Assembly (NCBI GenBank): GCA_029582265.1
Contig: CM055830.1
Coordinates: 32,529,172-32,593,171 of the forward strand
From: Zoroaster sp. YZ-2022
Taxonomy: Eukaryota > Echinodermata > Asteroidea > Forcipulatida > Zoroasteridae
Length of the DNA stretch: 64,000 nucleotides
Direction: 5' to 3'
The position numbers and the translations under genes were made by a program. Shown one piece after another: positions 1-64,000 of this stretch (positions within the stretch are counted from its first letter, which is position 1; each line of letters begins with the position of its first letter). The notes under the pieces are model-generated. The model had not been told where the DNA came from. It made no database searches and saw nothing but the letters and a program-made list of their open reading frames with translations.

Positions 1-21
1 AATGGTATCTCTAATGTTTAA

Positions 22-264
22 CCAGTTCGCGTCAGAGGCCGTGTATACACGAAAAAAAATTTGCACCACGGATCGGAGAGCGTCTAAACACGCCAAAGGA
101 AACTCCGGAATATTGGTATGCATGCTCGGTTGAGCCACCTGTGTACGGTGACATGCTCGGAAGACGTGGCCACCCGCTGTGGAAGCTTCCCTTCACGGTG
201 TGTGTGGGAAAAATAAACCCGCACAGGGGCCCAGAAAAACTTTTTTATTCCCGACGCGAACAGG
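22..264. mobile_element. TTAA-flanked MITE, family A (CCAGTTCGCGTC), copy 1
   Basis: Flanked by TTAA at 18-21 and 265-268. The ends are CCAGTTCGCGTC and GACGCGAACAGG, inverted to each other. TTAA duplication is characteristic of piggyBac-type elements, so this is probably a piggyBac MITE. No transposase frame. Confidence 0.75.
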
Positions 265-268
265 TTAA

Positions 269-948
269 CACTGCATAGTCACGGGAAATAACCTATAAAA
301 GCCTATATTTTGGCATTTGGTAAACCTATAATAACCTATATTTTGCTTAAAAAACCTATTTAAAAACCTATATTTGGTAGATTAGGCACTGGGAGGGCTG
401 AAACAAACATTTCGTTTGGGCTGTAACTCTATATGTTGAGTTTTAATGAAGTTTGGGATTGATGCATTATTTTACTTTGGTTTGTTTAAAACTATTCTCA
501 ATGTAGCGACACAGCATTTTGCATAAAAAATGAAATATTCACAGTTGAGTTGGCAAGCACACACTTCCCTTGGCTACAGCTCTCTAAGTTTATTTTGGAT
601 GAGATTTGGGAATGAAGTGAGATTATTGCAGGTTTACAGCTGGTTTATAAAGTACATACAGGATACATCCATGTAGCCTTTTGTAGTTAAGTTGGCAAAC
701 AACACGCTTCCCTTGGCTCAGCTCTGTAAGTTTTGTTTAGATGACGTTTGGGAATGAACTTGGATGTGGGATTGATTTCATTCAGGACATCATGTCGTGA
801 CATGTGTCTAACTCATAAAACGTTCAGCATTGGTCCTTGCTCTATTGGGCTGGCATGCATAGTATTTCAGCTGGTGTTTCATGTATACACAGGGCATATA
901 ATTATCATTGGGCAGGATGGTATGTCTGATTTAGTACATGTAATAAGC
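269..948. other. Gene-free stretch upstream of TMEM198
   Basis: AT-rich, with ACCTATA/AACCTATATTTT short repeats at 290-375 and two diverged copies of GGCAAGCACACACTTCCCTTG (550 and 690). No gene. The same holds for 1173-1638, 1816-2190, 3126-3548, 4148-4354 and 4941-5529. Confidence 0.6.
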
Positions 949-952
949 TTAA

Positions 953-1168
953 AGGGACGGTATCGCCACGACCAGAGCAGACTTTCAACAGGGCATGGAA
1001 TCGGTGTCCTAGTTTAAGATGAACACAGTGGCTGACAATGACTGGCTCATTTATGCAGCAGCAACGGTAACATGACTTTATCATGTGGGGTATTATTTTC
1101 AGTCACTGAGTTTATTGAAAACTAGCACTCGGATTCCATGCTCTGTTGATTGTGACGATAGTGTCTCT
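953..1168. mobile_element. TTAA-flanked MITE, family C, copy
   Basis: TTAA at 949-952 and 1169-1172; AGGGACGGTATCGCCACGAC at the left and TGTGACGATAGTGTCTCT at the right. Same foldback architecture as at 6898. Confidence 0.7.
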
Positions 1169-1638
1169 TTAACTTGCCATAGAAGAATGTACACTGTAGA
1201 GATAGGACACATCTGTGTCTGTTCTCTGTGTGTACACGTATACATTTGTACTGCATGCAATGAACATGTATGTAGTAAGTTTCAGTTAGATCATATGGTT
1301 AGATACATGTACACTGTAGCTGTGGATAAACAAGTAATTGAACTGTCCCATGTAAATGTACTGTACATGTGCTGTACATACTGTACATACATTGTAAGTA
1401 CTGTGAATTAGGGGCACAATAAAAGGTAAGAAGAATTGATTCATCTTTATACATCCATGGGTTCATGTACATTGGGTAGGCCTTCGCAGGGTTGTGGGGA
1501 CTTATAACAAAAGGGTAGGCAAGAACACCGTATCTGTGGGGACATTTTCATGTCCCCATAGCATTTTTGGTCCTCACAACTGTGTCTAAAAGCGAGTGTA
1601 TGTCCCCACAATTACGGAAAAAGACTGGGTGTGCATAC

Positions 1639-1815
1639 ATGTGTACATAATAATAATAATAATGTGGACTTATATAGCGCACGTATCCACCAAACTGGTG
1701 CTCAAGGCGCATTATATTATTACCCCTGCTCATCAGGCTCATAAATCATTCCTGAAACCATCTCAGCTCCCTGGGGAGTATACAGCTCAATTGCTGCCAT
1801 TACAGCGCATATAGG
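1639..1815 (-). mobile_element. tRNA-derived SINE, 3' half only
   Basis: An (AAT)n tail, then TGGACTTATATAGCGCACGT and the CATCTCAGCTCCCTGGGGAG body. The tRNA-like head is absent, as expected of 5' truncation during retrotransposition. A head-only fragment lies at 15972-16066 on the plus strand. Confidence 0.75.
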
Positions 1816-2866
1816 GCTAATCAAATACAACAACCAACTCTGCCCTCACATGTACATATGTTTATACAATCAATCATTTCGGTGTACATGTACATATACT
1901 GAGACGCAATAGAAACTTACCACTTTTTCGACCTTAAATTATCAGTAATCACAATGCACAAATGTAATATGTGCACTTATTTTGGCAACGTGACCTTCTG
2001 ACGTTTCGCGGTGAAGTGGATACAGATGGGATCGAGTACAGTGGACAAAACGTGGACATTTCCTCAATAAAATGCCAACATTTCTAATCCAAATTGTTGT
2101 GTTGTCTTATTTTGAACCATTTCAATTTTATGCTATTCCAAAACAAGTGGTAAGTTTCTATTGCGTCTCAGTATATATTGTAATAGTTATGTGTAAGTGC
2201 TGGGACGGTTGACCAGTTAACTGACTGAAACTGCACTAACCCAGGCCTCCACCTTAAGGATTGAGATGGCACGGCCACTTTGGCCTTGGCAGTCTCAAAA
2301 TTTCAAGACCAACCAAAGAGGCATTACCACCAACTCGGAGGGGCAATGCGGCAATGGCTGCGGTTAAGATCGAGGCCTGCTAACCATTTACAAATTTCCT
2401 AACTGGCTAACCGAAACCAATATTTTATGGAAGCCCATTGAAAACGACACTATAAGTGCGACCAAAAAATAAAATCTGATATTTTTTAAATCTTTCCCTT
2501 TTACAACCTTCTTCTGGGCACACAACGATTTATAACGAGATGATTTGAAGATTCAACTCGAAACTCAAAAAGTCAACTCAAACTTTGAAACTCAAAACTC
2601 AAAGAAACCCCACCCCCTCCATTTGAGTGTGTTCACAATGAGTAGGTCTGTAAATGTGCGTGAAGGGACACTAAGGTCATTATTACCATTGCTGCTGCAT
2701 ATATGAGCCAGTAATTTGCAGTCACTCTGTTTATCTTAAACAAGGACATCGATTCCATGCCCTGTTGAAAGTATGCTCTGATCGTGACGATACTGCCCCT
2801 TTAATAAAAAAAAACAGGCCTTGGTGCCCCATAGAAATCTTCCCATAGACATTTGTGAAACCTTAA

Positions 2867-3121
2867 CCAGTTCGCACCGGGAATAAAAAAGTTTTTTCCA
2901 ACCCCGTGGCGGGTTTATTTTTACCGCACAAACACGACCAATGGTACTCACCAGAGCGTGACCGGGGAGACTGCGTCTTCCACCGTATGCTTATGGCTCA
3001 TTGCCACGTCGACCGGGAATCTATACAAATATTCCCGAGAATCCTGTGGCGTGTTTAGACGCTCTCCGATCCGCTGTCCAAAAAAAAATTGCGTGTATAC
3101 ACGGCCTCTGACGCGAACTGG
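2867..3121. mobile_element. TTAA-flanked MITE, family A, copy 2 (inverted)
   Basis: Bounded by TTAA at 2863-2866 and 3122-3125, with ends CCAGTTCGCACC and GACGCGAACTGG. In reverse orientation it matches copy 1, including CACGCC/GGCGTG blocks and a TCTAAACACG-type interior. Confidence 0.75.
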
Positions 3122-3548
3122 TTAATTTATTGAAATTTCTGATTAAATCTGTAAGTTAACTATTGCAAGCTACATTACAGGAACGATAAATTTATGTTTG
3201 AAAAACGTGTGAAACCTTAATGTGCTGTAATTTTTAATTCAATCTTTAAATTGTTCTTTTCCTTATGGAAAGGAAGTGAATTACTTCAAGTCATTTCACA
3301 GAGTTACCTGTATTTACTAAGACATGAACAAGTGAAATGAATAAATGGATTTATGATGTAGTGTGGTAATTTAATTGCTAGTCAAATACGTAATGGTACC
3401 CAAGGGCTGTTCAACGTGGTTTTCATCAAATTATTTTGTGAGATGTTTCAATTGGAAGTAATTTAATTCCTTTCTGCATGCAAAATAGAAGTTAAAAAGA
3501 AAATTATGAAGGAAATAGTGAAATGCTTGGATACAAGTGTAACAGGTC

Positions 3549-4147
3549 TGTGATTTCTCAGGATTTTTTTTCTGAATTCAGGAATCTCCCTTTGCTTAAA
3601 AATGTTCTTGAAAGAAGAGAAGTAGCCTGTATTGTGTCCAAACCTCTACATGTAGTTTCTGGTTTTTGAGATAATAATAATAATAATGTGTGGACTTATA
3701 CAGCGCACGTATCCACCAACTGAGTGGTGCTCATGGCGCATTATATTATTACCCCTGCTCATAAGGCTCATAAATCATTCCTGAAACCATCTCAGCTCCC
3801 TGGGGAGTATACAGCTCAATTGCTGCCATTACAGCGCATATAGGGCTAATCAACCAACTCTGCCCTCACAGGTACCCATTTAATCCCTGGGTGGAGAGAA
3901 GCAATTATGGTTAAGTGTCTTGCTCAAGGACACAAGTGTCACGGCAGGGTTTCGAACCCACATTCTGCTACTAACACCAGAACTTGAGTCCGGTAAGCTA
4001 GACCGCTCAGCCACGACACTCCATGTGGAGAGTCTGTAAATCCTCCAACATTAAACATCCAGGAGGTTCAGGGGGCTTTGTCCTCTTGACCAAAGGGAGA
4101 CTGTAGTCGTTTTTCAGGATTTTTTACCATAGTGAAATCACACCCTT
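3549..4147 (+). mobile_element. Family H MITE split by a SINE insertion
   Basis: The left part (3549-3668) runs to the CTAGTTTCTTG region of the family; the right part resumes at 4022 with ATGTGGAGAGTCTGTAAATC. The missing junction is filled by an inverted tRNA-derived SINE, so the SINE is the younger insertion. Confidence 0.75.
3669..4021 (-). mobile_element. tRNA-derived SINE, full-length minus-strand copy
   Basis: On the minus strand it opens with a tRNA-like head: an A box in GTCGTGGCTGAGCGGTCTAG and a B box in GTGGGTTCGAAACCC. A conserved body follows (GAGCAAGACACTTAACC, CCCCAGGGAGCTGAGATGG) and then an (ATT)n tail at 3669-3690. The head resembles class II tRNAs such as Leu or Ser. It has interrupted a family H MITE. 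Confidence 0.85.
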
Positions 4148-4354
4148 GATGCACATACAGTATGTACATGTGCATATTTAAATGCATGGGTACTGTACAC
4201 TGCTGGTGCTATACATATGAACTTTGTACATACATGTATGTACATGTATATGTACCCGTACGTGTAGATAGTGTTTAGGGGCAAAAAAGTTCAGAAATAT
4301 ATACATGTAACATTTGATGAGATGAGAACATTTTGAAGATTATAGTGCATCTAA

Positions 4355-4940
4355 AAATGGAAGGTACAACATTGGTACATGTATTTACCTGATTACAAAA
4401 TTACTGTATTATCATCTGAAAGCGAACGAGATAGAGGGTACTTCTAAGTGGTGAATCAATGTATCCAAACAAGGTTTATGTATTAGCTGTACTACCATTT
4501 GGAAAGATCCAAACAAGGTTTTGTAATAGCTGACCTAACATTCAAAACCATTTGGAGGAATCAATACTGTACACAGTTATTTCACCATTCAAAACCACAA
4601 AAGCGAATGGTTTCAAATGGTGTATCAACTTGTATGAAAAAGGTACCAAAAGTAGGAGGGTTAATATGAAGCTGATAAATGTACCATTCATTCTGAAAAA
4701 AACAATTTGTCTGATATAACTCTCATTTCACAGAAAATATGCAAAAAAAATATAAACAAATATGACAACTTTTTCCTCAAAGTGATTTCTGTAAAAACTT
4801 TAGTTGTAACTTGGACTCTGCAATGAGCGGAATATTTCCCAGGTTGGTTGTTTAAACGTAAATCTTGACTCATAGAGTATTAAGCATGCTCATAGAAACA
4901 GCGTTGCCGTCATAACCAATGTTGTACCTTCCCTGTAACC
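4355..4940. mobile_element. MITE with GGAAGGTACAACATTGGTA ends
   Basis: The left end is GAAGGTACAACATTGGTAC, then ATTACAAAATTAC; the right end is the complement, TAACCAATGTTGTACCTTCC at about 4915-4935. The interior has several TTCAAAACCA-type subrepeats and no coding capacity. Fragments of the same family start at 23816, 41842 and 62873, and at about 5236 upstream of array A. Confidence 0.6.
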
Positions 4941-5529
4941 CAACGTCAGTATTACTCATTCCACAGTATGCAACAGACCCCAGCCTCCATATTTACAGTT
5001 TCCCTTCCCGGGGGACGGGGCAAACCATCCCCGAGAGATGCCCAAATGTCAACCACGGCTAGTAGCGTGCGCATAGCAGGGGAAGGGGCTAATAAAACCC
5101 AGGCCAGTTACAGTGGTGACGGACGCAGCAACCAGTTAAAAGTACACATGACATAACTTTGGGCCAATTTACCCTTTCCTCTGCAAAGGAAAAGAGTGAG
5201 AGAGAGAGAGAGAGATTAAAATCTAGAATAGCTGAAACCAAAATGGTAATTACCCGCTGACAAAATTACTTGATTATTATCCGAATGCTTCACTTGATCG
5301 GTTGATGTGAATTTGGTAGCAAGGTACCGATCATCATGGCAAATTACACAATGTATTATGTCTGAACTGCTCTATCTCGGAGAAAACACAACAAAAATAT
5401 CCTCATTTACAAAAACTTGCGGACAGCAACTTTTTACTCCTTGTGTTTTTTGTAAAAATTGTGATCATTTTCACAATTTCCTCGTGACTTAGATTTCGCT
5501 ATGAGCTGAAACTTTCACAGAGTGGTTGT

Positions 5530-6140
5530 TCAATGTATTTTGATTCAAAGAGTAAGCGTACTCATAGAAGCAGTTTGGCCAACATTACCAATGATGTACC
5601 TTGTATGTATATCTTGATTCAAAGAGAAAAAGCGTACTCATAGAAGCAGTTTTGCCAACATTACCAATGATGTACCTTGTATGTATATCTTGATTCAAAG
5701 AGAGTAAGCGTACTCATAGAAGCAGTTTTGCCAACATTACCAATGATGTACCTTGTATGTACATGTATATCTTGATTCAAAGAGAAAAAGCGTACTCATA
5801 GAAGCAGTTTTGCCAACATTACCAATGATGTACCTTGTACAGTATGTATATCTTGATTCAAAGAGAGTAAGCGTACTCATAGAAGCAGTTTTGCCAACAT
5901 TACCAATGATGTACCTTGTATGTATATCTTGATTCAAAGAGAGTAAGCGTACTCATAGAAGCAGTTTTGCCAACATTACCAATGTTGTACCTTGTATGTA
6001 TATCTTGATTCAAAGAGAGTAAGCGTACTCATAGAAGCAGTTTTGCCAACATTACCAATGTTGTACCTTGTATGTATATCTTGATTCAAAGAGAGTAAGC
6101 GTACCCATAGAAGCAGTTTTGCCAACATTACCAATGTTGA
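5530..6140 (+). repeat. 77-bp tandem repeat array A (about 8 copies) inside a MITE
   Basis: The unit runs from TTGATTCAAAGAGAGTAAGC through CATAGAAGCAG and TTGCCAACATTACCAATG to TGTACCTTGTATGTATATC. The TACCAATGTTGTACCTT part is the terminal sequence of a MITE seen intact at about 4360-4935, so the array formed by amplification of a MITE end. It stops about 60 bp before TMEM198 exon 1 (6202). Confidence 0.9.
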
Positions 6141-6201
6141 ACCTTCTCTTTGAAGTTGCTACACACATGTAATAAGAACTTTGATCTTTTTACCATTTCA
6201 G

Positions 6202-6320
6202 ATGGGAGAAATCAAAGCTGAACGCAATGTCATTGAGACCGTTTGATGTATCATTGTCCTCGTAATCTCTGGACAAAACTTTGACCCACCAACCCCTCCT
6301 TGAGCCTCGTGCCATCAATT
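6202..6320 (+). other. Probable 5' UTR portion of TMEM198 coding exon 1, with short uORF
   Basis: A pyrimidine-rich stretch ending TTTCAG (AG at 6200-6201) looks like a 3' splice site, so exon 1 probably begins at 6202 and is preceded by a non-coding exon I cannot locate. The first base of this exon would start an ATG whose frame ends at 6246 (14 codons, MGEIKAERNVIETV), 74 nt before the main ATG at 6321. The exon start is inferred from the splice consensus only. Confidence 0.5.
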
Positions 6321-6531
6321 ATGTCGCAGACCTCCCAGACGCCGTCCGTTCTTAGCCTGCTGCTACAGACAGAATTCAACATGACGACAACGCTGTTGCC
6401 TCCATTTACGCAGACGCCGACCACCATGGCCCCACCATTGCCCTGCAATGGGATCAGGTACGACTACGAGATCCCAACGGCTGTGGTGTGTGGGATGTGC
6501 TTTGTCTTCGGGATAATCTTCACATTTTTTG
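6321..6531 (+). CDS. TMEM198: TMEM198-like protein, coding exon 1 (residues 1-71)
   Basis: First coding exon of a seven-pass membrane protein of the TMEM198 family. In vertebrates that family binds the Wnt co-receptor LRP6 and promotes its phosphorylation. The start is the ATG at 6321: a TGA lies in frame at 6282-6284 and no other in-frame ATG follows it. Residues 1-45 are Ser/Thr/Pro-rich and presumably extracellular, with one N-glycosylation sequon (N20-M-T). The first hydrophobic segment is about residues 51-70, beginning after YDYEIP. The exon ends in FTFFG at a strong donor (G|GTGAGT) in phase 1, and continues in exon 2 as GYRCFKA, a family hallmark. All four exons (211+564+140+210 nt) give 374 residues, close to the roughly 360 of vertebrate members. 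The call rests on recalled family features; no database search was run. Confidence 0.9.
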
Positions 6532-6585
6532 GTGAGTTTGGTTTAGGAATCAGCAGGCCTATAAACAGTCTGTAAGGAGCCTTAA

Positions 6586-6893
6586 CCCTCCTACTATAGC
6601 TGCACTTTAGTGGCAAGTAGCTATAGTGGTCAAAATCAGTCAACTGACTGTTTTGAGTGTTGACCCAAATGTATACACAGGGGCATTTTTGACTGGTTTT
6701 TACTGTCATTTTGACCACCCTGAACAATACAAGACAATGCTTTTACCAGTCAAAAATGGTTGACTCATTTTGACCTGTAAATGTACTTACTACACGTAAG
6801 GTTTGACAGTGTTCGACTTTTAAGTGCACTAGATATACCTTGGCAAGTATATCAACATTTTGACCAATTTTGACCCTTGGAGTCACAGCAGGG
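6586..6893 (+). mobile_element. TTAA-flanked MITE, family B (CCCTCCTACTA), copy 1
   Basis: A 308-bp element between TTAA at 6582-6585 and 6894-6897. It starts CCCTCCTACTATAGCTGC and has an interior rich in TCAAAATSAGTCAAC and TTTTGACC motifs. The right TTAA is shared with the adjacent family C element. It begins 54 nt inside intron 1. Confidence 0.8.
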
Positions 6894-6897
6894 TTAA

Positions 6898-7108
6898 AGG
6901 GACAATATCATCATGACCAGAGCAGACTTTCAACAGGGCATGGAATCGGTGTGCTAAGATGAACACAGGGACTGAAAATTACAGGCTCATTTATGCAGCA
7001 GCAACGGTAATATGACCTTATCATGTGGGGTATTATTTTCAGTCACTGAGTTATTCTAAAACTAGCAATCCGATTCCATGCCCTGTTGATCATGACGATA
7101 CTGCCCCT
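6898..7108. mobile_element. TTAA-flanked MITE, family C (AGGGACAATATC), copy abutting family B
   Basis: Starts AGGGACAATATCATCATGA and ends TCATGACGATACTGCCCCT, flanked by TTAA at 6894-6897 and 7109-7112. Both halves are nearly self-complementary (GGCATGGAATCGG / CCGATTCCATGCC), so the transcript would fold into one long hairpin. The left TTAA is the same one that closes the neighbouring family B element. Confidence 0.75.
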
Positions 7109-7590
7109 TTAATCTTCCATTGAAGTATTACCTAATTAGGAAAGTTGTATTTGGCCTAATCATTTTATTTTGTCTGACAAATTCAGGAGCTAGGGTCAAT
7201 GTTATTGTAGGCTTTCTGCAACCGTGGCTTAATTTTTTAAGGATTTGTAACTTTTTTGCAAACACAACTGATAAATACAGACAGCCACTTTTTCATGTAT
7301 TGTACAAGAATGCTATGATGAAACGTCATGTGATCCATACACATTGTTCACTGTAGTGGTTTCTCGTCTTAGTTATTCATGGCTGCAGTGCAAAAAAACT
7401 AAACAAAAATGGGGAGTCAAGGGTCATGTGTTCAGAACCAACTCAATTTAAAACTCATTAAAAAGAGAATTTGTTGGTGCTACCTCACTCCTTAGGTTTG
7501 GCATTCTTTAAAGTGATGTTGTAACAGTATTTTATTTGAAAATTTGACTGGTAACCAAAAAAAAAGCTTCAAAAATTTCTCTTGTAAGTA

Positions 7591-7999
7591 AGGCCCAGAA
7601 AAAGTCTCCGGTTTCTGGTCTCCACATACGTCACCTCAGACCCGCACGTTGGCATTTTTCATTTTTCTTTTTTTTTGTGCTATGAAACGATGTCCAATTG
7701 CAGCCAAAATTTCTGGATCGATTGCAATTCTGCCGTGCTGTTTGTAAAACAACTTTTTCAAATAGGGGTATGAACATTTGCCCAATTTGTGAGCCCTCTC
7801 TTAGCCACCATACTTTGTTATGGGAAATTTGGTCCTCGTGTACATGTATGTATCACATATTTCCCTGTTGGCCCAAAAAAAGGGGAAAAAATAGAAAGAT
7901 TACCAAAAAAAATAAAATAAATAAAATAAAAAGGGCACCACTGTGCCGATTTTGAAGCCGACTGATAACCAGAAACCAGAGACATTTGTTTTTTGGCCT
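7591..7999. mobile_element. MITE family E (AGGCC...GTCTCCGGTTTCTGGTC), representative copy
   Basis: Inverted ends GTCTCCGGTTTCTGGTC and ACCAGAAACCAGAGAC inside GGCC-ended borders. The interior holds AACRATGTCCAATTGCAGCC and TTTGTGAGCCCTCTCTTAGC. Other copies: 40138-40459, 48297-48617, 62202-62588, and partial ones at 24473-24613 and 39598-39830. Confidence 0.65.
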
Positions 8000-8879
8000 G
8001 TTGGATACACTAAACTATTTTCATAGAGCATGGCACACCGTTTACCCACCAAAACATTCAAAATCTTTCGAAAATCCAAAAGATATCAGACCTCAAATGC
8101 AGGGGAAAAAAAGGAAATGTAGAAAAAAATGACTTCACTGCATTATGAAGCAGACATAAGCTGCAACCTTACCTTGAAAACGATTCATTTGAGCAAGGTC
8201 GAGTAGAGATACCCTGTTGTGAAGTACAGTAACACATAATACAGGTGGGCAGGTTTTAGGTATTGCCAGACGATTTCTGAGTGTTCCCCCCAACTGTTGG
8301 GCCCCAAATTGTCAGACTTTCCATCCAAGGTTGTTCCTGTCTCCTGTGTAGCTCTTGTCGCCTGTATGTACTGTAGTTATTACATTTGTCGCCTGTGGGT
8401 CTCGCAGTCCTGTCTAGTTATCACCTCGGATCAGCAGGTATTGAACAGGTGGATCTAAGCATAGAGAAAGGATATCCTTTCTCTTATGATCTAAGGGTTC
8501 TTTGGAAAGGGAATTTGGCTTAAGTCAGGAGATTGATGTTTAAATCCTTACCTGTGTTTTGAATTTCAATGAGCCATTCAGGAGATTCTTAAATTATTAG
8601 GAGGCTGTTGACAGTTGTCAGGAAGAGTTGACGGTTGCCAGGAAGAGTTGACATACGTAGATACCATGCATTTGACAATGTCCTTTGAGCAAGGTGTTAG
8701 CCAGGATTTAGAAATAGGGTGTCCAAATTTGCAGAAAATTTCAAAATGGGGTGTCTAAATTGTTCACTTACAACATGTAAATGATGGATTAAATAGCATG
8801 CCAAAAAATTGAAACGGGATGTCTAAAATTGAAACGGGATGTCTAAAATTGAAACGGGGTGTCCAAAAAAAAATCAGCA

Positions 8880-9062
8880 CTTTTGGAAACTGGTACTTTC
8901 ACCTCTTCAAATGGGGCAAAATTACTACCTGGCAAGAAGTACAGGCCATAAGTGCTGAATATGAAAGATCATTGAAAATGCATGGTGCATTTTGAAGATA
9001 AGGGCATGTTTCCAAAAGTGCACTGGAGGATTTTGGAGGGTTCGGGAAGGTACATGTACCTA
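8880..9062 (+). repeat. Dispersed ~180-bp repeat (GCACTTTTGGAAACTGGTAC), copy 1
   Basis: CAGCACTTTTGGAAACTGGT at the left and GTTTCCAAAAGTGCACTG at the right are inverted ends. The whole block is duplicated at 17541-17720. The second copy is followed by three short duplications of AAGGTTCCTAGCCAGAATAC (17720-17840). Confidence 0.7.
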
Positions 9063-9797
9063 GCCAGAATACCTAGGGGGTTTGGGTTAAAAACCAAATT
9101 GTCTTTGAAATAGTGAGACACACATAGGATATTCATGTCAACATCCAAGATTTTATCACTTCAGTAATATGTCTTCACTGTGCATGTCAATAAACAGTGT
9201 TAACCACAGTGGTGTACTTGATGTACAATATATTCCCTCATTACTGCTCGTAAACACAGGTGTTTTGGGTCAAATTTTCTGAGAAATGGTCCCTGCATTC
9301 TTGTGGACAATTAAGCTGTTTTTTGAGGGGCAATTATACCCAATTTTCTTCAAACCTAGGAGGTAAGATTAATGTTTATTAGAAAATACGTGGGCTTAAA
9401 TTCAGGAGGGTTGATGATAGAGTTTCAGAAAAAATGTTTTCTTAATTTCAAATTTCTTAAATTTTTGAACTAATACAGTCACAGGAATTCAAGAGAAAAA
9501 GGACGAAGCAGACTCATGATAGCCAGAGTATAAAGTCAGGATTTGGGTGTCAAAATGTTGATTTCTTTGAAGAAACACGGGGTCCGAAATTGTAACTTAC
9601 AATTCTTTGGCCTACAAATAAAACACGGTGTCCATTGAGCAAACAGGGTGTTCAAAAGACACCCAAAGGTATAGATGCATATTATGTCACAAAGTGAATG
9701 TTGCCCTCGGTCAGAGGCAACTGGTCACTCGGTGGTTCATTCATGCATGCTGGGTGTATGTGTGCTGCGTATTTGAGTCAGGACATCCATACTTTTT

Positions 9798-9931
9798 AAG
9801 AATACTTTATAAGAATACTTTATAAGAATACTTTATAAGAATACTTTATAAGAATACTTTATAAGAATACTTTATAAGAATACTTTATAAGAATACTTTA
9901 TAAGAATACTTTATAAGAATACTTTATAAGA
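9798..9931 (+). repeat. 13-bp minisatellite, about 10 copies
   Basis: Nearly perfect tandem AAGAATACTTTAT units. Homogeneity suggests recent slippage. Confidence 0.95.
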
Positions 9932-10284
9932 ACATATACAGAAACCAACCCGTGAAAGTTTCAGCTTAATTTAGTGTGTCATATACAATAAAATAGTGAA
10001 AGTGTATTAGGTTGTCCATTTTCATTCCAACGTGGACTTCATTTTGGCAATTAATTCACATATTTTACTAAAATGATAAACACCTGAAACAGAAATATTT
10101 CAAGAGATGTTTGGTAATATCATCAAATTTACACCATGTTCTAGTATGTTAAATTTTGATCATACATGTACTGTATGGTTTTATGAATAGGCTTATCCAC
10201 ATGTACATTCATGTAGTGTAAAGTGATTTTAATAATACAGCAATTTACATGTAGATTTTATTATACAAAAAAATGAAATATTAA

Positions 10285-10587
10285 CCCTCCTACTGTAGCT
10301 GCACTTTAGTAGCAAGGTGCTATAGAGGTTAAAATCAGTCAACTGCCCATTTTGACTGTTGACCCAAGTGTGCACACAGGGGCATTTTTGACTGGTTTTT
10401 ACTGTCATTTTGACCACCCTGAACAATACCAGACAATGCTTTTATCGGTCAAGAACACTCATTTTGACCTGTAAATGTACTTACTACACGTAAGGTTTGA
10501 CAGTGTTCAACTTTTAAGTGCATTAGATATACCTTGGCAAGTATATCAACATTTTGACTGATTTTAACCCTTGCAGTCACAGAAGGG
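10285..10587 (+). mobile_element. TTAA-flanked MITE, family B, copy 2
   Basis: TTAA at 10281-10284 and 10588-10591; nearly the same length and interior as copy 1. A truncated right end of the same family follows at about 10690-10779. Confidence 0.8.
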
Positions 10588-11513
10588 TTAATGTGTACAT
10601 CTGTTTATTGTTTCAATTCCATGTTTGTAAGATTTGTTAATTTGTTTTGGCATAGCAACAGCATGATATAGGGTCCTTCTTTTAGGCAAACAGAAGTGCA
10701 CTAGATATACCTTGGCAAGTACAGTACATCAACATTTTGACTGATTTTGACCCTTGTACAGTAGTAGGAGGAGGGTTAATATTAAATTGTACATAAACAA
10801 AATCACATCATTGTATTATTGGATCTCAAAACTGTATACATGAATTTATCGATTTGCTTTCTTTCATCAATAATTTACTGGTTTAAATTGTCATCCACGA
10901 TGCCATCTGGATTAGGGATTAATTCTATTTTTTACATTCAGTCAATAATAGTGATTCAATGTTACATGTAGTTAAATATTTCTGGAATTCCTAGAGCGGT
11001 CAGAATGGAGCTGTCAAGCATCAGGGATTTGTTACAGGGTTATGGTAGGTGTATATGGACTAAGTGGGTTCATGGTCTCTAGGTACTGAACATACCACAA
11101 CATCTCAATGATCAAACTGGGTATTAGGGATGTTCCTACATTTGTAATGAGCTATATATATTTAGTATGATCTCTCAAAAACCCTTTGTAAGGTTTTGAA
11201 AGATGAACATACTTGCCAGTGATGTGCAGTGATTTGGTGTGGAAATGCATCTACTCTGTACATGCTAATATGTTCTACATGTACACTGTTATTCCACCTT
11301 TCAAAAAATTACAGTTTTAGGGTTTTGGCAGGTCTGTCAACCCACTGCCAAACTGGACTGAGACTAGGAGGGTTAATACAATTTTGGTAAAAGTTAATTT
11401 TGTGCATTCATACGGTGAAGATTAGTTTTATTGGTAATTTCTGAGGACAATGCAAACATTTATTTGTGATTCTCGCACTGTTAAGGAAAGCTACAACATT
11501 TGTGACTGTCTCT

Positions 11514-11713
11514 GGCAAAACCCTAAACTTGGACCCAATTTTCAAAAGTGAGATTTTGGTATAGTTTGATTCTCTAGATTTTCCTCTTTCATTTGATACC
11601 AGATTTTTTCTGATTTCTACAAATCTGGTATCAAATGAAAGAGGAAAACCTAGAGAATCAAACTATACCAAAATCTCACTTCTACCCAATTTTAGGGTTT
11701 TGCCAGAGCCAGT
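11514..11713. mobile_element. 200-bp near-perfect foldback element
   Basis: The left arm, beginning GGCAAAACCCTAAA and containing TGAGATTTTGGTATAGTTTG, is mirrored around the TCTGATTTC centre (about 11615) by CAAACTATACCAAAATCTCA and ...TTTAGGGTTTTGCC. Arms of roughly 85-95 nt match almost completely. Probably a palindromic MITE; no target duplication was identified. Confidence 0.8.
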
Positions 11714-11850
11714 CACATTTGTTTTTGGTGACAAACATGTACGTTTGTTAATTTCAGCCCTCTATTTTTCAAGAAATGTAACATAAAAACAAACCAGTGA
11801 AAATTTATCACAATACATGTAAGTTAGACTAATACTTTTTGCGCAATTAT

Positions 11851-12107
11851 GAGTACAGGGGAAAAAGTTACTCGAGTACGAGTTTAAGTTATACAACTCT
11901 ACAGTTGTAATCAAGTAATTTTTCACAAGTTTGAGTACATAAAAATGCACTCAAGTATGAGGAAGAGTATGAGTTATCCCTGAGTACAGGGAAAAAGTTA
12001 CTCGAGTACCAGTTTAAGTTATACAACTCTACAGTTGTAATCAAGTAATTTTTCACAAGTTTGAGTACATAAAAATGCACTCAAGTATGAGGAAGAGTAT
12101 GAGTTAT
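11851..12107 (+). repeat. ~128-bp tandem duplication
   Basis: Two nearly identical units, each with GAGTACAGGG, GTTACTCGAGTAC, ACAACTCTACAGTTGTAATC and GAGGAAGAGTATGAGTTATC. Differences are few (one G in the first run; ACGAG against ACCAG). Confidence 0.9.
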
Positions 12108-13014
12108 CCAACTCTGTAGTTGTAGTCGAGTCATTTGTCATAGAAAAATGCACACGTTTTTCAGAAAATGATGAAAAACTGTTGTGGTTCACGTATATTT
12201 TGATTTTCTTTTGAGTGTATTTACGATCCTTTTAAATAAGTCACAGGCCTGTGATTTTGTACAAATCTTCCTTTGCTACCAAGGAAAGATAGAATTAGCC
12301 TGTATTGTGTCCAAACTTCTTGTTTGTGGGGATGTGGGGAGCCTGTAAATCCTCTGCGGGAGGTTCAGGGGGCTTTGTCCAAGAGGAGACCCAGCCCTGC
12401 TGCCCATTTTCCAGGATTTTTTACGTTTGTCACATCACACCCCTGAAGTCAAAATTTAATAGGTTGGTGTCTACGCTTACATGATCTTCATTTAAGTGTG
12501 AATGGACAGGATGCCATCTTACCGAAAGTGGAGCTTTAACATAGTCATGTGAAAATTCAATCTCCTTTCCAATTAGATCACAATCTTATTGCTCGCTCTC
12601 CATGAAATCGGTATGTTCTCAGCCATGAACATTCCCAGAACAACGGGATGCCCTTCAAAAGGTCATTGATAAAACCTTTTTTAAAAAAGTACGCAGATAA
12701 GTTCAGATCTGTCAACCCTGTGGAACATGGGTTGGCAAGTCAGCCGTGGTTAACTTCGGGGGAGGGGAGGGAGGGAGGAGTAATCAGTCACATGGGCAAA
12801 TGCTGTGTCAATTGTTTGGATGGAATACAAGTTGTCACATTCATGATGTCACAACATGGTTCTGTATAGGGGCCGCCATAAGTAGGCAACACAGCCACAC
12901 ACAGGCAGTCACACTACATGTACATGTAGTTCAGTTCAAGGCAATTCCATGGTTACGTTACATTTTTGAGGTATTGGGCCAACTCCATAATTTCCTTACT
13001 ATATATATATTTCA

Positions 13015-13240
13015 CTGAACATTTTTCACAGTAGTTGCATTATACCCAGACCTTACTCAGCACACAAAAATAATTTAAGAAATTTGTTATATGTTTGCTG
13101 TATATGAGAAAAATGCTGCTTACTCACGTTACATATTTCGGACTTACATAACATACATGTAAAAAACATCTGAAATTATTATTTTGTGCCCAGTACAGTC
13201 TGGTTATAATGCAACTACTGTGAAAAAAAACTGAGTGAAA
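13015..13240. mobile_element. Foldback MITE with ACAGTAGTTGCATTATA ends
   Basis: ACAGTAGTTGCATTATACCC near 13030 is inverted as CTGGTTATAATGCAACTACT near 13200. Interior blocks also pair, for example AAAATAATTT with AAATTATTATTTTG. Confidence 0.6.
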
Positions 13241-13350
13241 AATATTATGGCATTAAGAGTGGGCCCAAAACCTCCAAAAAATATAACGTGAGTAACCAAG
13301 GAATTACCCTTCAGTTTATTTTCCACATAATCACAGGAATAACTAGTATT

Positions 13351-13647
13351 CAGGCCTGTGATTTCTCAGGATTTTTCCTGATTTCGGGAATTTTTTACAA
13401 ATCTCCCTTTGCCTCAAAATTGTCTTGTAAGAAGAGAAGTACATGTAGCCACCAAGGAAATAAAGAAGTAGCCTGTATTGTGTCTCAAGTTTCTTGCTTG
13501 TGGGGATGTGGACTGTGGAGAGTCTGTAAATCCTCCAAAATTAAACATCTAGGAGGTTCAGGGGGCTTTGTCCTCTAGATCAAAGGGAGACCCAGGCCCG
13601 CTACCCATTTTCAGGATTTTTTTTACTTTTATTAAGTTATACCCCTG
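13351..13647 (+). mobile_element. hAT-like MITE family H (CAGGCCTGTGATTT...AAATCACACCCCTG), representative copy
   Basis: A roughly 290-bp element with inverted ends CAGGCCTGTGATTT / AAATCACACCCCTG and a conserved interior (GAAGAGAAGTAGCC, GTAGCCTGTATTGTGTCC, GGGGATGTGGAGAGTCTGTA, AGACCCAGGCC). CAGGG-type ends suggest hAT ancestry, but I could not find a clean 8-bp duplication. Other copies are at 12247-12445, 18462-18751, 26231-26518, 32390-32651, 40538-40840 and 41538-41797, and a split one at 3549-3668 plus 4022-4147. All lie on the plus strand. Confidence 0.7.
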
Positions 13648-13805
13648 AATATTAGCCAGCAATACCTTAGGGTGTCCTGTCCGTTTCTGTGACTTGACAT
13701 TCTGTTTTTAATACACATTGCAAATGTATTGAAAGTTTAGCATTTGGTCACTCTGTTTTTCTAAGAATAACAAATTTAGACGCCCTGTTTCTAAAGCCTA
13801 GCTTA

Positions 13806-14195
13806 AACACTTGTAGACACTAATCTTCGGCGATATTGATTTTTTTCATCCACGATATATCGCCAAACATATATCGCGATTTTTCATTTTCATTTTCATT
13901 TTCATTTGCATAGTGTGCATGTACTTCTGAAGTAGTTCACTTTTGTTTCTCACTTCTGCAAGCTGAAAAGACTGTCCTAATTTCATTTCCATAGAATTTC
14001 TGGATTGACTCACAATGGTAATTTTTTTAAATCACGATATATTTGTTTAATCGCGATTTTTTTTTTTTTTTTTTCTCTTCTCTCTTTTCTTCATTCTTTA
14101 TTCTAAATCTCAATAACTTGAAAAGGTTCTCTATCGTAATCGAATTAGAAAGGTATTGCGATATTCGATATTATCGAGTTATCGCCCAAGCTTAG
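13806..14195. mobile_element. Dispersed MITE with ATATCGCGATTT ends, copy 1
   Basis: Shares AGTAGTTCACTTTTGTTTCT and ACTGTCCTAATTTCATTTCC blocks, inverted, with 20190-20510. The ends are ATAT/CG-rich (GATATATCGCC / ATCGAGTTATCGCC). No coding capacity. Confidence 0.5.
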
Positions 14196-15322
14196 TGGAC
14201 AGCCCAACACTTGTGTACCTGCACTTATGTAGAAAGATTTTTTGACCTGTACACAAAGTGGGTGAGCAATTTGTATGGATTGTGCTTAGGTTCAGACTGT
14301 TGAGCCTTCAGAAAACTGGGCGTATAAATACACACACTGTTGCCTGTCATTGCCATGTAATCAGTCCCTAGTGCAACACTGTAAACATGTGTGACTGTGG
14401 TCTATACAAGCAAACTCCAGAGGAGATATATGAAAAAGTGGAAGCTATACCCATCTGAATTGGTTGAGTTCAAAGTAAACCATTCAACCCAAAACAAATT
14501 CCCTGGCTTAAAAGCTATTGGCCTGGCATTAGCCACAACGATTTAAAATCTACACAAATAAAGTTTGCCTTAACTTTATTTGGTGGGTATACATACACAT
14601 ATACATTGAGGTGCTGATTGAGAATGAATCTGTCATTAAGCCGCTGCTGTCTATAAACTTCCTGTAAACCAAATCCCTTAATTGAGAAAAACCGCCACTG
14701 AGAGTGGCGACCAATTAGCCTGGGTGGTTGAGACTAACTCGGTTGGACACCCCAGGCTGAGCCGAGAGGATAAGTAAGAAGAATCGTGTGAAAAAATGGG
14801 AAGTTGGTGAGGTTTTGAAGAACCTGATAAATTGACTCTTTGATTTACTGCAGAAATTTGAGATAGGAATCAGTTTTGACACCTATCGTGTGTTTACAGT
14901 GACTTTGACCAGACAAGATTCAGAAATCATTTACTTTGAAATTCTGCAGGTGACAAGTTGCATGCAAGATTTCTGGAGTAACTTTTTTGTTTCCACAGAG
15001 ATTTAAGAGCAGAAGCAGCGCATAACAAAAATTACTAGATGTTTCCAGATTCTTCACTGATACAAAAATTCCATGAAATAAGTGGAATATTCTTGTACAT
15101 AGACACGTACATGTACATGTACAATGTACATAATATGATGTAATGTAAACAATAAATGTTGTTTGAAGCAAACAGTTTGGTTTGAGTCAGCGTATAAGCC
15201 AGGATTTGGAAACAGGGCGTCCAAATTTGTTATTTTTTGAAATACTTATCCATGTAATTCACATAAAACAGTTCAGTTCATTTCAATATGGTTTTTTTCT
15301 ATACAGCTCAGATAAATTTTAT

Positions 15323-15715
15323 TCGGTTCTATCAACCTCAGTTCAGTTTTGTCAACCTCAGTTCAGTTTTGTCAACCTCAGTTCAGTTTTGTCAACCTCA
15401 GTTTAGTTTTGTCAACCTCAGTTCTGTTTTGTCAACCTCAGTTCTGTTCTATAACCCTCAGCTCTGTTCTATCAACTTCAGTTCAGGTGTGTCAACCTCA
15501 GTTCAGTTCTGTCAACCTCAGTTCAGTTCAGTTCAGTTCTGTCATCCTCAGTTCAGTTCAGTTCTGTCAACCTCAGTTCAGTTCTGTCAACCTCAGTTCA
15601 GTTCTGTCAACCTCAGTTCAGTTCTGTCAACTTCAGTTCAGTTCTGTCAACCTCAGTTCTGTTCTGTCACCCTCAGTTCTGTTCTATCAACCTCAGTTCA
15701 GTTCTTTCAACCCAT
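15323..15715 (+). repeat. 20-bp minisatellite, about 19 copies
   Basis: The unit is TCAACCTCAGTTCAGTTYTG. It lacks stops in all three plus frames, so long open frames (for example 15288-15848) arise as an artefact and read as STSVQFCQPQFSxVNLSSVL repeats. A few units are expanded by TTCAG steps. Confidence 0.9.
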
Positions 15716-16152
15716 CAACCCAAATGGCCCTTTGACCTCAAAGAGCAAGCACCAACCCCAGATGAGTTCATCTACAGAGCAGTCTCCTCGCATCTCAGTG
15801 CCGCATCTCCGCCTTGTCTCTATAGTAGCGTCTGCCCATTACACTTAGCTCATCAGTAGTCAGCATGGGAGGAACAGATGTCTCACTTGTCAATAAAACA
15901 AATTCTTAGAACTTTCCATTGTCCATATTTCATAATACATGTAGTATATATTGTTGATATATACAATGCAAGATGCCATGGCTGGGCAGTTTTAGTACAT
16001 CCTGAGACTCGTGTTCTTGTTGTTGAATCTTCAGAATGTGGGTTTGAATCCTGGTCACGGTATTCATGGAACTTGTCATTAGTATTAGTATTATATCTTG
16101 CTGGTACATGAAATCAATAATTCCTCAGAAGTGCTTATGACATAAAACACAA

Positions 16153-16564
16153 TAAAGGGGGCCACTTTCCTACCGTCACGTTAGCAGTTTTTCTAATGGT
16201 TGTATTTTTTTTTTTTTTATATCTGAAACCACCCAAAAAGAATTTCAACATTTGAATAGACATGCATGCTTATCCTAAAGATAATTTGAGTTGATTATTA
16301 CTATTATTTTTTTAATTACCCTAAAATTTCCATCAACAAATGGACGGAAAAGTGAGGTAACTTTTTCCGTCCAATTTTTATGGAAATTTGAGGGTGAAAA
16401 AATAAATTAAAAAATAAAATAAATCAACTCAAATTAGTTCTAGTATAAGCCTGCATGTCCATTCACATGTTGAAACACTTTTTGGTCGGTTTCAGGTACT
16501 TAAAAATAAATAACAACCATTGGAAAAACTGCTAACGTGACGGATGCAAAGTGGCCCCCTTTAT
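16153..16564. mobile_element. ~410-bp foldback MITE with AAAGGGGGCCAC ends
   Basis: Perfect outer 12-mers AAAGGGGGCCAC / GTGGCCCCCTTT, then TCACGTTAGCAG / CTGCTAACGTGA and inner matches down to a centre at about 16355 (TTCCGTCC-type stem). TA flanks on both sides fit a Tc1/mariner-type target. The arms differ at scattered positions, so it is not brand new. Confidence 0.8.
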
Positions 16565-17851
16565 GTCTTATAGCACTGTAGGACATACATGTAAGTCTGA
16601 AGATGAAGACAATGTGCAGAGAAGAAAATGAAGAACACGCATTGTATTTGTTCAGTTTGAGATGTGGGAAGAAAATACTGTATTATAGAGAAACCCCACG
16701 TTATTAATATCAAGAACAGACTGTAAACACAGTCCACATTTCGGCGCACGTCTGAGTGGGATTTGAACCTGGGATGTAAAAAGCATGGAAAGAAACACTA
16801 ACCTGATCTCCACACCACTGTGCCAACCCGATGGCTAGTCCTTACCTGGCTTGTGGCGTAACTAACATGGAGGGAGGGGGGTACCTGAGACCTATCCCCC
16901 GTTCAGAATTCAGATCCCTTTGAAAAATTTAAGAGCATTTAGAAAAGTGTGCATGAAGAGCACCCCTGAAAATCCTTGTGCCTCACCAATCCCCCCTTCC
17001 CCTACTGAACCAACCCTAGTTACACTGCTTTATCTGACTATTTAGGCAAGGCAAGTCCCTTGACCCTTGCGTCACACCTCCCCCCCCCCCCCCAATTTCT
17101 TACCCATATTTAGTCTACTGATTCATCCTCTTACACAAACCTCAAAACCCACAAGGATGGCAAAGAATCCCACTCGCCATGGGGCCCGTGGTTTTCTCGA
17201 ATTTCATTTCCCTGAGAGAGGTGCAGTAGTGAATGACAGGTGCGTGATTTTGTACACTCAGTCATAATTACTCATCTTGTGAAAGCTGAAAGCTGGAGCG
17301 ATAGACCGGGATCTCTGAATAGACCTCAGGCCAATTTCACAGAGATGGAAAGCAAACTGCTTAGCATTCTAACTTGCTTAGCAGATTTTGATGGTTACCA
17401 GCCGGTTTTATCAATCAAAATGTACTACGTTTTGGCTGGTAGTCTGTTTTATATTGTTTAGTAATATTATCTGCTTACCAGCTTTAACCTTAACCACCCC
17501 ATATCCTGCAAAATGCTCCAAGGGGCACTTTTTGGGAAAAATTCAGCACTGTTGGAAACTGGTACTTTCACCTCTTCAAATGGGGCAAAATTACTACTAC
17601 CTGGCAAGAAGTACAGGCCATAAGTGCTGAATATGAAAGATCAACGAAAATGCATGGTGCATTTTGAAGATAAGGGCATGTTTCCAAAAGTGCACTGATG
17701 AATTTTGGAGGATTCAGGAAGGTTCCTAGCCAGAATACATGTACCTAGGGGGTTAGGGTTAAAGAAGGTTCCTAGCCAGAATACCCATAGGGGGTTAGGG
17801 TTCAGGAAGGTTCCTAGCCAGAATACCTAGGTTAGGGGGTTATGGTTTTAA

Positions 17852-18046
17852 AGGGACAATATCATCACGATCGGAGCAGACTTTCAACAGGGTATGGAAT
17901 CGGTGACTGGAAATTACTGGATTATTTATGAAGCAGCAATGGTAACATGACCTTATCATGCGGGGTATTATTTTCAGTCACTGAGTTTTAAATCTAAAAC
18001 GATCACTCTGATTCCATGCCCTGTTGATCGTGACGATATTGTCACT
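17852..18046. mobile_element. TTAA-flanked MITE, family C, copy
   Basis: TTAA at 17848-17851 and 18047-18050. It is shorter, missing part of the middle around TTAAGATGAACACAG. Related copies are at about 2650-2800 (damaged left end) and 63817-63979 (damaged right end). Confidence 0.7.
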
Positions 18047-18874
18047 TTAATGTGAACTTGAGGTTCCAAATTTACATGGAACACGGTCATCTTTCAAACA
18101 CATCTTACTCATCAATCATCAAATATTACATGTAAATCATTCCACACAGCCATTTTTATCCTCTGTGTCTGTCATCCACTCATCTGATCATGAGCCCCTC
18201 TATGTATCTGGGCTGGTAATCTAGGCTGGTAATCTAGGCTAGTACAGACCCAACTGCTCAACATGTCAAACACAATGCTCTAGTTATTGATGCACCCACC
18301 ATAAATGTTCTTGTCAATTATAGAGAACTGCATTCATGTCTGTCAGTCTGAGTAAGGGAATTTCCGCTGGTGCATGTATGCACTGATGTAAATGGAAAGT
18401 ACAATGATATTTTAGAAATGCGTGTTCATTTCAATGCTCTGTTTTCAAGAAATAAATGGATCAGGCCTGTGATTTCTCATTTTTCCTGATTTAAGGAATT
18501 TTTTACAAATTATCTCCCTGTGCCTAAACATTTTCTTGAAAGAAGAGAAGTAGCCACCAAGGAAAGAAAGGAGTAGCCTGTATTGTGTCCAAACCTCTAG
18601 TTTTTATTTGTTTGTGGGGATGTGGAGAGTCTGTAAATCCTCCAAAATCAAACATCAAGAAGGTTCAAGGGGCTTTTCTCTAGACCAAAGGGAGACCCAG
18701 GCCCGCTACCCATTTTTCAGGATTTTTTACTTTTGTCAAATCACACCTCTGTATTGTATTATTTATACAATGTACAAATGTATCATAACATAAACCAGTG
18801 TACCTACACGTATGTTCCATCATGACACATACATGTACATACATGTACACATGTTTTTTGACAAAGCAACAAAT

Positions 18875-19443
18875 TGGTGCTGGGATGGTTAACTGGTTAA
18901 CCGACCGAAACTGCACAAACTGTTTAGAAATTTGCTAACCAAATCCCCCCAAAAAACACCCTATAATTTTGGAAGAATTTTCCGCCCATTTTTTTTGCTT
19001 TTTGGCCGCATTGGTTATTAACCAGTTCGTGTCGGAGGCCGTGTATACATGCAATTTTTTTTTGCACCGCGGATTGGAGAGCGTCTAAACACGCCATAGG
19101 AAACTCGGGAATATTTGTATGCATGCTCGGTTGATGTGGCAACGAGCCGAGCGTACAGTGACATGCTCGGTAGACGTGGCCACGCGCTGTGGAAGCTTCC
19201 ATTAATGTGTTTGTGTGGGAAAAAGAAACCCACACAGGGGCCCAGAAAAACATTTTAATTCCCGACGCGAACTGGTTAAACAATCATTGTGGGAAGTTTA
19301 TTAATGCTTTTCGATTGAAAATGTATGCACATAATTTCATTTGCCGACTAGTTTGTTTGGCCGTTGAGTGCCGATTTTTGGTTAACCAGTTAACCAAAAG
19401 TTTCAGTTAAACGGTTAGCGAACTAACCAGTAACTCCTAGCAC
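18875..19443. mobile_element. MITE with GTGCTGGGATGGTTAAC ends, carrying a nested family A MITE
   Basis: The outer element opens GTGCTGGGATGGTTAACTGG and closes with AGTAACTCCTAGCAC, an imperfect inverted end. Inside it, TTAA at 19018-19021 and 19276-19279 bound a complete family A MITE (19022-19275). The outer family recurs in diverged form near 2190-2410. The nested order shows that family A inserted later. Confidence 0.65.
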
Positions 19444-20189
19444 TACAGTAAATATTACTTACATTTTCCACCCTGTTTTTATGAAATTCAACATAACAGT
19501 TCCTTTTTTGTCAAAGATGAAAAGCATTTAGGACGAACAGAAATTCCTTTTTTGTTGACGATTTTGTCGAAAGCATTTAGGATGGAGTTTTTCTCAGGGT
19601 GATTGATAAATTGCATTTCCCCAAGTAAGTTTCTAGATAATACATTGCTGATTTGATAATCCTTATACATTTTTGGGGTTTAGGTTTGATCTGTATTCAT
19701 GATTCGGACTTGACATTTGCAACTTGGAAGTCCCTAGACAGTAAATTTTAATGTCAGCTACTTTTCTAAACCCAGAAATCCAGTTGCAATCGTGATGACG
19801 GCAGAAATCCGAATCAGCCTCGACCTTGTGACTCATGATCGGACACGACCTTCATGTAGTTTTTCTCTTGATGCTGGGACTCTCTGACTTAGACTCAAGA
19901 GACTGAGAACTCTGCCTTGAGGTTTGCTGACTAGAATATGAATATGAATGCACACTATTGATCTTCATAAAGTTGTACTTTGTGAAGGACTCATGACTCG
20001 GTTTTGCTACCCCAACTTTTGATTTTCTCTAATTTGACCTACATACATGTGACTTGGTGCTCAGAAAACCTGTTAGCTTAGACCAAGGCTGTTGTCGTAG
20101 AGCGCACTTACAACGGTACCCCTTCCTGTACCGATTTCTGGCCCGAGAAATTCAGTACACGCTGGCGCTGTCCCCGGATAAGGTCCATA

Positions 20190-20510
20190 CATACTAAGCT
20201 TTGGCAATAACATGATAATATCTAATATCGCGATACCTTTTATTATTCGATTATGATATCGAGAACCTTTTTAAGTTATCGAGATATCGGTGAGTCAATT
20301 CAGAAATTCCATGGAAACAAAATTAGGACAGTTTTTTCAGCTTTTGGAAGTTAGAAACAAAAGCGAACTACATGTACTTCAGAAGTACATACACACTATG
20401 CAAATGAATTTGGGATTCATTGTGATGCTTGTAGAAGGGTACATGACTGAAAAAAATAATTGTAATACCATCGAAAATCACGATATATGTTTGCAAGATC
20501 AATATACATT
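20190..20510. mobile_element. Dispersed MITE with ATATCGCGAT ends, copy 2 (inverted)
   Basis: Reverse-orientation copy of 13806-14195: AATATCGCGATACC on the left, GAAACAAAATTAGGACAGTT and GAAACAAAAGCGAACTA in the middle, and a CACGATATATGTTTGC end. Confidence 0.5.
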
Positions 20511-20735
20511 GTAAACCGAGGCATGGATACGGTTGTGCATTGTGACTTCGTACATGTTCCAACTGAATCGAACTGAATCAACAGCCTTGATCCTTCTGTA
20601 ATCGAGAGTTTGTGTTTCTTTATTTTCCCATTGGAAATCTGATGGAAATTCATATGAAAGAATTGTTGATTTGTGGGCGGTTCCTTTTAAACGATGGCCA
20701 ATCACAGGCCCCTAGCTTTGACCCCGTTTGATCCC

Positions 20736-20825
20736 ACACAATGCATGCACACACGCGTGCACACAATGCATGCACACACGCGTGCACACAATGCATGCAC
20801 ACACGCGTGCACACAATGCATGCAC
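20736..20825 (+). repeat. 25-bp tandem repeat with alternating purine-pyrimidine core
   Basis: Copies start at 20736, 20761 and 20786, with a partial one at 20811. Each contains TGCATGCACACACGCGTGCA, an uninterrupted purine/pyrimidine alternation that could adopt Z-DNA. Confidence 0.9.
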
Positions 20826-21149
20826 TTGAAAGACATCGCAGCGAGCAGTTACTTGCTGTGTCAACCAGTAACCAATGACAACAGTCTTTTGTTTTTAAAT
20901 TTGGCATAATGAGTTACGCCTTGAATTTTGGCAAGTTCAGAACGATCAAGGCGCGTTGCCTGAGTGGTCACTGTCTGTATGTACAATTGTACATGTATGC
21001 ATATGGATCTATGCACTGTGTGTGCAATGGCTACAACAGGAAGTTCAGATAGCTAAGTGGGGCAAAATTATGCTACCAAACCGGCCAAAGCTATTTATAT
21101 GTTGACTTTTTTGCTTTTTACAAGCATGCAACTTTTCAGCTGATCAGCT

Positions 21150-21310
21150 GATTTCCTCTTAAGCAGCAGCATTTTTCAGAGTCCGGCATTCTCCTGAGGA
21201 CGATCAGAGCATACTGATCGAAACGTTGAGTTGTACCTCCAGTTCTTTTCAGAACTAATTACTACTCAATTGAGCATTTTACATGGTGTCACCGCAATTA
21301 GTCTTACTGA
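21150..21310 (+). repeat. Dispersed module with GATCAGAGCATACTGATC hairpin, copy 1
   Basis: Contains CTGAGGA, a stem-loop GATCAG-AGCATA-CTGATC, then GAAACGTTGAG, a second hairpin (AGTTCTTTTCAGAACT) and ACATGGTGTCACCGCAATTA. Other copies: 27190-27500 (minus), 31590-31690 (minus), 32200-32360 (partial), 37600-37745 (a related variant) and 57625-57760 (partial). The core resembles a degenerate hammerhead ribozyme, but has an extra C after CTGAGGA. Confidence 0.6.
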
Positions 21311-21988
21311 TTTCCTCTTTTTTGGTTACTCAGCTGTGCCATTGAAAACTGGGAAAACAAAGGACAAAGTCTATAGCTGTGGCTGGCACTTTCCTCTCTT
21401 TTGGCCAAACTGCAGACTTTGCATGCCTGTTTGAACAACCCTGCGATCTTGTTAAAATCATTCTATAAATATCCGAGGTGCATGTATTACATGTTGCTAC
21501 ATGCTACGATACAAGTGCATTCATTCAGCAGGCTTTGAAGTAAGATCTGCTTCTGTGAGGCTCACGTGTATAAAATGAGTAGATTTATCATCATTTTATT
21601 ATGGCTCCATTCTGACTCAAGTGTTTAAGTGTTGCTGTAGCTTCATAATTTAGGAGTCCAAACTGTTTACACAATTCTTGTATCTGCCTCCATTCCTTCT
21701 GCCAAGGCCTCTCATTGTGTTTATTTTAGATATGTCATAATTGACAAATGGGTGAGGTGGTAACGATGGAGCTTTTAAACGGCCGATAAGAAGTAAATTG
21801 TAAACAGGAATTGAAGTTTAGTGTTTTGATAAGAATGAAGTGCTCGTGATTACTTGAATATTTAGGCTCCCTTCCCCTTCTCCCCTACCTAAAAATAAAT
21901 AAATTAAAAAAATTTAAGGTGATGTTGGTTTTGCATAGAAATCATTTCTATTATTGCCAAATTTAGTGGCAAGGTTTTAGTTACCATT

Positions 21989-22362
21989 CATGGGGTGCCA
22001 TGGTTGAGTGGTTTAGAGCAACAGACTTGTGTTCTGATGGCCGAGTCGTCAGAATGTGGGTTTGAATCCTGGCCGCGACCGTGGTGCTTGTGTCCCTGAG
22101 CAAGACACTTAACTATAATTGCTTCTCTTCACCCAGGACTATAAATGGGGACCTTTGAGGGCAGAGATGGTAATTGTGTTTGATTAAGCTCGTTGCGCTA
22201 CACATTTGGCAGCATGGGCTGTATACTCCCCAGGGAGTTGAGATGGTTTTAGGAAGGATATAACTGGCCCGATGATTGGGGTAATAATGTTCATGCGCCA
22301 TGAGCATCAAACTTGGCGGATACCGGCGCAATATAAGTGTCCATTATTATTATTATTTATTA
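21989..22362 (+). mobile_element. tRNA-derived SINE, full-length plus-strand copy
   Basis: The head is GCCATGGTTGAGTGG with the B-box sequence GTGGGTTTGAATCC, then the shared body and an ATTATTATTATTTATT tail. Same family as at 3669-4021, about 85% alike by eye. It sits in intron 1, about 860 bp upstream of exon 2. Confidence 0.85.
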
Positions 22363-22814
22363 TTTTATAAATGTATATTCCACATACTCAATAGTCAACT
22401 AGAGTAGTTTTATTTTAAGGGTCCAAAGATTATTTTGAAGATTAAAACTGTATAATGTTTTAATAACATGTCAATTTCTCTGTGCATTAAAAGGATTCTT
22501 TGATAAGAGTATTTTGATAGTGTCTTGCTGCCTCAAAATATTTCATCATCTTAATTTTTTTGAAGATTTAAGTTTAGAGTTTTCACCTTGGAGTGGAGTT
22601 TTAAGAGCAGACACTCAAGTCTTTTAAAGCACAGACTTGAGGTGATTTTTTTTTTTTGCCAGATATTTGCTTCAAGTTTTTATAAGGGGATATTCTCAAG
22701 ACGAGTCTTTTGATAATGCAGGGACTCATGTTGATTTGAGTCATTTCGCAGCATGGACTTGAGTAATTTACAGAATATTGCCCATGGAGTCTGACTCAAT
22801 TGGAGTCACAGTCT

Positions 22815-23223
22815 TGAGTTTCACTTTTCAGTGACTTGACAAATTGTCTGAGTTGTGATGACACCTCTGATGTTTTTATAACTAATTCTTACCGCCTTCC
22901 TCATTTGTTGCTTCAAGGCAATTGTTCTTGGTTTGTTTGCAACTTGAGTTTGACTTAACTAGAGTCACTTTCTTGAGTTTCACTTTTCAGTGACTTGACA
23001 AATTGTCGAGTTGTAATGACACCTCCTGAAGTTTTGATAACTAATTTTCTTCTTTTCCCATCAATACAGGCTGCTTCAAAGCCATCATGTTCTTGTTTGG
23101 TTTGCAACTTGAGTCTGACATAACTAGAGTCACTTGAGTTTCACTTTTCAGTAACTTAATCAAGAGTTGTAATGACACCTATGAGGTTTTGGTAACTAAT
23201 TCTCATCTCCTTCTTCAATATAG
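22815..23223 (+). repeat. Tandem ~145-bp duplications of the exon 2 acceptor region
   Basis: Three diverged units share the order: TTGAGTTTCACTTTTCAGT, AGTTGTAATGACACC, TAACTAATT plus a pyrimidine tract, an acceptor-like end, then CTTCAAAGCCATCATGTTC (or a diverged form). The third unit is the genuine exon 2 junction (23224 onward). The second, around 22968-23115, keeps a consensus CAG at 23067-23069 followed by a 40-nt imitation of the exon head. The first, about 22815-22960, has lost its AG and is more diverged. Splicing to the decoy at 23070 would enter the same frame and reach TGA at 23135-23137. Confidence 0.85.
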
Positions 23224-23787
23224 GCTATCGATGCTTCAAAGCCATCATGTTCCTGGTTGGTTTCATCCTTGCCTCTGTCATCATCTTCCTGGTCTGTATC
23301 GAGCAGAGCTCACTCTCCATTGGGGCTAACGTCGGCATATCCATCGGCGTGGGCGTCGTCTGCGGCCTGGCCACCATGCTCTTCACCCTCTTCGGCCTCT
23401 TCATGACCGGCTTCCAAATGGGGATCTTCATCACAGCCGCTATCCTCATCGTCATCGAGCGCTTCTACCATCTGGACATCATCTGGATCCCGCTCAGCAT
23501 GACCTTCGGGATCGGCGCCCTCTGTGGTCTCTTCACGGTCAAGTGGCAGCGGCAGTTCTTCATTGTGTCCACGGGCGTCATAGGGGGCGCTATTGTGACC
23601 ACTTGCGCAGACTATTTCCTGGAGTTGTTTCGGATGGTCCAGTACGTGTATGATCGCTTCCGGGTGAAAAACTCCCAGGAAATGTGCTGGTATAGCTGGC
23701 TGATATTAGGAACGTGGCCTGTTATTTCGCTTCTAGGGATAATTATTCAACATAAAGTCACATCAAGAGGCTTCAGTCACAAAGATG
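23224..23787 (+). CDS. TMEM198: TMEM198-like protein, coding exon 2 (residues 71-258)
   Basis: Main membrane exon. It starts after the acceptor at 23222-23223, completes Gly71 and reads YRCFKAIMF. Hydrophobic segments lie at about residues 77-96, 104-124, 126-148, 156-175, 182-200 and 227-245, so with exon 1 the protein has seven. Small-residue patterns such as GISIGVGVVCG and the FGLFMTG stretch match the family's repeated glycine-rich helices. The exon ends at G|GTAATT in phase 1, after RGFSHKD. It is far more GC-rich than the flanking introns, as expected of constrained coding sequence. The acceptor region is unusual: partial copies of it lie just upstream (see the duplicated block at 22815-23223). 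Confidence 0.92.
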
Positions 23788-24697
23788 GTAATTTAATTGA
23801 CATATTTTATTAAAGGGAAGATACAACATTGGTAATTATCTTATTACAAAATTATCAAATGATCATAATCTGGAAGCTAACTTGATGTGAAATTGGTCAA
23901 AAGGGAGGAGGGCCAAAGTGGTGGTACAGCCAAGCCTTTGAGAAGCCTGGCCAGGCCCTGGCTACCTGCCATCCTAATCTGTCTTTTGTGAGTCCTAATC
24001 ATGTAACAAACCGATTGATCAACCTAACCTGGGCCTAGCCAAGTAGAGCTCATTGTAATGGCTGCAGTTGTGATCAAAAGACAGCTGAGCCTTAAGTCAA
24101 AGTCTGTGTTAACAATAAGAGCTATTTGAGATCTATTCATTAGTAAAGGGTCTTTTGTGCTCAGCTAGGGGATTATATAGGCCTCTAGGCCTAGGCAAGG
24201 CCTGGGCCTGGCCGGGCTTCTCAAAGGCTTGGCTGTACCACAACTTTGGACCTCCTCCCTAAGGTACATGTACCAATCATCATGTAACATTATTCTGTTT
24301 AAAGTCCTCATCTCAAAGAAAGCACACCAAAAATATGAATGTTTTCAAGAAGTTGCCAGTTGCAATTTGTTTGCTCCAAGTGTTTTCTGTAAAAAAAACC
24401 AAAAACATGTGAATGTATTTTCACACTTTAATCATGCCTTAAACCTCACATCGAGCTGAAACTTTCACAGGACAGAATTCCAAACGATCCAGCTTGGCTG
24501 CAATTGGACATCATTTCATAGGGGAAAAAATAAATAAATAAAAATACTGATGCGCAGGTCTGAGGTGACATTCACAGAAACCAGAAACCAGACACTTTTT
24601 TTTGTTGGCCTTTTCAGTGTTTATTTCAATCAACATTACATGTATGTTTCTGTCGTCCTAACCACATAACTGTCTTCATACTAATTTCTTTTTGCAG

Positions 24698-24837
24698 GAC
24701 ACAAAAAGATAAAATCGCATCACGTCGAGTTACACAAACTGAAAAAGAAACAGACGAAAGACAAGGAGGAAGTACGACTAAAAAAATATCAAAACCTTTA
24801 CCGAGTACGAAGGTGTAATGGAGATATCGTAGCTGTG
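24698..24837 (+). CDS. TMEM198: TMEM198-like protein, coding exon 3 (residues 259-305)
   Basis: This 140-nt exon lies between a polypyrimidine/CAG acceptor (ending 24697) and a GTAAGA donor at 24838. It completes Gly259 and encodes a strongly basic cytoplasmic segment rich in Lys and His, ending NLYRVRRCNGDIVAV. The YRxRRxNGD pattern is a feature I recall from the cytoplasmic tail of TMEM198. The phase 0 exit joins the last exon as ...GDIVAV|SYLQSIQ without breaking the frame. It is too short to stand out as an open frame, but the splice signals and family match make it secure. Confidence 0.87.
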
Positions 24838-25607
24838 GTAAGAAAGACCTCATGGCATTTTAAAATAACAATCAAAATCAATGTTTAGTCACTATCTGCA
24901 GGATTCTGCCCAGGAATATTTTTAGTGCCGAAAAAAAAAAAAAAAGTCTCGGGGCTGGAATCCTCTAACACAGAATGGGGGTGTTATTTTGAGCTATCCT
25001 GTCTAGAAATGCTTCAGTTGATACTGGTAAAGACAACATCTGTCATATTTTATTGGTAATCTGTGAAAGGAAATAGGCAAGTTGGAAAATGGTGGTCGAA
25101 AAAAAAAAAAAAGTAAATTGTCAGTGGTGGTTGCAGGATCCTGAGTGCCGGTCAGGGATTCCGGCGCTGACCATCGTGGGCAGAACCCTGCATCTGTGAA
25201 GTCATGTTCTTGGGTGCTGAACAATACAAGTACAAGCAAAAAACAAATACGAAGTAAACTTACATTGTACGAACTTAAGAAAGCCTTCTTAAAATGATGA
25301 GTTTTGAGACCTGCCTTAAAACTAGCAACACTGTTTGTCTCCCAGAGTTGAATAGCAGTGTTCTGAATACATTTTTGAGGAACATATACATGTAGCTGTT
25401 TTATTCCACAAAAACTCGGCAAATGTTTTGGGGAAGTTTTACTGGGTTTAGTCATTTGGTACATGTACGATGTAATATATTTACCAATGGAAGACGTCTG
25501 AGATATTGTTTACCTAATTCTGAGCTTGCGTACAATATTGAGCACAATGAAAAAAAAACCGGTAAGTCGGCGGCTCTCTTGCATCTCAAAAGTCTCCCAT
25601 TTGCATT

Positions 25608-25868
25608 GGCGGATCCAGGGGGGCTAAGGGGGCTGTAGCCCCCCCCCCCCTAAAATCGTTTTTAACAAAATTTAAATTAAAAATATATATAAAAAAAAAA
25701 AAAATGGAGAGAAAGAGAGAGAGGGGGAGGGGAGAACGCACTCCCATTCCCACAGTGTGCTTTGTTTTTCTCTCCCTTTGATTATTTCATTGTAATTTTT
25801 GTAGTACTGAAAAATAATTGTTTTTGATTCTCAGCCCCCCCCCTAAAAAAAATTCTGGATCCGCCCAT
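25608..25868. mobile_element. hAT-like MITE with GGCGGATCCAGGGG ends
   Basis: The left end GGCGGATCCAGGGGGGC is matched by CTGGATCCGCC at the right, with poly-C and poly-A stretches next to each end. GGCGGATCCAG ends are common in animal MITEs. The interior is A-rich with a GAGAGAGAGAGGGGGAG run. Confidence 0.6.
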
Positions 25869-26867
25869 GATTTGGGTAATAGCTATTAGAACAGCATTGT
25901 TCCCCAGCATGTCGTATCGCATCGCCATTTTCCCTGCCATTTTTTAGACGTGGGCCCATGTGATCCATATGCAAATTAGGCTTACCGGGTGCTGTGTGAA
26001 ATGGTCTATTATGAATATTTGAAGTGGACCCTTTAATGTCCGTTAGAGCGTCATCGAACATTGGATCGCTCATGGGCAAATAATGCTTAATTGTCACTTC
26101 AGTAGGAAATAGATGACTGTTACATGTGTTTCCATCATATCCTGTCAGCATTTCTATAAATGGGACTTCGGTTTGAATGATCTGTCTTTTTATTCTTTAT
26201 TCTTTTCTTTTAAAGGGGGTTAATATATTTCAGGCCTGTGATTTCTCAGGATTTTTCCCGAATTTTCCCGATTTTTGCAAATTTTCCTTTGCCTCAAAGT
26301 TTTCTTGAAAGAAGAGAAGTAGCCACCACAGAAAGAAAGAAGTAGCCTGTATTGTGTCCAAACCTCTAGTTTCTTGTTTGTGGGGATGTGGAGAGTCTGT
26401 AAATCCTCCACAATTAGACACCTAGGAGGTTCAGGGGGCTTTGTCCTCTAGACCAAAGGGAGACCCAGGCTCGCTACTCATTTTCAGGATTTGCTACTTT
26501 TGTCAAAACACACCCCTGACATTGTACTTGTAAATTTTTTGTGAACTGTTTTGGAGCACGGACCCCTACGCTTAATATAGTTGTTTTGGCTTAAACGCTT
26601 TTCTTTCAGCAACATTAAATCCCTTAACAGTATATTCATAAGCTGTTGACAAAATATTAATAATTTGAAACAGTCTAAACTCTCTGAGGGGTTCCCCCCC
26701 TTTCCATTGGTGACAAACTCGTCATGTTGAGTTCCCCCGTGTTCCTTGTCTCAACACATTACCCCAGCAGGAGTTGTTCCTTTCAGATGGCCCATATCCC
26801 AACCTGCCCTTCCCCCCAACTGTCAAATGTCTCAAAGCCATAATCTCACCTCCCGACACCTGGGGCT

Positions 26868-27190
26868 GATTTCATAGAGCCGCTAAGCAGAGAATTATGC
26901 TAAGAAAATATTTTTGCTAAGCAATATAAAACAGACTACCAGCCAAAATGCATACATTTTGTGTGAAAGTTTGACTGGTAACGAAAGAAATCCACTAAAC
27001 AAATTTGTCTGGTAAGCCATTTTGACTGCTTAGGGGCTGATTTCATAGAGCCACTTAGCAGTGAAAAAATTCTCAGCAAAAGAAATGTGCTTAGTAGTTT
27101 TTCTTGGTTACCAGCCAGTTTTTCATACAAAGTGTATGCACTTTGGCTGGTAGTCTGTTTTACATTTATATTGTTCAGCAATAATATTAG
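26868..27190 (+). repeat. Dispersed repeat (CTGATTTCATAGAGCC...CTAAGCA)
   Basis: Two tandem, diverged copies of a segment with GGGCTGATTTCATAGAGCC, GACTACCAGCCAAAATGCAT or its complement, and GGTAAGC. Related pieces occur at 17345-17465 and 30950-31140. Confidence 0.55.
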
Positions 27191-27549
27191 CTTAAAACTT
27201 GTAGCTTTGCATGGTGAAGAGGATAAGTAAGACTAATTGCGGTGACACCATGTGAAAATCTCAATTGACTTGAGTAGTAATTAGTTCTGAAAAGAACTGG
27301 AGGTTACAACTCGACGTTTCGATCAGTGTGCTCTGATCGTCCTCGGGAGAATGCCGGACTCTGGGAGATGCTGTTGCTTAAGTAGACTGCTGGAGGATCA
27401 AGCGATAACTGGATGCTGGAGGATTAGTGCGTTGAAGCAGGCAGGCGGGAAACTGATGGGACTCCTTGAGAATGTCACAGCGTGTCACCGCAATTAGTCT
27501 TCATATTAGATTAGCAAAATCGTCTGCTAAGCAGATCCATGTACTTGGC

Positions 27550-30500
27550 ACCATGGGCCAATTTTTTTATTTATTTTATTTAAAACCATCTTTAACGAGG
27601 GTAACCCATCCAGCACAGCTGATCATTTGGGGCCCTCATATAATATAAAAATATATCAATATTATACAAAAATTGTTACAGGAGGTACAGATGAATTAAT
27701 AATAATAACAAGTCTTAATGGACAATTACATACAAAATAAAACGTAAAGGACTAAATTGCACAAATAGACCCCCCGTCCCAGTCTACCATACTGATTAAA
27801 GATAGGACTAAAGAAGATTAAAATGGAGCAAAAAAGTAAATTAATTATCAATTGTATACCTACATCTCGCAAGACACAAGGTAATCTATGACATAATAAT
27901 AAAAATATTACTAAACCTTGCCTTCCTTCAGCAAACGCCTGAATGAAGAATAAGAGTTTGAACGAGGGTGAAAGGGACACCATTTAAAAAGAAGGAGCTC
28001 TGTAACTAAACTGTTTTTAAAGATTTCACATTTAGGTTTGGGAATAATAAAGTTACCATGTGTAATTGCCCGAAGTTGTTGGTCGATCGCCAGGCTGGAT
28101 CGGGTTAAGTCTTTGGCAGAGACAGTCCGAGCAACACCAATGGAGGCCTTAAAAGCCTGACAGGCAAGTTGGAAGTGAATGCGCTGGGCAACTGTCATTG
28201 TATTGAGATTACTAAAAAGTAAGTTGGGGTGAAATGGGTGGAAGCTTAAGAACAATGCTAAGTGCTCTATTTTGAAATTTTGAATTTTGAGACAAGAGTG
28301 GGTTTGGCACCCCACACCATACAGCAGTAGTCTATGTGGGTAGAACCATGGCATTATATAATAAAAAGCTGTTGGCTGGTCAACAAATTTTCTTGTTCTG
28401 GCGAAAGCAAAGAAATTGAAGAACTTAATTTATTGCAGACTTTTTCACATGTTCAGAGAAATTTAGTTTGTTGTCCATTAGTATCCCTAGGTGTTTATGA
28501 GAATCAACTTGTTGTATTTTTTGGCCAGAAATAAAAATTTCGAGGATTGCTCTTTTTAAGTTTTGAGCAGTACCAACTAGCATAACTTCTGTTTTTGAGG
28601 ATTTAAAATAAGTTTGTTAGCCTGCAGCCATTTTGTTAAATTAAGAAGATCCGAAGTTCAATTTATTTTCAATGAGACTAGTGTTTTATCACCATAATAA
28701 ATATGTATCATCTGCATACATATCAATGTTGCAGTGATCAAGACATTTTGGCAGGTCATTAATGTACAATGAAAAAAGTAAGGGCCCCAGGATTGATCCC
28801 TGAGGTATTCCAGATGTTACAGGATTAACTACAGAAAGTTTGGATTTATAACAGACTTGCTGCGTGCTTCCAGATAAATAAGATGCTAGCCAATCAACAG
28901 CTGAGGTAGATAATCCATAAAAAGAAAGTTTACGTAAAAGAATATCATGGTTAACTGTATCAAAGGCTTTCTGTAAATCAATGAATAAAGAACCAATTAA
29001 ATTACCATTGTTAATGTGATGAAGCCAGTTATCATGAGCATGAGCTACTGCTGCAAGTGTGAGTACCCAGGTTCTAAACCAAACTGATTAGAAGACAGAA
29101 GGTGCGTTTGAGTAAGGTATGAGAGGAATTGTGAGTGGATAGCTTTTTCAATTATTTTAGAAACCAACGGCAAAATCGAAATGGGCCTGTAATTATTGAG
29201 CACTTTGCGATTACCTGCTTTAAAAATGGGGATAACTTTGGCCTTTTTCCACGCTTTGAGGAATGGTACAGGTGGAAAGGGTTAAATTGAATATATGTGT
29301 CAAGGGAGGCGATAACAGGCTCCGCCAGCTTAAATAGCCTACCATCGATGTTGTCCAGACCAGCAGACTTCCCAGGATCCAGCCTAGCAATCTCCTTAAA
29401 ACAAAATCTGGAGGAATTCTGTAAAAGGAAAACTAGTTGAGCAATGTGTTAGATAAGAGCACGGATCTTGATTAGTCATTTGAAATGTTGGCCAACAGAA
29501 CATTGCTGATATTAACATAAAAATTATTAAAACTATCGGCTATGGTTTTTGGATCTGAGACATCCTTATTACATCAATATTAAAAGTGCCAGGAAGATTA
29601 TTGTTTTCTTATTTGGGAGAATCTCTCTTATGCCGGCCCATAACTTTTTGCTGTTATTTTGATTAATACGAACATGATTTTGATAATAACCAATTTTAGC
29701 AGTTCTACAAAGTCTAGTGACATCATTTCTCAAAATTTTGGCCCTATCCCAGTCCTCCTTCAATTTAGTTCTCCTAGCTTTTAGATTTGGCTACATCCCC
29801 GTTCATGCATTAAATGAAAAATGTCATTTCTGTTTTCTAGCCATTTAGGAAGGTTAGCTTTAAAACGCTTTAGTTACAAAAAAGGGGCATGTTTATTACA
29901 GATATTATTAAACAAATTGTGCCAAATGTTCCAGGCAATGTCAGGATCAGTCACCCTCGTCCAAAAATTGACCAAGGCATCCCAATAAGGTCATTCAAAA
30001 AGCGTCACAATCAAAATTTGTAAAGCTCCTGAACGCTTTTTTCAACGGTGACTGGTGAGGAATTTTAAATTTGACACAAGTGTAAATAACATCATGGTCA
30101 CTAATAGCACAAGGAATGACTCTGGCAATCAGAGTGAATAGTCAAGTTGTTGGTAATAATCACATCGATTAAAGATGATGAATTAGATGTAACTCTAGTA
30201 GCCCTCAGGGACAATCTGCTTCAAATTAAAAAGATTCATTGTTTCCTCCAGGCGTCAATCGAGGAGAAGTTGAATTAAAGTCACAATTCAAATCACCAAC
30301 AATGATCATATGTTATTGGATCTGGAGCTAAATACTTCCAGTGCTGATTCAAGATCATCAAAAAACGAAATTACGGTTGGCGGTCGATAAACTGTTGAAA
30401 TGAGCAGAGAATTTCCACTTGGTGTAGAGACAAGTATTGCGATAGTTTCAAGATTCACCAAGCAAGGGTCTTGAATTATAGTAAAGCTGATGTTTTTATG

Positions 30501-30885
30501 GATATAAAAGCTACACCACCTCCTCGTCGAGTTTCTGTCTTTTCAAGTAACATGTAACCATGAATGGTGAGTTCGCTAGAGCAAATAGTGCCACAAAGTT
30601 TTGTCTCCGAGAGAGCCAATATATGAATTGGTTGGTGTATAACATTACTTTCATCTGGTCCAGTTTTCCATAAAGACCATTGATGTTTAAATGAGCTATT
30701 TTTAGCCCAGAACTGCTTTTAACTGTCTCAAAAGTTAATGTACAATCAGGATCAGAATTTTTTCCATGATGTGGTGGCGGTCCAGGGTTTAATTCAACAT
30801 CGCCATCTAAAAACAATTTGTCTTGAAAAGTGGCAACGTGATTTGCATAATAAATGACCCGCTTGCCTATAAATTTCCTTCTTTA
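27550..30885 (-). pseudogene. Broken non-LTR retrotransposon (CR1/L2-like) with APE endonuclease and reverse transcriptase
   Basis: Read on the minus strand. It starts near 30885 with a 2A-like motif, followed by an endonuclease region with HLNINGL, ALSETKL, RRGGGVAF, VYRPP and ISDHD, typical of APE-type LINE endonucleases. The reverse transcriptase follows: [58 protein letters not shown] and the catalytic MYADD near 28700. A C-terminal domain follows to about 27905, then a short 3' tail. Stop codons and frame shifts occur in both the endonuclease (about 30470 and 30290) and the RT (about 29050), so it is inactive. ORF1 and the true 5' end are missing. It lies in intron 3, antisense to TMEM198. 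Confidence 0.85.
30777..30864 (-). other. 2A-like ribosome-skipping motif at LINE ORF N-terminus
   Basis: On the minus strand the frame reads FLDGDVELNPGP and then PPHHG before the endonuclease domain. It matches the 2A consensus D(V/I)ExNPGP, where translation skips the Gly-Pro bond. Such sequences are known at the N-terminus of APE-type LINE proteins in marine invertebrates, including sea urchins. The upstream frame stays open for at least 17 more codons. Activity is not shown by sequence alone. Confidence 0.75.
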
Positions 30886-33534
30886 ATTGCTAGCAAAGTG
30901 AAGCAACAATGCCAATTCATAGTGAACGCTCATGCACCTTGCTGAATTTTCTTGCTAACCTGTGAAATAGGATTTCGTTTGGATTTCATCTGCTAAGCAT
31001 ACATACATGTAATCAGCAGACAAATTTGCTTCCCGGTAAGCAGCTCTATGCAGAATCCAATATCATAAAGCTGCTATTTGAAGCAGAAAATATTGTTTAG
31101 CAAATTACTCTGCTAAGCAAATTATTGCTGGGAACCTGCCATTGTAGCAATATTCATTATGTCATAATTTGGCTGAGTACAGACTGTTTGCAGTGACACC
31201 ATATAGCTGCCAACTATTACAAATTTTTTCAGGAATTACGAAAGTACGAATTGCTCTTTAAAAATTACGAATTTCAAGTTTTCCGCCCAACTAAAAAAAA
31301 AAACGCTTGATAAAGTACCATTTTATGAACATTCGGGTAAAATCACGTATAACGATCGTAAAAATCAGAATTGGTACCCATACCGAATATTTTTGTACGT
31401 GTAGTGTGCTATAATAAATAAGTTCTGAATTACCGAAAAAGTATTATGGATGTCGATTAGCGTAGCATCAATACCTTGTTTATCGGGGTACCAATTGTGC
31501 TCAGCGGAGAGCCTACGGTTTCATCATGGCGCCCTCCAAAAGTTTCATTACTAATTGGACTTTTGAAATGTTGACAGCTATGCATATAGAATCATCATTT
31601 GAGTAGTAAAGTTCTGAAAAGCACTGGTTGGTTACAACTCAGTGTTTCGATCAGTATGCTCTGATCGTCTTCAGGACAATTTGGCTGGTAACCTTTGTTT
31701 GCTATAAAGTATAAGTTTTCTTAGCTTGGTAAACTTGTATACTTAGCAGCGATACAAAATTGGCCCACGGGCCTAAGCCCCAAGGAGCTCAGGAAGCATT
31801 GATCTTGAGCAGGAAAGTGATAACCAACTCCATTGTGGTCCCAACGGTCAGAAATATTTCCTTAGTCTGGTCCCTTGATGCCTGAGTCACTTGCGTGGGT
31901 TCACTTAGAAAAGGTACTCAACACCGATTTGACATTTCGGTACACACTTGGCTTTTAAAGGCATTTGTATGCCGGCAGTTACCTGCTGCTAGAACGTTTA
32001 GGCCTATCATCAGCAGGCAAGTGTTCGACTGTTGAGTCTGCACTAGAAAGCAAGAGGTGGTGGGTTTGGAATCCTTCTTGTGGAGTTGTTTTGTCTGCGG
32101 ACACTTAAAAGTACAGAGTTAAAGTGCTGCGTCAGTGAACGGAAAAACCATATTAAATAACATGTATATCAAATTAAGGGTAAAACCCATGTAAGCTTTG
32201 CTTTGTGAAAAGGATATGTAAAGCTTGTTTGCAGTGACACCATGTAAAAAATAACCTTTGAGGAGTAAATACATGTAGTTCTGAAAACCAACCGGTTCTT
32301 TTCAGAACCACTTACTACTCAAAAGAGAATTTGTACATGGAGTCACCGCAAACAGTCTTTACCATGTACATGTACAGTGTTGTACATATCAGACATGTGA
32401 TTTCTCAGGATTTTTTCTGATTTGAGGATTTTTCTTGAAAGAAGAGAAGTAGCCACCAAGGAATGAAAGAAGTAGCCTGTATTGTGTCCAAATCTCTAGT
32501 TTCTTGTTTGTGGGGATGCGGAGAGTCTGTAAATCCTCCAAAATTAAACATCCAGGAGATTCAGGGGCTTTTGTCCTCTAGACCAAAGGGAGACACAGGC
32601 CCGCTACCCATTTTTTAAAAGGATTTTTGACTTTTGTCAATCGCACCCCTGACATGTACTTGCACCTTTAAACAGTAGGGTTGCGCATTTTATGAATCAC
32701 TTTTTCCTCTTTTAAGACAAGTGAGATTCAAATAGGTCTGTATTCCCAGTGTGCATTGTAATTATTAACACATGAAGGGGGAAATTCACTTCACCAGATT
32801 CATGCCACCTTGAAAAATGTCAAATCGATCAACGCCGGGACTACTTAAATACTACACGTAATCATGTGCACACGTACACTATGGGTGTAGTGTCACGATA
32901 TCATCAGTGGCGGCCATCTTTGTTTTCCAGTGCATACGTCTTTAGGAACCAAAGTGAGGCTCATGTTAAAAATAGACTGGTGCTTTTCAGACAGATTAAT
33001 TTAATGATGGCTTTTTTAATGGACAGTCAGGGATCCGGACAATTTATACACAGTGGCCATGTTGAGAATCAGAAAGAAGGTAATGTCCAAAATAGACAGG
33101 TGCTTTTCCAACTGTGATTTTAGAAAGAAAAAAATTCTGGTTTGGAGTTAGGGAATCATACAAATATGTGTATGCACATACATGTACCCATACGTAGGCT
33201 AATCTTTTAGAATGCAGTGCTTGTTTTTGAGAAATTGTGTGTCAGTCAGTAGAATACGACGTCATGAATGGCTCAAATACATCATTTCTGGAGACACTGC
33301 AGCAAACTATGCAATAACACAGTTATCACATTTAACACTAACCATGCTCAATGCAACAAGATGCAACATATGAAAATAGTTGTAGCATCCTGTTGCCCTC
33401 AGCAGAGAACAAAAGAACCATTGTTTCTAGCTGGTGGATCTTGTTGCATTGAGCAGCCTGCACACTTTTCTGTTGTTGCATATTGTTGCATTCAGCAGGG
33501 TGTCAGTGAAATGTTTGTAGGGGGTAAGGGTTAA

Positions 33535-33848
33535 GCCTCCTACTACTACAAGGGTCAAAATCAGTCAAAATTTTGGTATACTTGCCAAGGTGTATCTAGT
33601 GCACTTCAAAGTCGAACACTGTCAAACCTTACGTGTAGTACATGTAAGTACATTTACAGGTCAAAATGAGTTGACCGTTTTTGACTGGTAAAAGCATTGT
33701 CTGGTATTGGTGAGGGTGGTCAAAATGACAGTAAAAACCAGTCAATAATGCCCCTGTGTGCACATTTGGGTCAACAGTCAAAACAGGCAGTTGACTGATT
33801 TTGACCTCTATAGCTACTTTCTACTAAAGTGCAACTATACTAGGAGGG
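33535..33848 (-). mobile_element. TTAA-flanked MITE, family B, copy 3 (inverted)
   Basis: TTAA at 33531-33534 and 33849-33852; reverse orientation of copy 1, with the same GCACTTYAAAGTCGAACACTG and CCCTGTGTGCACA blocks. The right end reads ACTAGGAGGG. Confidence 0.8.
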
Positions 33849-34724
33849 TTAATGTAGGTAATTATTTTATATGTTGTATGTGATACAACTACTTTCAGTT
33901 CATGCCACCTGTCCCTACAAAAGTCAGTCCATCTACCCACAAATCTTTCAAACAGACAGGTGAACTTTAAAAGTGACCTCTGTGCCCCCAAATCGAGAAC
34001 AAAACTTCCGTCCCGCCTTAAACAGTAAACTGACAGTAGTTTGTCCATACCTTTTCATCCGGCTGTCACAATATTAGTCCATCCAGATCCATCAGTCATT
34101 GTCCACAGAGAGAGGGTGGTTACCAATCCACACAGGGCATTGGTTATTGATGACTGCATCCAATTATATGGCAGTTAATATCAGCTGGTAGCCTGCTAAC
34201 CAGCTGGTACCCTGCCGGACTGGTGAAGCAAAACCAAAGGGTGTGTTTTATGTTAACTTGAAAAGTTTGACCAGAAATTTATGACCACTCATGATCAATC
34301 ACCAATACCTTGATTGATCTATAGAGAAATGAGTCTGTGTCCTTTCTCTGTGATTGATCCAAGATCAACACCTATATTAAGTAAAGATGTTAAATCCCAA
34401 TAGATTAATACCAATAGATTACAACAGGATCAGGATTGTATCGACTAATCCCCTGATCATTGTATGCCGTCATTTCTGTGGTGGTACCACATTGCGCACA
34501 CATGTCATATGCACATTATAATACATGGCACATTGATGTTTTGTCATAATTATGTACACACCGTTGGTCAAAAAACTGTTGAGCTGTGTAGAAAATGAAC
34601 ACTTGATGCTGGAAAGGTAGCTCTGCACTGACAGCCACAATACCATACAGCCACCATGCAACTTAGTGAGCAATTGAGCAAGAACACTTGTTCATATGCA
34701 AGCAACTTAGTATGGAAGCAGACA

Positions 34725-35225
34725 GTCAGCAAGTAAGTAGGCAATCAACAAGCATGCAAGCAATCAGGCAAGCAAGCAGACAATCGGGCAAGCAAGCAGA
34801 CAATCAAGCAGACAATCAGGCAAGCCAGCAAGCAAGCAGACAATCAGGCAAGCAAGCAGACAAGCAAGCAGACAAGCAAGCAGACAAGCAAGCAGACAGA
34901 CAGACAGTCAGGCAAGCAAGCAAGCAGACAATTAGGCAAACAAACAAGCAATCAGACAATCGTGCAAGCAAGCAAGCAAGCAAGCAGACAATCGGGCAAG
35001 CAAGCAGATAATCAAGCAAGCAAGCAAGCAGACAGACAATCGGGCAGACAATTAGGCAGACAATTAGGCAAGCAAGCAAGAAGACAATCAGTAAAGGAAA
35101 CATGCAGACAGACAGACAGGCAGGCAAGCAAGGAAGCAGGTATGCAGGCAAGTGTGCAAGAAAGCAAGCAGGCACTCGAAGATAGCAAGTGCTAAAATAG
35201 GAAGGAAAGTACGGCAAGCAAGCAG
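34725..35225 (+). repeat. Low-complexity (AAGC/AGAC/AATC)n tract
   Basis: Degenerate tetranucleotide array of CAAGCAAGCAGACAATCAGG type. Both strands are open by composition: the plus strand is rich in Gln/Ala/Lys/Ser/Arg and the minus strand in Leu/Ala/Cys. No coding evidence. Confidence 0.9.
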
Positions 35226-35979
35226 AAACAAATTTCCGATTTATAAAAGCCCTTTCAGGCCTTTAATTTCATTCTTGTAGGAGCAAGGTGAATTTTCCTT
35301 GGTAAAAGGCACTTCCTTTGAAACGTGTCTACGGGAACTTTTTGGGGGGCAACAAGGCCAGGGGCAGTGGAATTGGTTTAAAACACCTGCGCCCCATAGT
35401 ACAATGCTCCCTCAGTCTATTCTCCCCCTCTGCCATCTCAAGATAAACCCTCTTCAAGATTATAGCTATTAGCCTCCAGAAACCCAGCCAGGTGGAATAA
35501 AACCCTAACAGTCTTCATCAATCCACCCAAATATTCCGAGTCACTCTGTGTTATTCATGGAACGTGTCGTGTTGGAAATATTTGCGAGATTTCTCCCAAG
35601 ACTGATGACTCATTTTAAGGCCACCGAGACAGACAGATGGCTAACGAATTATTACTGTACACCGTTGTGAAATATATGCTTCATTGGAAACATTGTAGGC
35701 AGGGAACCATATAGGTTAATACTGGAATGATGAAACATTTTTATTGAATTTTATCTGCGTGATTGTTTGATGATCGAATTACTGTGTGTAAATTTGATGA
35801 TGATATCAGTCATCGTTAGAAACTATTCAAAAAATCATTTCAAGTTCAAACTAAGGAAATTAGTGAAAGGAATACTCTTTCTTTTGAATACAACGAATGT
35901 GAATGCATTGTCACTGTTTTCTTGTGAATGATACAACGTAATAATCTGAAATTTTTACTGGTTGGTTGTTCAGTTTAAA

Positions 35980-36345
35980 CGTTGATTCAAAGAGAGTAAG
36001 CGTACTCATAGAAGCAGTTTGGCCAACATTACCAATGTTGTACCTTGTATGTATATCTTGATTCAAAGAGAGTAAGCATACTCATAGAAGCAGTTTGGCC
36101 AACATTACCAATGATGTACCTTGTATGTATATCTTGATTCAAAGAGAGTAAGCATACTCATAGAAGCAGTTTGGCCAACATGACCAATGTTGTACCTTGT
36201 ATGTATATCTTGATTCAAAGAGAGTAAGCATACTCATAGAAGCAGTTTGGCCAACATTACCAATGATGTACCTTGTATCTTGATTCAAAGAGAGTAAGCA
36301 TACTCATAGGAACAGTTTGGCCAACATTAACAATGTTGTACCTTG
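35980..36345 (+). repeat. 77-bp tandem repeat array B (about 5 copies)
   Basis: The unit is the same as at 5530-6140, but with subtype TTTGGCCAACAT and GTAAGCATACTC in most copies. It ends in TTGTACCTTGCC, the MITE terminus. The consistent subtype differences suggest each array has homogenised locally. Isolated single, diverged units occur at about 4862-4935 and 46331-46400. Confidence 0.9.
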
Positions 36346-36420
36346 CCTTAAAAGCCATTATGAACTATTGGTAAACTTGGCAAAACTGCTTCTAAAACTA
36401 TCCTTAGTTTTTTAATCAAG

Positions 36421-36700
36421 ATGGAGTGCTATGCATGACCAAGCGGTTTAGTGCATAGGATGTGTGTTCTGATGGCTGAGTCGTCAGAATGTGGGTTCGA
36501 ATCCCGACCGCGACCGTGGTGCTTGTGTCCTCGAGCAAGACACTTTACCATAATTGCTTCTCTCCACCCAGGAGTAAATTGATACCTGTGAGGGCAGAGT
36601 TGGTTGTTGTGTTTGATTCGCCCATATGCGCCGAAATGGCAGCAATTGAGCTGTATACTCCCCAGGGAGCTGAGATGGTTTCAGGAATGATTTATGCCAA
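36421..36700 (+). mobile_element. tRNA-derived SINE, plus-strand copy truncated at 3' end
   Basis: The head contains GTGGGTTCGAATCCCGACCG and the body GAGCAAGACACTTTACC and CCCCAGGGAGCTGAGATGG. The tail is lost where it meets a long-inverted-repeat element at about 36710. Confidence 0.8.
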
Positions 36701-36729
36701 CCGAGGCTCTAAATACCGACTAAGAAAAA

Positions 36730-37380
36730 TGGCTGTAACATTATCGTTTCCCACAGTGAAAAGTCAACTACAGGTAACTTCCTTTTCTGATCTTACATAA
36801 AAAAGTTCTAAGTATTTTCACAGCTTGATGATGTCAACTCATATTACTTTTGAAAGGTTATCCTCCCTGCTCACTACGGCCCATCTGAATATATGAACGC
36901 TGATGATATTCAAAACTAATTTTTCAAAAGCTCAGGTGAATGATGTACTGATTTTAAAGGGGTTGTTACAGTTTACAAACAGTGTGACCTTTCCCTAGTT
37001 ACCTGATCGCCAGTGTTTGTTCTTCTTGTGATGGTTTTTTCCTGGGAGGTACCTTTGGCGTAGATTTAAAACACTGATCATTGATGTTTTTTCGAGATAA
37101 ACTCATGTTCTGATGGATGGTGGATGGCTATAAAATCTTAAACAGGAAAGGGGAGGTGAACCCTAAATTACCCTGACGGGAAATGATTTACTCTGAGAAA
37201 AAATTAGAGGAAAGAGTTTGTTTTGAAAGATTGGTAGATGTCTGCATAACCTTTCAAAAATAATGAGTTGACATCATCAAGCTGTGAAAATACTTAGAAC
37301 TTTTTTTTATATAAGATCAGAAAAGGAAATTACCTGTAGTTGACTTTTCACTATAGGAAACGATAATGTTACAGCCATTT
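36730..37380. mobile_element. MITE with ~130-bp terminal inverted repeats
   Basis: The left arm (TGGCTGTAACATTATCGTTT through ATTACTTTTGAAAGGTTAT, to about 36862) is mirrored at 37241-37377. The spacer of about 380 bp has no coding frame. It abuts the truncated SINE at 36421-36700. Confidence 0.8.
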
Positions 37381-37791
37381 AAAGTCCTTTGGTAATTTCA
37401 TAAAAACATAATTGATTACGGTTTCACCTTCAACTTCCGTCGTGTAAAGTTTATGATTTTATCAAGTATCCCTGTCTGAATGTTTCTGTCAAATGTTTCT
37501 GTCTGAAGTACTTTCATTTTAGTAAAGTTTGTTTAAAATTATTCCCCTACTGTCTTAATGAAAAAAAGGTGAAAGTTCTGAATTATAATGAATTTGTATT
37601 TATTAAGTTCTTTCGGGTACACCATGTAATAATCTCTTCTTGGAAGAAGTGATGGCTCTGAGAAGAGCCGGTTTGTTTGTTCTCAACGTTTCGACGAGTC
37701 TGCTCTAGCCGTTGTCAGGAGACAGTCTTCTGATAACAGTCTCCTCATCGGGAGACTATCTCCACCATGCAAAGCCTAAATCCTACATTAA

Positions 37792-38151
37792 CCCTTCTAT
37801 GCCCAGGCTGAAATTTGGCCCAGTAAGCACCGCACCCACAGACAGTCACTTGAGTATTTTTGGTTGCATTGCCAATTGTTCACACGTGTATTTTTCTCTA
37901 AGAGTGCTGGAGTTAGTGGCAAAGTCAAACACACTTGTGTATGTCCTACATAAGTTATATGCAGAGTCACACAGAGCTGTGTATGTACTGCATAAGTTAG
38001 CAGCAGACTCATATACAGACGAGTGGTTTTGGTTTGACCTCCTACCGTGCCCACATGTCCTTGCATTTATTTGAGTGCACTGCACAAAGTCAATGGGTTG
38101 GGAGTTACATACAAATTTTGAGTGTCTTTGATTGTTAAACCTATAGGAGGG
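37792..38151. mobile_element. TTAA-flanked MITE, family D (CCCTTCTATGCCC)
   Basis: TTAA at 37788-37791 and 38152-38155. Ends are CCCTTCTATG and ...CTATAGGAGGG. The interior has two diverged copies of a GTATGT-CTACATAAGTTATA segment. It ends about 60 bp before the hAT element at 38216. Confidence 0.6.
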
Positions 38152-38215
38152 TTAAAGTTTGTATTTGCTGATCCAAAGGTCTGTAAGCAGTCTCACAAAT
38201 TTCTTGTATTACAAG

Positions 38216-39396
38216 CAGGGTTGTCACCAGACCAAATTGAGTGCCGGCTAATTTTATCGATTGCGAGCGTAGTGAACGGAGCGCAGCTCCTCACGTCCGG
38301 GGGTCTAGGGGGCGAAGCCCCCCGAAGCTCCTGGGTTTTAGCTTTTAAGAATGGATTTGGAGGGCTCACCTTTCACATAATTTGTTGTATAATAGTATGA
38401 TATTTTCATAGTATTATACAAGAATTTATGATGTGAAGGAGTGCCCTCCAATGCAATTGACAACAATGTTGGCTCAGAAAAACTGAAACTTCTGTATGGC
38501 CTACCAGGTGTCCACTTTTCGCTATTAAACTTAGATGCCAGCTTCTGTTTTTTTGATGAGGTGGTAACACTTGAGCAACCGGGGCCGTCAGGCATAGCAG
38601 CTCCGAGTTTTTGGCCTAAATCCACAGTGGCCGAAGACTCGGTAGCGTGATCAGTTCCCGGGTCAGTTGTACTCGAACACGAAGATGTGGTCGCAGAAGA
38701 ATGTCTCGAATTTGCCGGCTTCTCGCTTGACCCGGCTGCCGTGTCTATCACTGCCGGCCCCTTGCGTTTAGTGGCCGAAGAGAAAAAGCTGGTGATACTT
38801 TTCTGCGAGTGCGACATAATTATTTTGATCAAAACACTTCCAAAAAACGTTCACAAAACTTTTCATGAATGGGCGGAGGGACGCACGTGAATAATTTTCC
38901 CTTTGCTGAGCACATCGCGGGGAAAGCTAGACGTTTACGAAGTCACGCTTAACCAACCTGAAATTTACGTACATGTACAGTATGTACATCGACATTACGA
39001 AGCACGTCGCATCATTTACACGCGGTAGAGACTAGTGGCATTAGCTCATCGTGCAGGCGCAAACAACCAATCATAATGGGGATTCCCAGGTCTTTTCCCT
39101 GACGTCATAAATAAATGCTAATTAGTGTATTTGTTTGTACCGCTACAAACTGAGATTTATTTTATAATATCGTACGATGTTTTAATTGATCTATAGACTA
39201 AAGTCCTCAAAATAATGGCAAATAACTCAAAGAAATGAAGAATACATGAACTTTTTAAACTTTTATTACTGTTTAATGAAATATTCACACATTTTTTGTG
39301 CCGGTCGGTAAGACATCAATTTGCGTTTGGTGCCGGTCGGCCAGAGGGAGTGCCGGTTAGACCCGACCGGCGCCGACCGGCGTAGCTACAACCCTG
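38216..39396 (-). mobile_element. hAT-family DNA transposon, internally deleted, with 8-bp target-site duplication
   Basis: The 1181-bp element starts CAGGGTTGTCACC and ends GCTACAACCCTG, giving CAGGGTTG-type inverted ends. It is flanked on both sides by the identical octamer ATTACAAG (38208-38215 and 39397-39404). Eight-base duplications and CAGGG ends are diagnostic of hAT elements. It retains a GC-rich minus-strand 5' end with a coding frame and a likely promoter (TGACGTCA near 39099), but no catalytic region, so it is non-autonomous. GTGCCGG-type subrepeats lie near both ends. Perfect duplications suggest fairly recent insertion. Confidence 0.88.
38338..38817 (-). CDS. N-terminal fragment of a hAT-element protein with PIP-box-like motif
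   Basis: A minus-strand frame from the ATG at 38817 begins MSHSQKSITSFFSSATKRK, followed by a Ser/Thr-rich, low-complexity segment to about residue 80 and a basic KKQKLASKFNSEKW stretch. QKSITSFF fits the PCNA-interacting PIP box (QxxIxxFF). A donor-like GTGAGC at 38369-38364 on this strand suggests the true exon ends at 38370 and the remaining in-frame codons are intron. An upstream in-frame ATG at 38832 would add five residues. The DNA-binding and catalytic parts expected of a hAT transposase are absent, consistent with internal deletion of the element. Expression is unknown. Confidence 0.5.
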   Translation of the reverse strand: MSHSQKSITSFFSSATKRKGPAVIDTAAGSSEKPANSRHSSATTSSCSSTTDPGTDHATESSATVDLGQKLGAAMPDGPGCSSVTTSSKKQKLASKFNSEKWTPGRPYRSFSFSEPTLLSIALEGTPSHHKFLYNTMKISYYYTTNYVKGEPSKSILKS

Positions 39397-40879
39397 ATTA
39401 CAAGGTGATTTAAGTGCAAGGTTTCATATGGTTGTTAGATAGTGTTAAATAAACAGGATGGTTGTTTAATAAACAGGGATGTTAGTTGTTTGGAGTTTAG
39501 AATGGTTATTTAATAAATGGTTGTTTAATAAACAGGATGGATGCTTTATAAACAGAGATGTAGGTTTTCTGGAGTTTCACAATATGTTTTTTTTAATAGG
39601 CCAAAACAAAGTCTCCAGTTTCTCCCCTCCTCTCCCTCTGGCAATTTTTTTTTGCTATGAAACAATGTCCAATTGCAACCAAAATTGCTGGATCAATTGT
39701 TATGAACGTTTGCCTGATTTGTTGGGCCTCTCTGAAGCTCAGTTTTGCCGACTGGAGCTCAGTTTTGCCGAGGTATAACACCCCAACACCTCCTCTTTGG
39801 CTATGGCCCAAGTTATTAGCCAAATTTGAAATGACAAAGTTCATCGGAAAGGATTTTTTTTTCTAAAAGTAGTCATTAGTCTCTTCATCCATTACGATAT
39901 GACTAAAGAGTTTCCTTTTGGGAAAAAAATTGTCAAAAGTGATGGATCATGGACGATTTTTGCCCCCCAAAAACCTCACGAATGATCTATTACGCTTCAA
40001 TTTGAAGGGAGTGTATACTTTTGGCAATTAACTGATTACAGACTTACTGAAATATGACCTTTAACCATCCTACTATAGCTGAACTTTAGCAGCAAGTAGC
40101 TACAGAGGTCAAAATCAGTCAACTGCCCGTTCTGACTGGGGTTTTTTTTTGGTAATCTTTTTTCTTTCTTTTTTTTTGCCAACAGGGAAATACGTGATAC
40201 ATGTATACGCAGGAACCAAATTTCCCATGTACAAAGTATGGTGGCTAAGAGAGGCCTCACAAATCGGGCAAACGTTCATAGCCCTATGTGAAAAATTCAT
40301 TTAAAACACAGCACGGCAGAATTTCAGTCGATCCAGTAATTTTGGCTGCAATTGGACATTGTTTCAAAGAAAAAGAAAAAAAAATTTAAATGATGACTGC
40401 GGGTCTGAGGTGATGCGCGCGGAGACTAGAAACCAAGACTTTTTTTTTTGTGGCCTAAAGTATGGATGCGTTTTCATTTTACCATTGGGGTACAATCTCT
40501 TTAATATTCAATGAAATGTAAAAAGAAATGCACACACCAGGCCTGTGATTTCTTGGGATATTTCCTGATTTCAAGATTTTTCCTGATTTCAATTTTTTTT
40601 ACAAATCTCCCTTTGCTTCAAACCGTTCTTAAAAGAAGAGAAGTAGCCACCAAGGAAAGAAAGAAGTAGCCTGTATTGTGTCCAAATCTCTAGTTTCTTG
40701 TTTGTGGGGATGTGGAGTGTGTAAATCCTCCAAAATTAAACATCCAGGGTGTTCAGGGGGCTTTGTCCTCTAGGCCAAAGGGAGACCCAGGCCTGCTACC
40801 CATTTTTCAGGATTTTTTACTTTTGTCAAATCACACCCCTATTAAACATCTCTCTTTACTTTTTCATTCTCGAATACAG

Positions 40880-41089
40880 AGTTACCTTCAGAGTATACAG
40901 AACCACTTATCACCAGAGATGCAGCGCATCGCATCCACGACGCACCTACCGCCCGAGCCGGTCATCATACCACCCCCGATCCCTCCCCCACCAGAGATGA
41001 CCACGACGTTACTAAGCAATGCATCCACCACCATCACGACCCTCGGCCCGGTGACTCACATCGACGATGCGGACATTGCTGACGTCTGA
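40880..41089 (+). CDS. TMEM198: TMEM198-like protein, last coding exon (residues 306-374)
   Basis: Terminal coding exon after an acceptor at 40878-40879. It begins SYLQSIQNHLSPEMQR, matching the conserved tail that follows the NGD segment in this family. The rest is a low-complexity tail: a proline-rich run (about residues 325-341), a Ser/Thr-rich stretch and an acidic C-terminus ending ADIADV, with TGA at 41087-41089. The open frame runs upstream to 40712, but that part lies in a MITE copy and is not exon. A 16-kb intron separates it from exon 3; a small extra exon in that gap cannot be excluded, although none is needed. Confidence 0.88.
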   Translation, partial: SYLQSIQNHLSPEMQRIASTTHLPPEPVIIPPPIPPPPEMTTTLLSNASTTITTLGPVTHIDDADIADV

Positions 41090-43006
41090 GCGATCTGATT
41101 TTGTGACCGGAGCAGAGAGAATGCAACCTCTGATTGGCTACGGACTCGTCTTCCAAAGAGGAAAAAAAACCTCTGTTATACCTGCCAATCATTCCGCCTT
41201 CTTACATCGAAGAAAATGGACATTGGATGTTTTAAGGGAATGAACTAATATGGTTAGTTTGACAGGACGTCGACCGTAACAAATAATTAACAGTAATCAT
41301 GGTGGAACTGTGCCATTTGATCGGATTCAAAGTTCTACTGATGAGTGTGAGCATTTCTACGTAGCTCATGGATTGGTTTTCCAAGAAAAAATTGTGCCCG
41401 ATAACAAGGATAATGTCAAAGTTTGACGGTAACTCAGTGTTGAATTAATCTCAGCTGTGATCTACAAAAAAATGCCTTAGTTGTAGGGCAATGTAGGGCA
41501 TTCCAAATGTGTCATTGCACTTTACAGATGACTATTACAGGCCTGTGATTTTGATTGATTTCAGGATTTTTTGTTACAAATCTCCCTTTTCCTCAAAATT
41601 TTCTTGAAAGAAGAGAAGTAGCCACCAAGGAAAGAAAGAAGTAGCCTGTATTGTGTCCAAACCTCTAGTTTCTTGTTTGTGGGGATGTGGAGAGTTTGTA
41701 AATCCACCAGGAGGTTCAGGGTGCTTTGTCCTCTAGACCAAAGGGAGACCCAGGCCTGCTACCCATTTGATTTGTTCCTTTTGTCAAATCACACCCCTTC
41801 TGTTAACCCTCATGAGGGCGCCAGTATTATTCCATAAAAGGAAGGTACAACATTTGAATTTAGAATCCTCAAAAGTGTATCAAAAGAATATGAGAAATTT
41901 ATCTTGAATTGTGGAAATAGAAGCTGAAAAGGACATTATGTTGATGTAACGGTCAATATATTTTAAAGTCAAATTTTTGAGAAATCATTATGACTCATCC
42001 AAAACAAACGTAGCTGCTAAGTGTGTGATCCGCGGTGAATCCTAGTTCCTGCTGCTGTTGCTGTTCTTGGGATCGCTTCAACCGGTCTAGTTATTATACT
42101 CTGAGAATTTGTAGGTCATCAAAGGAAAAGGTCGTCAGTTAACCCTCCACCCATATCCTATAATTAAAAGAGTATTTCTGTAATGGGGTGTACCGGTATA
42201 CCCCAAAACCATTTCAAGCCCATGTATACTTGAAGGTTATCGTGTTCATTCATACTTATTAAGGGAATAACAGTTGGGCGGTCTTTACCACAGGTTATTG
42301 ACCGGTTTTGGTCGTGGTCACGGGCAATAAGGACCGTTGAATAAAGCCAAATAGAAATAAGCAAATTAGAAATGGGTAAATTCATGTTTTGGGGACACAC
42401 GAAACACTTTCAAAGGACACGAGTCGGGCGCGTGATGCCATTCTTCGTCACTCTGATTGGTTTAAATCCGCATCACGTGTCGCACAAAACAGCTGGCGCA
42501 TACGTGCTACTCTGATTTTGATAAGCCATGTCTTTAAAGGCAACAAAATGTAAAATAGGAATTAACAGATGGTTGTGGGTAAATTTTATGGTCTTACCAT
42601 TTTGTGGTCTGCACGACATCCATGAAAAACTTGTGTGAAGTCTCCACAACCCTGGGATGAACATTTATGTGTATGTGGTTGTGGATGCATTTTGTGTGTG
42701 AACTAAACTTAACGTAACGGTGTGCTTCCCTCGTTTTCAGAAACTCAATTTTTGTACAGTTGTGTTTAACGCAATGGGAGACTTTTGTGATGCTAGAGGG
42801 CAGCAAACTGGTCCTTTTCTGTTGTTCTCAATATCATGTGCATGCTCGGAATTAATGTAAACAATGGGAAAAGGACCTGGCTGCCATCTACGTCTCAAAA
42901 GTCTCCCATAGTCCAGTCTTATAGCTATTTGTATACACAGTGTAATGCTGCTATAATGAACATTATGAGATTCTCCTAAATGATCACTGTAGTGGTCGTT
43001 CGGTGA
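41090..43006 (+). other. 3' UTR and downstream flank of TMEM198
   Basis: The 3' UTR starts here but its end is not obvious. A candidate AATAAA lies at 42340-42345 and another at 44006-44011. A hAT-like MITE copy (41538-41797) would be inside the UTR if either distal signal is used. I see no other coding potential in this stretch. Confidence 0.4.
41538..41797 (+). mobile_element. Family H MITE in the TMEM198 3' flank
   Basis: Complete interior with slightly eroded ends, 450 nt downstream of the stop codon and in the sense orientation of the gene. Another copy (40538-40840) ends 39 nt before the last exon's acceptor. The terminal exon is thus bracketed by two copies. Confidence 0.7.
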
Positions 43007-43010
43007 TTAA

Positions 43011-43318
43011 CCCTCCTACTACTAAAAGGGTAAAAATCAGTCAAAATGTTGATATACTTGCCAAGGTATATCTAGTGCACTTAAAAGTCAAACACTGTCA
43101 AACCTTACGTGTAGTAAGTACATTTACAGGTCAAAATTAGTCGACCGTTTTTGACTGGTAAAAACATTGTCTGGTAATGTTCAGGGTGGTCAAAATGACA
43201 GTAAAAACCAGTCAAAAATGCCCCTGTGTGCACATTTGGGTCAACAGTCAAAACAGGCAGTTGACTGATTTTGACCACTATGGCTACTTGCTACTAAAGT
43301 GCAGCTGTAGTCGGAGGG
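43011..43318 (-). mobile_element. TTAA-flanked MITE, family B, copy 4 (inverted)
   Basis: TTAA at 43007-43010 and 43319-43322, same orientation as copy 3. A fifth, interrupted copy begins at about 40062 and is cut by another MITE near 40138. Confidence 0.8.
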
Positions 43319-43977
43319 TTAATGGCTGCATTGCCGATACACACATGTAAACTTGGAGCCTAGGGTCATGTTAGTTGTAACCAAATGTTCACTATAGTGG
43401 TGTTCTTCTTATAATACAGAATGGTAAATTGTACATGTAAGTATAAAGGCATGTCAACTAACTACAAAAGATGGAAAGTATTTCCTGTGTCAAAATGCTT
43501 GAAAAGATCAAAGGTTTGGCTGCTAGTAATTTAAGAGTGCGCCAGGTGCAGGGATGGGACGACGTGTGGCTAAGGATCCAACATGATGCTTGTCACACTA
43601 TATAGAGGGCTAGATTCACTCTTGTCTTGATTTCAAAAGATGCAAAGTAAATAACCAGTAGTGTCGGTGACGTGGTCTATACCAAATTGTTTATCGTGTG
43701 TGCGCCCTCTAGTGTCAAAGTCATCCATCTTGGATCTGCTATTTCTTAAGGCAGTTACATTTTACAATGTGTGTTTTGATATATACAGTATATTCGTATC
43801 TGTGAATTGTTAAGTGCAATGCAGAGTTTTAGAGTATTCATACTATTAAGAAATACATTGTGTATTATTGCTGGCCACTTGTCTAAATGGCTTTAGACAG
43901 AGCCCTCTGTTATGGAATTGTGTAAGCTAAGAATTTTGGACTCAAAATGGTTGCCGAGTCACGGTTCTGACCCACCG

Positions 43978-44226
43978 ATGTGACTGGATCAAGGGTTGCC
44001 TAGCAAATAAAGGCATCCACCACAGGGCCATGTTGGTACTCCACTATATCTCTATTATTATGACTGGATAGAGGGTTGCCTATTGGTGCCTAACAGATAA
44101 AGGCATCCACCATAGGGCCGTATTGGTACTCCACTATATCTCTTATTATGACTGGATAGAGGGTTGCCTATTGGTGCCTAACAGATAAAGGCATCCACCA
44201 CAGGGCAATGTTGGTATTCCACTATA
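43978..44226 (+). repeat. ~90-bp tandem repeat, three copies
   Basis: The unit contains TGACTGGATAGAGGGTTGCC, AAGGCATCCACCACAGGGC and TTGGTACTCCACTATATCTC. The first copy lacks the TATTGGTGCC segment. Confidence 0.85.
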
Positions 44227-44793
44227 CAAATGAAAACAAAAGGAATTCACAAAGGAATGCATATACAAAGGAATGTACATTGTTAAAGTGGTTTGTGGGG
44301 GGACCAACATGGCGTACAGTGGCTTTGAATGGAAGCGCATGATCTTCTATTCAGTCAGTATTAATAGAGATCGTTGTTCTGCCCAATCGGTCCTTATCCA
44401 TAGGATTAAGACCATGCTAGGAGCTTTTTATTCCAGTGTTATTTTCTTTAGTTCTATTGCTATCCTTCTAATAGAAGAATTTACTTTTGGGTTATATGCA
44501 ATATTGTATAGTTGGTCTGTATAGTGCCAAGTGTATTCTGTAGCTAAGGTCAAATATTCGGTGGTGTATATATTTTTTGCTAGAATTAGAAATGAAACTA
44601 AGAATCATTTGGTTTGAATCTCTGGTGTAACCAAAAATGTGTCTAATATAATCAATTTTTGGTGCAAAATAATGGATATAATAGTTGATTTCACAGCAGT
44701 TTTCCTGAAATACTGTTGGAATTTGGACCTGTTTTATTGACTTGGAATCTATCTGAAGGTTCCACCAATTTTGACTTCAACAAATCAGTTCCA

Positions 44794-44831
44794 CAGTCAC
44801 GTGACAAATCACATGATTTGTTACGTGACTG
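44794..44831. repeat. 38-bp hairpin with CACGTG
   Basis: CAGTCACGTGACAAATCA is followed after two bases by its complement with one mismatch (TGATTTGTTACGTGACTG). One arm contains the E-box CACGTG. No larger element is evident. Confidence 0.6.
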
Positions 44832-45029
44832 ATTATTCAAATAAGGCTCAACACAGCTGTAATAGTATACAAATAGAATGGGCTGTACATTGTAATATGA
44901 GCTTCCAAAATAATGTATTATTTCAAGAAATGTTTATAGAAATAAGCACAAAAATGCATTTAAAAAAAATAAAAACAAGTAATTTGTTTGTATGCTTTTA
45001 ATTGAACAAAGGGGTCATTTAAAAAAATA

Positions 45030-46006
45030 AAAAATACTGTAGAATGAATGACTCTCTAAATGAACAAAGGGGGATACTGTAGAATGAATGACTCTCTAAA
45101 TGAACAAAGGGGGATACTGTAGAAGAATGACTCTCTAAATGAACAAAGGGGGATACTGTAGAATGAATGACTCTCTAAATGAACAAAGGGGGATACTGTA
45201 GAATGAATGACTCTCTAAATGAACAAAGGTGGATACTGTAGAAGAATGACTCTCTAAATGAACAAAGGGGGATACTGTAGAATGAATGACTCTCTATGAA
45301 CAAAGGTGGATATTGTAGAATGAATGACTCTCTAAATGAACAAAGGGGGATACTGTAGAATGAATGACTCTCTAAATGAACAAAGGGGATACTGTAGAAT
45401 GAATGACTCTCTAAATGAACAAAGGGGATACTGTAGAATGAATGACTCTAAATGAACAAAGGGGATACTGTAGAATGAATGACTCTCTAAATGAACAAAG
45501 GGGATACTGTAGAATGAATGACTGACTCTCTAAATGAACAAAGGGGATACTGTAGAATGAATGACTCTAAATGAACAAAGGGGGATACTGTAGAATGAAT
45601 GACTCTAAATGAACAAAGGGGATACTGTAGAATGAATGACTCTCTAAATGAACAAAGGGGGATACTGTAGAATGAATGACTCTCTAAATGAACAAAGGGG
45701 GATACTGTAGAATGAATGACTCTCTAAATGAACAAAGGGGGATACTGTAGAATGAATGACTCTCTAAATGAACAAAGGGGGATACTGTAGAATGAATGAC
45801 TCTCTAAATGAACAAAGGGGGATACTGTAGAATGAATGACTCTCTAAATGAACAAAGGGGGATACTGTAGAATGAATGACTCTCTAAATGAACAAAGGGG
45901 GATACTGTAGAAGAATGACTCTAAATGAACAAAGGGGGATACTGTAGAATGAATGACTCTCTATGAACAAAGGGGGATACTGTAGAATGAATGACTCTCT
46001 AAATGC
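45030..46006 (+). repeat. 40-bp minisatellite, about 24 copies
   Basis: The unit joins GATACTGTAGAATGAATGAC to TCTCTAAATGAACAAAGGGG. Variants lack TCTC or one G. The last half kilobase is nearly homogeneous (45650-45905), while the 5' portion mixes subtypes, suggesting recent expansion from the 3' side. No frame stays open. Confidence 0.95.
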
Positions 46007-46009
46007 ATG

Positions 46010-47240
46010 TACATTGTACATACAGTATATTAATTCAAATGTTTTCTTTAAATACAAAATTTTACAGTGAAACTATTACAGTCGAAACCTGAACAACATG
46101 TGCAGTCTTTGACGTTCCCAATTAATTTCATGAATTTCATGAATAATCCACAGACCATTTTACTGTTTACTGACATTACTACCGTGGTACCATATGCTGT
46201 GTCCACTTCACTTAGAATGGCAGATCAATATTCCTCTTTATGCATATCACCAGGTTCATGTTGTTCAATCCAGACAAAATTCTGAATACATTTTCTCATT
46301 TTGCTCTAAAACATTCACACACTGGTTAAAATGTATATTCTTGATTCAAAGAAAGTAAACATACTCAGTTTTTCCAATATAAACAATATTGTATCATGTC
46401 TCCTATTGTGTAAACAAGAGCAACTTGAAAATCCCCACCCCCCCCCCCTTTCCCCTCCCCTAAAAAAAAAAGTCCTGGACATTAAATGTTTGAATTGAGT
46501 TGATGCCTGTGACGACTAGAAACTAGATTCATTATTTGGGGGCGCAAAAGAAAGTTTGTTCGCATTTTAAAAACCCTCGGGTGAAATGAATCATCAGCCA
46601 CAAACTCATTGATTTGTAAATACAGGTTTTAGTTGTAAGTTTAACTGAAATGACATTTTTCATTTTAACTACGCATTTGCATTGCCAGGGTGAAAATCTG
46701 AGTCAGCTGTTGTTTTTGCTTAAAAGATGCACATTCCATGCGAATTCTTATTTCTCCATTATCTTTGGTTATATTTTATGTGTTGTTATTCTTTTCTGAG
46801 TAAAAAGGAAGTAAATTAGTTTAAAATTCATGTTTCATATAATAATTGTTCAATGCATGAATAAAGAGTAACCAAGTGAATAAATTACATGTATCTGTAA
46901 ATTTATCTATACTTTTCAAACTAATTGTTAGTCGAATAATGGTACCTATAAAAATTACAATGCTTTGATCATTACTTACAAATATCTCATTTGAAAGTAA
47001 TTTACTTCGTTTTTACAAGGAAATTATAAGCCAAACAAAACAAAAATGTCTGAAATAGTGAAACACATGGAGTATGCATCTATAACTGCAAATTTCTTTA
47101 ATGGTTTCTTATATGTTGAGAAGAAATTTTATCAAATTTTTGGGGCTAAATCTGATTGTAATTTTCCATTTTTTATGTTGATTTAAACAAATTGGACAGT
47201 GTGTTATTATTCTTGGATTCCTTGGTATGTTAGGATCTCT
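46010..47240. other. Gene-free stretch
   Basis: AT-rich with a single diverged 77-bp unit near 46331-46400, a poly-C run at 46436-46448 and no frame that looks coding. 47603-48296 is similar. Confidence 0.6.
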
Positions 47241-47246
47241 GTTTAA

Positions 47247-47459
47247 AGGGACAGTATCATCATGATCAGAACAACAGGGTACCGGTATGTCATTGGTGTC
47301 CTTGTTTAAGGTGAGTGACTGAAAATTACTGGGTCATTTATGCAGCAGCAGTGGCAATATGACCTTATCATGTGGGATATAATTTTCAGTCACTGAGTTA
47401 ATCTAAAACTAACACTCCGGCCGATTCCATGCCCTGTTGAATGTGGTGATATTGTCTCT
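47247..47459. mobile_element. TTAA-flanked MITE, family C, copy
   Basis: TTAA at 47243-47246 and 47460-47463, with AGGGACAGTATCATCATGAT at the left and the GATATTGTCTCT end at the right. The interior keeps CAGTCACTGAGTTAATCTAA. Confidence 0.7.
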
Positions 47460-47517
47460 TTAATACTTGTACTGTGGTGCTTATACGAAGTGGACACTTT
47501 TATCTGTATGCAATATT

Positions 47518-47602
47518 TTTAATCATTCTTAATTTTTAATCATTCTTAATTTTTAATCATTCTTAATTTTTAATCATTCTTAATTTTTAATCATTCTTAA
47601 TT
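47518..47602 (+). repeat. 17-bp minisatellite, five copies
   Basis: TAATCATTCTTAATTTT repeated almost exactly. Confidence 0.9.
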
Positions 47603-48296
47603 CTTGAAATTAAACATGGCTGCCTCCATGAATCTGGAACCAACCAATCAGCAGTCAGAACAGAGTTCAAATCATGTGATGGATATGTTAAACAGTATTT
47701 GCTAATTTTACTACAAAATACATATATATGCATACACACTGTATTGTAGATGAAACTACATTTTAATTTGAAAAAGGCAATTTCTGAATTTGATTTTTAA
47801 AATATTTATGTTACAGAGAGTAATTAGTACAAATTTTACATAATATAGGAGCAGATTTACCAGAAAAGGTGACTTAATTGACACAAAATCATTGTATGAT
47901 AGTATTTTGGACATTCTTAAAAAGTGTACTTAATTCTTTAAAAAAGGCAGTGTACACAATTGCACCAAACATGCTTTACTGGTTTTTTCAGGTCAACAAT
48001 AAGGATAGATCATAGGATTAGGATAATTCTTTAAGTGCATTATTTAAGCGAACAAAAAGTAACGATATTTATGTAACAAGTATAACCCCTTTGTTACTTG
48101 TGAAATGCTTAATTTCACAGTAAATCAGTGTGTACAGATGTACAATAATAAATTCAATTATGCATACTTCTCACAGACGTTTTAAGAGAATAAACTAGTG
48201 GTTTTTCCATGTAAACATATCCTTTTGACCTCACTGGGTTTATATGTTTGTCTGTCTATCTTTGACCAGTGTCTTTGGCGTGAAGTCAAAAAGTTT

Positions 48297-48617
48297 AGGC
48301 AAAAAAAGGTCTCCGGTTTTTGTCTCCGCGCGCGTCGCCCGCCTCAGACCCGCGTGTCGGCTTTTTTTGCTTTGCTATGAAACGATGCTATGAAACGACT
48401 ATTTTTTTAACATAGGGGTATGAACGTTTGCCCGATTTGTGAGGCCTCTCTTAGCCACCATACTTGGTATATGGGAAATTTGGTCCCTACGTATACAATG
48501 TATCACGTATTTCCCTGTTGGCAAAAACAAACAAACAAAAACAGATGGCCGAAAAAAGCGATTTTGAAGCCTACTGATGACCAGAAACCGGAGACTTTTA
48601 CGCTGATTTTCTTGGCC
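48297..48617. mobile_element. MITE family E, copy bordering the palindrome
   Basis: From GGTCTCCGGTTTTTGTC to AGAAACCGGAGACTTTTACG. It ends about 60 bp before the left edge of the giant palindrome at 48675. Confidence 0.65.
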
Positions 48618-49159
48618 GCTGGTCCTTCGGTGTTGATTTCGAAAGGTGCAATGGAAGCGCACCGCCAACGGCGAGAGCGGAGAAAGGTTTTCAAAACCGA
48701 AGATTGGGGCCCAATTTTTTCAATCCATATTACGAAAAAAAATAAGATAAATTAAACCGACAAGGGCGAGTTAAATTATACCCAGATATCGGCCTATTCT
48801 GGAACTGTCACTGGATTATCTTTTTAATGTACAGCAACCCTTGATATCGGTGTTGGAAAATAGCACACGGTTAAAATGCTTCTCGTACCCGTTGCCTTAT
48901 CCAGATGAGCTCTCATTGGACGATTCCCATTTGCACACATGTACTTACTACTTCTGGGTGATTGAATCGCATTCGACTTGGCATGTTTAATTCTAAAGTT
49001 TTTTTTTCAATTGAATGTATTTAATTTAAAGTATTTAATTTAATTTTCAAAGCTGTGCGACTTCCACCACCAGATCTTACGAGAGCCTTTATACTCTAAC
49101 AGCATGTTGGAGTGAGTCCTCTGCATAAATACTTAGATTTCCCTTCCATTGTCAGGTGA

Positions 49160-49826
49160 ATCGGTAGCGTGGTTGTTAAGCCGATGATTTCAGCGTAAGG
49201 GATCCTGGTTCAAATCCCAGTGGAGCCATTGTTTTAAATTTATAAATGGTTACGATATCACGATTATTGAAGAAGTTTGAAATTCAGAGCTAACTACCAG
49301 CACGAATTGATGGCGTAGTTGTTAAGTTGATTGGGTATCAGTGCAAAGCACACTGGTTCGAATCTTGGTGGCCCAAATATTTTAAATTTTAAATGGTTAC
49401 GCAATCTCAATAATTTAAATGGTTTAAAATTCCTATCAAACTACCAACAGGGATTGGTGGCGCAAGCCACAAACACTGGGTTTCAGTGCAGGTGACCTGG
49501 GTTCGAATTCCAGTGGCGCCGTTATTTTAAATTTTAAATGGTTACGCAATTACAATAATTTAAATGGTTTAAAATTCCTGTGTACTACCAACAGGGATAG
49601 GTGGCGCAAGCCACATGCGCTGAGATTCAATGCAGGCGACCTGGGTTCGAATCCCAGTGGCGCCACTTTTTTAAATTTTAAATGACTACGCAATCACGAT
49701 TTATTTAAGTAGTTTAAAATTCAACTCCAGATACCAACAGGATAAATGGCGCGAGCCGTTAGTCCACTGGGCTGTCAATTGCGGCAGTTCCAGGCTGGTA
49801 CGTCCGGGTTCGAATCCTGCTCCTGA
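49160..49826 (+). repeat. Array of five tRNA-like units, left palindrome arm
   Basis: Five units about 143 bp apart each carry an A-box-like (TGGCGYARNY) and a B-box-like (GGTTCRAATCC) sequence at tRNA spacing. B boxes are at 49207, 49355, 49500, 49644 and 49807. The units differ in the loop between boxes but share AT-rich linkers containing TTTAAATGGTTACGCAAT. A T-arm can be drawn (CTGGG-TTCGAAT-TCCAG in unit 3), but the first seven bases do not pair with the 3' end, so these are tRNA-derived RNA polymerase III promoter-like units and not working tRNA genes. Unit 5 has a longer inter-box region, like a class II (Leu/Ser) tRNA. Confidence 0.7.
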
Positions 49827-50339
49827 AACACAGAGACATGGCAGCTGCTGGCTGCGGCAATGGCTTGGGGACCGCCATGTCTCTCCCCTGAAGGTTAGAG
49901 CGTGGAGGAAATGTACGGACGGGGGAGAAAAGGAGGGACCGGGAGGGTAGCGACCTCCCAGAAGGGTGCTATGGTGATCATCATACCGGGGTGTCTCGGA
50001 CTTTGAGTCATCCGAATACCTGGTCGACACTCTGACTAACTCTCCGCACTTTTTTACAATAATTTTTATTTCTTTTTAATTTATTTATTTATTTTATTTT
50101 TATTTTTTATTTTTTTAATCAATCGAATCCCAGCGGTGCCGTTTTTCATTTCGAATGGTTACGCATTCACGATTTATTTCAGTAGTTTAAAATTCAATTA
50201 AACTTGATTTATTTCTATATAAATTTATTATACATATATAAATAAGCAAATCAACCCAAGCATAATGCAATAAGCTAATACAATAAGCTAATGGAAAACA
50301 CCTTGTGTTCCCAAGTATTTTATCTTCCACAAGTAATAA

Positions 50340-51655
50340 TATGGGTGTATTCTGCAGTGGCTGTATTCTGCAGACCAAGTGGTTCATTCTGTGAAATTTA
50401 GGATAGAATTGGAGACAACTTTTTTTCGCGGTCAAAAAAAACCCTTGTCGTTTTTTCCAAATTTGGCCTAAAAAGGCCTTTTTTCAAAATGATTAATACT
50501 TGCTGGAGAAGACGTAACAGAGTGCCTAGAAGACATTTGTGGTAATTTGAGTCGCCTATCTTTTCAACCTTTTAAGAAAATCAATATTTTATGAAACAAT
50601 ATAGGTAAAATTTCAAAATTTTAAACTTGTCCAAACAGGCTGTAACTCGGTGGCTGTATTCTGCAGACACATTGGTTCATTCTGTGTAATTTTGAAGCGA
50701 ATCGGAGACAATTTTTTTTCGAGGTGAAAAAAAACGACAAGGGGTACCCCTTGTCGTTTTTTCCAAATTTCGCCTAAAAATATCATTTTTTCAAAATGAT
50801 TAATACTTGCTGGAGAAGACGTAACAGAGTGCCTAGAAGACATTTGTGGTAATTTGAGTCGCCTATCTTTCCAACCTTTTAAGAAAATCAATATTTTATG
50901 AAACAATATAGGTAAAATTTCAAAATTTTAAACTTGTCCAAACAGGCTGTAACTCGGTGGCTGTATTCTGCAGACACATTGGTTCATTCTGTGTAATTTT
51001 GAAGCGAATCGGAGACAATTTTTTTTCGATGTCAAAAAAACAAGGGGTACCCCTTGTCGTTTTTTCCAAATTTGGCCTAAAAATGACATTTTTTCAAAAT
51101 GATTAATACTTGCTGGAGAGACGTAACAGAGTGCCTAGAAGACATTTGTGGTAATTTGAGTCGCCTATCTTTCCAACTTTTTAAGAAAATCAATATTTTA
51201 TGAAAAAATATAGGTAAAATTTCAACATTTTAAACTTGTCCAAACAGGCTGTAACTCGGTGGCTGTATTCTGCAGACACATTGGTTCATTCTGTGTAATT
51301 TTGAAGCGAATCGGAGACAATGTTTTTTCGATGTCAAAAAAACAAGGGGTACGTACCCCTTGTCGTTTTTTCCAAATTTCGCCTAAAAATATCATTTTTT
51401 CAAAATGATTAGTACTTGCTGGAGAGACGTAACAGAGTGCCTAGAAGACATTTGTGGTAATTTGAGTCGCCTATCTTTCCAACTTTTTAAGAAAATCAAT
51501 ATTTTTATGAAAAAAATATAGGTAAAATTTCAAAATTTTAAACTTGTCCAAACAGGCTGTAACTCGGTGGCTGTATTCTGCAGACACATTGGTTCATTCT
51601 GTGTAATTTTGAAGCGAATCGGAGACAATTTTTTTAGAGTGTGACAAACGACACC
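50340..51655 (+). repeat. Tandem ~305-bp repeats, about four copies, left arm
   Basis: Successive copies of TGTAACTCGGTGGCTGTATT start at 50641, 50949, 51250 and 51558 (spacing 308, 301 and 308). A partial, more diverged unit precedes them. Each unit contains a KpnI-centred palindrome based on GACAAGGGGTACCCCTTGTC; in the 50729-50762 copy it is perfect over 34 bp. Poly-T and poly-A stretches flank it. The right arm holds one full unit and part of another (52980-53400). Confidence 0.85.
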
Positions 51656-51662
51656 GTACCCC

Positions 51663-51935
51663 TTGTCGTTTTTCATTGTCCTAAAATTCCCAGATCGCTC
51701 TTGGGGTGACCACAGCTTTTTTCCATGCTGGCCCTACTCTTTGGAACAGTCTTGCCCTCTTCCTTCGTCAAGCTTCTTCAACCAGTTCTTTCAAACAATT
51801 ACTCAAAATCTAAATCCCATTTTAATTTTGTTGAGCGCCATGAGCGTCAGTCACTACGTGATGGATTTGTGCGCTATATAAGAAACACTAGCTACTACGA
51901 CTGTAAAGGGTTTCTAATGAAGTTTTAAAAAAAAA
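51663..51935 (+). pseudogene. LINE reverse transcriptase C-terminus and 3' tail, left arm
   Basis: Although frame-shifted in this copy, translation shows RSWGDHSF, a CWPYSLEQSCPL-like frame and LLQPVLSNNYSK. This is the SFSHAGPTLWNSLP...SFKQLLK signature found at the end of CR1/L2-type ORF2 proteins. It is followed by a GCGCTATATAAGAAAC tail resembling LINE 3' ends. Its mirror copy is at 52750-52975. Confidence 0.6.
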
Positions 51936-52039
51936 ATGAATTTAATTCAAATAATTTATTTCATTCCAAAAATCATTTAGTATTATTCCCTATACTCTAA
52001 AACGTCACCAAAACAAATATTACCTTGATCCTACCCCAT

Positions 52040-52600
52040 AAACCCCCTAACCCTAATCTAACCCTAACCCCTATCCATGGTGATTTCTTGGTTTGAACCC
52101 CTGATATGGAGGATTTTTTAACCGCTTCATTTGTACACGTTGAATAGCGCGGGGTGAACCCGGGATATGGACGATTTTTAACAAGCCCATTTGTACACGT
52201 TGTATAGCGCGGGGTGAACCCGGGATATGGACGATTTTTAACAGCCCGTATTGTACACGTTGAATAGCGCGGGGTGAACCCGGGATATGGACGATTTTTA
52301 ACAAGCCCATTTGTACACGTTGAATAGCGCGGGGTGAACCCGGGATATGGACGATTTTTAACAGCCCGTATTGTACACGTTGTATAGCGCAGGGTGAACC
52401 TTCAATATCCTTCATATCGGGGGTTCACCCTGCGCTATACAACGTGTACAATACGGGCTGTTAAAGATTATCCATATCCCGGGTTCACCCCGCGCTATTC
52501 AACGTGTACAAATGAAGCGGTTAAAAAATCCTCCATATCAGGGGTTCAAACCAAGAAATCACCATGGATAGGGTTAGGGTTAGATTAGGGTTAGGGGGTT
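52040..52600. repeat. Pair of short telomere-like (TTAGGG) boxes flanking the palindrome apex
   Basis: CCCTAACCCTAATCTAACCC near 52044-52074 and its complement near 52565-52600 lie symmetrically on either side of the 60-bp repeats. Each has three to four imperfect TTAGGG units, too few to call a telomere. They mirror one another as part of the arms. Confidence 0.6.
52110..52565. repeat. 60-bp tandem repeats around the palindrome apex
   Basis: About five 60-bp units containing TTGAATAGCGCGGGGTGAAC run to 52400; about two inverted units follow the apex to 52560. Because 60 is a multiple of three, the minus strand at 52071-52415 is open and would encode a 20-residue repeat (IPGSPRAIQRVQ...LLKIVH). 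I see no start context or other sign of coding. Two unit subtypes (AAGCCCATT and AGCCCGTAT) alternate in the left arm. Confidence 0.85.
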
Positions 52601-52749
52601 TATGGGGTAGGATCAAGGTAATATTTGTTTTGGTGACGTTTTAGAGTATAGGGAATAATACTAAATGATTTTTGGAATGAAATAAATTATTTGAAAAAAA
52701 CATTAAATTCATTTTTTTTTTTTACTTCATTAGAAACCCTTTACAGTCG

Positions 52750-52975
52750 TAGTAGCTAGTGTTTCTTATATAGCGCACAAATCCATCACGTAGTGACGCT
52801 CATGGCGCTCAACAAAATTAAAATGGGATTTAGATTTTGAGTAATTGTTTGAAAGAACTGGTTGAAGAAGCTTGACGAAGGAAGAGGGGAAGACTGTTCC
52901 AAAGAGTAGGGCCAGCATGGGAAAAGCTGTGGTCACCCCAAGAGCGTAGCGATCTGGGAATTTTAGGCCAAATTT
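52750..52975 (-). pseudogene. LINE reverse transcriptase C-terminus and 3' tail, right arm
   Basis: The minus-strand frame reads RSLRSWGDHSFSHAGPTLWN, continues SLPLFLRQASSTSSFKQLLK, and then the GCGCTATATAAG tail. The motif matches the extreme C-terminus of LINE ORF2. Because both arms contain the same tail at the same relative position, the LINE fragment was present before the inversion duplication. Confidence 0.65.
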
Positions 52976-52979
52976 GGTA

Positions 52980-53400
52980 AAAAACGACAAGGGGTACAGT
53001 GTACCCCTTGTCGTTTTTTTTCACCTCGAAATTTTTTTTTCTCCGATTCGCTTCAAAATTACACAGAATGAACCAATGTGTCTGCAGAATACAGCCACCG
53101 AGTAGCCTGTTTGGACGAGTTTAAAATTTTGAAATTTTACCTATATTTTTTCATAAAATATTGATTTTCTTACAAAGTTGGAAAGATAGGCGACTCAAAT
53201 TACCACAAATGTCTTCTAGGCACTGTGTTACGTCTCTCCAGCAAGTATTAATCATTTTGAAAAAATGTCATTTTTAGGCCAAATTTGGAAAAAACGACAA
53301 GGGGTACCTCTTGTTTTTTTGACATCGAAAAAAAGTTGTCTCCGATTCTCTTCTAAATTTCACAGAATGAACCACTTGGTCTGCAGAATACAGCCACTGC
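52980..53400 (-). repeat. Right-arm counterpart of the 305-bp repeats (one to two units)
   Basis: Reverse complement of the left-arm unit, including the GACAAGGGG/CCCCTTGTC palindrome (52984-53016, with a small central insertion) and the CTGCAGAATACAGCCACCGA segment. The lower copy number than in the left arm accounts for most of the arm-length difference. Confidence 0.8.
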
Positions 53401-53929
53401 AGAATACACCCATATTATTACTTGTGGAAGATAAAATACTTGGGAACACAAGGTGTTTTCCATTAGCTTATTGTATTAGCTTATTGCATTATGCTTGGGT
53501 TGATTTGCTTATTTATATATGTATAATAAATTTATATAGAAATAAATCAAGTTTAATTGAATTTTAAACTACTGAAATAAATCGTGAATGCGTAACCATT
53601 CGAAATGAAAAACGGCACCGCTGGGATTCGATTGATTAAAAAAATAAAAAATAAAAATAAAATAAATAAATAAATTAAAAAGAAATAAAAGTTATTGTAA
53701 AAAAGTGCGGAGAGTTAGTCAGAGTGTCGACCAGGTATTCGGATGACTCAAAGTCCGGGACACCCCGGCATGGTGATCACCATAGCACCCTTCTGGAAGG
53801 TCGCTACCCTCCCGGGCCCTCCTTTTCTCCCCCGTCCGTACATTTCCTCCACGCTCTAACCTTCAGGGGAGAGACATGGCGGTCCCCAAGCCATTGCCGC
53901 AGCCAGCAGCTGCCATGTCTCTGTGTTTC

Positions 53930-54600
53930 AGGAGCAGGATTCGAACCCGGACGTACCAGCCTGGAACTGCCGCAATTGACAGCCCAGTGGACTAACGGCT
54001 CGCGCCATTTATCCTGTTGGTATCTGGAGTTGAATTTTAAACTACTTAAATAAATCGTGATTGCGTAGTCATTTAAAATTTAAAAAAGTGGCACCACTGG
54101 GATTCGAACCCAGGTCGCCTGCATTGAAACTCAGCGCATGTGGCTTGCGCCACCTATCCCTGTTAGTAATACACAGGAATTTTAAACCATTTAAATTATT
54201 GTGATTGCGTAACCATTTAAAATTTTAAAAAACGGCGCCACTGGAATTCGAACCCAGGTCACCTGCACTGAAACCCAGTGGTTGTGGCTTGCGCCACCAA
54301 TCCCTGTTAGTAGTTTGATAGGAATTTTAAACCATTTAAATTATTGAGATTGCGTAACCATTTAAAATTTAAAATATTTGGGCCACCAAGATTCGAACCA
54401 GTGTGCTTTGCACTAATACCCAATCAACTTAACAACTACGCCATCAATTCGTGCTGGTAGTTAGATCTGAATTTCAAACTTCTTCAATAATCGTGATATC
54501 GTAACCATTTATAAATTTAAAACAGTGGCTCCACTGGGATTTGAACCAGGATCCCTTACGCTGAAACCATCGGCTTAACAACCACGCTACCGATTCACCT
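53930..54600 (-). repeat. Array of five tRNA-like units, right palindrome arm
   Basis: Mirror image of the left-arm array, read on the minus strand, with complements of the B box at about 53938, 54098, 54247, 54394 and 54538. Each unit pairs with its own counterpart by inter-box sequence and not merely by family, so the whole array was inverted as a block. Small differences occur, such as GCGCTGAGATTCAATGC against GCGCTGAGTTTCAATGC. Confidence 0.7.
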
Positions 54601-55074
54601 GACAATGGAAGGGAAATCTAAGTATTTATGCAGAGGACTCACTCCAACATGCTGTCAGAGGATAAAGGCTCTCGTAAGATCTGGTGATGGAAGTCGCACA
54701 GCTTTGAAAATTAAATTAAATACTTTAAATTAAATACATTCAATTGAAAAAAAACCTTTAGAATTAAACATGCCAAGTCGAATGCGATTCAATCACCCAG
54801 AAGTAGTACATGTGTGCAAATGGGAATAGTCCAATGAGAGCTCATCTGGATAAGGCAATGGGTACGACAAGCATTTTACCGTGTGCTATTTTCCAACACC
54901 GATATTAAGGGTTGCTGTACATTATAAAGATAATCCAGTGGCAGTTCCAGAATAGGCCGATATCTGGGTATAATTTAACTCGCCCTTGTCGGTTTAATTT
55001 ATCTTATTTTTTTTCGTAATATGGATTGAAAAAATTGGGCCCCAATCTTCGGTTTTGAAAACCTTTCTCCGCTC

Positions 55075-56064
55075 AGTGTCTGTATTCTGCAGACCGAGTG
55101 GTTCATTCTGTGAAATTTAGAAGAGAATTGGAGACAACTTTTTTTCGAGGTGAAAAAAACGTCAACCCTTGTGTTTTTTTCCACTCCAAATTTGGCCTAA
55201 AAATCGAATTAAAAAAAAAAAAAGGCCTCATACTTGAAAAACGGCACCGCTGGGATTCGATTGATATTTACTATAAAAATAAAAAATAAAAATAATTAAA
55301 TTTATTGTAAAAAAGTGCGGAGAGTTACTCAGAGTGTCGACCAGGTATTCGGATGACTCAAAGTCCGGGCGAACCGGCATGGTGATCACCATATAGCACC
55401 CTTCTGGGAGGTCGCTACCCTCCCGGTCCCTCCTTTTCTCCCCCGTCCGTACATTTCCTCCACGCTCTAACCTTCAGGGGAGAGACATGGCGGTCCCCAA
55501 TCCATTGCCGCAGCCAGCAGCTGCCATGTCTCTATGTGTCAGGAGCAGGATTCGAACCCGGACGTACCAGCCTGGAACTACCACAATTGACAGCCCAGTG
55601 GACCAACGACTTGCGCCATTTATCCTGTTGGTATCTGGAGTTGAATTTTAAACTACTTAAATGAATCGTGATTGCGTAGTCATTTAAAATTTTAAATAGT
55701 GGCGCTACTGGGATTCGAACCCAGGTCGCCTGCAATGAAACCCCAGTGCCACTTGCTTGCGCCACCAATCCCGGTTGGTAGTTTGATAGGAATTTTAAAC
55801 CATTTAAATTATTGTAATTGCGTAACCATTTAAAATTTAAAATAATAGAGCCAATGGAATTCGAACTCTGGTCGCCTGCACTGAAACCCAGGTCCTGTGG
55901 CTTGCGCAACCAATCCCTGTTAGTAGTTTAAGAGGAATTTTAAACCATTTAAATTATTGTGATTGCGTAACCATTAAAAATGTTTAAAAAGTATCGCCAT
56001 TTATCCTGTTGGTATCTGGAGTTGAATTTTAAACTACTTAAATAAATCGTTATTGCGTAGTCAT
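55075..56064 (-). repeat. Third, partial copy of the palindrome arm outside the palindrome
   Basis: Immediately after the right arm, arm-derived blocks recur in the right-arm orientation: the end of a 305-bp repeat (55080-55200), the GC-rich block (55315-55530), then tRNA-like units with B-box complements at about 55550, 55713 and 55860, and a truncated linker to about 56064. The units are more diverged than those in the arms. This suggests repeated segmental duplication at this site. Confidence 0.65.
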
Positions 56065-56083
56065 TTAAAATTTAGTTTTCTAA

Positions 56084-56495
56084 ATTGTAGTTTTCTCACC
56101 AAAATCGGACGTAAGTCTTGTAGTTTTTACCCAAAAATCGTTAGGGGCAAGTCTTGGTGTTTGTTATCACCAAAATCACGAGTAAGTTTTGTATTTTTTT
56201 ATCACCAAAATCACAAGGGAGAAATTTCAAGGGCCTTAGCCTGATAGATTTGTCATCCAAGTTACTAGGGGTACGTCTTGTAGTTTGTTATCACCAAAAT
56301 CACTAGGGGTAAGTCTTGAAGTATGTTGTCACCAAAATCACTAGGGGTATTTATTGTATTCTTATCACCAAAATCTCAAGGGGAATCCCTCAAGAAAATC
56401 GTAAGGGCCTTAGCCTGATAGATTTGTCATCCAAGTTACTACGGGTAAGTCTTGTAGTTTGTTATCACCAAAATCACTAGGGGTAAGTCTTAACT
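56084..56495 (+). repeat. ~38-bp minisatellite with higher-order structure
   Basis: About ten units of AAAATCACTAGGGGTAAGTC plus TTGTAGTTTGTTATCACC. A larger unit, including GGGCCTTAGCCTGATAGATT and GTCATCCAAGTTACTA, recurs about 190 bp apart, so the array has a two-level organisation. It directly follows the third palindrome-arm fragment. Confidence 0.85.
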
Positions 56496-56499
56496 TAAA

Positions 56500-59435
56500 G
56501 GAGAACATTAATAATGCACTTGGAATATGGAAAAATGGTAGCAAATTAGTTGTAATTTTATTGCAATATTACACTGTCAATCATAATTTAAATTTAGTTC
56601 TTTAAAATTTACAACAATTAATATGACATGGTTTTGTTTAAATTACATATATATGTAATGACAACTTTGGTTAACCTCTGAGGAAAGAACAAATCTTATT
56701 TCCATGACCGTAAAATAAATGTGTTATTATGGTTGAATGTTTTATAAACTTATTAAAATAAAATAAATTATTTATTTTATTATTTGTATTATATCACTCA
56801 ACATACATGTATATTAGGTTTTTTCTTGATTTCATTAAATGTTTTTGTTGTTCTTGTTAAATTAAGGTTAGGTATTATTTATTATTACATATTTTGATTA
56901 AGATTTTTATTTGCCTTTAGTTTCTTTTGCATAAATATTACAATTTACTATTTTGTTTTATTTTGTTTAGTTGATGGGTTATTTTTTAGGGTTATTTCAT
57001 CAAAATATTTATTTATAATTTATTTTATTATTATTTTTTTATTATATTATAATTTCAGTTAAGTTTCAATGCTCACTGGTGTTTACAGTTTTTACCAGAC
57101 TTTAGTTGTATTGTTAATTTTAGCTTTAATCAAGGTTATAATTATTTAATTGATTTATTTGATTCATAGCTTATTATATTTTTACAATTACCTTTCTTTT
57201 TTAAAGTTTAGTTTTAATGCTGAATTTTTTTTTTTTAAGTTTAAGGTCTACACATTTCCATGGTTATTCTTGTGTTGTGTCCTTTGAAATTAAGATACTT
57301 TATATGTAAGATACATTATAAATGTATAAAATATAATGTAATGTTGGTTTTAATCATGTTTAAAACAAATTAGCCATTTATGAATATTTAATTTAATTTA
57401 ATTTATGAATATTTAATTATATTTAATTTAATTTTATATTCCTTTACTCTGATGCTCTTCATTTCATTTTTAAAACAAATGTCTGACACACAGCTCTCTA
57501 AAACTGGTCATGAGAATAAATATTTTCTTTCCTCAGAAAAAAATTAACTTGACACCTTGACTTTCCCTAATTTAAAATTATACCGCTCAATTCGGTTGAA
57601 ACTAGCTGTTAAACCCTTTAGGTAATATTTGTAGCTTTGCATGGTGAAAACAATAAGTAAAGACCATTTGCGGTGATACCATGTGAAATTCTCAAATAGA
57701 GTAGTAATTAGTTCTGGATGTTACAACTCAACATTTCATTAAACCCCTTGTTTAACATTTCTAATTGGCAAATGCTATTTCCTTTTAGTGACTTAAATCT
57801 TGTGGGTGAATAATACCTGTATATTGCATTTTGTGGCAATGCTAAATCCAGTCTTATAAGGTAAATAATACACAGAAGTAATGAGATTTAAAGCAATTTT
57901 GAAATGTAATTACACAATAGAGGGCGCTTTCTATTAGCAACCCATAGAATATTTTGCAATTATACACAATGCATCTTGGTCTAGCTAGCAATCATCATTC
58001 ATATTTCCCTGAACATTAGTGTGTAGTTTGTAAACGAGCAACCTACGTAGTTGTAGTTGCATTAACTATCAAACAGAAGAAAATCATGTCTCACTGAGTT
58101 TTGATCATTAGCTAGACCATCATGCATTACAAAAAATCAGCTTGTTCTTGCTCACTGTCGTATTTGCGGAGAAATCTATACATGATAATCATTATATTCG
58201 CACAGGCCTCGAATTTAACTGCGGCCACTGCTGTGGTGCCCCTCCGAGTTGGCCGTAATGCCCCTTTGGTTGGCCTTGAAATTTTGATGCAGCCAATGCC
58301 AAAGTGCCCATGCCCTTTCAATCCATAAGGTTGAGGCCTATTCATAGCACTGTACTCTAGTACAGATATAACACACAAATTTCCCTAAAACAGGGGTGTG
58401 ATTGGGCAGTTTGGAAAAATCCACGTAAATTTTGCTAGGGGTATTTGAGGCCGCTGTTGTGAACAGCGCTGGGGTGAAATCTACAGTTCTGAGCGTTTGC
58501 TTTGCTTTCCTTTGTTTAAATCTTTAAAATCCGGAGGATCACAACATTGCGATTTGTGAAAATCGGAAGGAAAAAAAAATAAAAAAAATAAATAAATAAA
58601 AAATCGGAAAAATCCTGCTAAAAACATACAAATTTCCCTTACCTTACAGATCAACAACAAACAACAATTCAAATTACACTCACAGGTTCTAAACAAAACT
58701 TCTGATAAGGACAGCATGGAATAGCGGGTACAAAGTGATTTCATGTATAGACATATTTCACATCAACGGTCATCTTGTTTATCTTATATACAAATCCATG
58801 GACCAAACCGAGGCTGGAAGGAAATAGTCTGGTACCCCTTATGCATTGTGAATCGGTGCCAGGATTGCACTAATGTGCAGGGAATCAGACAAAGATGGCC
58901 GTTGCATGATATAAACAGGTGCACCCCACTAAACAGCGACAAATTCACGCGCCGAGTTTATATTTATCATAATTTGTATGTCCTAAAACTTTTCTGAAAA
59001 ACAAAGATTTGAGGCCCATTCATTTGAGGGATTGTGTAAAAATGGTCACAATATCATAACCTGGGGTTCCTTGACTTCCAACTTTGAGTATATTGGATAC
59101 ACACTAGGCCATTATAAAGTGGTCCTAATTTGATTTCAAGCATAAGGCCTTTTTCCCAAAATGGCTGCTTTTCAGTGTGGTCGTTTTCACTAGAGGGTGC
59201 TTTCATTGGGATGATGGGCTGGACCTATCTGGAATATCCACAATAACTTCAGAAAATAAAGGTTTTTTTTTTTTTTTTTAGATATCACTAAATATTTTTT
59301 TCTTTTGGTTTTAAATATTGTAGGATTTTTGAATATTTTGTATTTAGCACTGGTTACTATGGGAGTTTATTTAGTGGGGTACACCCAAAATGTCTATAGA
59401 AATTATTGTGATACAAGCAGGTCTCGGTAAAATAT
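56500..59435. other. AT-rich gene-free region
   Basis: 56500-57620 is extremely AT-rich (TTTAATTTAATTT runs). 57760-59435 has ordinary composition with no supported gene; a CAGGGGTGTGATTGG string at 58391 resembles a hAT end but no partner end was found. 60620-61105 and 62590-62980 also show nothing coding. Confidence 0.6.
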
Positions 59436-59439
59436 CCAA

Positions 59440-60410
59440 AGACAATGACAGGGAAAGTTTAGGAAGGATGAGAGTTGCTGTGAGGGATGAGTACAGGTGG
59501 ATAGATGGGGGAAAATGTATATTCAATATGAGGTGGGAATAGGTGGGGTAGGGATAATCAGAAGATATAAAGTTAATGTGGAGATTGGGGTAAGAGGGGT
59601 TTAGGGGGAGGGTACATAAGAAAATGGAAGAATAATATGTGACCGGCTCCACGAAAATGGGTATTATGGGACAAAATTTAAAAATTGAGTTACATACATA
59701 GCTGAATTGGTTACATTATAAGCTTTAATTTGGTGTAGGTTTGAACCCTGTGGCATTTTGCATTCTGGAGATATACTGATTTTTGCATATTCATATTGTA
59801 CAAATTAACGGAAGTGCCTTCAGAGATTAAAGCCCTTTAAACACAGCAAGTGGAAAAAGAAATGAGCTAAGAAGAAACTCTCTTGAATGCCCATAGCAAC
59901 AGTTATGTTCCTTTTGAGCTCCTTTAGGAATGCTTGTGCAATATAAATTTGAATTATCAAGCATCTTGAAGTATTTTTTCAAATATTTTTGCTAATTTGC
60001 ATAATGTGTAAAATATAAACTTTTGTTTTTTCATCTTTACTCATCAATAATAATATTTCTGTAAATAAATTATGAAAGTATTGATATAATAGAAGCCAAT
60101 AAACCACAAAAAAAAAATTCACGCTGTGAATTTTTTTTTCACCCTCTCCACATAGAACAGCCCTTTACGGGTAATAGCATAGCGTCCCTTAATACCCTTT
60201 TTCGCAGAGCGGGTCACATATGGGAACTGGGGTGGAAGGATTTGGAGAAGGGGTTAATTAGAATATGGTATTCCACATGAGGATTGGGATAGGACAAGGA
60301 GGGATTTGTGGGAGAGAGCAATTTGAAGATGGAAGATTAATTTGAGAAATGGGATGGGTTGGAAGGGATTTGGGCAGGGCTGCAGTGAGCGGGGGGGGGG
60401 GGGGGGTATT
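59440..60410 (+). repeat. Purine-rich (GGGA/GGAAGA) tract, split by a MITE
   Basis: The plus strand is strongly G/A biased with repeated TGGGGTAGGG, GGATTGGG and GGAAGG motifs, ending in a run of about 20 G near 60391-60409. No reading frame of interest. Such tracts can form triplex or quadruplex structures. Confidence 0.6.
59636..60222. mobile_element. MITE with TGTGACC ends inserted in a purine-rich tract
   Basis: The left end TGTGACCGGCTCCACGAAAA, then GGGTATTATGGGAC, is mirrored at the right (TCCCTTAATACCC, then CGCAGAGCGGGTCACA). The purine-rich DNA on the two sides (59440-59635 and 60223-60410) has the same character, as if the element split one tract. Confidence 0.65.
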
Positions 60411-61109
60411 TAGAGCCTCAGTCGGCAAATGAAGCATCAAAGGTATTAGAAGAAGCGTTGGTCCAGAATAAATTTGCAGTCGGCAAACCTAGAGCTATGG
60501 GTTTGTCGACTGCAAATGTATTGTGTTCTTGAGTTCTTTCAGGTACACCATGTAATGCTCTCTTTTTGGAAAAAGTGATGGCTCTGAAAAGAGTCGGTTG
60601 GTTTGTTGTCAACGTTGTGTATTTTGTTTCTAAGCACTGAAGATTTGCCAAGTTGTTTGTTATCAGTTGTTTTTACTATGTAACACATTGTATTTTTCAG
60701 GTGTCCCTGGATTTGGGGTACATTAGTTCATCAATTTGGGTCTGGGGTGGGATGAGGAGAATTAAGAAGCTGATAGGTCACTAGAACGGGGAGAAAGTAA
60801 TAAGATTGTAAAGTTGAGAAAGATGGGAATTATAGATAAGGTTAGTACAAAAGGTAAAATTGTGAAGGTTTGGCTGGAGAGGTCACAAGTTCATGAATGA
60901 AGAACGGGAGACAATAGCAGATTGGAGATGAACGCAGTGGGAAAAGTGCTTTACAGAAAAGATTAGTAATGTATGCAAAACTAAGGTGATGTATTTGTTC
61001 AGTACTACAGGAAAAAACCAACTTTGTCAACATCAAACAAAATACAATTTCAGTACTGACATGGTTAGGGGACCTTTACGTGTACAATACATAATGGCCT
61101 TGGATTTAA

Positions 61110-62165
61110 CATGCAAACCTGGTTGAAAATGTTAAACCTTTCCTTCGATTTGAATTGTCTTGACATTATACTGTATAACTTGCATCATATAAACCTGGTT
61201 GAAAATGTTAAACATTACACTAGTCTTAAGTTTATATCGCTTGTTATGCACCATGTAAACATAGTTGAAAATATTAAACCATAAACTTTTGATATTAAAG
61301 CTTTTTAACTAACTTGCACCATATAAACTGGTTGATTAAACCTTCAACTTGGATTAAATGACATTCAGCTTCTAATTTACATGCACTGTGTAAACCTGGT
61401 TGAAAATGTTGAATCTTTGATTGTCTTGAGCTTATAGGCTTCTTATATACACACGTCATATATTAACCTGATTGAAATGTCGAATCTTCTACTTGGATTA
61501 TATAAACCTGGTTGAAAACATTAAACCTTCAACTTGTTCTTTCGTGTATATAACTATAACTATCATATTAACCCTAACTCCCTAGGCCCAATTGCGTACA
61601 CATAACCTGAATCCTCCAAAATCCTTCAGTAGTAAAGCAAGCACATGACATGTATGCACACATGTGTTTCTAATCTGTGATACATGTACATGGCCAGGGA
61701 CCTTCCCTGCATGCATGGAGCAATAAACAGTGTCCAGTGACCCAAGCACTGACCTTGCAATCACTGCAACAAACATGGATGTACATGTCCCGTGGAAAGG
61801 CAAGTATGCCTGATAACCTCAATCCTCCAAAATCCTTCACTTTAGCAAAGAGGATTTTGGAAGATTTGGGAAGGTTAGGGTTACCCTGTTGAGAAATGTT
61901 AAACCTTCAACATGGACTGTCCAGACATACATGTACAAAGCTTACATACAATTGTATCCATTACTTTCACATCATAAACCCAGTTGAAAACATTAAACCT
62001 TCAACATGGATTGTTCTTACATTATGTACATGTATAACTTGCATATTATTAACCTGATCAGAAATGTTAAACCTGGACTGCCTTAACATATAAAGCTTAC
62101 GTATATATCTGTAACTTTCACATCATAAACCGAGTTGAAAAATGTTACAACCATCAACTTTGATT
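61110..62165 (+). repeat. Diverged 60-75-bp repeats (AACCTGGTTGAAAATGTTAAACC)
   Basis: At least ten copies of AAACCTGGTTGAAAATGTTA, each followed by a loosely conserved CTTCAACTTGGATTGT and CATTATATAA spacer. The array is broken at 61565-61870 by unrelated DNA with a CCTCCAAAATCCTTC repeat. Confidence 0.7.
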
Positions 62166-62201
62166 GTAATAATGCACAAATAATAGTGCAATTCAATTTA
62201 G

Positions 62202-62588
62202 GCCCCCCAAAAAAGTCTCCGGTTTCTGGTCATTGGTCGGCTTCAAAATCGGTGCGGTGATGCTTTTTTTGTTTTTTTTGTTTTTGTTTTGTTTGTAATC
62301 ATTTTTTTTTTGCTAACCAGTGAAAAACGTCATACATGTATACATGGTTACTGGAACCAGACCAACTTTCCCATACACAAAGTATGATGGCTAAGAGAGG
62401 CCTCACAAATCGGGCAAACGTTCAAGTCATTTAAAACACGGCACGGCAGAATTCCAAGCAATCCAGCAATTTTGCTTTCAACTGGACATCATTTCATAGC
62501 ACCAAAAAAACCTGAAAATTGAAAATTAAAAATGCCGACCGCACGACGCACAGAGACCAGAAACCGGAGACAATATTTTTTGCCAAAG
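62202..62588. mobile_element. MITE family E, copy near window end
   Basis: Begins GGCCCCCCAAAAAAGTCTCC and ends with the inverted AGAAACCGGAGAC block. Inside are poly-T/TTTTG runs and the GCTAAGAGAGGCCTCACAAA segment in the opposite orientation to 7591. Confidence 0.65.
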
Positions 62589-62986
62589 ATTTAAACTTAA
62601 GGTACAGACCAGTGCAAATCGTTGTTACATGAGACATCGATATTAAGCATTAATATTATAACTTGAATCTGCAAGGAAAGATAACATGAGTCATCCAGTC
62701 ATACATTTATGATAATGACAGATTTCAAACCTGTAGGCTTGATGTCTTATTAATTTACCGTGCAATACAAACCAGCTCACACCATCCTAGCAAACACTAA
62801 GGCAAATTCCTTCATGTGTTATTTTTATGAGTCACACAAATGTCTTTCAAAATCAGGCTTCCTATTAAAGGGAAGGTACAGCATTGGTAAAATGTATATA
62901 AATGCATTCACTCTTTATAAGCAGGGATGATATTGTGAGAAAATTAATAGGTAGGAAAACGGTTTGCCGTTATCATTAGCCATATA

Positions 62987-63242
62987 CACTCACTGGCCAT
63001 AAGTATTGCAACACACACAAAGTTCAGTTTGAAGAACTGTGTTACAATAATTTATTTTATTTTATTTACACTACTTAAGACTTCTTGAAAGTGCCTGTGT
63101 TTTGAAGTCAATGTTCTTTTTTTACTGTTCTTGCTCGGAAATTATGTAATACACGATCGATGAAATCAGATGAAATGATCATCTCACTTGTTACTGTAAA
63201 GTGCTATTTTGAGCATGTTGCAATACTTTTGGCTAGTGAGTG
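62987..63242. mobile_element. Tc1/mariner-like MITE (CACTCACTGGCC)
   Basis: A 256-bp element between TA dinucleotides (62985-62986 and 63243-63244). The ends CACTCACTGGCCATAAGTAT and ATACTTTTGGCTAGTGAGTG are imperfectly inverted. TA targets and this size fit Tc1/mariner MITEs. Confidence 0.75.
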
Positions 63243-63457
63243 TACTAGCCTATAGCGGTTTACCTCTATAGCCATGTATAGCAAGGAAACTGTTTTTTAT
63301 CTTGGTATTTACAATAAAATGATACACAAGGAAAGTTTCCATGGTCTGAAGTTAGTCGGAACCCGGTTTCATGGTAGGATTTTAAAAATCAAAAGGTAGG
63401 ATTTCCTACAAAAGTAGGAAGAATATCATGCCTGATAAGAATCAAGAGATATGTATA

Positions 63458-63719
63458 CTACTCAAAACAATTTAGGGAACACCGGAATAATCTCAGTTAA
63501 AGCAAGATCATTTATGTCAGATAAACACAATGTTTCACAGAATTGATGAGAAACAACTGCACAATGAAACAGATGATAAAGGATGCATGTAGTGATTACA
63601 CATTTCATGACATGACTACTGAAAGAGAGAGGGGGTTGCAAATGAAAATCCCGGTTCATGGAACATTTCAAACCTATTTGATGTTAAAAATCCGGTGTTC
63701 CCTAAATTGTTTTGAGTAG
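63458..63719. mobile_element. Tc1/mariner-like MITE (CTACTCAAAACAATTTAGGG)
   Basis: TA at 63456-63457 and 63720-63721. Ends CTACTCAAAACAATTTAGGG and CCCTAAATTGTTTTGAGTAG are perfectly inverted. The interior keeps no transposase fragment. It is the least decayed of the TA-flanked elements here. Confidence 0.8.
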
Positions 63720-64000
63720 TATACATTTCACTTCATTTTTCATTTTTTATTTAATGACAAAGAACCATCACAAACTTCACATCAAGTGAACTGTGTGATT
63801 GTAAACGCTTCCTTAAAGGGGCAATATTGTCACGATCAACTGGGCATGGAATCGGAGAGCAAGTTTTAGATTAACACAGTGACTGAAAATAATACCTAAC
63901 ATGATACGGTCATATTGAGCCAGAAAATTCCATGCCCTGTTGTAAGTCTAATCTGATCGTGATGATATTGTCCCTGTAAGTAACATCAGTAACCAAAACT

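Follow-up and report, generated by a model that had tools for sequence, protein, structure and literature searches.

Large, near-perfect palindromes are said to be unstable and to occur seldom in natural genomes (PMC10766186), so that how one arose can rarely be read. The question is raised by a 6.4-kb palindrome in the assembly of the sea star Zoroaster sp. YZ-2022, which lies in the 64,000-nucleotide stretch of contig CM055830.1 analysed here (the window). It is best explained, with a probability of roughly 0.7, as a fold-back inverted duplication within a palindrome-rich segmental-duplication block of which copies are dispersed through the genome. The features on which the argument draws are listed in window coordinates, with the basis of each in brackets.

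48675..52400, plus strand: left arm, read as ancestral and in place (self-BLAST, TRF, arm alignment, paralogue continuity)
48675-49157, plus strand: module A, left arm
49158-49740, plus strand: module B, tRNA-like 145-bp array, left arm
49741-50064, plus strand: module C, GC-rich, left arm
50065-50341, plus strand: module D, AT-rich, left arm
50342-51664, plus strand: module E, 305-bp repeats, left arm
51665-51920, plus strand: module F, left arm
51921-52093, plus strand: module G, includes the telomere-like box, left arm
52094-52400, plus strand: module H, 60-bp repeats, left arm
52401..52421, no strand: apex loop, 21 nt, old and common to sibling copies (loop scan)
52422..55074, minus strand: right arm, H' to A', read as an inverted copy of the left arm specific to the window lineage (identity, trees, siblings)
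55072..55075, no strand: outer junction A'/e, 2-3 bp microhomology, TC or CTC (window only, among the matches listed)
55075..55235, plus strand: e, ancestral 305-bp array unit, now severed at the junction (sibling comparison)
55236..56074, minus strand: X2, an earlier inverted duplicate of modules C and B (divergence, tree)
48404..48600, plus strand: W, dispersed repeat of the left flank, inner edge 48599 (48599 is also the outer limit of the arm mirrored at C16:21.2 Mb)
39397..62200, no strand: multi-copy segmental-duplication block around the palindrome, covering at least this stretch (window homology leftward to 38152)

The first-pass annotation had described mirror-ordered, multi-kilobase arms closing on a 21-nt loop, and self-BLAST together with a global arm alignment bears this out. 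In the assembly, 48675-52400 and 52401-55074 carry their modules in mirror order, with 48675-50779 matching 55074-52961 (2123 columns, 96.4%) and 51259-52241 matching 53397-52401 (91.2%). The global alignment comprises 2655 aligned columns with 67 mismatches and 14 gaps, and its three large gaps (600, 297 and 159 bases) are all missing on the right-arm side. The arms do differ by point changes and by repeat copy number, as had been claimed: in the unique part 29 of 1521 columns are substituted (1.9%), and the left arm has a surplus of about three 305-bp units and about three 60-bp units, TRF reporting 307-bp x 4.2 and 60-bp x 5.1 in the left arm and 60-bp x 2.2 in the right. By module, the mismatches between left and right arm are 10/478 in A, 13/583 in B, 6/324 in C, 0/277 in D, 3/240 in F and 2/171 in G; they are higher in the tandem-array modules E (18/434) and H (15/148), where the excess probably comes from different repeat units being paired in the alignment. 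The telomere-like box reads in CCCTAA sense at 52045 and in TTAGGG sense at 52571, so that the boxes point apart across the apex, the reverse of the order left by a telomere-telomere fusion, and the breakage-fusion product that the annotation had offered as one option was discarded in its telomere form.

Arms 1.9% apart might also suggest a misassembly or a chimeric molecule, in which two alleles or paralogues were joined head to head or a palindrome formed during amplification. This divergence is under or near the heterozygosity of three echinoderm genomes (1.97%, 3.22% and 3.47-4.40%; PMC11139871, PMC11310086, PMC11310861), and false palindromes are reported to arise from amplification and missed adaptors (PMC6218980). 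Such an origin nevertheless appears unlikely from the sequence. A read artefact would be expected to leave near-identical arms, whereas 29 substitutions in 1521 columns and an array difference of about 1 kb are seen; joined alleles would be expected to have common outer flanks, but the right arm stops at the equivalent of 48675 and meets different sequence, so that an artefact would need two false joins. Moreover, the apex loop recurs at 16 other sites. As a caution of wider use, assembled palindromes with 2% arm divergence are not necessarily haplotype errors.

The most informative step was one proposed in the first-pass annotation, in which the host genome was searched for the arm sequence and for further copies sharing its borders; it returned siblings without the new arm, a continuous left flank and a right junction that, among the matches listed, is found only in the window. 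On the left, the paralogues L019 and L020 run unbroken over 48674/48675 at 95% identity, so that the left arm is ancestral, and 48675 loses the status of a family border that it had been given. The flank module W likewise abuts A in L031, L033, L038, L039 and L041, while the join is broken by about 300 bases in L032 and the W/A region is partly missing in L009. The same paralogues at 48674/48675 overturn the opposite polarity, with the right arm as original copy, which had been drawn from a loop lattice test and from the neighbouring X2. Taken alone, the loop sequence does suggest that polarity, as it matches the right-arm lattice at 15 of 21 positions, a match that we attribute to the loop having long belonged to the right half. 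X2 itself is 8.1% from the left arm and 8.5% from the right arm over 749 columns, and it clusters with minus-strand copies of L012/L013 (99/97 in the tree).

The right arm is 98% identical to the left, and the two are sisters in trees (92/97; 100/99). The distances of the window left and right arm are 3.2/3.8% to L031, 6.5/7.0% to L019 and 6.8/7.2% to L020; derived changes, with L031 as outgroup, number 18 in the right arm and 9 in the left, a difference that is not significant (p 0.12). At the equivalent place in L019 and L020 the right arm is absent, as a fold-back duplication predicts, and in four siblings the loop is 0.96-1.27 kb from e (987 bases in L019, 1267 in L020), other sequence, in whose place the right arm stands. 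L019, L020 and L013 begin to match the window again at 55072-55073, with a TC overlap in L020; before e the siblings carry 305-bp array sequence ending in ...CTCAG or ...TCAG, and at the junction the paralogues read ...AACTCAGCGTCTG and L020 ...AAATCAG. The bases shared at the outer end are thus TC by BLAST overlap or CTC by sibling sequence, and chance suffices for 2-3 bases. The right border at 55074 is spanned by the window alone among the 56 matches listed for the query window:54600-55300 (40 of 509 candidates scored), and looks private to the window on the strength of those matches. These comparisons show that the entire right arm was copied, more recently and in inverted orientation, from the locus's own left arm, and sibling copies without this arm support the hairpin-type inverted duplication that had been among the annotation's options. 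That the structure has persisted, also claimed there, is consistent with the 1.9% arm divergence, yet by the same distances the structure postdates its separation from the C16 siblings (about 6.5-7%).

Another way to account for similar arms is that the full palindrome is old and was lately homogenised by arm-to-arm gene conversion, a process reportedly known in large palindromes, and older mirrored groups (L031/L033/L009 and L039-L042) do exist in this genome. We regard this as very unlikely, given that the A'/e junction occurs in no other copy among the matches listed (one of 56) and that siblings with the same right flank carry different sequence between loop and e. The longest run of arm identity, 327 bp, had been considered as a mark of conversion and was rejected as unexceptional (618 of 10000 permutations).

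At the apex, the loop at 52401-52421 is closed by a perfect 44-bp stem, the longest in the window for loops of 0-40 nt, and folded as DNA the apex reaches z = -21.9 against 100 shuffles. Allowing at most 2 edits, a scan of 22 loci, most of them picked for matching the apex, found the loop in 12, at 16 apex sites besides that of the window; the loop was not found in L031-L033 or L038. Beside the loop, GGGTGAACC and GGTTCACCC are exact in 9 of these 16 sites, but the flanking 9-bp arms are imperfect in 7 of the 16 sibling apexes, which counts against the fold-back reading. To the right of the loop, four siblings continue with ...CACTATACAACGTGTACAAATGAAGCGG or a close variant, and the 44 bp that follow in the window are reverse-complementary to the final unit of its own left arm, so that a non-duplicated loop has inverted homology on both sides, as expected of a fold-back. 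The left arm, the left flank and the apex hairpin (H repeats and 21-nt loop) are shown by these comparisons to be ancestral. Since the nearest arm relatives, L031 and L033, are without the H loop, the pre-event state is taken from the more distant L019 and L020. Some of the inner symmetry could be older, because L009 holds another F-G-H/H'-G'-F' palindrome (arms 91%), a possibility weakened by the low divergence of F and G between the window arms (5/411).

The proposed course of the fold-back duplication would begin with a break or stalled fork to the right of the apex, giving a free 3' end that would fold onto the hairpin already in place, GGTTCACCC pairing with GGGTGAACC. Copying by a polymerase would then run outward along the left arm for 2.65-3.7 kb, as far as 48675, and the new end would be joined to a 305-bp array unit by microhomology-mediated end joining on 2-3 bp. 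Slippage may have removed tandem units from the copy, or the left arm may have gained some later. Fold-back inverted duplications of human and yeast, as described in the sources cited, likewise have an inverted copy beside a loop that is short and not duplicated, turn on short stretches of inverted homology and close with an end-joining-like outer junction, the human ones having a loop spacer and 2-8 bp of inverted microhomology (PMC3907307) and yeast fold-back insertions being closed by end joining (PMC11724301). The window event differs in being interstitial and 2.65-3.7 kb long, whereas the cases described there lie beside terminal deletions or measure 5-34 bp, and in its loop of 21 nt as against 0.77-70 kb in the known inverted duplications described. 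Unlike known fold-back cases, its turn uses an old hairpin common to sibling copies, and the palindrome sits in a genome assembly, apparently persistent. ODIRA-type template switching predicts an inverted triplication of a unit that contains an origin, but the window shows no triplication.

Related inverted structures at other loci show that palindromy is not confined to the window locus. Pieces of the block, which exceeds 20 kb, occur at between 8 places (57100-58000) and about 20 places (44300-45030), with copies about 82-98% identical on C15, C16, C11, C5 and smaller contigs. Its left edge is ragged, four copies sharing at least 1.3-1.5 kb past 38152, where window matching stops. In its many pieces and ragged left edge the block resembles complex segmental duplications with inverted copies; from other segmental-duplication families it differs in that mirrored arms arose more than once in repeats around a conserved hairpin. 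At C16:21.2 Mb (L038) the same arm has been mirrored a second time (1885 columns, 96.6%), here as far as window-equivalent 48599; the arms of that palindrome are 0.55% apart in A-D and sisters in the tree (90/87, under the tool's star threshold), and it is apparently an independent event with other breakpoints. In the two older mirrored groups, whose palindromes were later copied along with the block, 48743 is an interruption, not an outer end. The outer limits of the mirrored arms vary, from 48675 in the window and 48599 in L038 to 44215 at C15:32.12 Mb, and they reach outward at least to 48303 in L039/L040 and at least to 46480 in L031; no common outer ends of mirrored copies were found among the loci compared. 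The related block copies suggest that the mirroring accident happened several separate times in this genome. Sibling copies in one genome thereby appear to preserve the states before and after, the site of the turn, the outer junction and another such event, and the fold-back model of inverted duplications becomes testable on natural examples.

These varying ends also bear on whether the 6.4-kb unit is a giant foldback element, a transposase-moved unit with tandem-repeat inverted ends like FB, Tetris, Galileo or sea-urchin TU. Its long inverted arms with internal tandem repeats unequal in number between them recall Tetris, FB and Galileo as described (PMC4079207), both the arm and window 44300-45030 are met as inverted pairs at several loci, and the small palindromic core with its conserved loop is dispersed. 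However, no target-site duplication is present at 48674/55075: a scan of 51 x 51 border positions with k 5-12 gave 27 candidates, of which 26 lie inside the arm near-palindrome GGTTTTCAAAACC and the remaining one, a 5-mer, sits at offsets that do not match. Siblings run on through the left border, so that 48675 is no element border, the right junction is spanned by no second match (only the window among the 56 listed), and, unlike in those elements, common outer borders are lacking and the right arm is absent from L019 and L020. We consider a foldback-type transposable element quite unlikely and favour the fold-back inverted duplication.

More tentatively, and with a low probability, the block may itself be a self-mirroring repeat, in which the conserved hairpin of 60-bp repeats, with its fixed 21-nt loop, would serve time and again as primer for inverted copying of the arm beside it; it might even be a mobile long-inverted-repeat element of very large size (15-23 kb), spreading by self-mirroring. 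The palindromes of L031-L033 and L038, which turn without the 21-nt loop, argue against this. If it were true, the sibling copies would record, genome-wide, successive rounds of palindrome birth and decay.

Beyond this genome, three arm patterns gave no match in the viral contigs scanned and one arm pattern none in the genome contigs scanned, and a literature search in general wording, with partial subscription coverage, returned no title or abstract beginning describing the block. A biochemical function for the palindrome is not indicated, though a hairpin-RNA or siRNA role is conceivable. ORFs of at least 120 aa are few in the 41-62 kb part of the window, and protein searches with two arm ORFs as queries gave no match at E 0.001. 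The array in module B had been called tRNA-like, which holds as far as its B-box-like motifs, but no tRNA was detected in it by ARAGORN or by Rfam at the gathering score. The LINE tail named in the first-pass annotation is a putative assignment of that annotation. At a lax threshold Rfam gave 10 matches, all under the gathering score, and the three viewed as alignments correspond to hairpins formed by the apex or by a 305-bp unit.

The coordinates that the first-pass annotation gave for a composite palindrome (48675..55074) were borne out by self-BLAST and a global arm alignment, as was its statement that the arms differ in point changes and repeat copy number, since the alignment contains both substitutions and array gaps.

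48675-52400, left arm (self-BLAST, global arm alignment)
52401-55074, right half (self-BLAST, global arm alignment)

Over the unique modules (48675-50200) 29 of 1521 columns differ between the arms (1.9%), and over module F and module G, which holds the telomere-like box, 5 of 411 in the global alignment; the left arm is longer by about three units of 305 bp and about three of 60 bp (TRF, alignment gaps), and the large gaps measure 600, 297 and 159. Misassembly, needing both two false joins and an imitation of this natural divergence between the arms, is rather improbable, although echinoderm heterozygosity of ~2-4.4% in three genomes (extracts of PMC11139871, PMC11310086, PMC11310861), going by divergence alone, is high enough for an allelic misjoin to be conceivable. 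Nor is chance an issue as the source of the palindrome: its apex has a perfect 44-bp stem, the longest in the window among stems with a 0-40 nt loop, closed by a loop of 21 nt, and folds (321 nt) with z = -21.9. Of the 21 loop positions, 15 match the 60-bp lattice of the right arm (3 of 200000 shuffles) and 7 that of the left arm. Modules C and B occur a third time beside the right arm (X2, 55236-56074), ~8% diverged from either arm. Taken by itself, the window suggested one inverted duplication of guessed polarity, a view altered by the host-genome search.

On the left, 48675 did not hold as a border of the palindrome unit, as two sibling loci run through it.

C16:12.63 Mb (L020), continuous across 48674/48675 at 95%
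C16:30.27 Mb (L019), continuous across 48674/48675 at 95%

The dispersed repeat W is also followed directly by module A in L031, L033, L038, L039 and L041; in L032 ~300 bases separate the two, and some of the sequence here is missing from L009. Window 41505-61764 is colinear with C16:12619001-12638332 in pieces 87-96% identical, with insertions and the palindrome as the exceptions. By these alignments, the left arm is ancestral. That the whole block is a giant mobile element is possible but unsupported: the window ceases to match four siblings at 38152, while those four stay alike for at least 1.3-1.5 kb more, a ragged edge like that of segmental duplications, and the rightward search reached 62200 (last query 61000-62200) with the right end lying beyond.

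The search for copies sharing the palindrome's borders found, on the right side, 55074 crossed by the window only, among 56 matches listed (query window:54600-55300; best 40 of 509 candidates scored). Window homology of L019, L020 and L013 restarts at 55072-55073, at the edge of the array unit termed e, which lies 1267 bases from the loop in L020, 987 in L019, 970 in L022 and 961 in L023. The sibling sequence before e is 305-bp array reading ...AACTCAG in most and ...AAATCAG in L020, with which the terminal bases of the copied arm, ...CCGCTC, have 2-3 bp of microhomology. Among the matches listed, the right-border junction is unshared. Trees of modules B/C (14 rows) and A-D (17 arms) both join the window arms as sisters (92/97 and 100/99); X2 clusters with the minus copies of L012/L013 in the former (99/97) and L031/L033 are nearest in the latter (99/97). 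The left arm is 1.9% from the right arm, 3.2% from L031, 6.5% from L019 and 6.8% from L020, and the right-arm distances are slightly larger (3.8%, 7.0% and 7.2%, respectively). With L031 as outgroup, 18 changes fall on the right arm versus 9 on the left, a difference that is not significant (p 0.12). Comparison with the sibling copies shows the right arm to be a newer copy of its own locus's left arm.

In the host assembly (1.002 Gb, 616 contigs), where the window occupies C15:32529172-32593171, the apex query gave at least 173 matches, many in plus/minus pairs (best 40 of 226 candidates scored). A loop scan (≤2 edits) of 22 loci (L009-L030), mostly picked for matching that query, located 16 further apex sites in 12 of them, excluding one match inside a repeat array (L021); exact GGGTGAACC and GGTTCACCC flank the loop in nine of the 16. 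Reversed, the first 60-bp unit opens the right half in the four siblings compared (L010, L012, L015, L020), whereas in the window that place is taken by the reversed last unit of the window's own left arm. By comparison with the siblings, the apex is ancestral and older than the window's palindrome. The event may then have begun with a break, followed by fold-back on the standing hairpin and copying of 2.65-3.7 kb of the left arm, and end joining of the new end would have closed it. The same logic, a loop spacer with short inverted microhomology (2-8 bp), is described for human inverted duplications in an excerpt of PMC3907307, and short fold-back copies closed through end joining are described for yeast (PMC11724301, in excerpt).

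Related copies contain further mirrored structures, their locus counts being lower bounds because best candidates were scored. L038 (C16:21.196-21.206 Mb) is a second palindrome (arms 369-2252 and 8021-9857; 1885 columns, 96.6%) that turns within the 305-bp array, lacks the H loop and stops its mirrored arm at window-equivalent 48599, the edge of W. Its arms differ at 7 of 1264 positions in A-D (0.55%) versus 1.18% from L020, and are sisters in the A-D tree (90/87, under the tool's star threshold). One older mirroring appears common to the pairs L039/L040 and L041/L042, whose left arms group together, as do their right arms (93/88 each); L041/L042, the C80 arms, sit on long branches and are 19% apart. 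L031, L033 and L009 appear to share another: one arm type clusters at 100/100 and the opposite arms of L031 and L033 cluster at 100/98, and the tree gives no clear placement to the opposite arm at C15:32.12 Mb. These older arms extend further out, with interruptions, to at least 48303 (L039/L040), at least 46480 (L031) and 44215 (C15:32.12 Mb). A nested inverted structure spans ~20 kb at C15:32.113-32.1375 Mb, and window 44300-45030 recurs in at least four inverted pairs near such loci (C15:32.12, C15:31.54, C15:26.17, C5:35.2 Mb).

L016 (C15:35.230-35.240 Mb) and L017 (35.244-35.254 Mb), ~97-99% identical, oppositely oriented and ~4 kb apart at nearest, both contain the loop core; on this identity the pair is probably another young inverted duplication. 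A 40-bp minisatellite (45034-46005, 24.7 copies) has a far longer counterpart in the C15:32.13 Mb sibling. Module F (point 51883-51920) is unbroken in both window arms and split by ~360-370 bp at a nearly identical point in L009, L010, L012, L019 and L020. Several 305-bp units (50342-51664, 52961-53400) contain a palindrome centred on GTAC, perfect over 34 bp in one (centre 50745); its spacer occurs as GTACGTAC and as GTACAGTGTAC, and the units could be tandem inverted-repeat elements with a common TA.

Elsewhere the window holds the following features.

23196-23813, TM198-like exon (Pfam)
30511-30882 and 28689-29087, minus strand, reading frame with DVELNPGP and reverse-transcriptase fragment (Pfam RVT_1)
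32289-32334, plus strand, and 37629-37674, minus strand, histone 3' stem-loop (Rfam)
38216-39396, insertion of ~1.2 kb, exact 8-bp duplication ATTACAAG on both sides, ends CAGGGTTG...CAACCCTG

The exon's best match is 66%, followed by two further records at 55-60%, Apostichopus japonicus (sea cucumber) at 55% and remaining matches, mostly reptiles and birds, at 35-44%, which marks the host as echinoderm-like. The minus-strand frame, whose DVELNPGP we take to be a 2A-like motif, and the reverse-transcriptase fragment probably represent what is left of a non-LTR retrotransposon. Both stem-loop matches sit within dispersed repeats, none of the window ORFs of at least 120 aa is a histone gene, and the matches are probably false. 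The insertion, presumably hAT-like, faces an empty site in four siblings and has at least 39 other genome copies of ~1.0-1.2 kb (best 40 scored).
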